IMG/VR virus record: IMGVR_UViG_3300046804_004123 | Coordinates: 40,174 to 104,173 of that record | Strand: one strand, 5' to 3' | Length of the DNA stretch: 64,000 nt | DNA from: a virus | Part shown: one piece after another, positions 1 to 64,000 of the stretch | Layout: every line of letters starts with the position of its first letter | Numbering within the stretch: position 1 is the stretch's first letter | Made by a program: the position numbers and the translations under genes | Notes under the pieces: generated by a model | What the model saw: the letters and a program-made list of their open reading frames with translations, nothing else | What the model was told of the DNA's origin: nothing | Database searches by the model: none

Positions 1-530
1 ATTGATTGTGCAAGATCACCAACCCCATCAACAGTTGTTCTTCCACCTAATCTTATTGAAGGTGAATTTATATCAACTTTTGGACCATCAATAGAAATTT
101 TAGTTTCTGAATTAATACTAACACCACTTGCACAATTTATAGATAATTTAGCAGAATTTATTTCATATTTAACTGCGCTAACTACAAGATTTTGTCCAGC
201 TATTTCAGTAGCTCCTGGCAATTTTCCAATTCCACTTCCAGTTGGACCACCATCTGGAGCACCAGTTACTATAAGATCACCAAGTATTGTGGTTCTTCCT
301 AAAAATTTACTTTCTCCAGTTACATTAAGTGCTTGTGGGTTTGTGGCATTTGCACCAACAGTTAATGAAGCATTTACAACTTTATTAAATGCAGATCCAA
401 TAAAGCATTGAAAAATATTTGCCGATCCTGGAGGAATAAAAGACATTGGAACATTCAAAGCTGCTCCAAGAATTGGATGCGATACTTCTATATAAGAAGT
501 TGAAAAATTGTCAATATTATGAGAACTCAT
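1..530 (-). CDS. Partial virion structural protein, beta-rich (5' part only)
   Basis: The reading frame opens with ATG at 530, preceded by a GGAGAT ribosome binding site, and is still open at the left edge, giving 176 residues of an incomplete gene. The visible part is rich in Gly, Ser, Thr, Ile and Asn. Its second half has short alternating strands (for example KISIDGPKVDINSPSIRL), the style of tail needle or beta-helix proteins. It lies 11 bases downstream of another protein of the same style and ends a run of hub genes, so a baseplate or tail role is inferred. I recognise no named family. Confidence 0.7.
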   Translation of the reverse strand, partial: MSSHNIDNFSTSYIEVSHPILGAALNVPMSFIPPGSANIFQCFIGSAFNKVVNASLTVGANATNPQALNVTGESKFLGRTTILGDLIVTGAPDGGPTGSGIGKLPGATEIAGQNLVVSAVKYEINSAKLSINCASGVSINSETKISIDGPKVDINSPSIRLGGRTTVDGVGDLAQS

Positions 531-541
531 ATTTTATCTCC

Positions 542-1144
542 TTATTCCATTATTTCTACTTTACCACAAGTTTTAGAAAGTCCTTCAACAAGTTTAGACC
601 AATTTCCAGAAAGTAATTCTTTAATTGTACTTAATGAACTAACTGGACTATTTTCATTAACTTTTCCATAAAGGTTTATAAAATTTGAACTTACAACATT
701 AACTCCACTTGTTCCAGTTAAACATAATCTTGATCCAGCTAAACGAACTTCTTGAGTTGATGCAAGAATAATAAAACCGTTTGAATTTACTAAAAAATTA
801 CCTTGTTTTTCTTCTCCTGTTGTTTCTATGTGTATATTTTTTGCCTTAAGATATATTGTTCCCCTTTCAGCATTTAAAACAAGATCTCCATTTTGTGCTA
901 TGATAGATCTTCCAATTCCACCGTGTTGAGTTGGATCTAAACTATGACCAGAAACTTCATGACAAGGTCCTTGAATATGCTCAATTTTTGATCCATTTTT
1001 ATGCCAAACACAATGATTGTTTGCAGAAGTTACAATTGTAAAATCTCTTTTATCATCAAGTGTACTTGGACCTACAGGACCGCAATGAACAAATGCATGT
1101 GGATTATTTACTATTGTAAAATCTGGAGCTTGTTGTTCGGCCAT
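542..1144 (-). CDS. Putative baseplate/needle-like structural protein
   Basis: A 200-residue protein with no cysteine motif or membrane segment. From about residue 75 it reads as regular short beta strands (GDLVLNAERGTIYLKAKNIHIE, then GFIILASTQEVRLAGSRLCLTG), similar in style to the C-terminal needle of T4 gp5 and VgrG proteins. Its start abuts the stop of the upstream 892-residue gene, so the two are translated as a pair. Because the nearby gp5 homologue lacks a needle, this protein or its neighbour may supply that part; that is an inference from position and composition only. Other beta-solenoid tail proteins would look the same. Confidence 0.7.
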   Translation of the reverse strand: MAEQQAPDFTIVNNPHAFVHCGPVGPSTLDDKRDFTIVTSANNHCVWHKNGSKIEHIQGPCHEVSGHSLDPTQHGGIGRSIIAQNGDLVLNAERGTIYLKAKNIHIETTGEEKQGNFLVNSNGFIILASTQEVRLAGSRLCLTGTSGVNVVSSNFINLYGKVNENSPVSSLSTIKELLSGNWSKLVEGLSKTCGKVEIME

Positions 1145-3823
1145 TTATTTTAACACACAATCTACTACTTTTAGAAGTTTATCTGTTCCTATTTTTTGTA
1201 ATTCTCTTTTACTAAATTTTGATGCTGGAATAAATCTTAAAATTGGTCTAAATTTTGCACCAACTCCATCTACGGTATTTATCTTAATTTCAGGAAGAGT
1301 AGTAAATCCATATCCACCAGATATAATTCTGATATCAACTATTTGTCCAATTGGAGTTGTTACTAATTCAAATTCGGCATTATTATTTCCTCCAATTATT
1401 TGAACAGTATCACTTGATATATAACCACTTCCAGTATCAATAATTTCAATTTCTGAAATTTCAGATATTACATCATTTGAAGTAACAGTACCCTCATCAG
1501 TGGGAGTTTGGATGGGTGTTGATAAAGGAGTTGTTGTAGAAATAATAGGAACAATATTACTAATAATACCACTTAGATTAGATCCTGATGATGTTGGATC
1601 AATATTAGCTCCTCCACCACTCGCATCACCAGGACCTGATGGAATTGGAAATTGAATAGATGATGGACCACCACCCCCCCCTCCACTTGGACCACTTGGG
1701 CCACCTGGACCACTTGGGCCACCTGGACCACTTGGGCCACCTGGACCACTTGGGCCATTTGGTCCACCTGGACTAGATCCTCCTCCACTTGGACCGTATG
1801 GATCACTCGGAACATCTAAAAATGATCCAGAAAGATTTGGAATAACTCCATAATCAGCTCCTCCAGGTAATTCTTTATCATCTTCTGCAAGACCAGTTAT
1901 ATCTCCTACCAAAGATAATGATCCTGAAGGTGACGTTGATGGTGAAAAATTCCAATCTGGTAGAGAAGTTGTTGGTGAAATTATAGTTATTGATGCATTT
2001 TTAGTGTCTTTATCTTTTCCCGAAGGAGCTTTAGAATTAACTGCGGTTAAAACATAAGTATTAATTAAATTTTTTCCATCACTAGGAAATACTAAATTAA
2101 TCGGTAAAACTAAAGATGCGGAACCACTGGCAATTAAATTATCATAAATTGGCACCACTGTTCCAGAAGAATCTAAAATTCCCAATGAAGTGGAAGTTGC
2201 ATTAGAAGTTGACCATGTAAATTTAATAACTTGACCGAGTTCGGCTATTTCTGGTTCGGCACCAAATCCAACTATTTTGGGAGATTCTGATGATACTGGG
2301 TCAGTAATATCAGTGGATCCATAACCTTCTGGAGATGTAACATCAACATCTAAGTAGGAAATAGTTTCTAATGCATCCCACGGAGGAACACTATTTGTTG
2401 CAGTAAGAGTAAAAGTTTTAGTAGTAATAAATTTACCTGTAGGAAAATCAACATCAGAAGAAGAAATCTTTACTTTTACGCTTCCAACAATCGGAAGATC
2501 TGTATAACCAACAATTCCCAAAGAAACTTTAGTAGCATTTGTTACTTCCCAATCCAAAGTTATTTCATTTTCTACTTGAATTGGGTTTGGTGTACCAAAA
2601 AATTTAGTTATAACTGGTTTTGGTGGAGATTGATCATTAAATCCAATTCCAGGAGTGTCTATAACAACATCTGTTACTTCTCCAGTATCTGGATCTATTT
2701 TAGTATGACCACTTGCATTTTTACCACATCCACCAGGATCAACAAAACTTACAAAAGGAGGTGATGTATATCCAGAACCTCCATAAACTAAATTAACTCC
2801 AACAACTTGCCCTATAGTATTAACAACTGCGGCACCCACAGCACCAGATCCGCCACCACCAAAAAATTGAACATCAACTCCACATGCAAAATCTCCAGAA
2901 TAACAACCCCCAGGAGAAACATATGTTCCGTTTTCATTAGAACCAAAAAAATCATTCATCCATCCATTAGCAGTTTTACCTACATTAGAACTAAAAGAAA
3001 AATTAGACCAATTGTCAGTTTTAGTATTTTGTGGTTTTCCCCAAGGTCCAGCTGCAAATTCTTTTAATTCGTTGTCACATTCTGGTTTTTCGCACAAAAA
3101 TCCTTCAAATCCAATTATATAATCTAAGACTTGGAATACCGATCCCATTACTTGTGAAATTGGTGCTAATACTTTATTAATTTGATCAAAAATTGGTCCC
3201 AAAGCATTGTCAATATCATTAAGAAGTTTATTAAGCAAAGCATTAACAAAATCTTCAACAGCACAAAAAGGTACATTAATGACTTGACCAATTAAAGCAT
3301 ACAAAAAATCTCCAACTAAATTAAATAATGCTTTGATAATATCATCAAACTTACAAAATATTTCATCTATAATTCTAGAAAGTAATGCTTTTTTTGGATT
3401 TTTTGATTGTGGTGTTTCGGAAGTATATAAAAGATCTTCTAACCCTTTTTTAACTTTTTTAAGAACCCATTCTCTAGCTCTATGAACTAATGTTTTTAAT
3501 ACGGCAACTATTTCATTAATTGTTGCTGTTATTTCTGCCTGAAGATTTGTAATTGCATTTATTGTTTGATTTACATACTTATCAAGATATTTCTTAAGTC
3601 CTTTTAATACTATAAAAAATTTTTTTAAAGATTTATATATTTGACTAACTTTATCATTTCCACAAGCATCTGCTTTTGATTGAGGAGTTTCACAAAGAGC
3701 TCGGTAAGACTCTGCAGAAAGAGTATTACAATATGCTTCCGTCACTTTAAAAGAAGGATTATTTACATCATATTCCCCTTTAAAATGTGGTAAATCAGCA
3801 TTAAATACAGGTCCTGTTGTCAT
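1145..3823 (-). CDS. Large virion structural protein with collagen-like segment
   Basis: 892 residues. The first 250 or so are helical, with amphipathic and hydrophobic stretches (a run of LLNKLLNDIDNALGPIF type). The middle has GSGYTSPPFVSF-like beta motifs, recurring near the C-terminus as GSGYISSDTVQIIGG and GGYGFTTLPEIKI. At about residues 684-714 there is a short collagen-like run of GPS/GPG triplets. It sits between the gp5-like gene (7-base gap) and the 200-residue needle-like gene, within the hub operon. Cyanomyoviruses carry large structural proteins at this place. The role is likely in the baseplate or hub, but I cannot name a T4 counterpart. Confidence 0.75.
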   Translation of the reverse strand: MTTGPVFNADLPHFKGEYDVNNPSFKVTEAYCNTLSAESYRALCETPQSKADACGNDKVSQIYKSLKKFFIVLKGLKKYLDKYVNQTINAITNLQAEITATINEIVAVLKTLVHRAREWVLKKVKKGLEDLLYTSETPQSKNPKKALLSRIIDEIFCKFDDIIKALFNLVGDFLYALIGQVINVPFCAVEDFVNALLNKLLNDIDNALGPIFDQINKVLAPISQVMGSVFQVLDYIIGFEGFLCEKPECDNELKEFAAGPWGKPQNTKTDNWSNFSFSSNVGKTANGWMNDFFGSNENGTYVSPGGCYSGDFACGVDVQFFGGGGSGAVGAAVVNTIGQVVGVNLVYGGSGYTSPPFVSFVDPGGCGKNASGHTKIDPDTGEVTDVVIDTPGIGFNDQSPPKPVITKFFGTPNPIQVENEITLDWEVTNATKVSLGIVGYTDLPIVGSVKVKISSSDVDFPTGKFITTKTFTLTATNSVPPWDALETISYLDVDVTSPEGYGSTDITDPVSSESPKIVGFGAEPEIAELGQVIKFTWSTSNATSTSLGILDSSGTVVPIYDNLIASGSASLVLPINLVFPSDGKNLINTYVLTAVNSKAPSGKDKDTKNASITIISPTTSLPDWNFSPSTSPSGSLSLVGDITGLAEDDKELPGGADYGVIPNLSGSFLDVPSDPYGPSGGGSSPGGPNGPSGPGGPSGPGGPSGPGGPSGPSGGGGGGPSSIQFPIPSGPGDASGGGANIDPTSSGSNLSGIISNIVPIISTTTPLSTPIQTPTDEGTVTSNDVISEISEIEIIDTGSGYISSDTVQIIGGNNNAEFELVTTPIGQIVDIRIISGGYGFTTLPEIKINTVDGVGAKFRPILRFIPASKFSKRELQKIGTDKLLKVVDCVLK

Positions 3824-3829
3824 ACTTTC

Positions 3830-4333
3830 TTATTGATTAAAAAAACTTGAAGGTGGTTTTGGAAAAGATTGTGAAGGTTTTTCACCTGGAGCTTTGCTTC
3901 CTAATTTATGATATAATTGAGGTTGAATAGCGTTATACCAATTTAAAGTTCTTTTAAATTCAGAGCTTTTTTTCTGTTCTGCTTGGGATTGTGTAATTTC
4001 ATATTTTGGATCACTTCTACCAAACACACCTAAAATTAACGGTATTGGTTTTACGTGAGAATTATTCATAAAAATTCCAACAACCCATTCTCCACCAGTA
4101 ATACCTATGCTCATTCTATTTAGAGCACCATGACTTGTTGATCTTAATATAATTGCCCAGGGCAAATCTTCGTCTTTAATTTTATTTCCTTCAGATGGGT
4201 GAAGACCAAGAATTCTAATTTTTACTCTATCCCCCCACCCGTTTGGATCTTGCATATTAATAGTTTGTCCTAAAGGAACTTGTCCTATAAACCAATTTGG
4301 AGGTGATTTTCCAAAAAAACTAGGATCAAACAT
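3830..4333 (-). CDS. gp5: Baseplate hub protein, gp5 OB-fold domain without lysozyme
   Basis: 167 residues matching the N-terminal OB-fold of T4 gp5, the cell-puncturing hub protein. The key stretch is a WFIGQV start, then DRVKIRILGLHP, LPWAIILRSTS, and the closing GEWVVGIFM and PLILGVFGR strands, the same order as in T4. T4 gp5 then continues with a lysozyme domain and a triple beta-helix; this protein ends soon after with a Pro-rich tail, so both are absent. The wall-degrading function may have moved to the RlpA-domain protein two genes upstream. It follows the hub gene by 9 bases. Confidence 0.85.
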   Translation of the reverse strand: MFDPSFFGKSPPNWFIGQVPLGQTINMQDPNGWGDRVKIRILGLHPSEGNKIKDEDLPWAIILRSTSHGALNRMSIGITGGEWVVGIFMNNSHVKPIPLILGVFGRSDPKYEITQSQAEQKKSSEFKRTLNWYNAIQPQLYHKLGSKAPGEKPSQSFPKPPSSFFNQ

Positions 4334-4342
4334 TTTTTTTAT

Positions 4343-5632
4343 TTAACTACTTTTATATATTCCAAATGTATCACGAACTATTCTTAATGATGTATAAGAA
4401 TATCTTGAAGTAAAATTATGACACAGATGAGTAATAAGATATTTTCCACTCTGCAATTGTCCTATTGATCCAGAACTTAAATTTTCGGAAGATATTTTTG
4501 CAAATTGACACTCTATAGTATCACCTGCCTTTAATTTTAAATTACAAGGAATTGTAATATCCAAAACTTGAGACATCAATAAATTATACCTCATTAAAGA
4601 TTGTGGAAGATAAAATCTTTGATTGTTAGTAACAACTGTGCTTATACCAGGATCATTAAGACCTGAATCTAATATGAAAAAATTAGTTCTTGTAAAATTT
4701 TCATTTTCATTAAAAACTTCAGAATAATCAGTATAATTATTCAAAGTTTCAAATCCAAGACTTGATAAATTAATAAATTCTTGTTTATATTCAAAACTAC
4801 TGAGATCAAAAGATATATTTTTAGTTCTGAAAAGACCAGATCTCAAATCATTAGTAAGGTTTGAATTGTTTTTATAACTTGGTGAATTTAAAATTCTATA
4901 ATTAACTTCAGTACCTTCAATATGACTTTGTGAAATTTGATGATACTTATAAGTTTCTACGGGACTTGATTTTACCAAAGTATCTAATGCTTTGAAATGA
5001 AGTCCTTCTTTAGTTTCCCAAAAAAAGAATCCTGGACCACCAGATGTAGAAACAGATCTAGATGCCATTTCTATACAAATATCAAATGCTCTTTGACCCA
5101 AACCATTAATAGAATCACTATTTGATGTGGAATCAATATCTAATTTATCTTCCGAAACTTTTAATTCATCCACTAAAAGTTTTTTTATGGAACTTGAAAT
5201 GGTATTATAATATTTTGAATAAATGTTAGAATTTTCATTATCAATTGAATATTTGGAAACTAATCTAAGAACAACAGATTCTCTCTGATTGTTTTCTTGA
5301 AATATAGGAATTGGATTAGAAACATATAATGGATTTGAAGTAAAATCAAGTTGACCAGAAGCATTTTCTATTTTAAAAGAAATTTTTTCTCTTCCTCTAC
5401 CTTGAATGGGAAGTGCCTCTAATAAAGTTCCCGTTCTCTCCTGAACATCTACAGATTTATTTGATTTAGCAAGATCACCAGTATCAACATAAGTTAAAGA
5501 CCCAGTAATTACTGGTGAAAAAATACTTTCATAATATGAGAAATTCACAGTTTTCCAATCTATAAAAATACTAGTATCATCTCTAGTAATTTTAATTTCT
5601 TTATATTGAGAAGGTCTTGAAAAACTTGACAT
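4343..5632 (-). CDS. Baseplate hub protein, gp27-like
   Basis: 429 residues, close to T4 gp27 (391). The N-terminus (KEIKITRDDTSIFIDWKTV, then SPVITGSLTYVDTG) and the C-terminal half (LKAGDTIECQF, GKYLITHLCHNF) have the beta-barrel style of gp27/gp44-type hub proteins, which form the trimeric platform under the tail tube. Position supports this: it lies directly before the gp5 OB-fold gene, its usual partner, and just after the large RlpA-domain protein with a 4-base gap. The assignment rests on fold-like features and synteny, not on a sharp motif. Confidence 0.65.
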   Translation of the reverse strand: MSSFSRPSQYKEIKITRDDTSIFIDWKTVNFSYYESIFSPVITGSLTYVDTGDLAKSNKSVDVQERTGTLLEALPIQGRGREKISFKIENASGQLDFTSNPLYVSNPIPIFQENNQRESVVLRLVSKYSIDNENSNIYSKYYNTISSSIKKLLVDELKVSEDKLDIDSTSNSDSINGLGQRAFDICIEMASRSVSTSGGPGFFFWETKEGLHFKALDTLVKSSPVETYKYHQISQSHIEGTEVNYRILNSPSYKNNSNLTNDLRSGLFRTKNISFDLSSFEYKQEFINLSSLGFETLNNYTDYSEVFNENENFTRTNFFILDSGLNDPGISTVVTNNQRFYLPQSLMRYNLLMSQVLDITIPCNLKLKAGDTIECQFAKISSENLSSGSIGQLQSGKYLITHLCHNFTSRYSYTSLRIVRDTFGIYKSS

Positions 5633-5636
5633 GTTT

Positions 5637-8426
5637 TTATGAAAGTGTAGATCTTAAACTTCTTGAAGCAGAAGAATTTTGTGAAATATAAATTGGAACT
5701 ATTTGGGTTGGACCAGGAACAGGTTGTGGAACAACTTTTTCTATTACTGCCACAGTTGGTCTATCTATGACAGTCACAGAAGCATTTCCACCATCAAAAT
5801 CATTTTGATGAAGACGCATTTGCTCTAAAGCTCGTTCTTCAGGACTTTTTCTCTTTTTATTAAGTTCATATTGCAAATAATTTTGTATATCTTTAAGTAA
5901 TTTTAAATTAGAACCTTTAGTATCATAAGCAGATTGAAATAATCCTGTTCCAAAAATACCTCTAGTATCTTTAATTTCCAGTTTACCATCTATAATTTCT
6001 AAAGATAAATTTTGTTGTCCAAATATTTTTTTATCTACTCCCAGATCTCTCATTAAATTTGTTATATTAGTTCTTAAAGATTGGGCATTCATTTGTGCCT
6101 GTGGAGATCCTGGCTTCAAATTTGGTTGAGGTTGAGTTGAAGGTTTTAGAATTTCTATTTTTGCATTATCAACAACACCACCACGATCTGGATCTTTTTT
6201 AAGAGTTCCTGGTGGAAATCCTTTTAACTTTTCCATAGCGGTTGGACTCAAATCCAAAACTCTATCTCCAACATACGGTCCTCTATCAGTAATTGTCACA
6301 ATTACACTTCTACTACCAGAAGTAATTTTAACTTTTGTTCCAAATGGAAGTGATTTATGAGCAGCCGTTAATTCATTACCAGTATATACTGATCCACTAG
6401 CGGTTCTTTTTCCATAAAATCCTGGACCATACCAACTAATTTGTCCACTTAATGTTTGACCAGATGGGACTAAATTTGGTTTTTGTTGAGGAACAGCTCT
6501 TGTTCCTCCAGAAGCTCTTAATGAATTGGCAAATTGTACTAACTCTTGATTGGAAGCTCTAAATCCAACACCATTTAAATGGAGTGAAATGTGTGGATAT
6601 ACACCATTACTTGAACTAATACTTCTACCAGAAGCACCTTGATATCCTAATAAAGTTCCTTTTGGGATGACTTCCCCATCATTAGTTCCCTTATAAGGCA
6701 TATCTCTAAAATGCCCCATAAGAACTTCATATTCTTTATCCTTTTCTTTAAAGAAATAGGCACCATAAAATCCAAATCCATGCCCAGATGGTCCTAAAGC
6801 ATCTGGAGTTCCTTGAAGACCAACAGATGGTCCACCTTTTGTTCCCTTTTTCTTATAAATTAAATCTCTTGGAGCATAAATTGGTGTTCCTATACCTCCT
6901 GGTAAATTCATGTTTAAACCAGTTTGTTCTCCGTCAGTATCTCCAGGAGGTCCAATCCAGGCACCCGATGCAAATCCGCCAACTGCTCCAGGATCATAAT
7001 CATCTGGCGACTCTGTTTGATCATTTGGAGTTCTTCTTGATCCAGAATCTGTATCTTTATATTTCTTTCTTATATCAAGAAGATTATTATAACTCTTCAT
7101 AAAATCATTCAATAGTTTGAGATTTTTTTCTTCTCCAATTAACGTTCTTTCTTCCTTATTAACATTATTCTCAAACATCTTAAAATAATTTACAGTTTCT
7201 CTTGCCTTTCTTCCTTTTGCAGTTCCTGCTGGTGATGCGTAAGGACTTGCATAAGACTGCCCACCACTTTTAGTTGTTAAGTTAACATCAGAAGGACTAC
7301 CTCTTCCAGTTCCTTCTGACGGTGGTATATTTCCAATTCCTCTTCCAAAACCAAACATGTTACCAAAGAAGTTTCTAATTGTTCCACCAACAGAAAGTTT
7401 TTGAACTTTTTGTGCTTGATTTACTGCCTGGTATCTTTCTCGTTCTTGCTTGGTAAAACTCGCACTTTGCCAAGAGTTTGGTAATTTATTTGCAGTTCCA
7501 GATTTATCATTAGGATCCATAACACCCATAATTTTTGTTCCATTACGAGTAATAGGTGCCATAATTAATGGTTTAGCTCCTTTTACTGGTGTATTAGTTC
7601 CTGATTGTAATAATAAACTAGTTCCTGTATTGGGATTATATCCAGGTGCTGGTGCTGCTTGTGCTTTTTGTGCTCTTTGTTGTATTGATTGATTATATTG
7701 TTGAGCACCTTTTTTTACTGCAGGGTTTTGTAGTGCAGTTTTATAATTTGCATAAGTTTTTCCAGTTGTACTTGAATAATATTTCCCTTTACTTCTGGCA
7801 TATGCTTGTGCCGCTTTTGCTGGTGGTTTATAACCCAAAAATGTCATTAATGCTTTAATTCCATCATCTAATTGATTGAATAAAGTTATTGCCTTTCCAA
7901 TTTCTTTTTCTGCAGTTTTTATAGTATCAAGTGCAAATTTAAATGAACCACCAATCACGGGCATTAGGGTTTTGGTTAATTCTAAAATACCCATCATACC
8001 TTTGGCAATAATATCAAAAGCAAATTTTAAAACTTTACCTATCCATGGATTATCTTCAAAAAACTTTTTTATTTTTCCTAGTACATCTTGAAGTTTTTTA
8101 ACTATCATCGGTAAATTGTTTACCAGAATTCCTAATAAAATTATTCCAAAAAGTTCTTTTAATTTATCAATAATACTTAATGGTTTTGCCAACAACATTC
8201 CACCAATATTTTTTAATGTAGATCCAATAGTGCGTGGAGACTCAATTTTTTTCTCTTTCTCTTCAACTTTCTTTTTCTTCATTTGAAATAAAGAAAACTT
8301 TTTCTTTTCTTTTTTAATTTTATCTAATTTCTTTCTATTAAAAACTAAAAGACTTTTAATGTTAAAAATGTTTAACTTTAGTTTCTTTGTATTTTTTTCT
8401 GCTGGTTTTCTTTCTGTTAGTTTCAT
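5637..8426 (-). CDS. Giant hub/tape-measure-like protein with RlpA and degenerate M23-like domains
   Basis: 929 residues. The N-terminus is very Lys-rich with a coiled-coil, followed by a hydrophobic helix near residues 90-115 (FGIILLGILVNNLP) and a Gln/Ala-rich linker. Residues about 490-620 resemble a peptidase M23 fold (GTPIYAPRD, GHGFGFYG, PKGTLLGYQGASG, YPHISLHLNG), but the HxH signature is not intact. Residues about 660-759 are a clear RlpA-like double-psi barrel: ISWYGPGFYGKRTASG, LTAAHKSLPFGTKV and ITDRGPYVGDRVLDLS. RlpA proteins bind or cleave peptidoglycan glycans. In a phage hub this would help cross the cell wall and may replace the missing gp5 lysozyme. It shares N-terminal architecture with the upstream 876-residue protein. 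Confidence 0.8.
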   Translation of the reverse strand: MKLTERKPAEKNTKKLKLNIFNIKSLLVFNRKKLDKIKKEKKKFSLFQMKKKKVEEKEKKIESPRTIGSTLKNIGGMLLAKPLSIIDKLKELFGIILLGILVNNLPMIVKKLQDVLGKIKKFFEDNPWIGKVLKFAFDIIAKGMMGILELTKTLMPVIGGSFKFALDTIKTAEKEIGKAITLFNQLDDGIKALMTFLGYKPPAKAAQAYARSKGKYYSSTTGKTYANYKTALQNPAVKKGAQQYNQSIQQRAQKAQAAPAPGYNPNTGTSLLLQSGTNTPVKGAKPLIMAPITRNGTKIMGVMDPNDKSGTANKLPNSWQSASFTKQERERYQAVNQAQKVQKLSVGGTIRNFFGNMFGFGRGIGNIPPSEGTGRGSPSDVNLTTKSGGQSYASPYASPAGTAKGRKARETVNYFKMFENNVNKEERTLIGEEKNLKLLNDFMKSYNNLLDIRKKYKDTDSGSRRTPNDQTESPDDYDPGAVGGFASGAWIGPPGDTDGEQTGLNMNLPGGIGTPIYAPRDLIYKKKGTKGGPSVGLQGTPDALGPSGHGFGFYGAYFFKEKDKEYEVLMGHFRDMPYKGTNDGEVIPKGTLLGYQGASGRSISSSNGVYPHISLHLNGVGFRASNQELVQFANSLRASGGTRAVPQQKPNLVPSGQTLSGQISWYGPGFYGKRTASGSVYTGNELTAAHKSLPFGTKVKITSGSRSVIVTITDRGPYVGDRVLDLSPTAMEKLKGFPPGTLKKDPDRGGVVDNAKIEILKPSTQPQPNLKPGSPQAQMNAQSLRTNITNLMRDLGVDKKIFGQQNLSLEIIDGKLEIKDTRGIFGTGLFQSAYDTKGSNLKLLKDIQNYLQYELNKKRKSPEERALEQMRLHQNDFDGGNASVTVIDRPTVAVIEKVVPQPVPGPTQIVPIYISQNSSASRSLRSTLS

Positions 8427-8432
8427 GGTTTA

Positions 8433-11063
8433 TTACACTACTACGATGCCGTACATGGAAGGAGTCATAAACACGTAATCATTACTTTCATCAATAGGAG
8501 AAATAGAAGGTACTGATGTTCCAGAAGGTGATGATGGTGACAAAGGTTTAGATCCAGTAGATCCCAAATTCATGGTCTTTGTTGGTAATGTTATATAATT
8601 AATAGATGGTTTTTGTTTAGAAACTTGATATTTTGATGTGCCACTAATGGTTTCTTTTACTGGAATAACATATAATTTAGTATTATCAACAAAAGGTTTT
8701 TCTGAAAAACCTTTTGTTGGACGTTGAATTATTTTTTGAGTTATATCAATTGGATTATTTACAATTACTTTTGGTTCAATAGTTGATATTTGTGGAGGAG
8801 TAATTTTTTGCTGTGGTTGAGGAGCAATTTTTGAACTATCCGCAGGCATATCAACCTTTGGCATCTTCATCGGTTGAGCATTTTGCGGTAAAGACTGTGT
8901 ATTAGAAAGAACTGGTGTGTTTGATGATTTTCCTCCGCTTCCAAGTGTAGGTCTAATTCCACCACCCCCAGGAGGTCTTCTTGCTGATCTATTTTTTCTT
9001 TTTATTTCATTAGACTCTTTATCAAGTAAATTTTTAAATTCTTCTAAAACCTTATTGAACTCAAAAATTATATCAGATTTCATCGCATTAACAGTATCTT
9101 GTCTTTTAACTGCATTTGCAAAACTCTGCCACAATCTACCAGCATTTTCACTAATATCTTTTAATAATGGTCTAAAAAGCATCGATGGGCGAGTAGGAAT
9201 AACCTCTTCACCAGGAGCAAGTAATGCTTTTCCATAATTACCAAGTTGTTTTGCTCCAGATGCAATCATCGCAGGAACACTATCAATTCCTAAAGATCCT
9301 GGTCCACCAACAGTTCCACCACCAGCAAATAATGCAGGAATTGTTCCACCTTTATTGAAAGATAATCCAGAAGTAATAGTATCCCTAATATCTGTAGGAA
9401 GATTTACTCCTCTTTTTAAAAGTTGTTCTGCTGCAACATTTCTAGTTATTTTATTTCTAGATTTTAATAATGTGAGTAATTCATCATCGGATGCATTTGC
9501 GTAAAAAGATCTCTCGGCCTTTACAATATCCTGGTCTTGTGATTTATTCAAATTATTTTCTATTTTACGTCTAATTAAAGTTTTATTTACAACTTCTGGA
9601 TTAAGTTTTTTTTGCGGTCTTATAGTTTTTGTAGTAGGTTCAGAAACAGTTTGTTCTGGAATAACATTAACTGTTCTCTGTGGTTTTACTGTAGGTTCAG
9701 TTGGTTCTGGTGTTAATTTTGGTTTTGGGAAGGATCTACTAGATTGTGGCAGTCCAGTTCTTCCTCTCAATCTTCCTCCAGGTAAGGCATTTACAAGTGC
9801 AAATAATCCTAAAAGTCCTTCAAATCCTTGGGTAGCATTTTGTTGTTGAGTTGCTCGACCTGGTTGAAAAACAACTTTAGGATTATAATCTCTCTTTGAA
9901 AAAACACCAGTTGAATTGGTAGCTTCAACTATTATTATATCACCTTGTTTTGTTGTTGTTCTTTGTTGTTTATATCCAGACTGATAATACTGTGTTACAA
10001 GATTTTGAACAACTGTTTGAAGATTTTTAGGAATATTTTGTTGTTTTACTGCAGTAGATGCTGCTAATTGAGGACTAGGAGTAGCTTGATTTTGTTGAAC
10101 TGCTTGTGTTGCTGTTACGGGAGTTGCCGCTTGTGGTGGTGGAGGAGCAGCTGCTGGTGCTGGAACTGGTGGTATGGGTAATCCTTTCTGATTTAATAAT
10201 TTTCTAACGGGTTCAAACGCATTTGTTGCAATAATCAGGCTAGCAAGAGCCTCAAGCATCGGACCACTTCTTCTAGGATTTCTGACTAAACTATCAATAC
10301 AATCCTTAAGAGGTAAACAATCATCTACATTTTGTGCAGGAGACTTTGGACAATTACAAGGAAGTTTTGGTTTTGATCTGAAGAAATCTATAAGACCTTT
10401 AAGTGCATTCGCAACCTTTAATATCTTTCTAACTAATCCTAATAATTTAATAGCACCAAAAACTATTAAAAGTTCTTTCCAATAATCTTTTAGGAACTGG
10501 AAGAACTGCTTAAGTTTCTCTTGGTTTTCTGGTTTCTGTAACCATCTGAATGCATTATTGATTAAAATACCAGTAAATATTATTGAAAAAAAATCAATTA
10601 ATTTTTGAAAAATACTTTTTGCTGGTGCAAGAATAGTGTTAAAAGTTTTTCCTAAAAATCCTTTAAAACCACTTTCTAATTTGTTCTCTTTATCTTTAAC
10701 TTTTTCTGCGGCAATTTTCTTTTTTGCTTCTTCTAGATCTTTTTTCTCTTCTTTAATTCTAGAAAGAAAATCTAAAGATAATTGCTCTTTAATTTGAGAT
10801 AATAATTTATTAGACTGCTCTAATACTTTCTGTATTCCAAAATTAGACTGTATATACTTTACTAAACCTTCTTTTTTATTTTCGTCAGTCTTATCTGGAA
10901 TTAAAGACTCTGGAATTAGTTTTGCTAATGGTTTAATAAAACTAAATTTTGTTCTCTTTAATTCAACTCCAGGTTTAATGGCACCACTAATTAACGTAGA
11001 CTTAATATTTCTACGATTTATTTTTGGAATAGATGGTGCCTTATAAACCTGATCGATTTCCAC
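8433..11063 (-). CDS. Tape-measure/hub-like structural protein
   Basis: 876 residues, starting with GTG at 11063 inside the end of the preceding small frame (23-base overlap). The layout is a helical N-terminus with a Glu/Lys-rich coiled-coil at about 80-130, a hydrophobic segment near 155-180 (FFSIIFTGILINN), Pro/Ala/Gln-rich linkers, and a Gly-rich region near 585-610 (FAGGGTVGGPGSLGIDSVPA) followed by a helix with APGEEVIPTR. That Gly-rich block is common in tape-measure proteins. It follows the gp26/frameshift pair, the place where tape-measure genes follow their chaperones in other tailed phages. A tape-measure role is inferred; it is not recognisably T4 gp29. Confidence 0.7.
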   Translation of the reverse strand: MEIDQVYKAPSIPKINRRNIKSTLISGAIKPGVELKRTKFSFIKPLAKLIPESLIPDKTDENKKEGLVKYIQSNFGIQKVLEQSNKLLSQIKEQLSLDFLSRIKEEKKDLEEAKKKIAAEKVKDKENKLESGFKGFLGKTFNTILAPAKSIFQKLIDFFSIIFTGILINNAFRWLQKPENQEKLKQFFQFLKDYWKELLIVFGAIKLLGLVRKILKVANALKGLIDFFRSKPKLPCNCPKSPAQNVDDCLPLKDCIDSLVRNPRRSGPMLEALASLIIATNAFEPVRKLLNQKGLPIPPVPAPAAAPPPPQAATPVTATQAVQQNQATPSPQLAASTAVKQQNIPKNLQTVVQNLVTQYYQSGYKQQRTTTKQGDIIIVEATNSTGVFSKRDYNPKVVFQPGRATQQQNATQGFEGLLGLFALVNALPGGRLRGRTGLPQSSRSFPKPKLTPEPTEPTVKPQRTVNVIPEQTVSEPTTKTIRPQKKLNPEVVNKTLIRRKIENNLNKSQDQDIVKAERSFYANASDDELLTLLKSRNKITRNVAAEQLLKRGVNLPTDIRDTITSGLSFNKGGTIPALFAGGGTVGGPGSLGIDSVPAMIASGAKQLGNYGKALLAPGEEVIPTRPSMLFRPLLKDISENAGRLWQSFANAVKRQDTVNAMKSDIIFEFNKVLEEFKNLLDKESNEIKRKNRSARRPPGGGGIRPTLGSGGKSSNTPVLSNTQSLPQNAQPMKMPKVDMPADSSKIAPQPQQKITPPQISTIEPKVIVNNPIDITQKIIQRPTKGFSEKPFVDNTKLYVIPVKETISGTSKYQVSKQKPSINYITLPTKTMNLGSTGSKPLSPSSPSGTSVPSISPIDESNDYVFMTPSMYGIVVV

Positions 11064-11238
11064 TTTGCTGCTGTGCCTTTAAGTTTTCTTCTTCAACGTG
11101 TTGTTGTAAAAGAGAAACGTAGATTTCTCTTTCCCAAGGCATCATATTCTCTAACTCTGTCAAAGAATATTTATGGTGTTGCATCATGGCAAAATTAATT
11201 TTGAAATATGACTCAAGACTAGTATGAGCCATACTCAA
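11041..11238 (-). CDS. Small frame downstream of gp26, probable -1 frameshift extension
   Basis: The frame has 65 codons, from a TTG at 11238 that overlaps the gp26 stop; the first ATG is at 11232. The peptide (HHKYSLTELENMMPWEREIYVSLL) resembles the short second part of tail-assembly chaperones in other tailed phages. It lies in the -1 frame relative to gp26. gp26 ends in AG-T-TTT-TTC, a canonical X XXY YYZ slippery site at 11247-11241, and a possible 6-bp hairpin follows 5 bases later. Shifting there would make a fusion of about 305 residues. Independent translation from the ATG is also possible, since the site lacks a strong Shine-Dalgarno sequence. Confidence 0.75.
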   Translation of the reverse strand: MSMAHTSLESYFKINFAMMQHHKYSLTELENMMPWEREIYVSLLQQHVEEENLKAQQQSGNRSGL

Positions 11239-11247
11239 GTGAAAAAA
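11221..11247 (-). promoter_or_regulatory. Predicted -1 ribosomal frameshift site with hairpin
   Basis: On the minus strand the gp26 reading frame ends GCC AGT TTT TTC ACT TGA. TTTTTTC fits the X XXY YYZ slippery pattern in the correct phase. Five bases later AGTATG-GCT-CATACT can form a 6-bp stem with a 3-base loop at 11235-11221. Slippage by -1 enters the 65-codon frame without meeting a stop. The sequence features are directly visible; use of the site is inferred. Confidence 0.6.
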
Positions 11248-11957
11248 CTGGCAAGACCCTCCAATACGACTTCACTTTCAACTTTAGTTTTTGGATTTTT
11301 AACTTGAATTTTATGCGATAATTTTGGCATGGTGGTAAAGAAGGTTTCAATCTCCTTCAACTGCTTGGTATTCATCTGATCAACAAATTCTTTCACTTCT
11401 TTTTTAGTACAATCTGCTGCAGACCACGACTCCTCTTGATTGTAAATCATATCAATACAAGAAACAATCATATCTAAAGATTTATCAACATCATTATTAT
11501 CACTATTATATTCAAAGTTATTTTCAACAAATTGTTCTAGTGATGGATATTTCATCTTCATGGAAAGTTCATCATCTAATCTAACAATTTGAACATGCTC
11601 TGGATCTTTTTGAACTTTAATTTCATCAATACCAATTTCCATCTTAACTTGAGTTTCCCCATCATCTGGGCAAATCACATTAACCTCAACAGTTTCTCCA
11701 ACTGATTTTGCTCTAACATTTAGGAAAATATATTCAATATCAAAAGTTGCAAGATCTGCAATCTTAACACCTTTTGTAAGAATACATTCTGTTAAGATTT
11801 GAACAATAGCACTAGTTATCTGCTTCATATCTTCAGATTCTAGTGCCATAATAAGAATTTTTTCTTCCCTCACCAAAAAAGGTCTGTATCTTATTTTCTT
11901 TCCAGTCGAAGGAATTTCCAACTCATGAGTTGGAGTATTAATTTTAGGTAAAGGCAT
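11235..11957 (-). CDS. gp26: Baseplate hub subunit / tail assembly protein, gp26 family
   Basis: 240 residues of the T4 gp26-type baseplate family. The N-terminus PLPKINTPTHELEIPSTGKK followed by IRYRPFLVREEKILIMALES is the family's characteristic start. The middle has a Cys-Pro-Asp-Asp-Gly segment (ICPDDGETQV) and the C-terminal third is acidic and helical. In T4, gp26 is needed for hub assembly. Here it is followed at once by a short -1 frame and then by tape-measure-like genes, the arrangement of the lambda G/GT chaperones, so this family may act as the tail-assembly chaperone in these phages. Its terminal codons carry the slippery sequence. Confidence 0.85.
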   Translation of the reverse strand: MPLPKINTPTHELEIPSTGKKIRYRPFLVREEKILIMALESEDMKQITSAIVQILTECILTKGVKIADLATFDIEYIFLNVRAKSVGETVEVNVICPDDGETQVKMEIGIDEIKVQKDPEHVQIVRLDDELSMKMKYPSLEQFVENNFEYNSDNNDVDKSLDMIVSCIDMIYNQEESWSAADCTKKEVKEFVDQMNTKQLKEIETFFTTMPKLSHKIQVKNPKTKVESEVVLEGLASFFT

Positions 11958-11987
11958 AATCCTTTAATACAATTCAGGTATGATTAT

Positions 11988-12809
11988 TTAGGGAACTAGG
12001 TTTCCATATGGATCCAACTGATATGTTGGACCATATGGACCATATGGTTTATATTGTTGGGTATATTGTTCAACTCCCGAAAGCAAGTTTGCGATAGGAT
12101 CATTAGCAGCGTTTTCTTCAACAACAAGAGGAGCAAATTCTCTTCTCATAATATAACGATCATAATTCATAGTAACAGTAACTTTCATAATTTCTGCTTC
12201 TCCGTAAGCAACTGGTATTGATGTAACGGACTTAGGAAAAGCATTAACTAATTGGAAAGATATATTTGTGGCTTGAGAAGATGCAAAATCTCTCTCAAAT
12301 TTCTTTATAAAAAAACCATCAGTTTTATAATATTTTGGATAATTATATCTTCTATAATATCCAGGAGTTGGAGAATTATCTCCTTGTATTTGGGGAACAA
12401 TTCCACCAGCAGCCCCAGAAATAAAATCCATCCAAGCCTCAAAAAATCCTAAAACTTTATATTGCCTATCAATATAAAAAGTAAAATCAATATCAGTATT
12501 AATTCTTGTATGTGCAAATTCTTGAGCAACTCCCATATAATTATCCTTTACTTCGGCAGTTGCATATGAAGAAGTTGGAAGAGATGCTTCAGAACATAAC
12601 AGACCTAATTTATTACCAAAATCTAAAGTAAAATCAATAGATCCATATTGCGTTCCATTTTTTAAAAATTGTAAAAAAGAAGTTGTATTACTGGGTGATA
12701 ACCAAGATGGAGTAATTGAAACTTCAAATAAATTTGTTCTTGCCAATCCACCGTCTAGGAGAATAGGCAAAGTACTCATATTAACTGTGCCAATCTCTGG
12801 TACTTTCAT
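11988..12809 (-). CDS. Tail-tube-fold baseplate protein, gp54-like
   Basis: 273 residues. The order of elements is that of T4 tail-tube-like proteins (gp19, gp48, gp54): an N-terminal strand (RTNLFEVSITPSW), a CSEASLPTSSY loop, then TDIDFTFYIDRQYKVLGFFEAWMDFI and a late strand MKVTVTMNYDRY. The length is nearer gp54 (320) than gp19 (163), and gp48 is accounted for on the other strand close by, so a gp54-type tube initiator is the best guess. The C-terminus is a Tyr/Pro/Gly-rich tail (QQYKPYGPYGPTYQLDPYG). It is divergent from gp4, with 40 bases between the starts. Confidence 0.6.
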   Translation of the reverse strand: MKVPEIGTVNMSTLPILLDGGLARTNLFEVSITPSWLSPSNTTSFLQFLKNGTQYGSIDFTLDFGNKLGLLCSEASLPTSSYATAEVKDNYMGVAQEFAHTRINTDIDFTFYIDRQYKVLGFFEAWMDFISGAAGGIVPQIQGDNSPTPGYYRRYNYPKYYKTDGFFIKKFERDFASSQATNISFQLVNAFPKSVTSIPVAYGEAEIMKVTVTMNYDRYIMRREFAPLVVEENAANDPIANLLSGVEQYTQQYKPYGPYGPTYQLDPYGNLVP

Positions 12810-12820
12810 TTCTAAATATC

Positions 12821-12828
12821 TATAAGAT
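12821..12828 (+). promoter_or_regulatory. Possible T4-type late promoter before gp4
   Basis: TATAAGAT lies 22 bases upstream of the gp4 start, in the divergent gap between gp54-like and gp4. T4 late promoters have TATAAATA around -10, so this matches six of eight positions. A gp33-type co-activator is encoded in the window, which makes late promoters expected. The assignment is weak on sequence alone. Confidence 0.35.
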
Positions 12829-12849
12829 ACTATGTTATGAATTATTTAG

Positions 12850-13281
12850 ATGTCATATAAGGGAAAATATAAACCATCATATCCACAAAAATACAAAGGA
12901 GATCCTACAAATATTATATACAGATCTTTGTGGGAAAGAAAGTTCATGGTTTATTGTGATACCAGAGAAAATATTTTAGAATGGGGATCTGAAGAAATTT
13001 GTCTCCCATACCGTTCTCCTGTGGATAATCGCATTCACAGATATTTTCCAGATTTCTATATTAAAGTAAATGAAAATGGGACGATTAAAAAATATTTAAT
13101 TGAAGTAAAACCAAAGAAGCAAACGATAGAACCAAAAGTTCAAAAAAGAAAAACAAAAGGATACATCTACGAAGTTGTAGAGTATGCAAAAAATCAGGCA
13201 AAATGGAGAGCAGCAAGAGAATTCTGCGAAGATCGTCAGTGGCAATTTAAAATTATCACAGAAGATGAACTAGGTATTTAA
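12850..13281 (+). CDS. gp4: Head completion protein gp4
   Basis: 143 residues that line up end to end with T4 gp4 (150). Shared blocks are MSYKGKY, YKGDPTNIIYRSLWERKFM, EWGSEEICLPYRSPVD, HRYFPDFYI, KKYLIEVKP and the closing TEDELGI. The spacing of PDFYI and LIEVKP fits a PD-(D/E)XK nuclease core, which the family is thought to have. In T4, gp4 is added to filled heads before tail joining. It is the first gene of the only plus-strand cluster and is followed by the next gene after one base. Confidence 0.95.
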   Translation: MSYKGKYKPSYPQKYKGDPTNIIYRSLWERKFMVYCDTRENILEWGSEEICLPYRSPVDNRIHRYFPDFYIKVNENGTIKKYLIEVKPKKQTIEPKVQKRKTKGYIYEVVEYAKNQAKWRAAREFCEDRQWQFKIITEDELGI

Positions 13282-13282
13282 A

Positions 13283-13687
13283 ATGCCAAGAAAAACAATT
13301 AAACAAAGAAAAAAAACTAATACTGATACTGATGATAATATTAATAGGATTCGTAATGTAACTAATAATTTAATTGGGAACGAAGATCCAGATGATTTAA
13401 TGCTTGAGATAATTGATGCATTAACAGAGAGTGAAAAAGTTCCAAAGACTGGAAAGTATTATGTGTTTGTATATAATCCAAAAACTCCAAATATTCAATA
13501 TGATCAAAACCCATTAGTTGCGGTTACTGATGTTTTTTCATGGGGATTTAGGGGAATTAATTTTCACTGGAGAGAAGTTCGTCAATATACATGGGATGAA
13601 ATTGCTGGAGGAATTTATGAAGTATATCCTTCAGAATTAAAAGACTTACAAACCATTCCATTTGGAAAATTTCGTCTAAATAATTAA
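13283..13687 (+). CDS. Conserved T4-like protein of unknown function
   Basis: 134 residues. The first 50 are basic and then acidic and probably disordered (RKTIKQRKKTNTDTDDN). The rest is a compact domain with aromatic-rich motifs: GKYYVFVYNPKTPNIQYDQNPL, FSWGFRGINFHW and REVRQYTWDEIAGGIYEVYP. Proteins of this type recur beside gp4 and gp53 in T4-like cyanophages as far as I recall, but I know no function for them. The position in a morphogenesis cluster, one base after gp4 and 12 bases before gp48, suggests a virion or assembly role. Confidence 0.8.
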   Translation: MPRKTIKQRKKTNTDTDDNINRIRNVTNNLIGNEDPDDLMLEIIDALTESEKVPKTGKYYVFVYNPKTPNIQYDQNPLVAVTDVFSWGFRGINFHWREVRQYTWDEIAGGIYEVYPSELKDLQTIPFGKFRLNN

Positions 13688-13699
13688 AAAATAGCCAAA

Positions 13700-14566
13700 A
13701 TGGCAGAAGAAACAGACCAATTAAGATATCCTGCAGATTTTACAATTGAAAAACAGACTGATTATTTTGAAATTCAAGTTAAATCATATTCCAGAAAAGA
13801 AGGTGAGTTTATTAATAGTGCTTTAATTGGAGAGATAAAAAAAACAATTTATTTACCTATGCCATCCAACATTCAAGATGCGAATGCTGTTGGTTGGGGT
13901 GAAGAAAAAATGAATAACATAACCGCAGGAGCATTAAAAGCTATTGAAGGTGCAATGGGAATTAATGTATTTGATTTACCAACCAGTGTTGAACAAGCAA
14001 AAGATAAAATAAACAAAGCAATAACAGATTCTGGAATAACTGGACAAGATGCATCAAAATTATTTAATAGGTCTCTTGCTGCAGAAGCAGTTAATATTTT
14101 TGGTGCAAATGTGAGTGTTGATCAAATATTAGCACGTCAATCTGGAAAAATATTTAATCCAAATTTGGAATTATTATTTAGCGGAGTAACTCTTCGTGAT
14201 TTTAGATTTTCATTTAAAATGACTCCTAGAGATGAACAAGAATCTAAGAATATAAAAGAAATTATAAGAACTCTTAAAAAATATATGTCTGCAAATAGAG
14301 CAGGTAAAGAAAATCTTTATTTAAGCACTCCATATGTTTTTCAACCAGTTTATAAAACTGGTAGTGAAAACCATAAATTTTTACACAGATTTAAACCATG
14401 TGCATTAAAAGGAGTGTCTGTTAATTATACTGGAGAAAATGTTTATGCAACATACTATGATGGAACTCCAATATCACTAATAATGGATTTAAATTTCCAA
14501 GAACTACAACCGTTCTATAGTGATGAATATGATAGTGGAGAAGGAGCATTAGGAGTAGGATACTAA
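13700..14566 (+). CDS. gp48: Baseplate tail tube cap gp48
   Basis: 288 residues. The diagnostic stretch is NPNLELLFSGVTLRDFRFSF followed by KMTPRDEQESKNIKEIIRTLKKYM, which matches the gp48 core of T4-like phages. The first half has the DYFEIQVKSYSR and KKTIYLPMPSNIQDANAVGW strands of this family. gp48 caps the baseplate and starts tail-tube polymerisation with gp54. The gene is shorter than T4 gp48 (364). It is followed by gp53 after one base, so the two form a translational pair. The start at 13700 has a weak leader (AAAATAGCCAAA). Confidence 0.88.
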   Translation: MAEETDQLRYPADFTIEKQTDYFEIQVKSYSRKEGEFINSALIGEIKKTIYLPMPSNIQDANAVGWGEEKMNNITAGALKAIEGAMGINVFDLPTSVEQAKDKINKAITDSGITGQDASKLFNRSLAAEAVNIFGANVSVDQILARQSGKIFNPNLELLFSGVTLRDFRFSFKMTPRDEQESKNIKEIIRTLKKYMSANRAGKENLYLSTPYVFQPVYKTGSENHKFLHRFKPCALKGVSVNYTGENVYATYYDGTPISLIMDLNFQELQPFYSDEYDSGEGALGVGY

Positions 14567-14567
14567 G

Positions 14568-15269
14568 ATGGGATACTTTAGAGAACTACCAAATTTAGAA
14601 TACCCTTCACCACTAGTTGATAGAAATTCTTCTTTAGATTACGTTGAAGCTAAAAATCTTTTTAGAAGAGTTAGAGTAAGACCTGATTTTGAAAATGTTT
14701 ATACTGCATTTGATAATTATACAATATTAGAAGACACAAGGCCAGATCAAGTTGCAAACGAATTGTATGGTTCTCCAAATTTAGACTGGGTAGTTTTAAT
14801 ATCAGCAGATATTAAAAATATAAGGAATGAATGGCCATTATCAAATAGGAATTTATATGATTATGCATATTCCATATATGGAGATAATATAAATTCTGTG
14901 AAATATTACGAAACAAAAGAAATAAAAGATTCTAAGGGAAGAATAATAGTACCTGCTGGACAAATAGTAAATCAAAACTACAAATTACCAACTCCAAAAA
15001 TAGATACTCTTCCTACACAATCATATGTAACATATTATGACGAAGAAACAAATTCATACAAAACCATTTACAATATAGTTAATTCTGTTACAAATCTTGA
15101 CTACGAAGTGCAAAAAAATGATGAGAAAAGAAAAATTTTAGTTCTTAGAAAAACATATTTGGAAATGTTCTTAAATGATATGAGAAGAGAAATGAAATAC
15201 AAAAAGTCTTCTCAGTATATAAATGAATATCTAATAAGAGGAGAAAATTTAAGAATTACATCACCATAA
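14568..15269 (+). CDS. gp53: Baseplate wedge protein gp53
   Basis: 233 residues, somewhat longer than T4 gp53 (196). The family signature is present: YTILEDTRPDQVANELYGSPNLDWVVLISADI at about residues 50-85, then NEWPLSNRNLYDYAYSIYG, and the helical C-terminus LRKTYLEMFLNDMRREMKY. gp53 joins wedges around the hub. The last nine bases overlap the end of the convergent Mom-like gene, so no terminator lies between them. Confidence 0.88.
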   Translation: MGYFRELPNLEYPSPLVDRNSSLDYVEAKNLFRRVRVRPDFENVYTAFDNYTILEDTRPDQVANELYGSPNLDWVVLISADIKNIRNEWPLSNRNLYDYAYSIYGDNINSVKYYETKEIKDSKGRIIVPAGQIVNQNYKLPTPKIDTLPTQSYVTYYDEETNSYKTIYNIVNSVTNLDYEVQKNDEKRKILVLRKTYLEMFLNDMRREMKYKKSSQYINEYLIRGENLRITSP

Positions 15270-15848
15270 GAGTTCTAAGTTTTTATCAAACATCATCACA
15301 TATCGGTGTTTGCGGGAGCGTTCTTTCCATTCTCCTGCAGCACCTTTAATTTTGCCTCTAGAGTGTTTAGTTCCGTCTGCATAGTAGAAATCTTTCTTTG
15401 GGTCTGTGAGTCCGCAATATTTAAAATTACAAGCACGATAGATTGTACCATTATGAAAATCACTATCAGCGTAAGAGATGATTGCTTTAACTTCAGTATC
15501 CTTCCGTAACTGTCTAATCGATCTTGAAACAAACCAAGAAGTGATATTATGCTCGCCAGATTGGGTGTCTGGGTGAATGCAGAGCCGCGAAAGTTCAAAT
15601 AATCCTTGCTGTTCATTTCTTTCTAAACCAAAGGCACCCTTTGCGATTTCGGGGACTGGCAGTCCAGTAAAAATACAAACTCCCAGAAGACCACCAACAT
15701 TCAAAGGACTGAAATCATTCTTCTTAAAAAGACCGTAATTATAACCAGATTTAAATCCTTTTGAAAAATCTTTGAGATAGTGGTATTCTAGGAGTAGTTC
15801 TTCTGCCTGTTTTTTGGAAATCCTTTCAATATAATAATCAGATTTCAT
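15261..15848 (-). CDS. Mom-like DNA modification protein (GNAT fold)
   Basis: 195 residues resembling phage Mu Mom and related GNAT-fold proteins. Visible blocks are EELLLEYHYLKDFSKGFK (N-terminal substrate region), FELSRLCIHPDTQSG, and the C-terminal motif KAIISYADSDFHNGTIYRAC plus NFKYCGLTDP with a late HRYVMMF strand. Mom turns adenine into a carbamoylmethyl-type base and blocks restriction. The gene stands alone behind the gp32 terminator and converges on gp53 with a nine-base overlap. Assignment is by motif order; a simple acetyltransferase acting on another substrate is the alternative. Confidence 0.7.
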   Translation of the reverse strand: MKSDYYIERISKKQAEELLLEYHYLKDFSKGFKSGYNYGLFKKNDFSPLNVGGLLGVCIFTGLPVPEIAKGAFGLERNEQQGLFELSRLCIHPDTQSGEHNITSWFVSRSIRQLRKDTEVKAIISYADSDFHNGTIYRACNFKYCGLTDPKKDFYYADGTKHSRGKIKGAAGEWKERSRKHRYVMMFDKNLELLW

Positions 15849-15849
15849 T

Positions 15850-15872
15850 AAAAAAGGGGGATTTCTCCCCCC
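15850..15872 (-). terminator. Rho-independent terminator after gp32
   Basis: On the minus strand GGGGGA-GAAA-TCCCCC forms a 6-bp GC-rich stem with a GAAA tetraloop, followed at once by six T residues. It lies 15 bases past the gp32 stop and just before the Mom-like start codon at 15848. Confidence 0.9.
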
Positions 15873-15886
15873 ATTATAGCACCTAA

Positions 15887-16816
15887 TCAGTCTTCTGCCA
15901 AGCGGGCGAAGTAGGAAAGGGCATCATCGTCTTCATCCTCTTCCGCAGGTGCAGCAGCACGGCGGGTAGGTTGAAGGTTGTTGATTTCTGAACGAAGATC
16001 TTCAGTCAGTTCGCGGGTAGAACCACGAGTGTTATCTTCTTCTTCAAACTCTTCAGGATCTTGATAACGAGGAGTACCTTTAGTACCAAGAACATATTCA
16101 AGACGCTTCTTCAGTTCATCATAAGATTTGAACTGGTCGGCAGCAGTCAGTTCGGCAAGAGAATACTGCTTTTTCCACACTTCTTCCATTGCATCATCAT
16201 CATCTAGAAGAGCACCCTGTTTACCAAACTCGCTGGAGTCATAGTTGCGATATCCAGCAACATTCTTTGCCTTCAGTTTAAAGTTAGCACCTTGCCAGAA
16301 GTCAAACGGATCAATTGCTTCCTCATCTTCAAATTCAGGTTGCATTGCTTCGGTAATTTTATCAAAGATTTTCTTACCGTATTTGAAGAGGAAAACTTTA
16401 CCTTCGTTTTCAGGATTAGCAGGATCCTTGACAACGTAGATGTTAGAAATATAAGTCAGTTTACGCTTTTGCTTACGTGCCTGTTCTTTTCCAGCATCAG
16501 TGCCGTTGTTCCACAGCAAAGTATTGTGCTCGGAAACAGGATCTTTTTGCCCCAGAGTGGTGAGAGAATTTTCAATATACCAACCACCAGTGCCTTGGAA
16601 TGCGTGACTGTAGAGTTTTACGAACGGAAGGTCTTCACCGTTAGGTGCAGGAAGGAAACGGATCACGGCATAACCATTGCCGCTTTTATCTACATCCAGT
16701 TTCCACACACGGTCATCACTAGAACCGCTACTAGTATTCATTTTTTCAACTTCTTTCACCAGTTTAGCGGTGAGAGAACCCAGTTTGGATTGTTTCTTAA
16801 GATCTGCGAAAGACAT
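15887..16816 (-). CDS. gp32: Single-stranded DNA-binding protein gp32
   Basis: 309 residues, the length of T4 gp32 (301). The N-terminal LKKQSKLGSLTAKLVKEVEK is the cooperativity-type basic region. The core shows VIRFLPAPNGEDLPFVKLYSHAF, GWYIENSLTTLGQKDP, ISNIYVVKDPANPENEGKVF and the FKYGKKIFDKI block, all in T4 order. The C-terminus is acidic (EDEDDDALSYFARLAED), as needed for contacts with replication partners. The three zinc cysteines of T4 gp32 are missing around residues 81-98, though H71 is kept. It is transcribed from its own sigma70-type promoter and ends at a strong terminator. Confidence 0.95.
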   Translation of the reverse strand: MSFADLKKQSKLGSLTAKLVKEVEKMNTSSGSSDDRVWKLDVDKSGNGYAVIRFLPAPNGEDLPFVKLYSHAFQGTGGWYIENSLTTLGQKDPVSEHNTLLWNNGTDAGKEQARKQKRKLTYISNIYVVKDPANPENEGKVFLFKYGKKIFDKITEAMQPEFEDEEAIDPFDFWQGANFKLKAKNVAGYRNYDSSEFGKQGALLDDDDAMEEVWKKQYSLAELTAADQFKSYDELKKRLEYVLGTKGTPRYQDPEEFEEEDNTRGSTRELTEDLRSEINNLQPTRRAAAPAEEDEDDDALSYFARLAED

Positions 16817-16858
16817 TAGATTACCTCGGATTAATTGGATTTGGAGGATTACTTTGAT

Positions 16859-16887
16859 AGTATAACAGGGTTTCCTTCAGGCGTCAA
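16859..16887 (-). promoter_or_regulatory. Sigma70-type promoter for gp32
   Basis: Minus strand: TTGACG at 16887-16882, a 17-base spacer, then TATACT at 16864-16859. The -10 lies 43 bases upstream of the gp32 ATG. The -35 box sits within the last codons of the upstream gene. Both boxes and the spacing are near consensus, so host RNA polymerase should read it. A GGAGG at 16841-16845 lies downstream in the leader. Confidence 0.8.
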
Positions 16888-17215
16888 GGTATTGCTTGAG
16901 GGATTCAATTGTTTTGTTCATACTACTGAACAATAAATTCATATCAGTTTCTGGTGGAAATCCCATCAGAGCAACTGATTTTCTCAAATTCTCTTTCATT
17001 TCAACTGCTTGTGGATCATCGGAAAGAGACAAACGTGTATACATTACACGTTGCTTTTCAAGAAGTTCCGTAAGCTTTTCAATATGTTCCAGTTTATCTT
17101 CACGAGTCATCATTCCGAAAGTAAGAATACTTCCGTAAATTTTTTCTTGTAATTTGTTGATTTCTCTCAATTCTTCCTGAATAATATCAGAATCAAAAAA
17201 ACTACTCATCAACAA
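16877..17215 (-). CDS. Conserved cyanophage protein, DUF1825-like
   Basis: 112 residues, almost entirely helical. The start MSSFFDSDIIQEELREINKLQ and the body REDKLEHIEKLTELLEKQRVMYTRLSLSDDP resemble the small DUF1825 proteins of cyanobacteria, which share the FFDS..VQEE opening and a later RxxLSDDP-type turn. Two in-frame start codons are available, at 17215 and at 17209; the second gives the usual MSSFF start. It overlaps the gp59 end and leads into gp32, so it belongs to the replication operon. Function unknown. Confidence 0.75.
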   Translation of the reverse strand: MLMSSFFDSDIIQEELREINKLQEKIYGSILTFGMMTREDKLEHIEKLTELLEKQRVMYTRLSLSDDPQAVEMKENLRKSVALMGFPPETDMNLLFSSMNKTIESLKQYLDA

Positions 17216-17792
17216 TTCTCCTCAAAATTTTCTTAAACTGGAATACATCAATATTTAGGAATGGATTATATTTTTTAACTTTCAAACTTACGGTTTCCCA
17301 CACTGGATCAAGCAGTTTCTTATCAAAATCTTTTGAAAAAGAAAAGATTTTGTCGTAGATTACGAATGTTTCTAGTGATAATTTCCCGCTTAGAAATTTT
17401 TTGAGAACTAGTGGATGTCCTTTGGAACAACTCAATACATCCTCTAATTTTGTTTCCGAGAACAATTCTTCCGATTGTTCTTTGAACAAGTAAGTCAAAC
17501 TCTGCTGTCTCCGCATCCAATCTGCGTAAGTTCTTTCTCCAGAATTGATAATTTCGCCAATCCATAAGTTTGAAGGGTTATCTGCGGAAACAAAATTTGA
17601 AAGTAAAAAATCTATTACTTCTTTATCTGAATATTTACGACTGGTTTTCTCAAACCAATATTTATCTTTTCTTTTGTTAAATGATGTAATTGTTGCTCTT
17701 GACTTACCACCATACTTAAAAAAGTCATATTTACTGTTAGTAAAATGACTTTTCATAGAAAGATAAGTTTGATATGTCTCAAAAGGACTCAT
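17202..17792 (-). CDS. gp59: Replicative helicase loader gp59
   Basis: 196 residues, near T4 gp59 (217). The N-terminus MSPFETYQTYLSMKSHFTNSK followed by YDFFKYGGKSR is the family start. The rest is basic and helical, including RKYSDKEVIDFLLSNFV, a GEINSGERTYADWMRRQQ-like stretch and ILRRIVDE at the end. T4 gp59 loads the gp41 helicase onto gp32-coated forks, and gp32 lies two genes downstream. The start overlaps the end of the gp33-like gene by four bases. Confidence 0.85.
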   Translation of the reverse strand: MSPFETYQTYLSMKSHFTNSKYDFFKYGGKSRATITSFNKRKDKYWFEKTSRKYSDKEVIDFLLSNFVSADNPSNLWIGEIINSGERTYADWMRRQQSLTYLFKEQSEELFSETKLEDVLSCSKGHPLVLKKFLSGKLSLETFVIYDKIFSFSKDFDKKLLDPVWETVSLKVKKYNPFLNIDVFQFKKILRRIVDE

Positions 17793-18049
17793 AGAGGAAG
17801 TTTAGCACGGGAAGTTTTTTTCATAAAATTAAGACGAGTTGCGTCCCATTTTAACTTTTCTTTCAAAGGTTTTGAAATTATTTTAGTAATTGATTCTATT
17901 TCAATCTCATTAACTTCACAATAATGTACAATAGCATCAATATAATTGATTTTTTCTATCGTCACTATTTTTTCAATTTCTAACGCAAATTTAGATGGTG
18001 TTAGAAATTTATTTTCTATTACCTTTTCTATTTCTTTATTTTGTTCCAT
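17789..18049 (-). CDS. gp33: Late transcription co-activator, gp33-like
   Basis: 86 residues from ATG at 18049. A longer frame exists (from 18148), but those extra codons lie inside the upstream exonuclease gene, so the shorter start with a 14-base overlap is preferred. The core FLTPSKFALEIEKIVTIEKINYIDAI, then HYCEVNEIEIESI and KEKLKWDATRLNF, fits the gp33 family of T4-like cyanophages, located beside gp59 as here. gp33 links RNA polymerase to the sliding clamp at late promoters. The similarity is judged by eye and the protein is short. Confidence 0.7.
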   Translation of the reverse strand: MEQNKEIEKVIENKFLTPSKFALEIEKIVTIEKINYIDAIVHYCEVNEIEIESITKIISKPLKEKLKWDATRLNFMKKTSRAKLPL

Positions 18050-18722
18050 ACAGTTCCAGTTTATCTCTAACAAACTCTCTAATGTATTCGGTGAGTAGTT
18101 TGATGTACTTTGATTTGTCTCTTTCTTCATAAACAATGCATTCTCCATTTTCGCAAGCCATGATAATTACAAGTTTTTTTACGGGAATACCTGTGAGTTC
18201 ATAGAACATACAAGCATAAGCAGCACACTGAACAAAATAGTGCTCAATCCACTCCCGTGGTTTTGGTTTTTTAGATGTTTTAAAGTCGATTATTGCTAAT
18301 TCGCCATCAAACTCTGCAATACAATCTACAGTTCCCGCTACTCCAAGAATTTTGCTGTATAAGGAACTTTCAAGAGCATGAATATTATTTATACGATTTA
18401 AATCTGGTTTGGCAATTTTAAATAAAAATTGTGACAAAGGTTGAACATCTGGAAGATCTTCATTCTTTAGAAGATGTTCAACTAAGGTATGCATATCAGT
18501 ACCGCGACTGGTTGCCTGCCTAGTAATTTTATCTGCTTCTTCTTCTCCAATTTTTTTACGCCAGTTTGCAAAGAACTGGCGATTTTTATGACTGGTGACA
18601 GAAGTAATAGAAACTAAACGAAGCAATTCTTCTAAATCTGGAACCTTATAATATCTAACACCATCTATGGTCTCCCGTTCAAGTTTAGGGAGATCAACAT
18701 CAATATGTTTAAAAGTAATCAT
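18036..18722 (-). CDS. RecB/Cas4-like PD-(D/E)XK exonuclease
   Basis: 228 residues with the ordered motifs of the PDDEXK_1 family: RGTDMHTLVEHLL (H78), GTVDCIAEFDG (D133), AIIDFKTSKKPK (D146 and K148) and YFVQCAAYACMFYELTG (the QxxxY helix). This places it among RecB-type and Cas4-type nucleases, which degrade or process DNA ends. No cysteine cluster for an iron-sulphur centre is obvious. In this operon a role in recombination or host DNA breakdown is likely. Its stop overlaps the gp33-like start, and its ATG overlaps the end of the upstream oxygenase gene. Confidence 0.88.
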   Translation of the reverse strand: MITFKHIDVDLPKLERETIDGVRYYKVPDLEELLRLVSITSVTSHKNRQFFANWRKKIGEEEADKITRQATSRGTDMHTLVEHLLKNEDLPDVQPLSQFLFKIAKPDLNRINNIHALESSLYSKILGVAGTVDCIAEFDGELAIIDFKTSKKPKPREWIEHYFVQCAAYACMFYELTGIPVKKLVIIMACENGECIVYEERDKSKYIKLLTEYIREFVRDKLELYGTK

Positions 18723-19528
18723 TTTTCAATAGCAAAAAAAACTTGGGTCAATCTATCTTCAAAATCGTTAACAAATGCTTCTGTAGCAGTGTGAAAATAA
18801 GTAGAATCGTAAATTACTAATCTGTTATAAACGTTTTCAAAATTTTTAACTGGTTCAAATTCAGAATCAAAAATATTTTTATAATAAAGATATTTCTTAA
18901 GATGTTTTTCTTTTTTAAGAAATGTATTATACATTTCTTGATATTCCCAAAATATATTATTTGATGATAAAAAAACATCCTCATTATATTTTTTAAATTT
19001 TAGATTAAAAAATAAAGAATAATTAACTGGATTAAAAAATTTTATATCCTGTTCTGATGATTGTTTTAATTTAAAAATAGTTGTTCCAGAATTTGGGTTA
19101 TGAACTTCTTTATTTAAATAAAGAACTCCAGCATAACATTTCCTATTTAAATTTTTAGACTTATACTGATAATTGTCAGTATGAATAAATCCAGTATTTA
19201 ATTTAGAATATTTGCTTTTAGAAAATAATGGTGTTTTATGAAATGATAACTCTCTAAAAATATAATTATCTGGATTAAATAAACTACACTTTTTTTTTAA
19301 TACATTTAAAAAATTTATATAATATTTTTTATACATCACATATTCTTTTATATGTGGGCAACTTTTAAAAGTACGTTTATAATTAAATCCTTGAGTTCTT
19401 AAACCAGGATATCCTTCAGTTTTTGATCTAAGATAAAAACAATTTTCAGACAAAGCAAAATTTCTAACATCATCGGGATCATCATAAAAATTATCTATGC
19501 AAACTGTATCATTGAACCTATACTTCAT
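18719..19528 (-). CDS. 2OG-Fe(II) oxygenase-like protein, DUF6445 type
   Basis: 269 residues. The metal and cosubstrate residues of a 2-oxoglutarate dioxygenase are visible: GFIHTDNYQ (H116, D118), CYAGVLYLNK and NSGTTIF strands, then VIYDSTYFHTATEAF (H246) and DRLTQVFFAIE (R259). Such proteins are frequent in cyanophages, with unknown substrates. It is much more AT-rich and Lys/Asn/Phe/Tyr-rich than PhoH and the exonuclease on either side, which suggests a separately acquired gene. It overlaps the exonuclease start by four bases. Confidence 0.78.
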   Translation of the reverse strand: MKYRFNDTVCIDNFYDDPDDVRNFALSENCFYLRSKTEGYPGLRTQGFNYKRTFKSCPHIKEYVMYKKYYINFLNVLKKKCSLFNPDNYIFRELSFHKTPLFSKSKYSKLNTGFIHTDNYQYKSKNLNRKCYAGVLYLNKEVHNPNSGTTIFKLKQSSEQDIKFFNPVNYSLFFNLKFKKYNEDVFLSSNNIFWEYQEMYNTFLKKEKHLKKYLYYKNIFDSEFEPVKNFENVYNRLVIYDSTYFHTATEAFVNDFEDRLTQVFFAIEK

Positions 19529-19534
19529 TATTAA

Positions 19535-20293
19535 TTAAAATCCAGAATCAATTTTTGCAATAATATATTCTTTAACTAATCCAGAACGAACAATATCGTC
19601 AACACCAAATTCTATGAGTTCAATAGATGGCATAGATCTCAAAATTTTCATAAAATCAATAATTCCATTACGATCATTTGTTTTTTGAAGATCCGATTGT
19701 GTCGCATCTCCACAAAACATAATCTTGGAATTTTCACCAATACGTGTAATTATACTATCCAATTCATGAAAGGTCAAATTCTGAAACTCATCAACAATAA
19801 CAATAGCATTATCCAAAGTTGTTCCGCGAAGAAAAGAAGTACTCCAGAATTTAATTGTTTCTTGTGATTTTAAATTACCATAAAGCATTTCAAAATCAGC
19901 ATCTGTTGGCATTTGGAACATATATTTGACCATATTCTTATAAGGAATTTGGTAAATATCTGCCTTATCATCATGAGTTCCTGGAAGAAATCCAATTTCA
20001 CGAGTTGCAACAAGAGAACGAACTAGATAAATTTTTTCATAAGGACTACTTTCATCTAGAACATCACATAAAGCATTATAGAGAGTAATGAAAGTTTTGC
20101 CAGTTCCTGCACACCCATAAGCAACTACATGTTTATTTTGGGCATAAGCATCAAAAAACTTCTTTTGATTATCGGTAACTGGTTCAATATCTAAAAGATA
20201 TTCTGAACTTAAAGGCTTTCTCCGTTTCATCTGCTTTGCCGTGAGTCCAACCCCAATAGGTTGCTCTGCAGATCCTCTTTTTCTTCTTGCCAT
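19535..20293 (-). CDS. phoH: PhoH-like ATPase
   Basis: 252 residues with a basic N-terminus (MARRKRGSAEQPIG). The P-loop is GCAGTGKT at 60-67, followed by IYLVRSLVATREIGFLPG, which is diagnostic for PhoH, then AIVIVDEFQNLTFHELDSIITR (Walker B) and MFCGDATQSDLQ (sensor). PhoH proteins are RNA helicase-like ATPases found in nearly all T4-like cyanophages; their role in infection is not settled. The gene follows the 82-residue FmdB-like gene by one base. Confidence 0.95.
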   Translation of the reverse strand: MARRKRGSAEQPIGVGLTAKQMKRRKPLSSEYLLDIEPVTDNQKKFFDAYAQNKHVVAYGCAGTGKTFITLYNALCDVLDESSPYEKIYLVRSLVATREIGFLPGTHDDKADIYQIPYKNMVKYMFQMPTDADFEMLYGNLKSQETIKFWSTSFLRGTTLDNAIVIVDEFQNLTFHELDSIITRIGENSKIMFCGDATQSDLQKTNDRNGIIDFMKILRSMPSIELIEFGVDDIVRSGLVKEYIIAKIDSGF

Positions 20294-20294
20294 A

Positions 20295-20543
20295 CTAGAT
20301 TTTCTTTACGTTTGATCCAGGCATTTTTGCAGCACGTCCTAAAACGTCGTTCCATCCTGGGTTTTTACTGATAAGTTTATTCTGCCAATCACCAACCTCC
20401 CCTGGTTGAGGGCAAGTTGATGGATCAGACCAATCACGAATCCAATCTGGATTATCTTTTCTCCACTGGTCCCAAACGTGGATACTCATTTCCACTTCTT
20501 TTTGTTCACCAGTTTTTGTATTCACTACAGGATATGTTGGCAT
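20295..20543 (-). CDS. Small FmdB-like protein without zinc cysteines
   Basis: 82 residues. The start MPTYPVVNTKTGEQKEVEMS and the end NPGWNDVLGRAAKMPGSN resemble phage versions of the FmdB putative regulatory family (MPTY start, late G(W/F)xxVL segment). The zinc-ribbon cysteine pairs of cellular FmdB are absent; a single Cys remains. A middle stretch is rich in Trp and Asp (WDQWRKDNPDWIRDWSDPS). It sits between ThyX and PhoH in the same operon. Function unknown. Confidence 0.7.
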   Translation of the reverse strand: MPTYPVVNTKTGEQKEVEMSIHVWDQWRKDNPDWIRDWSDPSTCPQPGEVGDWQNKLISKNPGWNDVLGRAAKMPGSNVKKI

Positions 20544-20569
20544 AAAGTTACGAATTCAAGATAATTTAT

Positions 20570-21202
20570 TTAGACCCATTCAAGTGCTTCCGCAACTGTT
20601 GGAAATTGTTCGGAAAACACCTTCTTACATTCCAGAGCAATGTCCATATGCTCTTTCTGTGTTCCATTTTTTTCACGAAGGTTGATATAATGAATCCAAC
20701 TGCGGCAGGATCCAGTCATATAAATGCGTGTGGGCGTTGCTAGGGGCAATACAAACCTTGCACATTCCTTTGCTACCCCCTTATCAAGAAGTTCCTTGTA
20801 GAGTTCCATAGATGCCTGAAAATGATCATTAATCTTCAACCAAAGATCCTGTTTCACATCTTTGGAAAAATCATCAATAGAATTCTGACGATTTTTGGTA
20901 TCCTGACGGCGGAGATCGGGCACAGGAATCTCACCCAATAGAGAAGAATCTGCATAACGTTGAGAAAACTCTTGGAACGTAAACGAACGGTGCCTCAAAA
21001 TCTGTGCTGCAATCCCACGAGTCGTCTCAATCTCCAGAGTCATAGAACTTTGTTCAAACACAGACCAATGATTATGCTTAATACAATAAGCAAGCAACTT
21101 GGCATAGTTTTCGTTGTCTTGATTCGCAGGATTGCTAACTCGTGCAATAAACGCCATTGTTTTTTCTGCATCGGGGGTTACACTGATAAGTTTTACAGTC
21201 AT
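20570..21202 (-). CDS. thyX: Flavin-dependent thymidylate synthase ThyX
   Basis: 210 residues. The ThyX signature is present as RHRSFTFQEFSQRY from residue 70, with the flavin/dUMP motif R-H-R-x(7)-S-x-R intact. Other family blocks are NHWSVFEQSSMTLEIET, the ECARFVLPLATPT segment and TGSCRSWIHYINLR near the C-terminus. The enzyme makes dTMP from dUMP with methylene-tetrahydrofolate and FAD, supplying thymidine for an AT-rich phage genome. Its ATG overlaps the stop of the 56-residue upstream gene. Confidence 0.97.
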   Translation of the reverse strand: MTVKLISVTPDAEKTMAFIARVSNPANQDNENYAKLLAYCIKHNHWSVFEQSSMTLEIETTRGIAAQILRHRSFTFQEFSQRYADSSLLGEIPVPDLRRQDTKNRQNSIDDFSKDVKQDLWLKINDHFQASMELYKELLDKGVAKECARFVLPLATPTRIYMTGSCRSWIHYINLREKNGTQKEHMDIALECKKVFSEQFPTVAEALEWV

Positions 21203-21369
21203 TTCTTTCCAAATCCTTTTGATGTTTGTGCTTCCAATTTTGCAAGTTCTTCTTTTAATACTCGCAATTCCTCTTTCATTTCTTTACGTCTTTCTTCAGA
21301 AAACAAATATCCTTCTTGTTTTAAAAGTCTTTCTAAAAGTTTTACTAGTTCTTTTGCTCTATTACTCAT
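21199..21369 (-). CDS. Small coiled-coil protein
   Basis: 56 residues read from ATG at 21369 to TGA at 21199. The peptide is almost wholly charged helix (VKLLERLLKQEG, KEMKEELRVLKEELAKLEAQ) with a heptad-like spacing of Leu, ending in a Gly/Lys-rich tail. The stop overlaps the ThyX start (ATGA type), which supports translation. It also overlaps the end of the next upstream small gene by eight bases. No family recognised; a small DNA- or protein-binding helix pair is possible. Confidence 0.7.
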   Translation of the reverse strand: MSNRAKELVKLLERLLKQEGYLFSEERRKEMKEELRVLKEELAKLEAQTSKGFGKK

Positions 21370-21532
21370 CTAAATCAGAATCCTCAAATATTTCATCATA
21401 ATCCAAAATTGGTTTTTTTCCAATCGGTTTCGTGGGAGTATAGGCAGAAACATCAGAATAAACTTCTGCCTTTAAAGAATCGACCAATAATTCAAGATTA
21501 CGAACAATAAGTTTTAATTTTTCTTTATCCAT
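21362..21532 (-). CDS. Small acidic conserved protein
   Basis: 56 residues, from ATG at 21532 to TAA at 21362. The first half is an amphipathic helix (KLKLIVRNLELLVDSLKAE) and the second half is acidic and probably extended (DYDEIFEDSDLDE). It sits between the methyltransferase gene and the coiled-coil gene, with the ends touching or overlapping both, so it is in the same operon. I do not recognise the family. Confidence 0.65.
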   Translation of the reverse strand: MDKEKLKLIVRNLELLVDSLKAEVYSDVSAYTPTKPIGKKPILDYDEIFEDSDLDE

Positions 21533-21538
21533 AAAATA

Positions 21539-22099
21539 TCAAATAGTTTCTGGAATTTTATATGACCAAACAGTTTGGTCATAGTCAACAATTGGATTTG
21601 GAATTAATTCATTTACTGCTTCCGTAACACCATAGAAATTAGCATAATCATGTCCAGCAATAATTCCACCTGGTTTTACTTTAGGCATCCATGCTTGAAT
21701 GTCTTTAATGACATCCCAATATTCATGTGAAGCATCAATATAAACAAAATCTATAGATCTATCTTTAAATTTAGAAGCTGCAGAAAGAGAAGAAACTTTT
21801 AAAGGAAAATAATATTTTTCCAACGGTTTCATGTTTTCCAAAAAAGTATCATATAAAGTTGTCAAACAATCCATTCCCTGATGATCTGGTCCACCTTGCC
21901 AAGTATCAACACAATAAAAATCAATATCTTTTCCAGAATTAATGATTTCAACAATCATAAAAGAAGAAGATTTTCCTTTCCAAGAACCAACTTCAACAAA
22001 TTTACTACCACTAGGAAAAGTTTCAACTATACTTTTGTAAAAAGTGGAATAATTAAACCAATTTTCACCAAATTGTGGTTCAGTATAAATATGTTCCAT
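21539..22099 (-). CDS. Class I SAM methyltransferase
   Basis: 186 residues of the Methyltransf_24 type. The SAM-binding motif I is FVEVGSWKGKSSSFM, followed by DFYCVDTWQGG (acidic loop after the second strand), IDFVYIDASHEYWDVIKDIQAW and VKPGGIIAGHDY. These match small methyltransferases that act on sugars or small molecules and that recur in cyanophages. Several related domains occur in the glycan island of this window, but this copy stands alone among the nucleotide genes. The stop of a terminator hairpin lies 32 bases before its start, so it probably has its own promoter. Confidence 0.85.
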   Translation of the reverse strand: MEHIYTEPQFGENWFNYSTFYKSIVETFPSGSKFVEVGSWKGKSSSFMIVEIINSGKDIDFYCVDTWQGGPDHQGMDCLTTLYDTFLENMKPLEKYYFPLKVSSLSAASKFKDRSIDFVYIDASHEYWDVIKDIQAWMPKVKPGGIIAGHDYANFYGVTEAVNELIPNPIVDYDQTVWSYKIPETI

Positions 22100-22130
22100 A
22101 AAAAGTTATATACATAACACCATTTTACAT

Positions 22131-22156
22131 AAAAAAAGGGGGGAAGTCAATCCCCC
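22131..22156 (-). terminator. Rho-independent terminator
   Basis: Minus strand: GGGGGA-TTGACT-TCCCCC, a 6-bp stem with a 6-base loop, then C and seven T residues. It lies 8 bases after the stop of the 33-residue gene and closes the small-protein operon that reads from 22426. Confidence 0.88.
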
Positions 22157-22163
22157 GATGTTA

Positions 22164-22265
22164 TCATGTAACTTGTGGTTGCTTTGCCATATTAATCTGG
22201 GCAAGATGAAGGAGTTTTTCTCTCCTTGCTTTTTGCTTCAGATAACGAACGAAGTAAGTATTCAT
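22164..22265 (-). CDS. Very small basic protein
   Basis: 33 residues: a basic helix (VRYLKQKARREKLLHLAQ) with a short tail. The start codon at 22265 has an excellent ribosome binding site (GGGAGGTG, 5 bases before) and overlaps the stop of the upstream DUF4278-like gene by four bases, both signs of real translation. A terminator follows directly. No family recognised. Confidence 0.65.
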   Translation of the reverse strand: MNTYFVRYLKQKARREKLLHLAQINMAKQPQVT

Positions 22266-22426
22266 TTTACACCTCCCTTGGATTTCTCCATGTGAAGTTT
22301 GTTACCACTTTCATCAACATAAAACATTGTACCACGATATATTTCTACATGTGGTTCAATCTTAAATGTTTGATTTGGGCGATCTGTGGTGTCATATTCA
22401 ACACCACGATATACGACTTTAGACAT
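22262..22426 (-). CDS. Small DUF4278-like protein
   Basis: 54 residues with two copies of the short motif typical of DUF4278 proteins of cyanobacteria and cyanophages: VVYRGVEYD near the start and EIYRGTMFYVDE later. A strong Shine-Dalgarno sequence (AAGGAGA, 6 bases before the ATG) decides the start. It forms a two-gene unit with the 33-residue gene downstream, by ATGA overlap. Function unknown. Confidence 0.75.
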   Translation of the reverse strand: MSKVVYRGVEYDTTDRPNQTFKIEPHVEIYRGTMFYVDESGNKLHMEKSKGGVK

Positions 22427-22481
22427 TAGGTTTCTCCTTAATGGTTTAGGTTAAAGAGCGTTCCTTCAGTCGGCGTTTGCG

Positions 22482-22503
22482 TTCGCTATTTGAGAATAGC
22501 GAA
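22482..22503. repeat. Perfect hairpin in a small intergenic region
   Basis: TTCGCTATT and AATAGCGAA are exact inverted repeats of nine bases around a 4-base loop. The region 22440-22547 has no gene I can support and is visibly more GC-rich than its surroundings. There is no T-run on either side, so it is not a simple terminator. It may be an RNA structure in the leader of the DUF4278-like gene. Confidence 0.5.
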
Positions 22504-22547
22504 TGAACGATCCGTTCCGCGTCGGCTTACTTCCGTCCTATTCAGTT

Positions 22548-22754
22548 TTAGCACTTAAGTTTTACAACATCCTTTCGGAGTTCTAATAGCAATCGGTCTT
22601 CTCTTCTTTGGTCTACTACATCGTCGTTTTTAACGATGTCCATTAGTTACCACGCTGCGTCGCAACTTATTGTCACATAATTTGATTTGGCAAGTTGAGG
22701 CGTAGAAATAGAAAGAAGCGGAACCCATGCCAAAAGCAAAAGTGCTTTAGTCAT
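22548..22754 (-). pseudogene. Small exported protein gene split by an in-frame TAA
   Basis: From ATG at 22754 the frame codes 35 residues with a signal-peptide-like start (MTKALLLLAWVPLLS, then STPQLAKS) and stops at TAA 22649-22647. The same frame continues without a shift through LMDIVKNDDVVDQRREDRLLLELR to a Cys and a second stop at 22550-22548, giving 67 codons in all. The TAA could be one base change from GAA or CAA. Alternatives are two genes, since the second part has its own ATG at 22643, or readthrough. A sigma70-type promoter lies just upstream, so the locus is probably transcribed. Confidence 0.5.
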
Positions 22755-22774
22755 AGGATGAACGGTAGAGGATT

Positions 22775-22804
22775 ATTATACCTCTAGTTACATTATATAT
22801 GCAA
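22775..22804 (-). promoter_or_regulatory. Sigma70-type promoter
   Basis: Minus strand: TTGCAT at 22804-22799, an 18-base spacer, then TATAAT at 22780-22775. The -10 is a perfect consensus and lies 20 bases upstream of the ATG at 22754. It should drive the small exported-protein locus and possibly the small genes down to the terminator at 22131. Confidence 0.75.
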
Positions 22805-22810
22805 CTAATT

Positions 22811-22828
22811 TTGTAACATTTGTTACAA
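22811..22828. promoter_or_regulatory. Inverted repeat, possible operator
   Basis: TTGTAACA-TT-TGTTACAA is an 18-base palindrome with perfect 8-base arms. It sits just upstream of the -35 box of the promoter at 22775-22804, a place typical for an activator or repressor dimer. There is no T-run, so it is not a terminator. The regulator is not known. Confidence 0.45.
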
Positions 22829-22852
22829 TTTTATAAAATCTTAAGGGCAAAA

Positions 22853-22882
22853 AAATACCTGGAATTTTTTTTCCAGGTCTAG
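22853..22882 (-). terminator. Rho-independent terminator
   Basis: Minus strand: ACCTGGAA and TTCCAGGT pair into an 8-bp stem around a loop of six A residues, followed by ATTTTTTT. It ends transcription after the 124-residue gene that stops at 22888 and separates it from the small-gene operon. Confidence 0.85.
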
Positions 22883-22887
22883 GTAAA

Positions 22888-23262
22888 TTACTTTCGCTTT
22901 TTCTTTTCTGGAGATTTGTATCCCCAAAGTTTTGGATTGGTTCTTCCATATCCAAAGTCAATTTTTTGAATTACATCTGGTCCAAATTTATCATAATAAA
23001 GATCAAAAATTCTAGAGCGTGTTCCCCTACAAAGATCCATGTGAACATCATCCCCAACCTTATACCAAATTAGATATGCATCATTAGGCCAAGAAGAATC
23101 TTTGACTTGTTCATGTGTTCCATTTTCAACCAAAATTTGGCATCCATACCTAGGAGGAAGAGATTCCTTTTCTTCTTTAGTCCATTCAGTCATTTCTTCC
23201 TCCTTTCCTTGAGATCTTTCAATTACATCACGAAGTTTACTACTCATACGCGATTGCCCCAT
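22888..23262 (-). CDS. Conserved cyanophage protein of unknown function
   Basis: 124 residues. The N-terminus is polar and helical (SSKLRDVIERSQGKEEEM); the C-terminal part has aromatic-rich motifs HMDLCRGTRSRIFDLYYDKFGPD and IDFGYGRTNPKLWGYK, then a Lys-rich tail. I recall close relatives in T4-like cyanophages, always unannotated. It overlaps the upstream DUF6433-like gene by 19 bases if the first ATG is used; the second ATG at 23247 would avoid most of this. A terminator follows. Confidence 0.75.
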   Translation of the reverse strand: MGQSRMSSKLRDVIERSQGKEEEMTEWTKEEKESLPPRYGCQILVENGTHEQVKDSSWPNDAYLIWYKVGDDVHMDLCRGTRSRIFDLYYDKFGPDVIQKIDFGYGRTNPKLWGYKSPEKKKRK

Positions 23263-23855
23263 TTAATATCAGGATATGCTTCGGATACTACTTCTTTTGA
23301 AATTTTATATTTTGTCTCTAATTTTTTGTCTTTAACTAGAATAAGAATCTCTGCCTCAAGAGGATGAAGACCTTGAAGCATGTTGATAAACATGGTTTCT
23401 CTACGAAGAGAACTTAATCCATCATTTCCACCACGAATGAAGTTATAAAAACGAGTATATTCTTTACGAATTGTGGTTTGTCCTTGGTCATTCATTCCCA
23501 GTGAATTAGATCCAAGTTCTTCCATTTTACCCACTGCATCACGAACTTTATCGCTTACAGTTCCACTAAATGAATTTTGTTCCCCAGTGCTTGCATAAGG
23601 AACATCTCCTTCTGGAAGTGAAGAAATCAAACTTTCATCAAAATTCCAAATAAAAAGTGCCTTTAGTGAAAGGTCTTCATATCTTTTGAGTAATTCTACT
23701 TTTTTAGCATTAGTTTTTTGACTAGAAACTAGTTCCAAAACTTCAAATGCAAAAGGATTTGTGGGAAGATCCTCTGATAATTTTTTAGTAGGAGTAGATG
23801 CTGTTTTTGGTTTAGTCGTTCTACTCGTCTTCTTCTGTGCTGTCGTCGTTGTCAT
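23244..23855 (-). CDS. Conserved T4-like protein, DUF6433-like
   Basis: The preferred start is ATG at 23855, giving 203 residues; an upstream ATG at 23879 lies deeper in the preceding gene. After a Thr/Lys-rich leader comes FEVLELVSSQKTNAKKVELLKRY, then WNFDESLISSLPEGDVPY and a helical C-terminal part (TMFINMLQGLHPLEAEILILVKDK). This order fits the DUF6433 family of T4-like phages. Function unknown. The start overlaps the end of the small membrane-protein gene by 35 bases. Confidence 0.72.
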   Translation of the reverse strand: MTTTTAQKKTSRTTKPKTASTPTKKLSEDLPTNPFAFEVLELVSSQKTNAKKVELLKRYEDLSLKALFIWNFDESLISSLPEGDVPYASTGEQNSFSGTVSDKVRDAVGKMEELGSNSLGMNDQGQTTIRKEYTRFYNFIRGGNDGLSSLRRETMFINMLQGLHPLEAEILILVKDKKLETKYKISKEVVSEAYPDIKWGNRV

Positions 23856-24048
23856 AATAGTTTTCAAAATTAAATGCAATTACCTCATCGGGTATAAGAT
23901 TACCCTGCGAATCAAACATTTCAGGGTGAGGTCTTGGAATTTCCCTGTAGTTCATCATGTATTCTCTAGCGACCCATCCAGATAGCAGTCCAACAATAAA
24001 AAACAAAATAGTCATGAATGAACCAAAAACTAAACTTGTTGCTAACAT
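23821..24048 (-). CDS. Small single-pass membrane protein
   Basis: 75 residues. One membrane helix covers about residues 4-26 (LVFGSFMTILFFIVGLLSGWV), followed by a polar tail with REIPRPHPEMFDSQGNLIPDE and an acidic end. The topology is probably N-terminus out or in the periplasm with the tail in the cytoplasm, by the Arg-containing flank (AREYMMNYR). Its start overlaps the end of the upstream gene by seven bases. I recall small proteins of this kind in cyanophages near glutaredoxin, with no known function. Confidence 0.72.
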   Translation of the reverse strand: MLATSLVFGSFMTILFFIVGLLSGWVAREYMMNYREIPRPHPEMFDSQGNLIPDEVIAFNFENYYDNDDSTEEDE

Positions 24049-24251
24049 TTTTTTCTTCCTCGGGAACTACTGGATTTCTTTATAGACAAAGAAAATTCAA
24101 AATAGATGGTTACTTCCCGTTTGAGAAAGCAAACCAACTTTTCAAAAATAATGTGAAAATCTTTGGGTTGCCTCCTCTTACCTCCGCTTAAGATAAGTTC
24201 TAGTCCACGATTAACATGAATCTTGGAATTATTTATGTTCGTATCAGACAA
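24042..24251 (-). CDS. Small conserved basic protein
   Basis: 69 residues. A central segment (FHIIFEKLVCFLKREVTIYFEFSLSIKK) looks like two strands or an amphipathic hairpin, and the end is Ser/Arg/Lys-rich (SSSSRGRKKC). Its start overlaps the glutaredoxin stop and its end overlaps the next start, as expected for a coupled operon gene. No family recognised; not a shadow, because the opposite strand and other frames are closed here. Confidence 0.62.
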   Translation of the reverse strand: MSDTNINNSKIHVNRGLELILSGGKRRQPKDFHIIFEKLVCFLKREVTIYFEFSLSIKKSSSSRGRKKC

Positions 24252-24480
24252 TTTGCTTTTCTTTCAAAAATTTAACAGTATCTGTACATCCACCAAGTTT
24301 TTCAGAGTTGCATAAAACTTGTGGAAAAGTAGATCCCTCACCAAATTCAGCATAAAACTGATCTTTAGTGAAGTCCTTATCTAAAGTATACTCCACAAAC
24401 TTGTTTCCTGTCAACTCCAGTACTTGTTTAACTTTATAGCAATGTGGACAATCAGACTTTGTATAAACAGTAAAATTCAT
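24244..24480 (-). CDS. Glutaredoxin
   Basis: 78 residues, the usual size for a phage or bacterial glutaredoxin. The active site is CPHC at residues 11-14 after the strand NFTVYTKSD. Downstream are the cis-Pro region STFPQVLCNSEKLGG and a CTDTVKFL helix that bind glutathione. It reduces disulphides, for example in ribonucleotide reductase. The CPHC pair differs from the classical CPYC but is within the family. It starts an operon running to the DUF6433-like gene. Confidence 0.92.
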   Translation of the reverse strand: MNFTVYTKSDCPHCYKVKQVLELTGNKFVEYTLDKDFTKDQFYAEFGEGSTFPQVLCNSEKLGGCTDTVKFLKEKQIV

Positions 24481-24510
24481 ATTTTTATTAAATGCAGCTT
24501 TTAGTATATA

Positions 24511-25125
24511 TTAAAAATCAATATCTAGAGAAATAGTAATTCTATCCATATCAGTTTCATTACTTTCAACATAATGAAAAGTAGATGCTGGAAATATAAT
24601 TAATTTTCCATCAAATGGTTCAACTTTATGAAAAGTTTTTAAGTTAAGATCTTTTTTAATTTTTTCATTATAGATTTCATGATGCCCTAAATTAGTATAT
24701 AAATTGTTAAACACTAAATCACCAGAAAACCTATACGGACTACTTACAAAAAGAACAGCAGATAATATACCTTTTGAATGATGATTACAAATATTACAAT
24801 TTCCTTTCCTATTAATATTTGCCCAAGAATTTATTATATTTTCATGAGTTAATTCAATAGATCTATCTAAAACTTTTGATAGACAATATCTTATTTCTTG
24901 ATATAAAATATCAAAATATTTTTCAAATTTTTTAGTATGAAGTAAGGAATGTTCTTCTAATGATTGCCATCCTCCACAGTTGTTATAAGATTGTTTTTTA
25001 GGAAATTTACTTTCATATTCGTATATGTCATCGACTAAAGAATCTTTTATTTGATAAAAATTTTCAATTTGTTTTTCAATTACTGGAACTGGAAACAGAG
25101 TATAAATGTTTAAATTATTTTTCAT
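24511..25125 (-). CDS. 2OG-Fe(II) oxygenase-like protein
   Basis: 204 residues resembling the 2OG-FeII_Oxy_5 group common in cyanophages. The core shows CNHHSKGILSAVLFVSSPYRFSG, then DLVFNNL, GKLIIFPASTFHYVES (H184) and RITISLDIDF (R195), giving the double-stranded beta-helix with the distal His and 2OG-binding Arg. The N-terminus has the FPVPVIEKQIENF opening often seen in this group. The substrate is unknown; such genes sit beside glycan or tail genes. It is the last gene of the glycan island operon. Confidence 0.75.
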   Translation of the reverse strand: MKNNLNIYTLFPVPVIEKQIENFYQIKDSLVDDIYEYESKFPKKQSYNNCGGWQSLEEHSLLHTKKFEKYFDILYQEIRYCLSKVLDRSIELTHENIINSWANINRKGNCNICNHHSKGILSAVLFVSSPYRFSGDLVFNNLYTNLGHHEIYNEKIKKDLNLKTFHKVEPFDGKLIIFPASTFHYVESNETDMDRITISLDIDF

Positions 25126-25130
25126 AAAAC

Positions 25131-25931
25131 TTACGCTCCATCTTCATGCCAACATTCATTATATCCATTTTTTTGATCATCATATGGGTAAGAATTTAGT
25201 TCTTTCTTTGGCCAAACTAAATCAATACCAGTTCTTGGAAAAGATTTAAATATTTTTTTACTTAAACTTTGACTAAGTTCATATGCCTCTTGCCATTTGG
25301 GAGCATAATCATAAAGATATTCGTTAGGATAAAGTAAAAATAATTTAATCCTGTCATCATAGTTAGAACAATAGTGTGCTCCAATATAAGTTTCTGTTCT
25401 CGTATAATGACCATAATACTTCCACAAATCATACTTGCTTATTCTCACTTTGTCAATAAGTCCATTTAATTCTAATGGAATATCAAACATTTTTAATAAG
25501 TGTTCTGTTTTTCCCCAGAAAACATGATCTCTGGGATGAAATAAAAGATGTGGATACATTCCAGGAACAAAAATTCTATCTTCATTCCTATTTTCAATAA
25601 AGAACTGATACATATTCAACATACTTTGATAAGTATATTTCTGATCGGTTCTCATTTTAATTGCATATTCAGTTGTAACTTTCTGCAATCCAGAAAAAGA
25701 AGTTACGATCTGAAGATTTCTATTATCTGTTCCAGGAGTAATTGGAAATTTATTTGAAACAACAAAAAATCTTGAAGTGGGATGATAATTGACAATATCA
25801 TCATCCCAACAAGAAAGAATAATGTTGTTTACGAAAGGTAGTTCAAAGTATGAATCTATAACCTCATTAGTAAATTCATCATATCTTCCTTGCAGAACAA
25901 TATCAATTTTTTCAAAGTTATTATTCTGCAT
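25131..25931 (-). CDS. WavE-like glycan synthesis protein
   Basis: 266 residues. The opening KIDIVLQGRYDEFTNEVIDSYF and the central TEYAIKMRTDQKY are characteristic of the WavE family, whose Vibrio member is needed for lipopolysaccharide core synthesis. DDDIVNYHPTSRFFVVSNKF and VFWGKTEHLLKMF are further family-like blocks. A glycosyltransferase fold is assumed for this family. It abuts the start and end of both neighbours in the island operon. Confidence 0.75.
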   Translation of the reverse strand: MQNNNFEKIDIVLQGRYDEFTNEVIDSYFELPFVNNIILSCWDDDIVNYHPTSRFFVVSNKFPITPGTDNRNLQIVTSFSGLQKVTTEYAIKMRTDQKYTYQSMLNMYQFFIENRNEDRIFVPGMYPHLLFHPRDHVFWGKTEHLLKMFDIPLELNGLIDKVRISKYDLWKYYGHYTRTETYIGAHYCSNYDDRIKLFLLYPNEYLYDYAPKWQEAYELSQSLSKKIFKSFPRTGIDLVWPKKELNSYPYDDQKNGYNECWHEDGA

Positions 25932-28900
25932 CAGATCTTTTTTTCAAGATGAATGTCATAGTGCTTTAAATTTTCAACAATAATATCATAATAATCTTCA
26001 CCAACATTATCATCTTCAGATAAAGATACAAAAATATTTTTGGATTCTTCTACTTTACCCCAATACCATCCAGACAAAGCCTTTTCAAATAAAAGACCAT
26101 ACTTACCTGGATACTCAACATCAGAAGTTGTTGATGGGTCAAACAATTCACAAATACTTAGTCCTAATGAAGCATACTTGTAGCAGTCATTCCATTGATG
26201 TCTTCTTTCATGAAATCTAGCAAGTAAGAAATATGCCTCAGGTCTATTTGGAAGAGTGCAGAGAGCTTGTTGAAGTAAAGATATTGCAGTTCCATCTCTA
26301 GTTCCTTGCTTATCATAACAATGGTGGCATTTGATTAAAGATTCATAGATCATATTCTCATCTTCGTATCTTTCAGATGCTCTCAAAAAATAAGATAATG
26401 CAGGAGCCGTGTGTCCCTCTTTTTCATACCAAAGACCCAAATCATAATTTCTTTGGGGATTTTCTGGATCTAACGAATATTCAGTTAGTAACACTTCAAG
26501 ATCAGTTTTATTCCTAGAAATAGAAATTTCATCATTAGATTCAACTAAATCTAAAATTTTTGATTGATAATTTTTTTTCCACCACCCAATAACATGTTCA
26601 TATGTTTCTACATGATAATCTTTATTTTCTTTTTCAAGTTCAGAATGACCATAAAAAGTAGATTTAAGATTTTGGTCTTCAACAAAAAGATTTACAGAAT
26701 AAACTTTCCCCAAGTTATAAAATAAAAGATTTTCAGGCATTGGATAAAAATCTGTTCCTGGAATTTCTAATTTATAACAATCTCCTTCGATATAAGTTTC
26801 AATTATTTTTCTTGCATAATCTCTAGTTAAAATATATGCAGTAACAGACCAATCCATCATTGATCTATTTCTTATTTTTACTTCTTGTTGATTTTCATTT
26901 ATACAACAAAGTTGAACACACTCAGCATCTTCTGGTAAATTTTCTATAAAATCATTCCAAGTAAAGTTCCAATATTCAACTGTTTCAAGGCTCAAATCAT
27001 CTTCGCAGAAAAATGCATAATCATCTTCAGTTTCTTCATACCATTTTTTAATTGCCTTTAAATGAGATATGCAACACCCAGTTGTTCCAGAGTCAAGAAT
27101 ATGAAGTTGTTTACCATAAACTACATCGTCACATTCATGAAATCTTTTAGAAATAATCCCATGAAGGTTTGTAACTCCAAGATCTAAAAATTGTTTGTGT
27201 AATTTTTCCCTTCTATCTACACTTTCCTCTAGACTAATGTAATAAACACTAGGAAAATCTACAAATTTAATTTTATTTGGAATAATTTTATCAGAAGTTA
27301 ATTTAAAGCCCATTTCTTTCCACCAATTAAGAATTGTATTGTGAGAATTATAATGATGATCATTCAAATCATTAGTAACATTTTCTATTTCATAAGAAGA
27401 TTTAAATGAAACATCTTCAACAAAAAGAGGATAAACATATACTCTATTAGTTAAACCTAAAATAATAGTTTCTACTACTGGAATAACTGCCCAATCTGGA
27501 CGAGTATCTACATCATAACACTTACAGTCTAAATGAAAATAATCATCGTAATAGTATGTATCTATCAATTTTTGTGCATATTCTCTAGTAATTAAATATG
27601 CACAACAAGACCAATCACATGGCCATCTTTTTCTAAACTCAAAAGGATTTAAGTAGTCGGTATAATATTCTCTTAGTAAACAAAGTTGAATACAATCCCA
27701 CTTAGGAGGAAGAATATCCATAAATTCTTCCCAGGTAAAATTCCAGTATTCAACTGTTTGAAGACTTAAATCATCTTCACAGAAGAATGCATATTCATCA
27801 TTTGTACTGTTTAACCATTGTTTAATTGCTTTAAGGTGTGAAGTAACTGGTCCTCTACTACCTTGGCTTAATTTCCATTGACCAACTGCATTTAAATAAT
27901 CACTAAGAATTACGTGCTCATCATCATTATATCTTTTGAATATGTGTGAGGTTATATTAGTTACTCCATACTTTTTAAATTTTTCATATAATTTTTTTCT
28001 TCTAAAAGTAGAATTTTCTATGCTAACGTAATGAACTGGTGGAAAATTTTTTAATTTGTTAAAATCATTATCAGTCTCTTCTTTTATACTGGCAATATAA
28101 AACCTATCTTTTTGTTCATCAATTACCCATTCTGTATTTGATTTATTATAATAATCAACTATGTTTTCCAATTTTTGAGAGTTAATTCTATTATGTTCCA
28201 TTGTAAGAACATAATCAGTTTGCCACTCCAATTCATCTCCAAAATATACATTGCTTAAATTAATACGAATAGTCTCTCTAAGATCTTTATCAGTTTCGGA
28301 AGATTTAAAATTTTCAACTCGTTTTGTATCTGGATGAGGTATATGGAACACATGATAATCAAAATCCATTTTCTTGTGCTCCAACCCCACCATTTCTAAT
28401 CTTTTATAGATTTCATCATCTTCAAAAGAATAATATTCACAAAAATCTTCATTATATCCACCAACTTTTAAAAAATTTTCTTTTGATACAAATAAAAGAC
28501 CAGTTAAAAATCTATAATAAGAACTATAAGAATTATAGTAATCAGTTAATTGATCTAAAGACATCTTATTGCGGTCTACAATATAATTACCAGTTCTTTC
28601 ATCATAAAATTCATTATTTACAATAGAACTTTTTCCGCTTACAAATGATTGACTATCTATTTTGTACTTATCAAAAAAAGAATAATAACAATTAAATACA
28701 TAATCACAATCAACTTTTAGAATATAATCTCCTTTTGCCACAGAAACCGCAAGATTAAGCGGTTGTGGTTGATTAAAATATTTTTGATTCTGAACTCTAA
28801 TAATTTTAATTCTTTCATCTAAAGAAATTAAATGCTCTAAACTTTCATCGGAACTCCAATCAACGATTATTATTTCAGTAATTTCTTTATGATTTAACCA

Positions 28901-28966
28901 AGAATTTAAAGAAACATTTAAAGCTGAATTGCGATTTTTGCAAGCACAAATTAAAGAAATAGACAT
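25931..28966 (-). CDS. Multi-domain glycosyltransferase: GT2, two GT25-like domains, TPR tail
   Basis: 1011 residues. Residues 1 to about 230 are a GT2 domain: SLICACKNRNSALNVSLNSW, EIIIVDWSSDESLE, VDCDY, and GGYNEDFCEYYSFEDDE. About 305-530 is a GT25-like domain (FPPVHYVSIENSTFRRKKLY, SHLKAIKQW, AFFCEDDLSLQTVEYWNF). About 570-815 is a second copy of it (FPSVYYISLEESVDRREKL, FFCEDDLSLETVEYWNF), so one domain was duplicated. Residues from about 825 are TPR-like helices (NPQRNYDLGLWYEKEG, RPEAYFLLARFHERRHQW). GT25 enzymes move galactose in LPS. One protein could add several sugars in turn. Confidence 0.82.
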   Translation of the reverse strand: MSISLICACKNRNSALNVSLNSWLNHKEITEIIIVDWSSDESLEHLISLDERIKIIRVQNQKYFNQPQPLNLAVSVAKGDYILKVDCDYVFNCYYSFFDKYKIDSQSFVSGKSSIVNNEFYDERTGNYIVDRNKMSLDQLTDYYNSYSSYYRFLTGLLFVSKENFLKVGGYNEDFCEYYSFEDDEIYKRLEMVGLEHKKMDFDYHVFHIPHPDTKRVENFKSSETDKDLRETIRINLSNVYFGDELEWQTDYVLTMEHNRINSQKLENIVDYYNKSNTEWVIDEQKDRFYIASIKEETDNDFNKLKNFPPVHYVSIENSTFRRKKLYEKFKKYGVTNITSHIFKRYNDDEHVILSDYLNAVGQWKLSQGSRGPVTSHLKAIKQWLNSTNDEYAFFCEDDLSLQTVEYWNFTWEEFMDILPPKWDCIQLCLLREYYTDYLNPFEFRKRWPCDWSCCAYLITREYAQKLIDTYYYDDYFHLDCKCYDVDTRPDWAVIPVVETIILGLTNRVYVYPLFVEDVSFKSSYEIENVTNDLNDHHYNSHNTILNWWKEMGFKLTSDKIIPNKIKFVDFPSVYYISLEESVDRREKLHKQFLDLGVTNLHGIISKRFHECDDVVYGKQLHILDSGTTGCCISHLKAIKKWYEETEDDYAFFCEDDLSLETVEYWNFTWNDFIENLPEDAECVQLCCINENQQEVKIRNRSMMDWSVTAYILTRDYARKIIETYIEGDCYKLEIPGTDFYPMPENLLFYNLGKVYSVNLFVEDQNLKSTFYGHSELEKENKDYHVETYEHVIGWWKKNYQSKILDLVESNDEISISRNKTDLEVLLTEYSLDPENPQRNYDLGLWYEKEGHTAPALSYFLRASERYEDENMIYESLIKCHHCYDKQGTRDGTAISLLQQALCTLPNRPEAYFLLARFHERRHQWNDCYKYASLGLSICELFDPSTTSDVEYPGKYGLLFEKALSGWYWGKVEESKNIFVSLSEDDNVGEDYYDIIVENLKHYDIHLEKKI

Positions 28967-28971
28967 ATAAA

Positions 28972-29442
28972 TCAGTTACTTGATATAAACTTTTTATAAA
29001 AAATTGCTTTGTCGGTGCATACACCGAATCCTTTTTTTAAATTTTCTAGATGATCATAATAATTTATTGATTCTGGAAGAACAATGATTCCTTTTGAGTA
29101 TGGAAATTGCCCTATCAAAATCCAACCAAATCCTTTACTGGTGATAGTATACCTATCAGTTTCATGCCAAAAATAGTTAAATTCTACCATAGATGTAGAT
29201 AATTTTTCCAGTGCTTCTCTATTTTTACAGTGAATCCATAAAACATCTTTGTGTTTTACCAACCAATTAATAGGAACATGATATTGTGGTTTATCATGTC
29301 CAAGATAACACTCATTATTTTCAACTCTTAAATCAATCTCAACATCAAATCCTTCAGCAATTGCTTCTTCAATATAATCAACACTATTTTCCTTGATTGG
29401 ATTTGGACCAGTCAAATTTCCACGATGAGAAATAATTTTCAT
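28972..29442 (-). CDS. Short glycerophosphodiester phosphodiesterase-like protein
   Basis: 156 residues from ATG at 29442; a longer frame to 29673 exists but it runs antiphase through the RuBisCO-like gene and is not used. The core GDPD residues are present: SHRGN (H6, R7), KENSVDYIE, FDVEIDLR (E35, D37) and LGHDKP (H49, D50). Full enzymes have about 240 residues, so the C-terminal half of the barrel is reduced. It would cut a phosphodiester such as a glycerophospho-sugar. The start lies one base after the RLP stop, so the two are likely co-translated. Confidence 0.8.
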   Translation of the reverse strand: MKIISHRGNLTGPNPIKENSVDYIEEAIAEGFDVEIDLRVENNECYLGHDKPQYHVPINWLVKHKDVLWIHCKNREALEKLSTSMVEFNYFWHETDRYTITSKGFGWILIGQFPYSKGIIVLPESINYYDHLENLKKGFGVCTDKAIFYKKFISSN

Positions 29443-29443
29443 A

Positions 29444-30682
29444 TCAAAAATCCAACACCCACTCAGGAAGAGAACCTCCACCAGTTTCATATCCCCACTT
29501 ATCAATAGCAGCACGAAACTCTGGTCCAGGAGTTTTATCAATTGCCTGACGCATTGCCAGAGCACCTGCCAGAGTACCCCCAGGATGCCCGTGAACAGCG
29601 CCGCCACAGTTAGCAAGGAAGTCTGTTCCAAACTTCTCTGCAGTGGTGTTAACGATCCCTGGATGCATACCACAACTCAATGCTGGAAGAACATTTCTAT
29701 TGTAAAGTGTCGTTAAAGTCTTACGAAGTTCTGTCTCATCATCACTGAGATATCCACCCCACATTCCAGCATGAATGGTATCCACTCCACAAAGACCAGC
29801 AAGATCACAGAGAACATCCCAATCAATACCAAATGCATGTCTCTTATCAGTAAGGATTTTATCTCCACTCTTTTGGTAATGAATAAACATTGGAAGGTCC
29901 ATTCTTCTAATTGAATTATAAACACCAAGACCAGACCAGAAATTAATGTGGATACCATTACCACCATTATTTGCAACAAAATTTGCACGTTCAAGAATGG
30001 TGTGATGATCTCCATTAATACAGAAGCAGTAAATTACTCCTCTTCCACATTCATTTACAATGTTTGAAATAAGTTCTACACGATCTTCAAGACGGCAGAA
30101 TGCAGGATTGGAAAGAATTTCATCTTCCTTAATAAAATCAACACCACCATCAAGAAGTTCTTTAACCATATCGGCAAGAGTTTGTGGTGTAATGCCTGTT
30201 TTAGGTTTTACGATTGCACCAGAAAGTGGTTTATCAAACCTGTTAACGAACCTACGAATACCTTCAATTCCATATTTTGGTCCAAGAAATTGTGCTTCTA
30301 CATCAGCAGGAAACTCCAGTTTCTGAAGGCGACAAACTTTAAATACATCAATATCAAGTTGTCCACCCATTACCTGACAGAGAAGATGTGAGATACCATC
30401 ACCTTCCCAATCAGTATTGACTTTGGGGAATCCAATCTTCACTTGCCCAGAGTGAACCCCAGTAAGGTTTTCTTCCGTATCATAGATGACACAAGATGCT
30501 AACTCAAAAAGTTCATCACTCTCCCAGCGATTACGAACCTTTGGATTTCCCACACTCTGCCCAATGGCAAGATTCCAAGCAGCATCTCTCAAATCACCAA
30601 CTTGATGATTTGCTTCAATATAATACGTTGCTACTACACAACGATCTCTTTCTTGTTCTGTTAGTTCTCTAAAAAATTTCAT
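29444..30682 (-). CDS. RuBisCO-like protein (RLP, large-subunit superfamily)
   Basis: 412 residues covering the RuBisCO large-subunit barrel. The metal site is kept: KPK (K159, K161 = K175, K177 of spinach) and GGVDFIKEDE (K185, D187, E188 = K201, D203, E204). H268 (H294), H304 in DTIHAG (H327), S336 (S379) and the CGGAVHGHPGG phosphate loop are also kept. R295 is Tyr269, and the loop-6 Lys334 is Tyr311; N123 and E60 are not evident. This is the pattern of form IV RLPs, which act as enolases, isomerases or decarboxylases in sugar-phosphate and methionine salvage chemistry. The start overlaps the upstream methyltransferase stop by four bases. Confidence 0.93.
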   Translation of the reverse strand: MKFFRELTEQERDRCVVATYYIEANHQVGDLRDAAWNLAIGQSVGNPKVRNRWESDELFELASCVIYDTEENLTGVHSGQVKIGFPKVNTDWEGDGISHLLCQVMGGQLDIDVFKVCRLQKLEFPADVEAQFLGPKYGIEGIRRFVNRFDKPLSGAIVKPKTGITPQTLADMVKELLDGGVDFIKEDEILSNPAFCRLEDRVELISNIVNECGRGVIYCFCINGDHHTILERANFVANNGGNGIHINFWSGLGVYNSIRRMDLPMFIHYQKSGDKILTDKRHAFGIDWDVLCDLAGLCGVDTIHAGMWGGYLSDDETELRKTLTTLYNRNVLPALSCGMHPGIVNTTAEKFGTDFLANCGGAVHGHPGGTLAGALAMRQAIDKTPGPEFRAAIDKWGYETGGGSLPEWVLDF

Positions 30683-31353
30683 GCTTCAACCTCATTTCTT
30701 ACTAAGACTAATATCTCATCACCATCAAATCCATATTGTTGATTAGAATTACAAGTTTTTACTTGAGTTATATTACTATAATACTTATCATGCCCATAAA
30801 GTTTAATTTCATCAGCATAACTGTAAATTCTATAAACAATATCTTCAATTATAAGACATCCTCCAGGATTTAAATACTTATAAGCATTTCTAATTACTTT
30901 AATTTGATCCCAAAACTTATGGCTAGAATCATCTATAATAACATCAAATTTAGTATTAGATTTTTCAAAAGAATTATTAATTGACTCTTCGGATTTGACA
31001 TTCATATAATCATAAAACACATTATGTAAATTTTCAGTTTTGGCATTTTGTATAAAATCCTCTTGATATCTATCTTCAGAAGATTCTCCTACTTTACAAT
31101 CCCACCCATAAAGAGTTGCATTTGAAAAGTATTCTCTCCACATTCTCATAGATGCGTTTTTATATATTCCAATCTCACCAAAAACAATATTCTTATGTCT
31201 AATATTAGAAAATAAAAAATTATAAAACGGAGTGTATGCGTGATGCCCCATAGAACGCGCCAGAGGAGATTTATCAGTTCCATACTTTTCACCAATAAAA
31301 CACAAATCTGTAGGAGATGAAAAACTATTATACAATATTTGATTAAACTTCAC
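30679..31353 (-). CDS. SAM-dependent O-methyltransferase-like protein
   Basis: 224 residues. An N-terminal GEKYGTDKSPLARSMGHHAY segment with a TDK motif precedes motif I (VFGEIGIYKNASMRMW). Later blocks are ATLYGWDCKVGE, FDVIIDDSSHKFWDQIKVI and LNPGGCLIIEDI. This is the order found in macrocin- and sugar-type O-methyltransferases that use a metal. A sugar or glycan hydroxyl is the likely target here. The stop overlaps the RLP start and the start follows the cupin by two bases. Confidence 0.82.
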   Translation of the reverse strand: MKFNQILYNSFSSPTDLCFIGEKYGTDKSPLARSMGHHAYTPFYNFLFSNIRHKNIVFGEIGIYKNASMRMWREYFSNATLYGWDCKVGESSEDRYQEDFIQNAKTENLHNVFYDYMNVKSEESINNSFEKSNTKFDVIIDDSSHKFWDQIKVIRNAYKYLNPGGCLIIEDIVYRIYSYADEIKLYGHDKYYSNITQVKTCNSNQQYGFDGDEILVLVRNEVEA

Positions 31354-31355
31354 TT

Positions 31356-31676
31356 TTAAACCTCAAACTTATCTGATGGAATAGAAGGAACTTTAACGAC
31401 AACTAATGTACAATCTTCAAGAAAAACTGGATCTGCAACTTCTCCTTTTTCAAAAATAAATACATCTCCACTATTTAATTCTTTTCCTTGAATGGTCATT
31501 TTTCCAGAAACAAGAACATTATATTCTACACTTTCTTTATGGTAGTGCGGTGCCCAATACTCTCCCTTTTTATGCGTAAGTAACCCAACTTCAAATTGGT
31601 CTGTTTTCAATACTGAAGGTTTAAAGTTTCCTATAAACCAACCTCTCACATAATCAGTAATTTTTGATGTGTTCAT
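31356..31676 (-). CDS. Single-domain cupin
   Basis: 106 residues. Cupin motif 1 is YWAPHYHKESVEYNVLVSG (H44, H46 and E51 as probable metal ligands) and motif 2 is GKELNSGDVFIFEKGEVADP. Small cupins often act in sugar isomerisation, oxygenation or as sensors. Placed between a nucleotidyltransferase and the methyltransferase/RLP genes, it may modify the same sugar. The 5' end overlaps the nucleotidyltransferase by 23 bases. Confidence 0.85.
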   Translation of the reverse strand: MNTSKITDYVRGWFIGNFKPSVLKTDQFEVGLLTHKKGEYWAPHYHKESVEYNVLVSGKMTIQGKELNSGDVFIFEKGEVADPVFLEDCTLVVVKVPSIPSDKFEV

Positions 31677-32385
31677 ACTTTTCTAAAAAAGAATTCAAAT
31701 CTTCTGGAACTCCAACTGGATTATGTTGATAATTTGGAATATGATGTATTCCAACTTTAAGTCCTTTCTTAATCATATGATTATAAGATGGGCCAACATA
31801 AAACTCACCATTAGGTGCTCTATCATTACATTGTATCATATCTTCTGCACTTTGTACAAAATATTTCCCCTTTCTCCAATAATGAATTCCATTTAAGGAT
31901 ATATCACTTATAACTTCTTTTTCTTTTATTTCCTGAACAAATCCTTTACGATCAATTCTAGCGTAACTATTTTTTGGTGTAGATGTGGTATAAGTCACAA
32001 TCAACCCATCATACTTATAATATCTTGCAGATGTTAAAAATAAATCAGAATCCCACCACATAATCTGATCACAGTTAGCAATTATTAATTCATCCTCATT
32101 ATTAATAAAATCTTTAAACAAAAGACAACTGGAAGCAGGTCCTTCTGTAGTTTCTTCTACGCTAATAATTTTTGAAGTTGGAAGTATGGAATGTAATAAT
32201 GTACATACTTGATCATAATAACTATCTTTTCTTATGATAAAATGATAGGTTCCCGTTAATCCAAGAGAATGAACTGCTCTTTGAATCATTGCAATTCCAT
32301 CAATTTCAATTAATGGTTTTGGAATTTTATAGGTATCTCTAGGAAATCTAGTCCCTTCACCTGCCATTGGAATTATTATATTCAT
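31654..32385 (-). CDS. Sugar nucleotidyltransferase
   Basis: 243 residues of the NTP_transferase family. The nucleotide-binding start is IIPMAGEGTRFPRDTYKIPKPLIEI (the G-x-G-T-R and KPLI signatures). Further along are IANCDQIMWW (the nucleoside/metal Asp), GPASSCLLFKDF, and EFYVGPSYNHMI at the end of the core. It would join a sugar- or alcohol-phosphate to a nucleotide, making the donor for glycosyltransferases of the island. The exact sugar and base cannot be told. This makes local supply of an activated sugar plausible, together with the RLP and cupin. Confidence 0.88.
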   Translation of the reverse strand: MNIIIPMAGEGTRFPRDTYKIPKPLIEIDGIAMIQRAVHSLGLTGTYHFIIRKDSYYDQVCTLLHSILPTSKIISVEETTEGPASSCLLFKDFINNEDELIIANCDQIMWWDSDLFLTSARYYKYDGLIVTYTTSTPKNSYARIDRKGFVQEIKEKEVISDISLNGIHYWRKGKYFVQSAEDMIQCNDRAPNGEFYVGPSYNHMIKKGLKVGIHHIPNYQHNPVGVPEDLNSFLEKYEHIKNY

Positions 32386-32391
32386 TACTTT

Positions 32392-33261
32392 TTATTCAAA
32401 CATTACCTTAACTATTTTTTTAGTTGTTAAATTATTTTTAGTATAATCAAAAAGATATTCATTTAATTCATCATAACAAGGATGAATTTCGTATCTTCTG
32501 GCATATTTATTGGTTTCTTTAATAATATCTTTTGGAAAATTTACCATTGTTAAAGGAGGACAATCTTCAATATCTGGAAAATAAGGAATGCATTTGTTTG
32601 CCAATATTTCATAATGCCTCATACAATTCCATTGAGATTTTTTCCAAGTCATACCATAATAAGAACTTGCATAATCATTATAGTAATCATTTTCATTATC
32701 GTAAATATAAGTTTCAAATTTTCCTGGAATAATGTAAGCAAATATTTTTTCTTTAGTTGGAGTATAATTAATTAATTGTGATTCTGGAATTCCAAAAGTA
32801 ATTGGATTTGCAGCTCCAGGATCTATCAAATGAGTTTTCCAAATAGTTCCATAGGAATTTAGACCATGAGCATGTGCAAAATTCCAAGTATTATCTGAAC
32901 CATCAATTAAATGAATTTTATCTTTTGAATAATATTGTTTTACATATTCAAAATAATCTAAACATTGTCTTTTATTAAATCCTTCATGAGTATAGATGCA
33001 TCCATAAATTATAGCATCATAAAATCTTGATTTAATTTTTTCAATTATTGTTTCTGGAGAATCTAGTTTTGGAGTATGTTCTAACTTACCAAATATTGTA
33101 AAACCTTTTCCATAAATGTGAGATCTTTCTGTAAAAGATTTTAACATATAAGAAGGATAATGAGTTTCATATACTTCTATACCATTATCAATCAAACCAT
33201 GATAAATTGTATCTGATTGATAATCTGGATACTCAAAATTATAGACAAATAAAACCTTCAT
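32392..33261 (-). CDS. Putative glycosyltransferase
   Basis: 289 residues from ATG at 33261; a start at 33291 would reach further into the upstream methyltransferase. It opens with KVLFVYNFEYPDYQSDTIYHGL, a Rossmann-like strand and helix. The C-terminal part has WNCMRHYEILANKCIPYFPDI and PPLTMVNFPKDI, which resemble the donor-site half of CgeB or GT-B type enzymes (RxxEAxAxGCxP-like motif). The first half contains IYGCIYTHEGFN. The assignment to a transferase is moderate; no exact family could be named. Confidence 0.65.
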   Translation of the reverse strand: MKVLFVYNFEYPDYQSDTIYHGLIDNGIEVYETHYPSYMLKSFTERSHIYGKGFTIFGKLEHTPKLDSPETIIEKIKSRFYDAIIYGCIYTHEGFNKRQCLDYFEYVKQYYSKDKIHLIDGSDNTWNFAHAHGLNSYGTIWKTHLIDPGAANPITFGIPESQLINYTPTKEKIFAYIIPGKFETYIYDNENDYYNDYASSYYGMTWKKSQWNCMRHYEILANKCIPYFPDIEDCPPLTMVNFPKDIIKETNKYARRYEIHPCYDELNEYLFDYTKNNLTTKKIVKVMFE

Positions 33262-33905
33262 ATACGCTTTCTTGCAAAAGCAATTCCCCAATCTTTAGGG
33301 CAACAATTTTGCGTGATTTCCCATTTAGTTTTATCTAAAGCATTAACAAATTCTTTAGGTCCAGGATGACATGATACATCATGAAATCCAACAACACCAC
33401 TATCAGATAATAAATTTGTATATTCCCAATCTCTTAAAACTTGATTAATACTATGCCACCCATCAATAAAAATAAAATCAAATTTTACATCATCAGTTCC
33501 TAATACCATTTTAAAAATATCAAGATTTTCATCATAAAATGAACTATCATTTTGAATAGTGTGAATATTATTTTCAGCGTTTCTTAAGAATGATCTATCA
33601 GCAATATCTAGACCAACATAAACAGTATCCTTTTTTTTATTTTTTGTTAAAACATGAACAAAAGAATCTTCTGCATTCCTACCTACACCTATTTCCAAAA
33701 TTGCTTTTGCAGTATCACGAACTTTTAAGAAATTTTCAAGTAAATAATACCTATTACAAATAGTAACTTCTTCAGGATAAATCATGTTACCTTCAAAATC
33801 ACATTTATGCCCATATCTATATGGATGAGAATCTGCTACACCATCAACATCATCATATGCAGTGAATGTTCTAATATCTTTTGTTAAATCGTTTTCCCAT
33901 TTCAT
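33258..33905 (-). CDS. SAM methyltransferase, single-domain paralogue
   Basis: 215 residues. Motif I is AILEIGVGRNAEDSFVHVL, then VYVGLDIADRSFL, FDFIFIDGWHSINQVLRDWEY and VVGFHDVSCHPGP. The whole protein, including the opening KWENDLTKDIRTF and the ending CPKDWGIAF, aligns with the last 210 residues of the 1070-residue fusion protein encoded at 35997-39209. So the same module exists alone and fused. A glycan or sugar substrate is likely. A late-promoter-like AATAAATA lies 27 bases before the start. Confidence 0.85.
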   Translation of the reverse strand: MKWENDLTKDIRTFTAYDDVDGVADSHPYRYGHKCDFEGNMIYPEEVTICNRYYLLENFLKVRDTAKAILEIGVGRNAEDSFVHVLTKNKKKDTVYVGLDIADRSFLRNAENNIHTIQNDSSFYDENLDIFKMVLGTDDVKFDFIFIDGWHSINQVLRDWEYTNLLSDSGVVGFHDVSCHPGPKEFVNALDKTKWEITQNCCPKDWGIAFARKRI

Positions 33906-33931
33906 AAGTAATTAATCCGAATAAAAAAAAT

Positions 33932-33939
33932 TATTTATT
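33932..33939 (-). promoter_or_regulatory. Possible T4-type late promoter
   Basis: Minus strand AATAAATA, seven of eight matches to the T4 late -10 element TATAAATA, placed 27 bases upstream of the methyltransferase ATG at 33905 in the short gap after the preceding gene. In such AT-rich DNA this can occur by chance. Confidence 0.4.
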
Positions 33940-33942
33940 GTT

Positions 33943-34692
33943 TTAATATAGGTTGGGATACCAAATCCTACGAAAATCAATATTATTATTAATCCTAACT
34001 CTAAAATCACACCTGTTTATATTGATTTTTTTCAAATTAAAATATTTTAAAAGCATTGTTTCTGGATGATATGGAACACCTTCAATTTCAATTATATTAT
34101 TATAAAAATTGGAATATTCATCCATTACATTTGATGGTCCAAATGCAAATTGATCATTAATTCCACCACACCAATCTTCACCCTTTGGTATGTTTAGACT
34201 TTTTGGATATTCTTCAAGATTGAGTGTTTTGTTTTCAAAATCACTATCAAACCTCATTCTAATCACAGTATCAAAAGTCATATTATTTTCTTTTTCATAT
34301 ATAACTTTTAGATTATTTGACATGTTAATTGAATGATGCATACTAATTGGTCCCACATCATACCGAGGTTTGATGCACCCTTCGGGGTTTTCAAATGGAA
34401 GTAGATTTAATGAGTTATAAATTTCTTGAAACTTATGTTTTTTAGTTTCATAATCTTCAATTAAAAGTTTTTCATAATTATATTTTTCTAAAAAACTAAA
34501 TTGAGTTTCAACAATATTATTATACTCTTTAAATTCTAATCCAGAAACAGTTTTTAAAAATTCTTCTCTATTAGAAATTTTCCAAGTATGAATAAAAATT
34601 TTTACATGGTCATTTGGAAAAATATTTTTTATACTTTTCAATCCAATATGAGGATATCTAATAGCCCCAGATAAACAAACTGCTATTTTCAT
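33943..34692 (-). CDS. Putative glycosyltransferase, WavE/RgpF-like
   Basis: 249 residues. It opens with KIAVCLSGAIRYPHIGLKSIKN and has VKIFIHTWKISN, then FDTVIRMRFDSDFE, the R-x-R-x-D type motif shared with the WavE-like protein of this island, and NDQFAFGPSNVMDEYSNF near the end. This set is common in phage and cyanobacterial surface-glycan proteins of the WavE or similar group. The start overlaps the stop of the upstream propeller gene by four bases. Confidence 0.7.
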   Translation of the reverse strand: MKIAVCLSGAIRYPHIGLKSIKNIFPNDHVKIFIHTWKISNREEFLKTVSGLEFKEYNNIVETQFSFLEKYNYEKLLIEDYETKKHKFQEIYNSLNLLPFENPEGCIKPRYDVGPISMHHSINMSNNLKVIYEKENNMTFDTVIRMRFDSDFENKTLNLEEYPKSLNIPKGEDWCGGINDQFAFGPSNVMDEYSNFYNNIIEIEGVPYHPETMLLKYFNLKKININRCDFRVRINNNIDFRRIWYPNLY

Positions 34693-35681
34693 GCTTTAAA
34701 AATATAATCTTGTGTAAATGATTTAGAAACTCTCAGCAAGTATGCCGCATTATCCTGGAATCCAAATGTGATTAAGTAATCATCACCATACTCACACATA
34801 CCAACCGCAAATTCTATTTCTGCATTTAAGAAAGAAAATCTTTCAGAAACTTTAACAATATTCCAATCATTGTCCCAAACTACAAATCTATGACGATAAG
34901 TTCCATCTTTTCTACCTGCTGGACTTTGGAAAAGAAAAGTTTCATGATTCAAGCAAAATCTATACTCGCCAAGTTTAAGAACTTGTGATCCACCACGAAG
35001 ATCTATACAACCTAAATCTTGCCAATCTTTAACTGCAACTCTTTCAGTAGTGTTAGATTTAATATCATATTTAACAACTTCAGTTCCATTTGTCCACTTA
35101 ACAAAATGAAATGGAAGATCTAAAATAGGCATCCAATTTTTTTCGCAATACGAAGTTTCATCACCTTTATCAACTCCAGGAACAGGAATACGATATTGAT
35201 TTACTTCCTTCACACCACTATCAGTTATCTCAATTTCAGATAACTCCATTCTACCCTGTCCATTATATGTGGTGTCTCTTCTTACTCCACAAGTATAGAG
35301 TTTACCGTCCCATCTCATAATACGACAATCTTCCAATCCAACAAATTCCCATAGTTCTTGATCTGGAAATTTTGAAGTATCAATGTGATGATACCATTTC
35401 ATATTCATAGTATCATCCATTTCGCACATTATATTTTTTGTGCGAAGGCGAAGATCATTTTCTGGATGAATATAAACTAGAGGACCCCAGTGATGTTCAA
35501 ACTTTTTCTTTTCAGAATGATATAAAGTATAATTAATATTTCTCAAATTAACTAAAATTCTACCATTATCATTATAAATGGATGGATTTGTAACAGCTGG
35601 TCCTTTTAAATCTGAAGAAGGAATAATAAGAGGATGAATACTTCCACCATTTTCCAACGCAAGTTTTACAAAATTTGACAT
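34689..35681 (-). CDS. GH130-like five-bladed propeller protein
   Basis: 330 residues from ATG at 35681 (a start ten codons upstream is possible but adds only polar residues). Recurrent strands fit a five-bladed propeller: NPSIYNDNGRILVNLRN, EFVGLEDCRIMRWDGKLYTCG, EKNWMPILDLPFHFVKW, GSQVLKLGEYRFCLNHE and EIEFAVGMCEYGDDYLITFG. GH130 enzymes are phosphorylases or hydrolases of beta-mannosides. The GLEDxR and EKNW motifs agree with that family. Here it may trim or release mannose- or other sugar-phosphates. It lies with the glycosyltransferases. Confidence 0.75.
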   Translation of the reverse strand: MSNFVKLALENGGSIHPLIIPSSDLKGPAVTNPSIYNDNGRILVNLRNINYTLYHSEKKKFEHHWGPLVYIHPENDLRLRTKNIMCEMDDTMNMKWYHHIDTSKFPDQELWEFVGLEDCRIMRWDGKLYTCGVRRDTTYNGQGRMELSEIEITDSGVKEVNQYRIPVPGVDKGDETSYCEKNWMPILDLPFHFVKWTNGTEVVKYDIKSNTTERVAVKDWQDLGCIDLRGGSQVLKLGEYRFCLNHETFLFQSPAGRKDGTYRHRFVVWDNDWNIVKVSERFSFLNAEIEFAVGMCEYGDDYLITFGFQDNAAYLLRVSKSFTQDYIFKA

Positions 35682-35733
35682 AATTATTTCGTTCTTAATT
35701 TTATTATACAATAGATTTTAATTATTTTCAAAT

Positions 35734-35979
35734 TTATTCAATAGTCGTCATAGTTTCTGAAATTAATGGTTGATTTTCTACGATAGATTCTGGTCTTCTA
35801 TAAATTTTTACAGTTGCTTCAACTGGATAATCCCAACCATATTCATCTTTAAGATCAACAATTTCTTGAATAGACAAACTTACTTCTGCATATTGTTCAT
35901 GTGCTAATTGATATAGATGAGCAAGAGGCATACTTGAAGTAACTTCATGATCAAACATACTAGGATCTCTTGGGTCCAT
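35734..35979 (-). CDS. Small conserved protein of unknown function
   Basis: 81 residues. The chain is acidic with a helix (PLAHLYQLAHEQYAEVSLSIQEIVDLKDEYG) and a short strand pair (VEATVKIYRRPE). There is no signal peptide or Cys motif. I have no family for it. It sits between the propeller protein and the four-domain fusion, 17 bases downstream of the latter, in the same orientation. It may be a small partner of either. Confidence 0.6.
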   Translation of the reverse strand: MDPRDPSMFDHEVTSSMPLAHLYQLAHEQYAEVSLSIQEIVDLKDEYGWDYPVEATVKIYRRPESIVENQPLISETMTTIE

Positions 35980-35996
35980 AATCTACCTTATTGTAA

Positions 35997-38900
35997 TTAT
36001 TTTTTATATATAGCAAATCCTATTCCCCAATCTTCTGGGCAAAGATTTTCTTGAACATCCCATTTATTCTTATCTAGTGCATTAACAAATCTGTTAGGGC
36101 CGAAATGGCATGTCGTATCATGAAATCCAACTACACCTCCAGGATTTAGAAGTTTTGTATATTCCCAATCTTTAAGAACTTGATTGATGCTGTGATACCC
36201 ATCAATAAAAATAAAGTCAAATTTATCAACACCTAAAGATTTAAATAATTGAACATTATACTCATAATTAGAACTATCTGTTTTAAACGTATATACTTTA
36301 TTTTGAGAATCATTTAAGAAACTTCTGTCTTCAATATCAATCCCAATATAAATTGAATCTGGATTTTTATTTTTTGAGAAGATGTGTGCAAAAGACCTAT
36401 CATCATTTCTGCCAATTCCTATTTCTAGAATTGCTTTACAATTTTCTTTAACAGTCAAAAACTTTTCTTCAAGATTCTTGAGGTTGCAGTCACTAATTTC
36501 AGGAGGAGCAGAAAAAGTATTGTCTGGATTCAAATCATATCGTAAAGGATGTGCTCCTACTCCAGGAAAATCTTGGTCATCCCTTGGGTCATGATACCGA
36601 ATATCTTGAATTAAATCATCTTCCCATTTAAATTTTTTTTTTAAATTATTTGGAATTTCACCATCTTTAATCCAAAGTTCTTTTGAAAATTCAATCCATT
36701 CTTTTACTCTTGTGTCCCAACTATAATAATCATTACAAACTTCTACTTGACGAGTGTTGTCAAATTTACCTTCATGATATTCTACAATCGTCTTCTTAAG
36801 TTCAGAAGCAAACTTAACAATGTGCTTGTTACGATCTGGAATGTATCCATAATGACGGGCAAATCCAAGACCAGTTTCTGGAAGAGCGGCAAGATTGCTA
36901 GAAAGAACAGAACACCCAGCAGCAAGTGCTTCAATCATACAAATACAAGAAGTCTCCTGGAAGTATGATGGATAAGCAAAGATATGAGTCTTCATTAATT
37001 GTTCACGAATCTTGGAGTTATTTGTTCTTGTATGGCGAACAACTCTACTGTCAGCATTAGCAAGTGCTAAACAATACCGAAGAAACTTTTCTTCATCCTC
37101 ACAAACATGTGCATATTCGTATGTTTGGAATCCATCTAGATACTGCTTTTTCCTTTCATCGGGATCAAGTTCGTGGAAAATATGCAATTCAAAATCCTCA
37201 TCTGGGATAAGACGAATTGCTTCCAAAAGAAGATCTAATCCACGAATAGGATTAGGATGAAAAATTAATTGTAACTTTCCTTCAGGTTTTTTATGTGGTT
37301 CAAATGGTTGAATAGCATTCTTAAGAACGTAGCACTTTTCCATAGGAAGATTAAACTTCTCACCAAACCGTTCATATTGCCAGTTAGAAACAAAAACATA
37401 TGCTTTAAAATGTTTTTGAAACTGCTTATCCATTAACTGTTCAAGATTTTGCTCATTATGATGAGGATGCAACCAAACAATATTAGAATTATCTGGAGCA
37501 ATTATATTATCACCAGGAATAACACACCAATGCCAATCTGCCAAATCTGGAGCTTTAGGGAGAACAAGATCTTGCCAGGCACGACCCATAATTTCCGTTC
37601 CTCCAGTTCCATCTGGATTTAATGATGCTTCCAAAAGTGGAGGCATATTATTGTGCAAATATTCTGGTTTTGTGTTTACCAAATCTTTTTCGGATTTGTA
37701 TAAATCTGAGATTGAGTCAATAGTCATATCTGGAAAATTGATTTTAATATCGTTTATTAATGTTTTGTTTTTACTAATTACACCTAACCCATGAGAATTT
37801 ATAAAATTAATCTTATAATAACCAGTTATTTCATCAAAAAATTTCCCAACAAGTTCTTTAAAACTAACTGTATCATGAAATAATATTATACCATCTTCTT
37901 TAACAAATTTATTCCAATTTTCAAAATCATTTTTGGCAGCATCGTAAGAATGATGCCCATCAATATGTAAAATATCAATACTCTTATTCCATTGTTTTGA
38001 TATTTCAGAAAAGTCTCCAAATATAAAATTAAAATTATCAAGATTTAATTTTTTTGAAATATCCAAAACAAACTTATCAATTTCTTCATTCTCTCTTCCA
38101 GAATAAGAATCTATTCCATAAACTTTTCCATTTGAATATAAACTCATCAAAAATGATGAGTATCCGTAATCAACACCTAATTCAACAATAGTTTCTGGAT
38201 TTTTATATTCAATTAACCATTTAATAAACTTTCTATGCCCTACTGGTTTTTGATTCCACGCAGATGGAATATTAGATATAATATCTTCAATATCATTGTC
38301 TGGAAGATTCTTTACATAGTTTTTAAAATCTGTATTAGTTTCCCAAGAAAAATTTTCAATAACTTCTTTATTTTTAAACTCTTCAATTGCATTCATATTA
38401 TACATTTCTTTTGGAAAAATTTTTATAATTATGTCTTGAAGATCTTTTGGAAAATTATTAAAACTAAAAAATTTAAGAGGATCGGATCTATGAAATAAAT
38501 CTTTTCTAGTTTTTATACATTCTAGTATATTTTTTTCATTTTTATATTTTTCTTTATTAAATTCTTGATGAGAAAAAGATTCTATTTTGTGTTGAATTGT
38601 TTTAACATCACCAAAATATGAGAAGTGCCATCCACTATTATTGTAGCAATTAAACTCACCTCTTTGCCATCTCAATTGTGTAAATTTTATTTTAGAAGCA
38701 TTTTGAACTTTAACAAAAATTGTCCCTGGCCAAACGTTAGTGTTTACTGTAGTAAAATTAAAATATAAACCAAAAAAGTTTGCGGTAGAACAAAAATTTT
38801 GTGGAAGATTTTCTACCCTTAACTGAGATATTAATCTTTTATCAGGTATTTCATCAACATCACTTAACATTAAAAGGTCATCAGGAGAAAACTGTTGTAG

Positions 38901-39209
38901 ATTTTCTCCCATGTAATCTCTCTGACCGAATTCTATTTTCCAAAAATCAGATTCAAAATCACATTTATCAGTCTCTCCAAACTTACAATCACTGATATCT
39001 GGTTCATAATAAAGACGGATAATTTTTTTCTTTATTTCATCATCCAATTCATTAATATACTCATCAAGATAATAAGGTTTTTCTTTTCCAGAAAAAGTAT
39101 ATTTAGATTCACAGACTAAAAAGCAATCAACAACATCTTTAAGGTATTCAGTTCTTAATTTTAACATATTCTTTTCATTAAAGAATATAAAACTATCAAT
39201 TACTTTCAT
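35997..39209 (-). CDS. Four-domain fusion: GT17, methyltransferase, GT4, methyltransferase
   Basis: 1070 residues. About 1-225 is a GT17-like domain (DSFIFFNEKNMLKLR, CFLVCESKYTFSG, LLMLSDVDEIPD, GWHFSYFGD). About 335-500 is a Methyltransf_24 domain (IVELGVDYGYSSFLM, DILHIDGHHSYDAAKNDF). About 530-850 is a GT4 domain (GTGGTEIMGRAW, LIFHPNPIRGLDLLL, FAYPSYFQETSCICMIEALA). About 865-1070 is a second methyltransferase that matches the separate 215-residue protein. The GT4 part is less AT-rich than its flanks, as if joined later. It may build and methylate a glycan in one polypeptide. Confidence 0.85.
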   Translation of the reverse strand: MKVIDSFIFFNEKNMLKLRTEYLKDVVDCFLVCESKYTFSGKEKPYYLDEYINELDDEIKKKIIRLYYEPDISDCKFGETDKCDFESDFWKIEFGQRDYMGENLQQFSPDDLLMLSDVDEIPDKRLISQLRVENLPQNFCSTANFFGLYFNFTTVNTNVWPGTIFVKVQNASKIKFTQLRWQRGEFNCYNNSGWHFSYFGDVKTIQHKIESFSHQEFNKEKYKNEKNILECIKTRKDLFHRSDPLKFFSFNNFPKDLQDIIIKIFPKEMYNMNAIEEFKNKEVIENFSWETNTDFKNYVKNLPDNDIEDIISNIPSAWNQKPVGHRKFIKWLIEYKNPETIVELGVDYGYSSFLMSLYSNGKVYGIDSYSGRENEEIDKFVLDISKKLNLDNFNFIFGDFSEISKQWNKSIDILHIDGHHSYDAAKNDFENWNKFVKEDGIILFHDTVSFKELVGKFFDEITGYYKINFINSHGLGVISKNKTLINDIKINFPDMTIDSISDLYKSEKDLVNTKPEYLHNNMPPLLEASLNPDGTGGTEIMGRAWQDLVLPKAPDLADWHWCVIPGDNIIAPDNSNIVWLHPHHNEQNLEQLMDKQFQKHFKAYVFVSNWQYERFGEKFNLPMEKCYVLKNAIQPFEPHKKPEGKLQLIFHPNPIRGLDLLLEAIRLIPDEDFELHIFHELDPDERKKQYLDGFQTYEYAHVCEDEEKFLRYCLALANADSRVVRHTRTNNSKIREQLMKTHIFAYPSYFQETSCICMIEALAAGCSVLSSNLAALPETGLGFARHYGYIPDRNKHIVKFASELKKTIVEYHEGKFDNTRQVEVCNDYYSWDTRVKEWIEFSKELWIKDGEIPNNLKKKFKWEDDLIQDIRYHDPRDDQDFPGVGAHPLRYDLNPDNTFSAPPEISDCNLKNLEEKFLTVKENCKAILEIGIGRNDDRSFAHIFSKNKNPDSIYIGIDIEDRSFLNDSQNKVYTFKTDSSNYEYNVQLFKSLGVDKFDFIFIDGYHSINQVLKDWEYTKLLNPGGVVGFHDTTCHFGPNRFVNALDKNKWDVQENLCPEDWGIGFAIYKK

Positions 39210-39940
39210 TGTTTAAGACTTTGTAATGGTTTTGTTATATCTATGGTCTTGTGATATTCATTTCTAGTTCCTAATTGATCTTTGTGAATTGCTTTATATT
39301 GAGTAATCAAATTATTGAATGAACAATTACCAAACAAAGAATAAAGTTGTTTAAAAATTTCCGCGTCAAGGCAAAACGTTTGGAAAGATGGAAATCTTAT
39401 ATCAACATCTTTTCTATGAAAAACATTAGTTCTCCAAGAAACTTGACTAGCATCTAGTTGTAAATGTGGATTTAAATCATCAATTCTATTTAAATGATAA
39501 TTATTATTGAATTTTATATCATTTAAAGAACGCACTTCAAATGGATCAAAAATAACAGAGTGTCCATATGAATAATTTTTTTGAGGACTTCTTTCATACC
39601 ATTTACATAAACCTTCAAGATATCCAGGATATAGAGCATCATCGTCGCATAAAATTATGCAAATATCAGAATCACTTTCTAAAACTGCCCTATTCCAATA
39701 ATGACCATGAGTGCTAAATCTTTTTTGTTTTCCTTCAAAAGTATCATGAGTATGATAAAATTTTACTTTTTCAGTTTCACTACCTAGTATATCTTCAACA
39801 ATTGGTTTTCCTGGATAATCACTAGAGTCATCAACGAAAATCCATTCCCAGTCTTTATGAGATTGATACTTTATAGACTCCGCAGTATATCTAATCATAT
39901 TAGGACGATTAAAATAAGAAGACAATATGGTTATTTTCAT
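39206..39940 (-). CDS. GT2-family glycosyltransferase
   Basis: 244 residues. The GT-A fold signs are clear: KITILSSYFNRPNMIRYTAES, WEWIFVDDSSDYPGK, then the DxD-type SDICIILCDDDALYPGYLEGL. A later conserved block is RFPSFQTFCLDAEIFKQLY. It would transfer a sugar from a nucleotide donor to a glycan in the cytoplasm. The start overlaps the stop of the upstream gene by four bases, and the stop overlaps the start of the four-domain fusion, so all three are translationally coupled. Confidence 0.85.
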   Translation of the reverse strand: MKITILSSYFNRPNMIRYTAESIKYQSHKDWEWIFVDDSSDYPGKPIVEDILGSETEKVKFYHTHDTFEGKQKRFSTHGHYWNRAVLESDSDICIILCDDDALYPGYLEGLCKWYERSPQKNYSYGHSVIFDPFEVRSLNDIKFNNNYHLNRIDDLNPHLQLDASQVSWRTNVFHRKDVDIRFPSFQTFCLDAEIFKQLYSLFGNCSFNNLITQYKAIHKDQLGTRNEYHKTIDITKPLQSLKQ

Positions 39941-42144
39941 TTAAGTGCTTCTCTAATAAAATTTTCCATAGGGGTCTTCTTAAAGATATCAAGACCTTTT
40001 TCTGCCTGCAAATCAAGTTCTTGAGGATTTTTTAGAAGTTCATATGCCTTTTCAACAAAGTTTTCATACGTTGTCGTAAAAACAGTACCCTCCATGTAAT
40101 CTGGAAAATCAGTTTCTGAACTTCTTTCACAAAGAACAGGAACTTTATTTTGAATCAAATGACTTACACGAACCATTTCAAAAATTTTATTCTCATGATT
40201 ATGTAAATTAATCACCAATTTTGCTCTCTTAATATATGCATCACGATCATCACCATAAACACTATGGAAATGAACAAAGTTAATGTTTTTATTTTCGGCA
40301 AACTGATTTAAAATTTTAATTCTCCTATCAGAAGTATACATGTAAGCAAGAATATCAATGTCTCTTTCCTCTGGTTTATTTCTTTCAAAGTAAGAAATCT
40401 CAGGAACATATCCAATCTGAACATGTTTAATATTATCTACACCAGCTTTACGAAGAATATTACTGTTTCTCATTGAATAATCCCACACCTCAAGACCGCG
40501 ATACTTACGACACCAACGAAGACATTCTGGACTATCTCTCATTTGTTCCAAAGAATAAATGATTGTATTTTTTGGGACATCATGTCTTACCATATCTACT
40601 GGACAGTGATGCATTCCAAATACGATATTTCGGGCATCCTGTCTAAATTCATTTACACTGTTCGTAACCTCATACCCCATTCGTTGTAGAGTGAAGAATA
40701 CCGCAGCTTCAATCTCATGGAATACATTAGAGTGAATATTAAAATGATTATCAGGAACGATGCGACACATGTTAAATTTATTTGTTGCAGGTGTAGCATA
40801 TGAAATTGAAGAATTTAAAAATTGAGAATTTTGATTATGGTAATCATTATCCTTTAATAAAACTTCTTTTAATACAGCATTATCAACTACGGGATTAGCA
40901 GATAAGGGTGCTTTTTCCTGCCTAACATGTATGTAATGAAGTTTTCCATTACCAGATCCAATCCATTTTTTATAAGCTTCTTTATTATCCTGTTTTGAAT
41001 AATACTTATTAATATTTAAAGGATCAGAAAGAGTTTTGATATAATCAGTTTTTGCCCACCAAAAATTTCCAGCAAATGGATAATAATCTTTATAAAAATT
41101 AGATCCAATTACATCATACCCATCATTTAGTTTTTGAATACATTCTTCCCAGTTTTCAATACAATGCTTTTGCATGTATTGTCTCCATTTTTTATCTTCA
41201 TCAATAAGTCCATGTTGTATGTAAGAACTATTTGTTATTCCTTTATTATGGAAGTATAAAACATATCCTTCATTTTTAAGGGAATAATCATACAATTCTT
41301 TTAGAGTTTGCCCCTCGTAAATATTTTCTTGGGCATTAATGTCACGATACGAAATAATATCTACAAATGGATACTTTCTAATGATATATTCAGAAACTAA
41401 TTGATCGTAATTTTTTATTATACGTTCTTCACCTACTTTTAATTCTCCACTCAATGCCAATGGCATAGTAATGCATACGTTAACTTTTGCTTTTTTACTA
41501 AGACCAGTTTTTTTGAGAAGTCCTAATTGTTCATTAATCCACCAAACCCACATTCCAGAAGTATTGGGAATAAAAAGATGATAAAAAATACTTAACATGT
41601 CTTTCTTTTGATTATTTTTAATGCCGTAAAAATACAAATCTTTTGAATGTGAATTTACTTCAAATCCATATTCAGAAAAATATTGCTCTAAATTTAAATC
41701 TTCAAAATGAGATTGATTTAAATTTTTATAATAATTCCATCCTTTTTGGATTGTAAATGGAGAATCTTCTGGTTTATGATTAGAAGTTCCATGTTCTTCT
41801 CTTCCATCAGTTGCACAAGTAAAAAAAACTAAACCATCTTTTTTACACATGCGTATCATGTTTAAAAAAGTTTCTTTCCAATAAGGATTATGCTCAAAAC
41901 ATTCTGCGGAAAATACTGTATCAAAAGTTTCATCTGGGGCATCATAGTTTTGCCCCTCACAGACAACATCGACACAGTATCCAGGTTCTAAATCTACTCC
42001 AGTATAATCACACTTATCAAAAAATCCTTTGATAGTTCCATTGATATTTAAACTTCCAATTTCAAGAACTTTTTTTTCCTTGAAAAATTCTGGAAATCTT
42101 TGCCTTAAATTTTCTGTGTAATCAAATTGTTCTTGATGTGCCAT
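39937..42144 (-). CDS. Fusion: methyltransferase, RgpF-like domain, GT-B-like domain
   Basis: 735 residues. The first 190 form a class I methyltransferase (KVLEIGSLNINGTIKGFF, FDTVFSAECFEHNPYW, GLVFFTCATDGR). About 185-430 is the RgpF-like domain shared with the next two genes (FYHLFIPNTSGMWVWW, EGYVLYFHNKGI, YPFAGNFWWAKTDYI). About 470-735 is a GT-B-like domain (FHEIEAAVFFTLQRMGY, KVPVLCERSSETDFPDYMEG). Three unrelated activities joined in one chain is unusual for a phage gene. The C-terminal part is less AT-rich than the rest. Confidence 0.8.
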   Translation of the reverse strand: MAHQEQFDYTENLRQRFPEFFKEKKVLEIGSLNINGTIKGFFDKCDYTGVDLEPGYCVDVVCEGQNYDAPDETFDTVFSAECFEHNPYWKETFLNMIRMCKKDGLVFFTCATDGREEHGTSNHKPEDSPFTIQKGWNYYKNLNQSHFEDLNLEQYFSEYGFEVNSHSKDLYFYGIKNNQKKDMLSIFYHLFIPNTSGMWVWWINEQLGLLKKTGLSKKAKVNVCITMPLALSGELKVGEERIIKNYDQLVSEYIIRKYPFVDIISYRDINAQENIYEGQTLKELYDYSLKNEGYVLYFHNKGITNSSYIQHGLIDEDKKWRQYMQKHCIENWEECIQKLNDGYDVIGSNFYKDYYPFAGNFWWAKTDYIKTLSDPLNINKYYSKQDNKEAYKKWIGSGNGKLHYIHVRQEKAPLSANPVVDNAVLKEVLLKDNDYHNQNSQFLNSSISYATPATNKFNMCRIVPDNHFNIHSNVFHEIEAAVFFTLQRMGYEVTNSVNEFRQDARNIVFGMHHCPVDMVRHDVPKNTIIYSLEQMRDSPECLRWCRKYRGLEVWDYSMRNSNILRKAGVDNIKHVQIGYVPEISYFERNKPEERDIDILAYMYTSDRRIKILNQFAENKNINFVHFHSVYGDDRDAYIKRAKLVINLHNHENKIFEMVRVSHLIQNKVPVLCERSSETDFPDYMEGTVFTTTYENFVEKAYELLKNPQELDLQAEKGLDIFKKTPMENFIREALK

Positions 42145-42145
42145 A

Positions 42146-43567
42146 TCAATTAATATATTGATTCTTATTAATGTATTTTATTTCTATAATATCCTCAAAT
42201 GTTTTATTAATTTCTTCAATTAATTTTTCATTTTTTGATACAACACCAAGTCCATTTGAAACTATAAAATTAGTTTTTGGAAGATCAATTTCGTTGAAAA
42301 ATTTCCTTACTCCAAAACTTGGATTTTCAACACAAGTATCATGCATTAATATTATTCCATCTTCCTTAACAAATTTATTCCACTTTTCAAAATCATTTTT
42401 AATTGCTTCGTATGTGTGGAGACCATCAATATGTAAAATATCAATTTTTTTATCCCACGTTTTTTCTATTTCATCAAAGTATCCTTTAATAAAAGTAATA
42501 TTCTCAAGGTTTAATTGGGTTTGTTTTTCAACAACATAATCATAAGTATTTCTAAACCCCGCATGTTTATCACCTTCAAAACTATCTACACCGTACACAT
42601 GACCGATTTTAGGTAATGCAAATGAAAAAGTTGAATATCCATGATCAACTCCCAAATCAACAATTACTTCAGGTTGTTTTTTTCTAACAATCCATTCGGC
42701 AAACTTTTTATGATCCTTCCAAGTAAATCCACTAGAACATGCTATTTCAAGCATAAAATTATCTTGTGTTAAAATATTTTTTTCTTCATTTGGATCATAT
42801 TCGCTACGATCATAAAGTTGGAAATAATGATGAGTATCACTTAAATGAAAACAATATTCTTTTGTTTTTTCTGTACCAATCCACGATTCAAATGCATACC
42901 GATAAGTCTTTAGTTTTGACATGAGATATTCATAATTTGCATACTTATCAATTTCTAATGGATTTGGAAGTGTACGAATATACTTATTGTTTGCCCACCA
43001 AAAATTACCAGCAAAATGATAACATAAAAATCTTTGTTCTTCAGTAAAAGCTTTATTAGTTAAATTCTTTTCTACTAACCAATTAACACCACAACAATCG
43101 TATCCTTCATCTAATTTTGCAACACAATCTTCCCACTTTTCAATATTAAAATAGTGCATGTATTCTCTCCAATCATGCAAACCACCAGGAACATGAGTTC
43201 CATATGAAGTCATTCCTTTGTTATGGAAATACAATACATATCCATCAGTTTTTTGGCAGTGGTCATACAATCTAGCAAGTGTTTGCCCCTCAAACAAATT
43301 AGGTTGATCTGTTACATTTCTCACATCAAGAATATTAACAAAAGAATAATTTTCTTTGATGTAATTAATGACCAATTGATCATATGTGTAATTATTTTTT
43401 TGGTTAACTAAACCCAAAGGAATAGTAATGCACATATTAACCGTTGATGCATCTGCAAGTCCAGTAGATCTCAACAGTTCCATTTGTTCATCAATCCACC
43501 AAACCCAATCTACCGATGTATCTGGCACATAAAAATGATAAAAAACACTAATATTTTTAATTTGCAT
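42146..43567 (-). CDS. Fusion: RgpF-like domain and methyltransferase
   Basis: 473 residues from ATG at 43567, eleven bases within the end of the upstream gene. Residues 1 to about 260 are the RgpF-like domain (YHFYVPDTSVDWVWWIDEQ, DGYVLYFHNKGMTS, HFAGNFWWANNKYI). From about 285 a Methyltransf_24 domain follows (VIVDLGVDHGYSTFSFAL, VYGVDSFEGDK, IDILHIDGLHTYEAIKNDFE). The latter is close in sequence to the first methyltransferase of the 1070-residue protein. The role is presumably sugar transfer and methylation. Confidence 0.8.
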   Translation of the reverse strand: MQIKNISVFYHFYVPDTSVDWVWWIDEQMELLRSTGLADASTVNMCITIPLGLVNQKNNYTYDQLVINYIKENYSFVNILDVRNVTDQPNLFEGQTLARLYDHCQKTDGYVLYFHNKGMTSYGTHVPGGLHDWREYMHYFNIEKWEDCVAKLDEGYDCCGVNWLVEKNLTNKAFTEEQRFLCYHFAGNFWWANNKYIRTLPNPLEIDKYANYEYLMSKLKTYRYAFESWIGTEKTKEYCFHLSDTHHYFQLYDRSEYDPNEEKNILTQDNFMLEIACSSGFTWKDHKKFAEWIVRKKQPEVIVDLGVDHGYSTFSFALPKIGHVYGVDSFEGDKHAGFRNTYDYVVEKQTQLNLENITFIKGYFDEIEKTWDKKIDILHIDGLHTYEAIKNDFEKWNKFVKEDGIILMHDTCVENPSFGVRKFFNEIDLPKTNFIVSNGLGVVSKNEKLIEEINKTFEDIIEIKYINKNQYIN

Positions 43568-44267
43568 AACGTTCTCTTGGATAAAGTGCAAAATAATGAT
43601 CTACAGCACTGTAATGTATTGATCTTACTTTTGGTTTATTGGAGCACAACCAAACTTCATAACAAAATCTATGACCTTCAAACCTTTCCGTAAACTTTTC
43701 ATCATAATATAAAGTACGATCTAAAACATTTGGTAATGTTTTAATATAATCTGTTGTTGCCCACCAGAAATTTCCAGCAAAATGGGGGTATGGTTCTCTT
43801 GACCAGTTTGTTCCAACAGCATCTACTTGATCGTCTTCAATTTTTTGAATACAATCTTTCCATCTTTCCACACACCAATAGTTCATATAGTGTCTCCAGT
43901 CAGTTGTTGGAGCAGTTTGATATGAATTTACAGCATGAAGCATTCCTTTTGAATGGAAATAAAGAACATATCCATCATTTGTTTTTGAATATGTTTGAAT
44001 TTCTTTAAGTGTTTGACCTTCAAAAATATTTTCTTGTTCTCCTTGACCCTCCAAAACTCTAGATGAAAGAATATTTACAAATGGATATTTTTGCCGAACA
44101 TAAATTCTAATTTCATTAATAGCATGATCTGGAGCAGCATAGCACATATACACATTTGCAACATCGGAAAGACCAGAAGATTTGAGTAGTCCGAATTGCT
44201 CATCAAGAAATTTATTCCAAAGGCTATTAACTGCTCCTAAATGATAAAAAACAGCAATTTTTTTCAT
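43557..44267 (-). CDS. RgpF-like putative glycosyltransferase, single domain
   Basis: 236 residues, the stand-alone form of the domain fused in the next two genes. Shared blocks are IAVFYHLGAVNSLWNKFLDEQ, FEGQTLKEIQTYSKTNDG, YVLYFHSKGM, WRHYMNYWCVERWKDCI and PHFAGNFWWATTDYIKTLP. The FHxKG, WRxYM and GNFWWA pattern recalls rhamnan-synthesis protein F, a polysaccharide glycosyltransferase. Enzyme activity is inferred from that likeness and from the island. It overlaps the next gene at both ends by a few bases. Confidence 0.72.
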   Translation of the reverse strand: MKKIAVFYHLGAVNSLWNKFLDEQFGLLKSSGLSDVANVYMCYAAPDHAINEIRIYVRQKYPFVNILSSRVLEGQGEQENIFEGQTLKEIQTYSKTNDGYVLYFHSKGMLHAVNSYQTAPTTDWRHYMNYWCVERWKDCIQKIEDDQVDAVGTNWSREPYPHFAGNFWWATTDYIKTLPNVLDRTLYYDEKFTERFEGHRFCYEVWLCSNKPKVRSIHYSAVDHYFALYPRERYAN

Positions 44268-44998
44268 ACAACAATGTTTGATTTTACATGTCCAACAACA
44301 ACTGTAGGATCTAGATGAACAATATCTCCGTTTTCAGTAACTCTTTCACACCAATAAAGATCTTCACCAAGAGGAATCTCATATTCAATTCCATCAACTT
44401 CTTGTTTAACTTTACCTAATCCATACCAAGGGCGTTTAAGTTTTTCAAAAACTCCTTGACGAATACACATAAATCCAAGACCAACACCATATACTGGAAT
44501 TGGATCTCCTATTTTTTGATAGACTTCTAATTCAGAGCGAGTCATAAATCTAAAACTATCTTTTGTTTGGTGAACTACTGCATCCCTTCCTTCTGCTTCA
44601 AAATAAACACCAGAAATTACATCATAACCTGATGTATAAAGTTTAATAAAGTGTTCAGGATTCCAAACAATATCACTATCAATACAAAAAATTTTATCGT
44701 ATGTATAAATTCCTTTTCCTGGTGATGTATTAAAAATTTCTAAATTTCTACTCCCAGTAATTGTTGCCTCTCTAGCATTAGTAACTAAAGATGCATATTC
44801 ATTTTGGTAGTGCCAGGTAATTCCGTTCGCATTTAATATTTGAATTGTTGCCAATAAAGATTTAACATATTCGGCATTTAAAATTCTACCTGGTGTTGCA
44901 ATCACCACATTTACATGTGGTTTTTGATTCTCTTGCTGCTGCTCTTTAATTTCTTCTTGAACAGTTTCTACGTCTATTACTTGATCTTGATTTTCCAT
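44264..44998 (-). CDS. GT-A glycosyltransferase-like protein
   Basis: 244 residues. A Gln/Glu-rich leader (EEIKEQQQENQKPH) precedes the GT-A core: VNVVIATPGRILNAEYVKSLLA, YDKIFCIDSDIVWNPEHF (the DxD motif), YDVISGVYFEAEG, then LGFMCIRQGVFEKLKRPW and EDLYWCERV. The neighbour at 44998-45714 has the same order, so they are tandem relatives. The family resembles Anp1-like or GT2 mannosyl-type enzymes. The stop overlaps the start of the RgpF-like gene. Confidence 0.8.
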   Translation of the reverse strand: MENQDQVIDVETVQEEIKEQQQENQKPHVNVVIATPGRILNAEYVKSLLATIQILNANGITWHYQNEYASLVTNAREATITGSRNLEIFNTSPGKGIYTYDKIFCIDSDIVWNPEHFIKLYTSGYDVISGVYFEAEGRDAVVHQTKDSFRFMTRSELEVYQKIGDPIPVYGVGLGFMCIRQGVFEKLKRPWYGLGKVKQEVDGIEYEIPLGEDLYWCERVTENGDIVHLDPTVVVGHVKSNIVV

Positions 44999-45714
44999 TA
45001 TAGAATTACCATTTTTTGATGACCGACTTTTACTTTTGGATTACACCAAATTTCAAATCCATGTTCACGAATATCTTCACACATAGCAACATCTTCAGAA
45101 CACATATCTTCAAGAATTATACCATCTTCTCTAATTAATTGCACCTTTTTAGGAGCAAACCAAGGATAAGGAATTTTTTCAAAAACTCCTTTCTTCATAA
45201 GAACCCAACCAAATCCACAATATTCAATCTTAAATGGTCCTGGGCGTTTTGCCATGTCTTCAACCGTTTCAAAATAATAAGAACCTTGCTCAAGAAGTCT
45301 TTTTTTATCCATATTAACAACAACAGTTGTTTGATTTGAAACTGGTGTTCCATTTGATTGAACATACCATCCAGTTGCAATATCCTTATCCATTTGAAGA
45401 AGTTCTAAAAGATCTTCTGTTTTAAAAATAATATCACTATCAATCCACATAATATAATCATACGCAATTTGCCCACGCCAAGGCGTGAGCATTGTTCCCG
45501 CAAAGTTATCTGCCTGCAAACAATCAGTTCTGGCAAAATTTACCATGGAACTGTATTTTTGCGAAATATAAAAATTAATTCCTTGCTGATTTAAATCAAA
45601 CAATAACCTAACAAATTGTGTAAGAAAAGTTCCAGAATAAGAAAATCCAGGTAAACAAAATGCAATTGTTTTTCCTCTAAAATCATTTTTCGGTTGATTT
45701 GAATAATTTAACAT
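44998..45714 (-). CDS. GT-A glycosyltransferase-like protein, tandem paralogue
   Basis: 238 residues. It opens with KTIAFCLPGFSYSGTFLTQFV, has YDYIMWIDSDIIFKTEDLLELL (DxD motif), IATGWYVQSNG, FGWVLMKKGVFEKIPYPW and the EDVAMCEDIREHGFEIW block near the end. Order and motifs equal those of the next gene, so one arose from the other or both from a common source. It is the first gene of the glycan island operon. A late-promoter-like TATAAACA lies 17 bases before the ATG. Confidence 0.8.
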   Translation of the reverse strand: MLNYSNQPKNDFRGKTIAFCLPGFSYSGTFLTQFVRLLFDLNQQGINFYISQKYSSMVNFARTDCLQADNFAGTMLTPWRGQIAYDYIMWIDSDIIFKTEDLLELLQMDKDIATGWYVQSNGTPVSNQTTVVVNMDKKRLLEQGSYYFETVEDMAKRPGPFKIEYCGFGWVLMKKGVFEKIPYPWFAPKKVQLIREDGIILEDMCSEDVAMCEDIREHGFEIWCNPKVKVGHQKMVIL

Positions 45715-45730
45715 AAATCAAAATAGTATA

Positions 45731-45738
45731 TGTTTATA
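45731..45738 (-). promoter_or_regulatory. Possible T4-type late promoter of the glycan operon
   Basis: Minus strand TATAAACA, seven of eight matches to TATAAATA, 17 bases before the first ATG (45714) of the island. The gap to the giant adhesin gene is only 32 bases, so transcription could also read through from upstream. The match is suggestive, not decisive. Confidence 0.4.
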
Positions 45739-45746
45739 TATGTAAT

Positions 45747-48700
45747 TTACCACCAGGTAATTCTAACATATCCATCTCCACCATTTCCACCAGTTCCAGA
45801 CAAATTATTTTCTACAGAATAACCTCCTCCGCCTCCGCCGCCGCCGCGAGTTCCATCTCCACCATTTCCAGCTGCAGAAACTGGTTCACCACCATTAAAA
45901 GATGACATAGTTGCTTGAGGTCCACCAACAAGATATAATGAATTACCATATACTATTGCGGAAATTGCAGTTGATCCAAAACCACCATAAGTAGAAGTTC
46001 TTAAACGCCATGTAATTGCATCTGTAGAATAAACAATTGTTGAACCTCCTATGGCAGCATAATATAATCCATCATGGGCAAATCCATTGATTGCGGTAGA
46101 TCCAAATCCAGAAGTTCTTAATTGCCAAGAAATACTATCAGTTGAATAAATCAATATAGGTTGATTTGAATTATCGGTTCCACCAATTAAATACCGAGTT
46201 CCAGAAGAATTTATTGAATAAACAGAATTAAAAGTTTGAAGATTATTTTTAACTGTTCTAGATTGCCAAGAAATAGTATCAGTTGAAACTACCATTCTAC
46301 CATTTCCTTCTGTTAATCCAATATAACTGGCAGAAGACATTGTCGCATTTATTCCACCAATTACAAAAATATCATTTAAATATGTCATAGTATTAATTGT
46401 ACTAGAACCAAATCCAGAAGTTCTAAATCTCCAAATAATTGCATCTGTTGAAATGGAAACTGTTCCATTAGCACCACCTATAACATATAAATTATTATTA
46501 TAAGAAATAGAATTTATATCAGAAGTTCCAAATCCAGTTGTTCTTAATGTCCATGCAATCGCATCTGTAGAAGTTGTCAATGTTCCTTTTATACCAATTG
46601 CAACATAAGTTGTTGTTGGAGAAGATGAATACACAAGAGATTGTATATTAGATGTTCCGAATCCAGAAGTTTGAAGGGTCCATCTAATAGTATCAGTAGA
46701 AGTCATTAATGTTCCACTATCTCCAGATGCAACATAAGTATCTGTGGGAAGTGAACCATAAGTAAACGCATTAATTGCAGTTGTTCCAAATCCAGAAGTT
46801 CTTAGAACCCATATAATATTATTTGTAGATGCAATAATTTGTCTCTGAGAAGCACCGTCTAGCGCAGATGCTAAAACATATGATCCCACTTGTTTAATTG
46901 TAGATAGTGAGAATATTTCAATAGGAGAAGTTCTTAAAGACCAAGAAATAGTATCAGTTGAAGCTGCTAGTAATGCCCCAGAAGATCCGTAAGTTAATGT
47001 TTTTATTACGGCACTGTTTAACAAACCATTTAATCCACCACCAATCAATGCAAGGGTTCCACCATAAGTCATTGCAGAAATTGAAGAACTTCCAAATCCA
47101 GTAGTTGTTCTTATGACCCAAGAAATTGCATCAGTAGAAATTCTATTTGTGCCACTTTGTCCACCAATTACATAGATATTAGTATCATTAATATACATCA
47201 ATGAATTTATTGATGATGTTCCAAATCCAGTTGTTCTTATTGTCCAAGCAATTCCATCAGTAGAAGTTGCTAATCTACCAGAAGTTCCAGAAGCAACATA
47301 AGTTGTAGTAGGAGATGATCCATATGCTAAATTATTAATTGAATTAGTTAAAAATCCAGAAGTTTGAAGAGTCCAAGAAATAGTATCTGTAGAAGTCATT
47401 AAAGTTCCACTAGCACCAGCAGCAACATAAGTATCTGTGGGAAGTGAACCATAAGTAAACGCATTAATTGCAGTTGTTCCAAATCCAGAAGTTCTTAGAA
47501 CCCATATAATATTATCAGTAGAAACCGTAATAATTGTTTGAGAAAGCGAATTAGTACCAGTTGCAATAGAATAAGATCCCTCTTTTTCCATTACGGAAAT
47601 TGCTTGAACACTTGCCGAAGTGGTTCGTGTAACCCATGCTATAGAATCAGTAGATGCTCTTAGCAATCCTCCTGTTCCTAAATTTCTAATGCTTAAATGA
47701 TTAGATGTCATTATCGTGGCATTAGTACTAATAACTCCAGCCATTAACCACACATCAGCACCAGAACCATAAGTAAGACAAAGATTTGCAGTAGCTGATC
47801 CAGTTGTTCTCATTATCCACACAATTCCATCTGTTGAAGTTAAACTTCTTCCAGTATTGGCAGCAATTACATACGCACCATCATAATATCTAACAGAATT
47901 AATAGTAGTTGTACCCAATCCAGAAGGTGTTGTTCTAAATGCCCAAGCAATAGCATCAGTAGAAGTCATTATAGTTGCATTATTTCCAGCAGCAACATAA
48001 GTAGATGTTGGTTGATTACCATATGCCAATCCATTAATATTTGTTGCACCAAATCCAGAAGTTTGAAGAGTCCAAGAAATAGTATCTGTAGAAGTCATTA
48101 AAGTTCCACTAGCACCAGCAGCAACATAAGTATCTGTGGGAAGTGAACCATAAGTAAAGGCATTAATTGCAGTTAATCCAAATCCAGAAGTTCTTAGAAC
48201 CCATATAATATTATTTGTAGAGACAATTAAACCTCCAGATTGTCCAAGATAATTTGTCGTATGTGCTAAAACATAAGAACCAGAATATTCAAGATCCGTA
48301 GTATTTTGATTACTTAATGGAGTAGTTCTTATTTGCCAAGAAATACTATCTGTTGAAGCACTAATTAAAGATCCAGCACCTAAACCATATAAAATAGGTC
48401 CAGTTGAAGATGCCAATGTTCCATTTACTCCACCAATTATATAAGTAGAATTAAATCCAGAACCACCAGAAGCAATACAATTAATTGAACTAGTTCCAAA
48501 TCCAGATGTTCTCAATATCCATACAAATGAATCTGTTGAGGTTAAAATTCTTCCGCTAGAACCACCAACAACAAAAGCATCTAAGTCAAAATTAATATAA
48601 GAGGCAACGTTTGCGGTAGAAGTTCCAAACCCAGCACCAGAAGTTCTAATTGTCCAGGCAATAGCATCAGTTGAAGCCCCTATTGCTCCACCAGCAGAAC

Positions 48701-51700
48701 CAACAACATAATATGGTTGAGATGATGGTCCTACAGTTCCATATGCTAAACTTGCTAAATTACTAGTTCCAAATCCAGAAGTTTGAAGAGTCCAAGAAAT
48801 AGTATCTGTAGAAGTCATTAAAGTTCCACTAGCACCAGCAGCAACATAAGTATCTGTGGGAAGTGAACCATAAGTAAACGCATTAATTGCAGTTGTTCCA
48901 AATCCAGAAGTTCTTAGAACCCATATAATATTATCAGTAGAAACCGTAATAATTGTTTGAGAAAGCGAATTAGTACCAGTTGCAATAGAATAAGATCCCT
49001 CTTTTTCCATTACGGAAATTGCTTGAACACTTGCCGAAGTGGTTCGTGTAACCCATGCTATAGAATCAGTAGATGCTCTTAGCAATCCTCCTGTTCCTAA
49101 ATTTCTAATGCTTAAATGATTAGATGTCATTATAAGATTGCCACTATTTCCACTTGCAATCCAAACATCAGCACCAGAACCATAAGCAATATCAGTAATT
49201 GCAGAAGTTCCAAAACCAGAGTTTGTTCTTAGTATCCATACAATCGTATCAGTTGAAGTTAAAGTTCTTCCGTTGCTAGCAGCAATTACATATGTTCCAG
49301 AATAAGAATTAACAGCATTAATAGTAGTTGTTCCCAATCCCGTTGTTCTTAGTGTCCAAGCAATACCATCAGTAGAAGATGTTAAAGTTCCACTAGGACC
49401 ACCAGCAACATAAGTTGCAGAAGGAGATGAACTATATGTAAGTGATGAAATAGATGTAGTTCCAAATCCAGAAGTTTGAAGAGTCCAAGAAATAGTATCT
49501 GTAGAAGTCATTAAAGTTCCACTAGCACCAGCAGCAACATAAGTATCTGTGGGAAGTGAACCATAAGTAAAGGCATTAATTGCACTAATTCCAAATCCAG
49601 AACTTCTGAATTGCCATATTATATTGTTAGTAGAAGCAATTAAACCTCCAGACCCACCAGTAATATCAGAAGATCCTGCTAAAACATAAGAACCAACAGA
49701 TTCTATTGCAGATATTCCTATTATTCCTGTCGGAGAAGTTCTTAAAACCCAAATAATACTATCTGTAGATGCTCCTATCACACCACCATATCCATAAGAT
49801 AAATTAATTGAGGAATTCATTATTCCTGATCCACCAACCATGAGATAATTATTATTTCCATATGTAACTGAATTAATTTGCGATGTTCCAAATCCAGTTG
49901 TTGTCCTTATAATCCAGGTAATTCCATCGGTAGAAGTTTGATTTCTTCCTTGAGCACCTGCTATAAGATAAAAAGGACTTCTGTATAAAATACTTGTGAT
50001 GGTAGATGTTCCAAATCCAGAAGTTCTTATTGACCAAGAAATTGAATCTGTAGAAGATCTTAAAGTTCCATTTACACCAATCGCAACATATTTTTCTACT
50101 TTATCAGATCCATAAGAAATACCATTAATTGTAGATGTTCCAAATCCTGCTGTTCGCAAAGTCCAAGAAATAGTATCAGTTGAAGTTGCTAGAGAACCAA
50201 TCGCACCTGCTGCAACATAATTAGTTCCATCATATAAAATAGAATTAACTCCAGTTCCTAAACCAGTATTTAATAAAGACCACGATATATTATTGGTAGA
50301 CATTATTAAATCTGCTCCAGTTCCACCATAATAATTACTTAAATTACCAAAAACATATGATCCAGCAGCATTTAAATAAGTTACAGACAAACTATCATAA
50401 GTAGTTGTTCTTGTAGTCCATGAAGAAAGATCTGCAGAAGCTCGTAAAATACCTCCAGTACCCAAAGAAATACTTGAACTTGTTGCATATTGAACAGATC
50501 CACCCGTTGAACCTATTAAAAATTCACTACCTGTAGAATTAGAAATAATTGCATTGTAAGAAGCTGTTGTGGTGGCATTTGTTCTCAAAACCCACATAAT
50601 TCCATTAGTTGAAGATGCCACATAATTAGTAGTTCCATTACTGACACACAAATAATCTCCATTACTATAATAAAGTTTAGATACATTAGTAGATAAACCA
50701 CCAGCAGCATTTCCAGCTTCCCAGGTAATTGAATCGGTTGAAGTTGCTATTTCCCCAGTATTAAGACCAATTACATAAGTTGATGATGGTAAACTACCAA
50801 AAGTTAATGACGTAATTGTTGCGGTTTGATATCCCGTTGTTCTCAAAGTCCAAGAAATAGTATCACTTGAAACTATGAAAGATCCTCTAGTTCCTGCAGC
50901 AATATAAGGATTTGTTTGACCACTAGCATACCAAAGAGATCTAATTTGATCGCCATCAAGTCCAGTTGTTCTCAATATCCAAATAATATTATCAGTAGAA
51001 ACGCAAATATTTGTACCATTTCCACTATAATCTGGAGATTGAAATACTACATAAGAACCACCAAATTCTATTGCTCCAGCATTTTGTGTATTATAAGGAG
51101 CAGTTCTAGTAACCCATGCTATAGAATCAGTAGATGCTCTTAAAAAAGCTCCAGTTCCATTTGATTTTACTAATGATGCCGTAGCATATTCCATTGCCCC
51201 ATTATCACCACCAACAACATAACTATCAAGTAAACTATGATATGTTATAGCATTAATATTAGTAAACACCGAAGTTCTTAATTGCCAAGTAATTGTATCA
51301 GTTGAAACAAGTAGTGCTGTTGTTAAATTTGCAAGATAAACATTATTAGAATAATTAATATCCCTAACATCAGATCCAGCAAATCCTAATGTTCTTATAA
51401 ACCATGTTATTGCATCAGTAGAAGAAGCAATAGTGGAATTTGCTCCCGCAATAAGGTATCTTTGTGATTGATCACTTGCATATTGAGCAATATAAATTGC
51501 ACTAGTTCCAAATCCAGAAGTTCTCAAAGTCCAAAAAATAGAATCTGAAGATATCGCAATTCCACCGAGATCAGATGTTACCAAATAATTGCTACCATCA
51601 TAAAGAGATCCGTATACTAATTGATTTCCTAAAAGACCAGTAGTTCTTAAAGTCCATATAACGTTATCAGTAGATAATGCAAGAGCAGTATTAGATCCAC

Positions 51701-54700
51701 GATAATCACGCAATCCACAAAAAACATAAGAACCATTTTGTTTTAAAGACCAGTTATTAATACCAACCGTAGAAAGTGGAGTTGTTCTAGTAGTCCAAGC
51801 AATACTATCAGTAGAAGCGCGAAGTAAAGCACCAGATCCTAAAAGATCTAAACTTGATCTGGTAGCAGATTGAATAGTTCCACCTTGACCACCAATAATC
51901 CAAACATCAGTCAATTCACTTGTAGTAAGTATGAGAGAACTTCCAAATCCAGTTGTTCTTAAAACCCAATTTATAGTGTCAGTTGATGTTATTGTATTTC
52001 CAAATGGAGAAGATGCACTGGAAAGAACATATAAACCATTATCATAGTATCCACTAGAATATGTACCCGATGCTATTGCTGTCGCCTGTGTCCTTATAAA
52101 CCAATTAATTGAATCGGTAGAAACTCTTATACCATTCGTAATATCGTATGTTAAGAATCTTTCACCATAAAGTAACATAGTTGAAGTTGCATTACCAGAT
52201 GCTGAAGTTCTTGCTATCCAAGATAAAGAGTCATCTGAACTAAAAACTTGACCATTTGCAGATAAAGTTAAAGAATATGTATTATTTCCATACGCAACAG
52301 AAAGAATACTAGACGACCCAAATGATCCTATACCTTGCGTTCTTAATTCCCAAGTAATGTTGTCTGTTGAAGATATTAATGCAGATTGACTAATTTGATT
52401 AGTTACTCTACTAAACACATAAGATGGTGTTGAAGAAAATTGATCTATGGATTCAATATTATATGGAGAAGTTCTAGTAACCCATGCTATAGTATCAGTT
52501 GATGCTCTTAAAACTCCGCCAGTTCCAAGAGAAGATAATAGTAATGGTGTTGATATTGCTATTGCAGCATTTGATCCAGTAAATAGTCCACCTATTAAAA
52601 ATATACCATTTCCTGGCGATGCTATGTTTTGCCCCGCAATACCTGTAGTTCTCAATATCCATGTAATTGCATCAGTTGAAGATGCTGATGCCGCATTAAG
52701 AAGTGCAACACCATTTGAATATACAACAGGAGTATAAGATCCAATTATATTAGCAGTTGTTCGTATAACCCAACGAATTGAATCTGTAGATGTTAAAGTA
52801 ACTTGATTTCCTGAAACAATATATTTTTGTTCAAATTCTGGAGCATATGTGGCAGAATATAAAAGATATCCAGTAGATGGCGATGTTCTGTATACCCAAC
52901 TAATAGTATCAGTTGAAGCCATTATTATTCCACTATTACCAACAGCTAAGTAAGTGGTTGATCCGTCATAAGTAAATCCTCTTACAGCAGTATTTCCAAA
53001 ACCAGAAGTTCTTAATGTCCATATAACATTATCACTAGAAGCACAAATTATTCCATTATTAAATCCAAAATAATCCTGGCATCCAACTAAACTATAAGAC
53101 CCCACAGATTGTGTAGCTAAAAAAGTTGGGTTTGCAGACCCAAAAGGAGTTGTTCTAGCAACCCAAGAAATTCCATCTGTTGAAGCTTGTAATGTAAATC
53201 CTGTTCCTAATTGAGATAATATATCTTGTCGTGAAGCAATAACAGTTGCTCCATTTCCACCTTGCATCCAAATATTATTTCCATATGCAGTTGTATTAAT
53301 TGTAGATGATCCAAAACCAGAAGTTCTAATTACCCAAACAATGCTATCAGTCGAAGTTAATGAAACAGAAGATCCAGAAATAACAAAAACACCACTATTA
53401 TATTCAAGTGAAGTAACAGTATTAGTTGATAATCCCGATACAGTTCTAAGAACCCAAGCAATTGCGTCTGTAGATGATCTTACTAATCCATTCACTCCCC
53501 CAATTACATATTTGTTTGAAGATTGATCTCCAGCATAAACAACTTGAGTAATTCCAGTCGCTCCAAATCCAGAAGTTCTAAACGTCCATGCAATTCCATC
53601 AGTAGATGATCTTAAAGTTGCAGCAGGTCCAACTGCAAGGAAATTAACCGCAGGAAGAGCACCATATGCAAGATTATTAATTGCACTGGTTCCAAATCCA
53701 GAAGTTCTAAAGGTCCAGTTAATTGTATCTGTAGAGAATGATAAATCTCCAGTAATTGATGCTGCATAGTAATTACTATTCAAGAACGCAACAGCAGTAA
53801 TTGCACTTGTTCCAAATCCAATAGTTCTAATAAACCAACTAATATTATCAGTAGAAGACGCTAAAATTCCACCAGCTCCCAAATAATTAGTAAATCCACC
53901 AAGTGTATACCCAGAACCACTTGCAATTGGTCGATAAGCAGAAGCAGAAACACCTTGTATATTTGAACATGTTGTTCTTAAAACCCAATAAATGGAATCG
54001 GATGAAGTTGCAATTAATGCTCCTGCACCCACACCATTTAATCTACTTGTAGTTGAAGATTGAACAAAACCATTTTGAGATCCAGATACGTGCAATTCAT
54101 TGGCATAAGCAAGAGTTAAAAATCCATTAGCAGTAGTGCTTGTTCTAAATATCCAACTAATTGTATCTGTTGAAGTTTTAACTGTTCCATTTGGTCCACC
54201 AATTACATAACTATTAGAAATAGAATCAAAAGAAATAGTGCTAACACTTGTAGTTCCAAATCCAGTTGTTCTTAATGTCCAGGCAATCGCATCTGTTGAA
54301 ACACTTAAAGCGCCAGAAGTTCCACCAGTAACATATCCATAAGTTGAATTGCTATAAATTAAGCTTAAAAATCCTGATGGTGCTGTACCAGCAGTTCTAA
54401 ATGTCCATGCAATTCCATCTGTAGAAGACCTAGTTGTTCCGTTATTACCAACGGCAACAAATTTTTCTGATGTTGCATTACTAAATGTAACAGCTCCAAT
54501 TGAAGTTGATCCAAATCCAGAAGTTCTAAATGTCCATGCAATAGTATCTGTTGAAGTTTTAATTGATGCCCCACCACATATAATATAAGTATGGGTACTA
54601 TTAACAAATCCATATGCTAAAGAATAAACTTGACTAGTTCCAAATCCAGCAGTTCTTAAAGACCAACGAATACCATCACTAGAAGATGAAATTTGCCCAG

Positions 54701-57700
54701 TAGATCCACCATAAACATATGGAAATGGTGAACCAGAAGCATATAATAAAGCAGTTATAGAAGTTGATGCTGTTGATGATGTCCTTAAAACCCAATTAAT
54801 AGTATTTGTAGAAACTGAAATCGTTCCAGATGCACCACCTAAAATAAAATTACTGCCGTCGTAAGTTGAGCAGTTAACATTTTCTGTAGCTCCAAATACT
54901 GCAGTTCTTAAGTTCCATGATGTATTATTGGATAATCCAACAGCAACAAATTCATTTGTAGAAGAATAATAAGAACTGCCGAATATACCAGTAGATCCAA
55001 ATCCACTTGTAGTTCTAAAAGTCCACATTGTAGAACCATAAGATGTAATCAAATATTCGGATGATAAAGAAGACCAAGCAGATCCTTGAGGAGTAAAAGA
55101 TCCAAATGCAACTGCGGTTGTTCTAATAATCCATATGATTGAATCTGACGAAGAAGCAACTTGATATGGGGAAATATTTCCAGTAGCAGCAACATATTTG
55201 TCACTTGCAGACGGTGCAGTTGAACCATAACTTAATGTATAAACTTGAGCATTTGCTACATTAAATGGAGTTGTTCTTAAACTCCAAACTCTACTTACTG
55301 TTGATCCTCCGATTAAAAATTCTCCACCATTTAATGAAGACCATACTAAAGTACTAATTGCACTAGTTCCAAATCCAGAAGTTCTTTGAATCCAAACTAC
55401 ACCATCAGTTGATCCTGCAACAGAACCTTGAGATCCAAAAGCAGCTAAGTTACTTATCGTAGATGATGTTCTAAAATTGTAAACTATAGAAGAAATCGCA
55501 CTAGTTCCAAATCCAGAAGTTCTAAATGTCCAAGTTGTTGTTGGTGTAAATCCTCCAATTAAATATTCACCTTGATTAGATTCTCCACCAAAAGAAGACC
55601 AAGTAGCAGAATCAATTCTTGTTGTTCCAAAACCACAAGTTCTTAAAACCCAACGAATACCATCAGTTGATCCACCAACAAATCCATTAGTTCCAGCAGA
55701 TATAAAATTACTAATAGTTGAAGATGTTTTATTATTATTTGCTAAGTCCCATATGTGAGTTGTTCCAAATCCTGCGGTTCTTAAAGTCCAAAGAGTTGAA
55801 ATTGTAGTAGCAGCAGCAGCTAAAAATTCTCCATTATTAAAAGAAGAATATGTTATAGTTGCAATAGAACTTGTCCCAAAACCAGAAGTTCTTAAAGACC
55901 ATGCAATTGTATCTGTAGAAGATCTTAATGATCCCCCACTATAAGCATTAACAAAAAGATTAGGTGGAGAAAGAGTAGCTTTATTAGTATATGCAATTTG
56001 ATTAACTTGTTGTGTTGTAACCGCAGTTCTTAAGATCCAAGTTGTTACGTTTCCAGAAAATCCACCAATTAAATATTCACCATTAAAATATGTTAGAGAT
56101 GATATGGTGGTAGAACCAAATCCAGTTGCAGCAGGAGAAACCCATGCTATTGAGTCTGTAGATCCATATATAGAAGCACCAGTAACATAAGCAAAATTAG
56201 GAATTGTTGAAGAAGATTGATTATTAAATGTTACTAAATTAATCGCTGTTGCAACTCCAGATGTTCTTGCAGTCCAAGTTGTTGATGCTGTTGCATTACC
56301 ACACAACAAATATTCATTGCTGAGTGTAGAATAAGTTAATCCTCCACTAGATCCAGATCCACCAACAGTGGTTCTTGCAAACCAAACAATTGCGTCAGTT
56401 GAAGATCCTAACCCATTTATTGTTGGACTAAGATAGACAAAATTACCATCAGTACTTGAATTTAAATTATTAGAAGTTACATAATTAATTACTGTGCTGC
56501 CTAAAGTTTGAACAGAAGTTCTTAAAGTCCAAACAGTAAGTGGTTGTAAAGTGCCACCTATTAAAAATTCATTAGAATTATAAGTAGCACCAGAAATAGA
56601 AGTAGAACCAAACCCAGAAGTTCTTAATTGCCAAATAACAGTATCAGTAGATGAAGCTAAAGTAGCACCAGCACCTCCAGCAATATAAGTTGTAATTCCA
56701 CTTGATGGACTACCATTAGATGCTACTGCAATAATACTATTTGTAGAGAATATGGTTGTAGTTCTTACATACCATGTTACATCTGTAGCATAACCACCTA
56801 TTAAATATTCACCAACTTCTCCATTAAATGTTGAATATGTTAAACTAGTTACTGATGTTGATCCAAAACCAGAAGTTCTTAAAATCCAATTTACCCCATC
56901 AGTAGATCCACCAACAGTTCCAGAAAGTCCAGAAAATACAAAATTACTATTAGTACTTGAATTTAAATTGTTAGACGCAACATTTAAAATATTGTTTGCA
57001 TAATTAGCAGCAGTTCTTAAAGTCCAAACGGTAAGTGGTTGTAAAGTTCCACCTATTAAATATTCACCATAATTGTAAGTAAGACCAGTAATAGCAGTTG
57101 ATCCAAACCCAGAAGTTCTTAATTCCCAAATAGTTCCATCAGTTGATGAAGTTAGAGTGGCACCTGCTCCACCCGCAACATAAGTTGTAATTCCACTTAA
57201 TGGACTGCCATTGGATGTTAAAAAAGAAATAGAAGTAGAACCAAATCCAGAAGTTCTTAAAGACCATATAAAATAAGTTGCAGTACCACCTATTAAAAAT
57301 TCTTTATTATTGTATGGCGAATACGCTAATCCAGAAACATTTGTTGATCCAAATCCAGAAGTTCTAAAAGACCAAGCAATAGTATCAGTAGAAGACCTTA
57401 GTGGACCGCCTCCAGTACCAGGACCTGCAGCAACATAATAACTTGTATTACTTTCAAATAAATTTCCAGATGATAATAAAGTAATACTAGAAGATCCAAA
57501 TCCAGAAGTTCTTAAAATCCAATCAAAAGTATTACCATACCCAATCATGTAGTAAGGATTTAAATATCCAATGGCAGAAACTCCATATGTTTCAAGTCCA
57601 GAAGTTCTTAATTCCCACTGAATACCATCAGAAGAATTAGAAACGACTCCAGAAGAACTTACAGCAAGATATTTGTATGTTGATCCAAAAATAAGACCAG

Positions 57701-58889
57701 TGATTGCAGAAGAACCAAAACCACTTGCTGTTCTAAAAGTCCAAGCGATACCATCACTAGATGATTTTAATGTTCCACCAGTTCCAGCAATCAAATAACC
57801 TTCAGTTAATCCAGATCCATAAACCATGGATTGAATAAGACTGCTTCCAAATCCAGATGTTCTGAAAGTCCAAGATACAGAATCTGTAGATGATCTTAAT
57901 GTCCCACCGCTAGTTCCAGGACCAGATGCAAGATATAATGAATTTCCATATAAAAGATTATTAATTGCGCTACTTCCAAAACCAGAAGTTCTAAAAGACC
58001 ATCCATTAAATCCTGAAGATATTGCCCCACCACCAGAACCACCAGATCCGTGTTTTCCACCATAATATAATGGATCAATTCCAGAACTACCATTTCCTCC
58101 AGATGAACTTCCCCCAGATATTAAATAAGTATTATTAAATGCATAAGCAGTTACACTTCCACCAGAAACACCAGATTGTGTGCCATAAGATCCTCCACCA
58201 CCACCAGAAGGGACTACCGTTTGACTTACATTTTCACCACTTCCAATCGCAGATCCAGATCCACCATCACCTCCAGTATAACCAACAGTATAATTATAAG
58301 TTACAGAAGCTCCCCCAGGACCTTTGGTTGATCCAGAAGCTGCAGATCCACCAGCAGCATTAACAGAATAAGTAGTAGTTCCACTAGTTGAGTTTCCAGT
58401 CCAAGAAACTGTAGATGCATATCCAGCGGTTGGAGTTGTTCCCCCAGTTCCTCCTTTACCAACATCAACTGTAAATGTAGTTTCAGAAGATGCTATTTCA
58501 GAACGTCTAATTTCAAATTTAGCATATATACCACCACCACCACCTCCACCAGATGCACCACCAGTTGCAGTTTGCCCACCACCACCAGCACCAACTAATT
58601 CAATTGTAAAAAACGATGCTGCAGGGGGAATGTAAAAAGTACTACTACCAATAGAAGTAAATTCTTGGTATCCTTTATATGTATTAGAACTTGAAGAAGA
58701 AAATCTAGAATCAACTGATTCCCAACTAGCAGTAACTATACCAACACTTGCAGAATCAATAACTAAGAAAGAATCCTGCACTGGATATGGTCTTGCAATT
58801 AAATCAACATAACGTCGGTTAACTGCATCATCTGAATTTAATATTGAAGAACTTACACCCGTAACTTTATTGCTATCTAATGAAGCCAT
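45747..58889 (-). CDS. Giant repeat adhesin: Asp-box-like propeller array inserted in a glycine-rich domain
   Basis: 4380 residues, intact, one fifth of the window. The N-terminus (NKVTGVSSSILNSDDAVNRR, YVD) is the tag shared with the two following adhesins. Residues about 75-290 are the first part of a glycine-rich domain. From about 300 to 4330 come tens of blades of the form STDxIxW-x-x-RTSGFG, close to the S-x-D-x-G-x-T-W Asp-box of sialidase-type beta-propellers. The last 45 residues are the other end of the glycine-rich domain (GNGGDGYVRITWW). From about residue 1900 on, blades are grouped in units of about 236 residues with five STD motifs each, at least ten times. Confidence 0.8.
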   Translation of the reverse strand: MASLDSNKVTGVSSSILNSDDAVNRRYVDLIARPYPVQDSFLVIDSASVGIVTASWESVDSRFSSSSSNTYKGYQEFTSIGSSTFYIPPAASFFTIELVGAGGGGQTATGGASGGGGGGGIYAKFEIRRSEIASSETTFTVDVGKGGTGGTTPTAGYASTVSWTGNSTSGTTTYSVNAAGGSAASGSTKGPGGASVTYNYTVGYTGGDGGSGSAIGSGENVSQTVVPSGGGGGSYGTQSGVSGGSVTAYAFNNTYLISGGSSSGGNGSSGIDPLYYGGKHGSGGSGGGAISSGFNGWSFRTSGFGSSAINNLLYGNSLYLASGPGTSGGTLRSSTDSVSWTFRTSGFGSSLIQSMVYGSGLTEGYLIAGTGGTLKSSSDGIAWTFRTASGFGSSAITGLIFGSTYKYLAVSSSGVVSNSSDGIQWELRTSGLETYGVSAIGYLNPYYMIGYGNTFDWILRTSGFGSSSITLLSSGNLFESNTSYYVAAGPGTGGGPLRSSTDTIAWSFRTSGFGSTNVSGLAYSPYNNKEFLIGGTATYFIWSLRTSGFGSTSISFLTSNGSPLSGITTYVAGGAGATLTSSTDGTIWELRTSGFGSTAITGLTYNYGEYLIGGTLQPLTVWTLRTAANYANNILNVASNNLNSSTNSNFVFSGLSGTVGGSTDGVNWILRTSGFGSTSVTSLTYSTFNGEVGEYLIGGYATDVTWYVRTTTIFSTNSIIAVASNGSPSSGITTYIAGGAGATLASSTDTVIWQLRTSGFGSTSISGATYNSNEFLIGGTLQPLTVWTLRTSVQTLGSTVINYVTSNNLNSSTDGNFVYLSPTINGLGSSTDAIVWFARTTVGGSGSSGGLTYSTLSNEYLLCGNATASTTWTARTSGVATAINLVTFNNQSSSTIPNFAYVTGASIYGSTDSIAWVSPAATGFGSTTISSLTYFNGEYLIGGFSGNVTTWILRTAVTTQQVNQIAYTNKATLSPPNLFVNAYSGGSLRSSTDTIAWSLRTSGFGTSSIATITYSSFNNGEFLAAAATTISTLWTLRTAGFGTTHIWDLANNNKTSSTISNFISAGTNGFVGGSTDGIRWVLRTCGFGTTRIDSATWSSFGGESNQGEYLIGGFTPTTTWTFRTSGFGTSAISSIVYNFRTSSTISNLAAFGSQGSVAGSTDGVVWIQRTSGFGTSAISTLVWSSLNGGEFLIGGSTVSRVWSLRTTPFNVANAQVYTLSYGSTAPSASDKYVAATGNISPYQVASSSDSIIWIIRTTAVAFGSFTPQGSAWSSLSSEYLITSYGSTMWTFRTTSGFGSTGIFGSSYYSSTNEFVAVGLSNNTSWNLRTAVFGATENVNCSTYDGSNFILGGASGTISVSTNTINWVLRTSSTASTSITALLYASGSPFPYVYGGSTGQISSSSDGIRWSLRTAGFGTSQVYSLAYGFVNSTHTYIICGGASIKTSTDTIAWTFRTSGFGSTSIGAVTFSNATSEKFVAVGNNGTTRSSTDGIAWTFRTAGTAPSGFLSLIYSNSTYGYVTGGTSGALSVSTDAIAWTLRTTGFGTTSVSTISFDSISNSYVIGGPNGTVKTSTDTISWIFRTSTTANGFLTLAYANELHVSGSQNGFVQSSTTSRLNGVGAGALIATSSDSIYWVLRTTCSNIQGVSASAYRPIASGSGYTLGGFTNYLGAGGILASSTDNISWFIRTIGFGTSAITAVAFLNSNYYAASITGDLSFSTDTINWTFRTSGFGTSAINNLAYGALPAVNFLAVGPAATLRSSTDGIAWTFRTSGFGATGITQVVYAGDQSSNKYVIGGVNGLVRSSTDAIAWVLRTVSGLSTNTVTSLEYNSGVFVISGSSVSLTSTDSIVWVIRTSGFGSSTINTTAYGNNIWMQGGNGATVIASRQDILSQLGTGFTLQASTDGISWVARTTPFGSANPTFLATQSVGSYSLVGCQDYFGFNNGIICASSDNVIWTLRTSGFGNTAVRGFTYDGSTTYLAVGNSGIIMASTDTISWVYRTSPSTGYLLYSATYAPEFEQKYIVSGNQVTLTSTDSIRWVIRTTANIIGSYTPVVYSNGVALLNAASASSTDAITWILRTTGIAGQNIASPGNGIFLIGGLFTGSNAAIAISTPLLLSSLGTGGVLRASTDTIAWVTRTSPYNIESIDQFSSTPSYVFSRVTNQISQSALISSTDNITWELRTQGIGSFGSSSILSVAYGNNTYSLTLSANGQVFSSDDSLSWIARTSASGNATSTMLLYGERFLTYDITNGIRVSTDSINWFIRTQATAIASGTYSSGYYDNGLYVLSSASSPFGNTITSTDTINWVLRTTGFGSSLILTTSELTDVWIIGGQGGTIQSATRSSLDLLGSGALLRASTDSIAWTTRTTPLSTVGINNWSLKQNGSYVFCGLRDYRGSNTALALSTDNVIWTLRTTGLLGNQLVYGSLYDGSNYLVTSDLGGIAISSDSIFWTLRTSGFGTSAIYIAQYASDQSQRYLIAGANSTIASSTDAITWFIRTLGFAGSDVRDINYSNNVYLANLTTALLVSTDTITWQLRTSVFTNINAITYHSLLDSYVVGGDNGAMEYATASLVKSNGTGAFLRASTDSIAWVTRTAPYNTQNAGAIEFGGSYVVFQSPDYSGNGTNICVSTDNIIWILRTTGLDGDQIRSLWYASGQTNPYIAAGTRGSFIVSSDTISWTLRTTGYQTATITSLTFGSLPSSTYVIGLNTGEIATSTDSITWEAGNAAGGLSTNVSKLYYSNGDYLCVSNGTTNYVASSTNGIMWVLRTNATTTASYNAIISNSTGSEFLIGSTGGSVQYATSSSISLGTGGILRASADLSSWTTRTTTYDSLSVTYLNAAGSYVFGNLSNYYGGTGADLIMSTNNISWSLLNTGLGTGVNSILYDGTNYVAAGAIGSLATSTDTISWTLRTAGFGTSTINGISYGSDKVEKYVAIGVNGTLRSSTDSISWSIRTSGFGTSTITSILYRSPFYLIAGAQGRNQTSTDGITWIIRTTTGFGTSQINSVTYGNNNYLMVGGSGIMNSSINLSYGYGGVIGASTDSIIWVLRTSPTGIIGISAIESVGSYVLAGSSDITGGSGGLIASTNNIIWQFRSSGFGISAINAFTYGSLPTDTYVAAGASGTLMTSTDTISWTLQTSGFGTTSISSLTYSSSPSATYVAGGPSGTLTSSTDGIAWTLRTTGLGTTTINAVNSYSGTYVIAASNGRTLTSTDTIVWILRTNSGFGTSAITDIAYGSGADVWIASGNSGNLIMTSNHLSIRNLGTGGLLRASTDSIAWVTRTTSASVQAISVMEKEGSYSIATGTNSLSQTIITVSTDNIIWVLRTSGFGTTAINAFTYGSLPTDTYVAAGASGTLMTSTDTISWTLQTSGFGTSNLASLAYGTVGPSSQPYYVVGSAGGAIGASTDAIAWTIRTSGAGFGTSTANVASYINFDLDAFVVGGSSGRILTSTDSFVWILRTSGFGTSSINCIASGGSGFNSTYIIGGVNGTLASSTGPILYGLGAGSLISASTDSISWQIRTTPLSNQNTTDLEYSGSYVLAHTTNYLGQSGGLIVSTNNIIWVLRTSGFGLTAINAFTYGSLPTDTYVAAGASGTLMTSTDTISWTLQTSGFGATNINGLAYGNQPTSTYVAAGNNATIMTSTDAIAWAFRTTPSGLGTTTINSVRYYDGAYVIAANTGRSLTSTDGIVWIMRTTGSATANLCLTYGSGADVWLMAGVISTNATIMTSNHLSIRNLGTGGLLRASTDSIAWVTRTTSASVQAISVMEKEGSYSIATGTNSLSQTIITVSTDNIIWVLRTSGFGTTAINAFTYGSLPTDTYVAAGASGTLMTSTDTISWTLQTSGFLTNSINNLAYGSSPTTTYVASGTSGRLATSTDGIAWTIRTTGFGTSSINSLMYINDTNIYVIGGQSGTNRISTDAISWVIRTTTGFGSSSISAMTYGGTLALIGGGLNGLLNSAVIKTLTYGSSGALLAASTDTISWSLRTSPIEIFSLSTIKQVGSYVLASALDGASQRQIIASTNNIIWVLRTSGFGTTAINAFTYGSLPTDTYVASGDSGTLMTSTDTIRWTLQTSGFGTSNIQSLVYSSSPTTTYVAIGIKGTLTTSTDAIAWTLRTTGFGTSDINSISYNNNLYVIGGANGTVSISTDAIIWRFRTSGFGSSTINTMTYLNDIFVIGGINATMSSASYIGLTEGNGRMVVSTDTISWQSRTVKNNLQTFNSVYSINSSGTRYLIGGTDNSNQPILIYSTDSISWQLRTSGFGSTAINGFAHDGLYYAAIGGSTIVYSTDAITWRLRTSTYGGFGSTAISAIVYGNSLYLVGGPQATMSSFNGGEPVSAAGNGGDGTRGGGGGGGGYSVENNLSGTGGNGGDGYVRITWW
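47352..47714 (-). repeat. Identical 363-bp block, copy 1
   Basis: This stretch inside the giant adhesin gene is base-for-base identical, as far as I can compare, to 48771-49133. The offset is 1419 bases (473 codons), so both copies are in frame and equal two 236-residue units apart. It marks a recent duplication or gene conversion. Confidence 0.85.
48771..49133 (-). repeat. Identical 363-bp block, copy 2
   Basis: Second copy of the block at 47352-47714, with the same frame and orientation. The bases on both sides differ between the copies, so the identity is limited to this segment. Blades between the two copies are related but clearly diverged. Confidence 0.85.
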
Positions 58890-58911
58890 TTAATTACTTT
58901 TACCGTAAAAA

Positions 58912-58919
58912 TATTTATC
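58912..58919 (-). promoter_or_regulatory. Possible T4-type late promoter for the giant adhesin
   Basis: Minus strand GATAAATA, seven of eight matches to TATAAATA, about 22 bases before the ATG at 58889. It overlaps the stop codon of the preceding adhesin gene. The gap between the genes is only 28 bases, so a promoter here would be compact, which is normal for T4-like late genes. Confidence 0.5.
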
Positions 58920-59880
58920 AGAACCAAGTGACCCTAACAAAACCATTTCCACCATTTCCACCTGTTCCAAACCCAGATACAACACTTCCACCTCCTCCAC
59001 CACCACTTCCGCGACTACCTTGTCCTCCTGCTCCAGCACCACTAGTATTAACAGCACCTCCTCCCCCACCACCATATCCATAATTAATTCCATCTATTGC
59101 GGTGGAAGAAGTTCCATTAGCATTTCCAGAACCACCAGATGCCGCTAGTGTATTTCCATACAAACTTATAGATCCTCCTGATCCACCAGTATAAGAAGTA
59201 GAAGTAGTGGATCTTGCACCTGAACCTCCACCAGTTGCTTGATATGAATTACTTTGTGCAGTAGCAGAACTACCAGTTCCATCTGTAGCTCTTCCAGAAG
59301 CTCCAGCAAGTCCCACAGTAGTGTAGTGCCTACCAGTTTGAAATCCTTGAGATAATGCAGCAACTCCAGAAGAACCAGCGCCCAATGAAGTTAGAGTTAC
59401 AACTCCAACTGTATTGTTTGAAGTAAATGAAACTGTAGAAGCAACTCCTGCAGATCCAGATTGTCCATCAGAAATTCCACCTGTTCCACCAGAACCAACT
59501 ATAATTGTTAAATCGGAATTAATTAAATTAGTTGGTATATACCAACTAGTATAAGATCCAGATCCACCACCATGTCCAGAAGTTCCATTACTAGCACCAG
59601 ATCCACCTCCGCCACCTCCTCCCATTATTTCAATAAACAAAATATTAGATCCAGAATAAACTGTAAAAGTTTGCTGTCCTACAGAAGTAAATTCTTGACT
59701 GTTTGATATATAATTCCATGATTGTGATATTCCATCAGTAGAATATAAATATTTTCCACTATTTCCAGTTACAGATGGTATTGGAACAACTTGATCAACA
59801 TATTGTTTATTGACAACTTCAGTTAATTCAAAAACATTTGTTGTTATTCCAGATATTTTGTTAGAATGTGCGGTTGTCAT
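58918..59880 (-). CDS. Glycine-rich tail adhesin
   Basis: 320 residues. The N-terminal tag SNKISGITTNVFELTEVVNKQ with YVD is like that of the giant protein. A short strand domain (SQEFTSVGQQTFTVYSGSN) is followed by a long glycine-rich region from about 90 (GGGGGGGSGAS) that ends GGNGGNGFVRVTWF. Glycine-rich modules of this kind form polyglycine-helix sandwiches in tail-tip adhesins such as gp38 of T-even phages, where loops contact the receptor. Host contact is inferred from this likeness. Its ATG is 3 bases after the stop of the next such gene. Confidence 0.78.
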   Translation of the reverse strand: MTTAHSNKISGITTNVFELTEVVNKQYVDQVVPIPSVTGNSGKYLYSTDGISQSWNYISNSQEFTSVGQQTFTVYSGSNILFIEIMGGGGGGGSGASNGTSGHGGGSGSYTSWYIPTNLINSDLTIIVGSGGTGGISDGQSGSAGVASTVSFTSNNTVGVVTLTSLGAGSSGVAALSQGFQTGRHYTTVGLAGASGRATDGTGSSATAQSNSYQATGGGSGARSTTSTSYTGGSGGSISLYGNTLAASGGSGNANGTSSTAIDGINYGYGGGGGGAVNTSGAGAGGQGSRGSGGGGGGSVVSGFGTGGNGGNGFVRVTWF

Positions 59881-59883
59881 GTC

Positions 59884-60945
59884 TTATCCTCTCCACATTA
59901 TCATTACATATCCAGCACCGCCATTTCCACCATTTCCAGATGCTTGACTTCCAAAAACAGAATTTCCTTGTCCTCCTCCTCCGCCGCCGCCGCCACCACC
60001 ACGAGTACCAACTCCTCCAGGAGTTCCACTAGCTTGAGAACCTGGTCCTCCTGAACCACCATATCCATATGATAATCCAGTGATTGCAGTAGAAGCTCTA
60101 GACGTAGTTGTTGTTTGATAAGTATTATTGTATACATATATTGCTCCACCAACTCCCTGTACATAATCAGATCCAGCATTTGATCCTCCCCCACCTCCAC
60201 CAGTACACTGATATCTTGAACTCATATTAGTTCCATTACCAGCAGTTTGTATATTTGGTGCGGAAATTCTTGCGCCTCTACCACCAGCAGTTCCAGCAGT
60301 GGCCCAAACATAGTTAGGATCAGTGGTAATTACTCCACCAGGACCACCAGCGCCACCTACAGATGGAGCAGTATTGCCTCCAATTCCAGCACCTCCACCA
60401 GATCCACCAGGAGCTGTTAGTGTATAAGTATATCCCCCAGTTCCAGTCCAAGAAACTGTCGTAGATCCTCCTGCAGTTCCTACAGTTCCACTTGAACCTG
60501 CTGCTGGTGATCCAGGTCCACCAGGTCCACCCGCACCAACAGTAATATCTATTGTAGATCCTGTTATATTAGATCTGGGAATTATCCACATTGCAGAAGA
60601 TCCTCCTCCGCCGCCACCTCCACCAGAATCATATCCATAAAATCCACTTGGTCCACTACCTCCACCACCTCCGCCACCTCCACCGCCAGTTAAAATAAAA
60701 GTAAATTCTTTAGCTTGAGTAGGTATTGTGAAGGTTGAACTTCCAGAAGTTGTATATTGAATATATGAAGTAATTCCAACCCAAGAGTTTGTAGATCCAT
60801 CTGTATAAAGAAATTCATAAATTTCAGTGCTAGTTGGAGTTGTTATAGTATTCATACCGTCTACATGTTCTTTGTAGACTGCATCATAAGAATCAACTGT
60901 AGTTGTTATACCACTAATATGAGTATTACCTATACTTACTGGCAT
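59884..60945 (-). CDS. Glycine-rich tail adhesin
   Basis: 353 residues, the second stand-alone member of the set. It starts with GNTHISGITTTVDSYDAVYKE and HVD, has the strand part QYTTSGSSTFTIPTQAKEF, a glycine-rich body with GGGGGGGGGSGPSG and GGPGGPGSPAAG loops, and ends GGNGGAGYVMIMWRG. Variable loops between glycine runs (for example YQCTGGGGGG, YVQGVGGAIYVYN) are where receptor specificity would sit. It lies after the S74 fibre gene with a 4-base gap, so fibre and adhesins are probably made together. Confidence 0.78.
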   Translation of the reverse strand: MPVSIGNTHISGITTTVDSYDAVYKEHVDGMNTITTPTSTEIYEFLYTDGSTNSWVGITSYIQYTTSGSSTFTIPTQAKEFTFILTGGGGGGGGGGSGPSGFYGYDSGGGGGGGGSSAMWIIPRSNITGSTIDITVGAGGPGGPGSPAAGSSGTVGTAGGSTTVSWTGTGGYTYTLTAPGGSGGGAGIGGNTAPSVGGAGGPGGVITTDPNYVWATAGTAGGRGARISAPNIQTAGNGTNMSSRYQCTGGGGGGSNAGSDYVQGVGGAIYVYNNTYQTTTTSRASTAITGLSYGYGGSGGPGSQASGTPGGVGTRGGGGGGGGGGQGNSVFGSQASGNGGNGGAGYVMIMWRG

Positions 60946-60949
60946 TTTT

Positions 60950-63900
60950 TTATTTACTATCTATTTTTAAGTTAAGTTCTTTAATTGCTTCAATCAATAA
61001 AGCAACCAAATTAGAATATGCAACTGATTTAACTTCATAATTTTCTGTTTTTTTCTTAGGGTACACTACATCAGGAACAATCTTTTCAATTTCTTGAGCT
61101 ATAAGTCCTATTTGATGATCTCCACTATCTGTGCGATCAAATTCGACTCCACGTAACATTAGAACTTTATCTAAAGCATTTTCTATAGTTTTAACATTTA
61201 TTTTTAATATTTCATCGGAATTTGCCGTTAATGTTCCACCAGCAACAAGATTTCCTGTCGATGGATTAAATGTAAGTTTTGTTGATGATACATAAGCAGT
61301 TTGTGCAGCTCCAGCAGTAACAGAAAGAATACCGACATACCAATTTGAATTTGTAGTTGTATCATCATATATTGTTACAGATCCGCTAGCATTTATGTTT
61401 GATAATTTAGATCCATCACCATAATAAGAAGTTGCACTAACAATTCCCAAAGAACCATAGAATGTAATTGCAGAACCAACTTGCATTACTTGAGTTGTTT
61501 TATCAAATGTTAAATTTGCAGATGCTCCAGCAGAATTATTATCATTAAATATAATTTGCTTATCAGATCCAGCAACAGGTCCTATTGTTCCCTGCAAACC
61601 TTGAAGTCCTTGTGTTCCCTGAACACCTTGAAGTCCTTGGGTTCCCTGAATTCCTTGAAGTCCTTGAGTTCCTTGAACACCCTGATCACCCTGGAGTCCT
61701 TGGGTTCCCTGAACTCCCTGCAATCCTTGTATTCCCTGATCACCCTGGAGTCCTTGTGTTCCTTGAACTCCCTGATCACCCTGGAGTCCTTGGGTTCCCT
61801 GAACACCTTGAAGTCCTTGAACTCCCTGTAAACCTTGTGTTCCCTGAACTCCCTGCAATCCTTGTGTTCCTTGAACTCCTTGGACACCTTGAAGTCCTTG
61901 AGTGCCTTGAACACCTTGGAGTCCTTGTGTTCCTTGAACTCCCTGATCACCCTGGAGTCCTTGTGTTCCTTGAACTCCCTGTAAACCTTGAGTACCTTGA
62001 ACACCTTGAAGTCCTTGGGTTCCTTGTGTTCCTTGAACTCCCTGTAAACCTTGAGTACCTTGAACACCTTGAAGTCCTTGGGTTCCTTGTGTTCCTTGAA
62101 CTCCCTGTAAACCTTGAGTACCTTGAACACCTTGAAGTCCTTGGGTTCCTTGAACACCTTGATCACCTTGAAGTCCTTGGATTCCTTGAACTCCCTGCAA
62201 TCCTTGAGTTCCTTGAGTTCCTTGAGTTCCTTGTGTTCCTTGTAAACCTTGGGTTCCTTGAACTCCTTGGACACCTTGAAGTCCTTGAGTGCCTTGAACA
62301 CCTTGGAGTCCTTGTGTTCCTTGAACTCCCTGATCACCCTGGAGTCCTTGAGTGCCTTGAGTCCCCTGCAAACCTTGAGTTCCCTGAACTCCTTGAAGTC
62401 CTTGAGTACCTTGAGTACCTTGATCACCTTGAAGTCCTTGAAGTCCTTGAAGTCCTTGAGTACCTTGAACTCCCTGCAATCCTTGAGTTCCTTGAGTTCC
62501 TTGAACACCTTGGAGTCCTTGAGTACCTTGAACTCCCTGCAATCCTTGAGTTCCTTGAGTTCCTTGGAGTCCTTGAGTACCTTGAACTCCTTGTAAACCT
62601 TGAAGTCCTTGTGTTCCCTGAACACCTTGAAGTCCTTGTGTTCCTTGAACTCCCTGTAAACCTTGAGTACCTTGAAATCCATCAACACCTATAACACCAT
62701 CTTGCCCACGAAGACCTTGTAATCCTTGTAACCCAGCAGCATAAGGAGTAGTCCAAGAAACTCCAGCGCCAGTAGAAATAAGAACTGATCCAGCAGCGCC
62801 TACATTATTATAAATGTCCTTTAATGTAGAATTCAGTTCAATAGGACCTTCAAAAAGGAAGTTTCCAGTACCATCAATTTGTGCTCTTACTGCAGCAGAA
62901 CTAGCATCAACAAAACGAAGACTTGGTGTTGATGTATTGCCATAAACATCAATATACCAAGAAGTAGCATTATCAGTTGCTCTACCAAAACTTAACTGAC
63001 CACCTTCACTACCCGTATCAACTCTACCTGCTTTGATTTCTCCACCATTAAAGTTAAGAGATGTATCACTAACTTGCATTCCACCAGCAGCAAGCCTTAC
63101 ACCATTAGGAATTGTTAAAGTTCCAATACCAAGAGCATAGTTAAATGCCCAAGCATCAGTGTTCAATCCAGTGAAAGTACCAGACTTGAACCACATTAAT
63201 TGCTTATAAGTATCTGGAGTTATTTCTCCACCAGAATTAAAATTAACTAATGGACTACCTTCAGTGGATGCAATCGCAATACCACCAGTGTTTGCAGTGG
63301 TATCTGTAGAAACATCATTACCAAATGCATCTGTTATTACACCAACTACAATATCCTTATCTTTGATTCTAAGTTCATTAGATACAATATATGATGATGT
63401 ACCTCCGATAGTAATATTACCACCAACATAAAGATTAGATCCATCAAAAGTTAAATTACCAGAACCAGTAGGATTGTTGGAGCCATCTTTATAAACAATT
63501 TGATTGGCAGATCCTGCTACAGGTCCAGTTTGTCCTTGAACTCCCTGTAAACCTTGTGTTCCTTGAACTCCCTGCAATCCTTGTGTTCCCTGAACACCTT
63601 GAACTCCTTGTAAACCTTGAGTACCTTGAACACCTTGAAGTCCTTGAGTACCTTGAGTACCTTGTAAACCTTGGGTTCCTTGAACTCCTTGTAGTCCTTG
63701 GATGCCCTGAACACCCTGAACACCTTGAAGTCCTTGTGCTCCTTGTGTTCCTTGTAAACCTTGGGTTCCTTGAACTCCTTGAAGTCCTTGAGTACCTTGA
63801 ACTCCTTGAAGTCCTTGGGTGCCTTGAACACCCTGAACACCTTGAAGTCCTTGTGCTCCTTGTGTTCCTTGTAAACCTTGGGTTCCTTGTACTCCTTGAT

Positions 63901-64000
63901 CTCCTTGAAGTCCTTGAGTGCCTTGAGTCCCCTGCAAACCTTGAGTTCCCTGAACTCCTTGAAGTCCTTGAGTACCTTGAGTACCTTGATCACCTTGAAG
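60950..64000 (-). CDS. Collagen-like tail fibre with C-terminal S74 self-cleaving chaperone (partial)
   Basis: The frame is open to the right edge, so the N-terminus is missing; 1016 residues are visible. Two long blocks of G-x-Q triplets (GTQGLQGVQ and variants) lie at the N-terminal end and at about 425-790 of the visible part. Between them is a beta-rich part ([34 protein letters not shown]), and then a second non-collagen part. The last 90 residues are a Peptidase_S74 chaperone: [19 protein letters not shown] (Ser and Lys five apart, the cleavage dyad), then [15 protein letters not shown] and a coiled-coil end. The chaperone trimerises the fibre and is then cut off. Confidence 0.88.
61582..62670 (-). 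repeat. Collagen-like triplet repeat DNA, block 1
   Basis: Tandem 9-base units coding Gly-x-Gln, with x mostly Thr, Leu, Val, Asp or Ile. Most variation is at the third codon positions and the x codon (ACT, CTT, GTT, GAT). Units group into longer near-copies of 18 to 100 bases. It codes a stiff triple-helical shaft. All other frames stay open through this block, which produces long false reading frames on both strands. Confidence 0.9.
63530..64000 (-). repeat. Collagen-like triplet repeat DNA, block 2
   Basis: The same Gly-x-Gln coding repeat as in block 1, continuing past the right edge of the window. It is separated from block 1 by about 850 bases of non-repeat beta-rich sequence. The two blocks share long near-identical words, so they can recombine with each other. 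Confidence 0.9.

Follow-up and report, generated by a model that had tools for sequence, protein, structure and literature searches.

A phage RuBisCO-like protein from a non-carboxylating form IV clade, with conserved partner genes that suggest a role in surface-glycan chemistry

A 64,000-nt stretch of viral DNA (the window; positions 40,174 to 104,173 of IMG/VR record IMGVR_UViG_3300046804_004123) encodes a RuBisCO-like protein (RLP) that belongs to a separate form IV clade, lacks residues needed for carboxylation and, in phages and in cells, recurs beside a conserved set of partner genes. What the data show directly is the fold, the clade, the residue pattern, the purifying selection, the conserved cassette and the setting among glycan genes. 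We consider it rather probable that the RLP enolises or isomerises a phospho-ketose and thereby supplies the neighbouring nucleotidyltransferase for surface-glycan decoration. A first-pass annotation, made from the sequence alone, had described a non-carboxylating RLP of a T4-like phage in a glycan gene cluster, and this core was borne out by the residues, the trees, a gp23 gene and Pfam assignments. The genes concerned are collected in Table 1.

Table 1. Genes of the RLP cassette and its surroundings, by position in the window.
Feature	Length (aa)	Position	Strand	Basis and remarks
Downstream part of the glycosyltransferase/methyltransferase cluster: 1011-aa GT2/GT25 multi-domain glycosyltransferase, WavE-like, 2OG-Fe(II) oxygenase		24511..28966	minus	Pfam
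GDPD-like phosphodiesterase	156	28972..29442	minus	Motif, AF2/Foldseek; starts 1 nt after RLP stop
RLP (RuBisCO-like protein)	412	29444..30682	minus	PF00016, PDB matches, AF2/Foldseek, dN/dS
Methyltransferase between cupin and RLP		30679..31353	minus	Methyltransf_31/24
Small cupin, HxHx4E motif	106	31356..31676	minus	Cupin_7/Cupin_2 below gathering cut-off
Sugar-1-phosphate-type nucleotidyltransferase (NTP_transferase)	243	31654..32385	minus	PF00483 E 1.2e-7; overlaps cupin start
Glycosyltransferase/methyltransferase cluster: GT17-MT-GT fusion, GT2, methyltransferases, unassigned ORFs		32392..45714	minus	Pfam

The RLP gene is an intact ORF. It had been read as encoding a full-length barrel of the RuBisCO superfamily, and the Pfam match (PF00016, E 2.8e-43), the AF2 model and the Foldseek search all agree with that reading; its strand, left unstated at first, is given in Table 1. 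The start of the gene overlaps the stop codon of the upstream gene (ATGA). By sequence, the best solved relatives are form III RuBisCO (2cwx, E 7e-42) and an MtnW-type protein (4nas, E 4e-39). The AF2 model, built from 27 phage sequences, has a mean pLDDT of 91.5 and a pTM of 0.90, and Foldseek aligned it to form III RuBisCO with TM scores of 0.85-0.86 and to MtnW with 0.82. Ratios of dN/dS against relatives were 0.05-0.08 (dS is near saturation and the ratios are rough), indicating strong purifying selection. No PHROGs family was found for the protein.

The window matches a 177-kb record, G485 (L001), at 99.995% identity over 21 kb, so the two represent the same virus. The gp23 major capsid gene present on G485 supports the original assignment to a T4-like phage. 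G485 also carries a photosystem reaction-centre gene (PF00124), which makes the virus probably a cyanophage; PF00124 was found in two other RLP records as well (22 tested). The same virus encodes a 2OG-Fe(II) oxygenase (24511-25125), a ThyX thymidylate synthase (20570-21202) and a PhoH-like protein (19535-20293).

Residues were mapped to form I numbering in 36 clade members by MAFFT, and for the window protein also by HMMER. Form I K175, K177, K201, D203, E204, S379, G381 and G403 are present in all 36 members and G404 in 35; in RLP numbering, K159, K161, K185, D187, E188 and G360 never vary and G361 scarcely does. The carbamylated Lys201/Asp203/Glu204 metal site of forms I-III is represented by the invariant K185, D187 and E188, and the glycines that bind phosphate are retained as well. 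Four other positions are uniformly replaced (36/36 each): loop-6 Lys334 by Tyr311, the neighbouring-subunit Asn123 by Gly107, T65 by Asn46 and H294 by Gln270. Pro47 stands at the position of Trp66, Cys337 at that of G380 and His304 at that of H327 (Gln in six members), and R295 is replaced by Lys271 in 33 members and by Ser in three. Both alignments uphold the initial report of K159/K161, K185/D187/E188, H304 and S336 and of Tyr at the K334 position, and no equivalent of the neighbouring-subunit Asn is evident, as had been remarked. The statement that H268 is kept and that R295 is Tyr269 was a two-residue mis-registration: HMMER and MAFFT agree in aligning H268 with H292, which makes Gln270 the equivalent of H294 and Lys271 that of R295. 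With these two replacements, the chemistry of the RLP may differ from that of every characterised RLP. The retained trio Lys271/His304/Ser336 could still make up a second phosphate site; MtnW, with Pro, Leu/Ile and Ser, appears to have lost it. Since K334, N123, T65/W66, H294 and R295 are all replaced and the trees place the protein outside forms I-III, the RLP is, as judged from its sequence, not a RuBP carboxylase.

Three trees were built, the fullest of which spans forms I, II, III and II/III-like, IV-Photo, MtnW, OiaX/3nwr and a group of short alphaproteobacterial RLPs; the IV-Photo rows were the PDB sequences 1ykw and 2qyg, and a Chlorobium RLP sequence served only as the query that retrieved them. 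The RLP and its relatives formed a separate form IV clade (support 100/100). A position inside a carboxylating clade would have spoken against the first reading; in each of the three runs the RLP lay outside forms I-III, which stood on one side of a branch with support of 96/90 and 98/96 in two trees. Joining the new clade to forms I-III was marginally rejected (p-AU 0.041, 74-row set). The protein is thereby form IV in the broad sense, having the fold and homology, having lost carboxylation residues and lying outside the form I/II/III clade. A grouping with MtnW was favoured, with support from 91/93 to 94/97; in the fullest tree the sister of the RLP clade is MtnW together with the short alphaproteobacterial RLPs (L316-L322; 94/97), and these group with MtnW at 97/91.

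MtnW, the 2,3-diketo-5-methylthiopentyl-1-phosphate (DK-MTP-1-P) enolase of form IV-YkrW, is accordingly the nearest tree neighbour and shares with the RLP the form IV fold, the carbamate/Asp/Glu metal site, K175, S379 and G381/G403/G404. It differs at R295 (Pro), H327 (Leu/Ile), K334 (Ser) and K177 (absent), four sites at which the RLP clade has Lys, His (or Gln), Tyr and Lys. The RLP is at best a sister group of the MtnW clade and does not fall inside it, its scores are below the MtnW NCBIfam cut-offs (NF007095, 167.1 vs 409; TIGR03332, 121.1 vs 513.6), and no methionine-salvage genes were seen among its annotated neighbours, which are glycan genes and the cassette. The short alphaproteobacterial RLPs form a clade distinct from that of the RLP and presumably represent form IV-DeepYkrW, the R. 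rubrum RLP type. The R. rubrum RLP is a phospho-ketose isomerase, and the known RLPs of the MtnW-side lineage tautomerise or isomerise phospho-ketoses (PMC6302742).

A scan of IMG/VR gave 222 matching stretches, all of which encode RLP relatives, and a second scan with a distant clade member as query gave 56 loci. No RLP relative was found in 50,697 records of deposited phages, a collection that may omit records close to the window. Cellular members of the clade come from Legionella, Azospirillum, Elusimicrobiota, Verrucomicrobiota, DPANN archaea and SAR11; the gene was present in 2 of 197 sampled genomes of the SAR11 family and in 4 of 22 Legionella genomes, and most SAR11, Legionella and DPANN carriers showed no second RuBisCO. 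Most phage RLPs make up one branch nested among the cellular members, a pattern that suggests transfer of the gene from cells to phages; as the tree is unrooted, this direction is tentative. Some contigs labelled as cellular may be viral, such as L082, which is identical to the viral L043 in the tree alignment.

When the neighbours of the RLP were clustered without supervision, the nucleotidyltransferase, the GDPD-like protein and the cupin were by far the three commonest families. Among 79 viral loci in which the RLP is flanked by 5 kb or more on each side, the nucleotidyltransferase was near it in 77, the GDPD-like gene in 69 and the cupin in 66, and all four genes occurred together in 58. 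In 17 members the GDPD catalytic motif, HRG...EN...ExD...HD, is fully or almost fully conserved, with H6-R7-G8, N19, E35-x-D37 and H49-D50 invariant. Two of these, the full-length relatives L089 and L090, match PF03009 (E 1.2e-21 and 2.1e-9); the short members tested gave an E value of 0.038 at best and did not reach the Pfam cut-off. The AF2 model of the window protein has a pLDDT of 94.1, and its top ten Foldseek matches are all GDPDs, albeit weak ones (E 4e-3 to 3e-2, TMq 0.54-0.69). The family has shrunk to ~150 aa, two-thirds of the normal size, with the catalytic motif retained. For the nucleotidyltransferase, PDB entry 4evw matched with an E value of 1.2e-14, and weak NCBIfam matches were to GlmU/RmlA-type enzymes; since the matches to characterised enzymes are weak, its substrate class is uncertain. 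Three loci (L004, L009 and L048) align with the window on both sides of the methyltransferase between RLP and cupin, with the flanks joined, and by this alignment that gene is a lineage-specific insertion that splits the cassette and lies outside its core.

The same association is seen in cells. Six-frame scans showed a contiguous GDPD-RLP-cupin-nucleotidyltransferase series, in the same order, in Elusimicrobia (L098) and Azospirillum (L099), and RLP loci of Nanoarchaeia and Verrucomicrobiia hold the GDPD and nucleotidyltransferase genes. SAR11 chromosomes carry GDPD-nucleotidyltransferase-RLP-nucleotidyltransferase at differing genomic sites, beside what we take by eye to be ppdK/nad-type genes in L094 and pheST/lepA-type genes in L095. 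The presence of two different nucleotidyltransferases with the RLP and the varied positions (L094, L095, L091-L093 and L096) suggest a mobile surface-chemistry island in SAR11. In four Legionella species (L100-L102, L250-L253) an RLP-nucleotidyltransferase pair lies beside a divergent LicD-family gene, outside any obvious polysaccharide cluster. LicD was not accepted as a cassette member, as it was seen only in closely related Legionella species, where linkage may be mere shared ancestry.

Reverse searches, from small samples seeded at one locus, found the RLP at 25 of 25 loci with the cupin as query, 9 of 16 with the nucleotidyltransferase and 5 of 20 with the GDPD-like protein; the GDPD collection scans were queried with single proteins. 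From these ratios the cupin appears tied to the RLP within the sample, and the GDPD and nucleotidyltransferase genes would be a wider pair to which RLP and cupin were added. Phage loci L280-L298 and L307-L313 hold the GDPD-like and nucleotidyltransferase genes without RLP or cupin. In several RLP-less loci the nucleotidyltransferase has an N-terminal extension of ~220 aa. This matches in size the HAD domain of L070, in which a HAD phosphatase is fused to a nucleotidyltransferase (2691-4070). A 3-dehydroquinate-synthase-like sugar cyclase and a short-chain dehydrogenase occur near the phage RLP at ten loci (L033, 3077-4138, and related), possibly an extra unusual sugar pathway. PADLOC gave no match in the cassette or in the genes around it, so a defence role is without support.

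In the window the cassette lies within a run of glycosyltransferase and methyltransferase genes adjoining tail-fibre-like genes, and Pfam assigned glycosyl- and methyltransferases on both sides of the RLP, in keeping with the glycan setting proposed from the start. On SAR11 single-cell contigs it adjoins a Wzx-type flippase, a DegT aminotransferase and NDP-sugar genes. Within the cluster of the window a methyltransferase module is duplicated (33274-33707 and 36013-36437, ~72% DNA identity), and the 1011-aa glycosyltransferase gene holds an intragenic repeat (26905-27061 and 27679-27834, 77.5%). A single 4380-aa ORF (45747-58889, minus strand; weak SH3_10 Pfam match) adjoins glycine-rich and tail-fibre-like genes and may encode a giant protein of the virion or one that serves adhesion.

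The clade and its conserved partners, which the first-pass annotation had not recognised, constrain the role of the RLP more than the operon alone does, and the substrate is probably a sugar-phosphate. The chemistry, the order of steps and the end product are proposed as follows. The RLP would abstract a proton next to the ketone of a phosphorylated keto-sugar, and enolisation is the most likely reaction because both the general-base lysines and the metal site (carbamylated lysine, Asp and Glu) are kept; re-protonation of the enediolate elsewhere would then yield an isomer, making the enzyme an isomerase or tautomerase. The adjacent nucleotidyltransferase would activate the resulting phospho-sugar, the GDPD-like enzyme would process a phosphodiester in the same pathway, and the cupin might act there as a metal-dependent isomerase or as a sensor. 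The activated unit would then pass to the glycosyl- and methyltransferases nearby, which would use it to decorate a glycan on the surface of the virion or of the infected host. The GDPD-like gene, together with LicD in Legionella, hints at a phosphodiester-linked product, which we regard as a lead. Since GDPD and nucleotidyltransferase pairs also occur without the RLP, it may be a side branch of the pathway and not its supplier. More tentatively, and with rather less than even confidence, the four genes can be read as an undescribed pathway in which a RuBisCO fold leads to a new nucleotide-activated phospho-ketose or phosphodiester donor, an ancient surface-chemistry module that bacteria and DPANN archaea share with hundreds of phages. 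On this reading, viruses would carry a widespread RuBisCO-family gene that plays no part in carbon fixation.

Other chemistry on the same fold must be weighed against the enolase or isomerase reading. Decarboxylation, transcarboxylation or hydrolysis of a keto-acid phosphate, as in the OiaX/OiaC apionate type, would feed the nucleotidyltransferase a shortened sugar-phosphate; such RLP chemistry is known (PMC6302742), the OiaX/non-photosynthetic RLPs (3nwr, plasmid RLPs) share the form IV fold and metal site, OiaX proteins are the nearest annotated plasmid proteins (~30-33% identity), and a sister grouping of OiaX and the new clade was not rejected (p-AU 0.495) in the 74-row set, which was without the second short-RLP group. 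We nevertheless think this unlikely, because the OiaX group retains R295 (15/15), K334 (15/15) and mostly N123 (12/15) and has lost K177, the opposite of the RLP clade, which has lost the former three and keeps K177. The RLP does not fall inside the OiaX/non-photo clade, itself separate at 100/99, the fuller tree places it with MtnW, its score is below the OiaX NCBIfam cut-off (NF042437, 158.6 vs 700), and the RLP cassettes did not show the four-carbon acid sugar kinase that is typical of the OiaX-group operon. Somewhat less credible again is a catabolic or salvage module, in which the GDPD would break a host phosphodiester glycan or lipid and the RLP would salvage the phospho-metabolite, with the nucleotidyltransferase running in reverse or unrelated. 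GDPD enzymes normally hydrolyse glycerophosphodiesters, and the RLP-less pairs and the HAD phosphatase fusion of L070 would fit such a module; in both phages and SAR11, however, its neighbours are glycosyl- and methyltransferases, a biosynthetic setting, and no partner is as constant as the nucleotidyltransferase.

A non-catalytic scaffold or regulator with a RuBisCO fold would account for the several changed substrate-contacting residues, but appears very improbable given metal and base residues that are invariant over a deep clade of phages, bacteria and archaea and the low dN/dS. Strongly disfavoured, and the least probable of all, is a genuine RuBP carboxylase, an auxiliary 'rbcL' with which the phage would raise carbon fixation in its cyanobacterial host during infection. 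Form III RuBisCO (2cwx, 2d69 and 3a12) gives the best sequence and fold matches, the metal site is kept, the virus is probably a cyanophage, and in landfill viromes a viral 'rbcL' auxiliary gene that clusters with 'RbcL-like' proteins has been listed under CO2 fixation (PMC12607003), a gene likened here to the RLP clade by its description. Unlike form III RuBisCO, the RLP clade is without the carboxylation residues, which are replaced clade-wide, and in three trees it is placed outside the clade made up of forms I/II/III; the protein scores below the type III RuBisCO NCBIfam cut-off (203.6 vs 497), and the clade also occurs in SAR11, Legionella and DPANN carriers, mostly with no second RuBisCO.

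The name IV-GOS was reportedly given by Tabita in 2007 to the ocean RuBisCO homologues of Yooseph 2007. In the part of that paper covered here (PMC1821046) these appear as unplaced, diverse sequences whose function was not known, with no mention of the cassette or of a phage link; the RLP clade may be the same group and, if so, may give them a function and a home. Form IV RLPs, listed viral rbcL-type genes (PMC12607003) and unplaced ocean homologues (PMC1821046) are already known. In the literature searched, no description was found of the cassette, of its spread over phages, bacteria and archaea or of the proposed function, nor any report of a comparable tie between RLPs and genes for nucleotidyltransferases or O-antigen, or genes of SAR11 or cyanophages.

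Because the carboxylase residues are absent, CO2-fixation calls would be wrong for this clade and especially misleading in cyanophages; a viral 'rbcL' that belongs to it should not be scored as carbon fixation. The conserved partners turn an orphan RLP clade into a testable pathway. They suggest a recruitment of the RuBisCO fold into surface-glycan chemistry, with implications for how phages and hosts recognise each other and for the range of reactions open to the RuBisCO superfamily.
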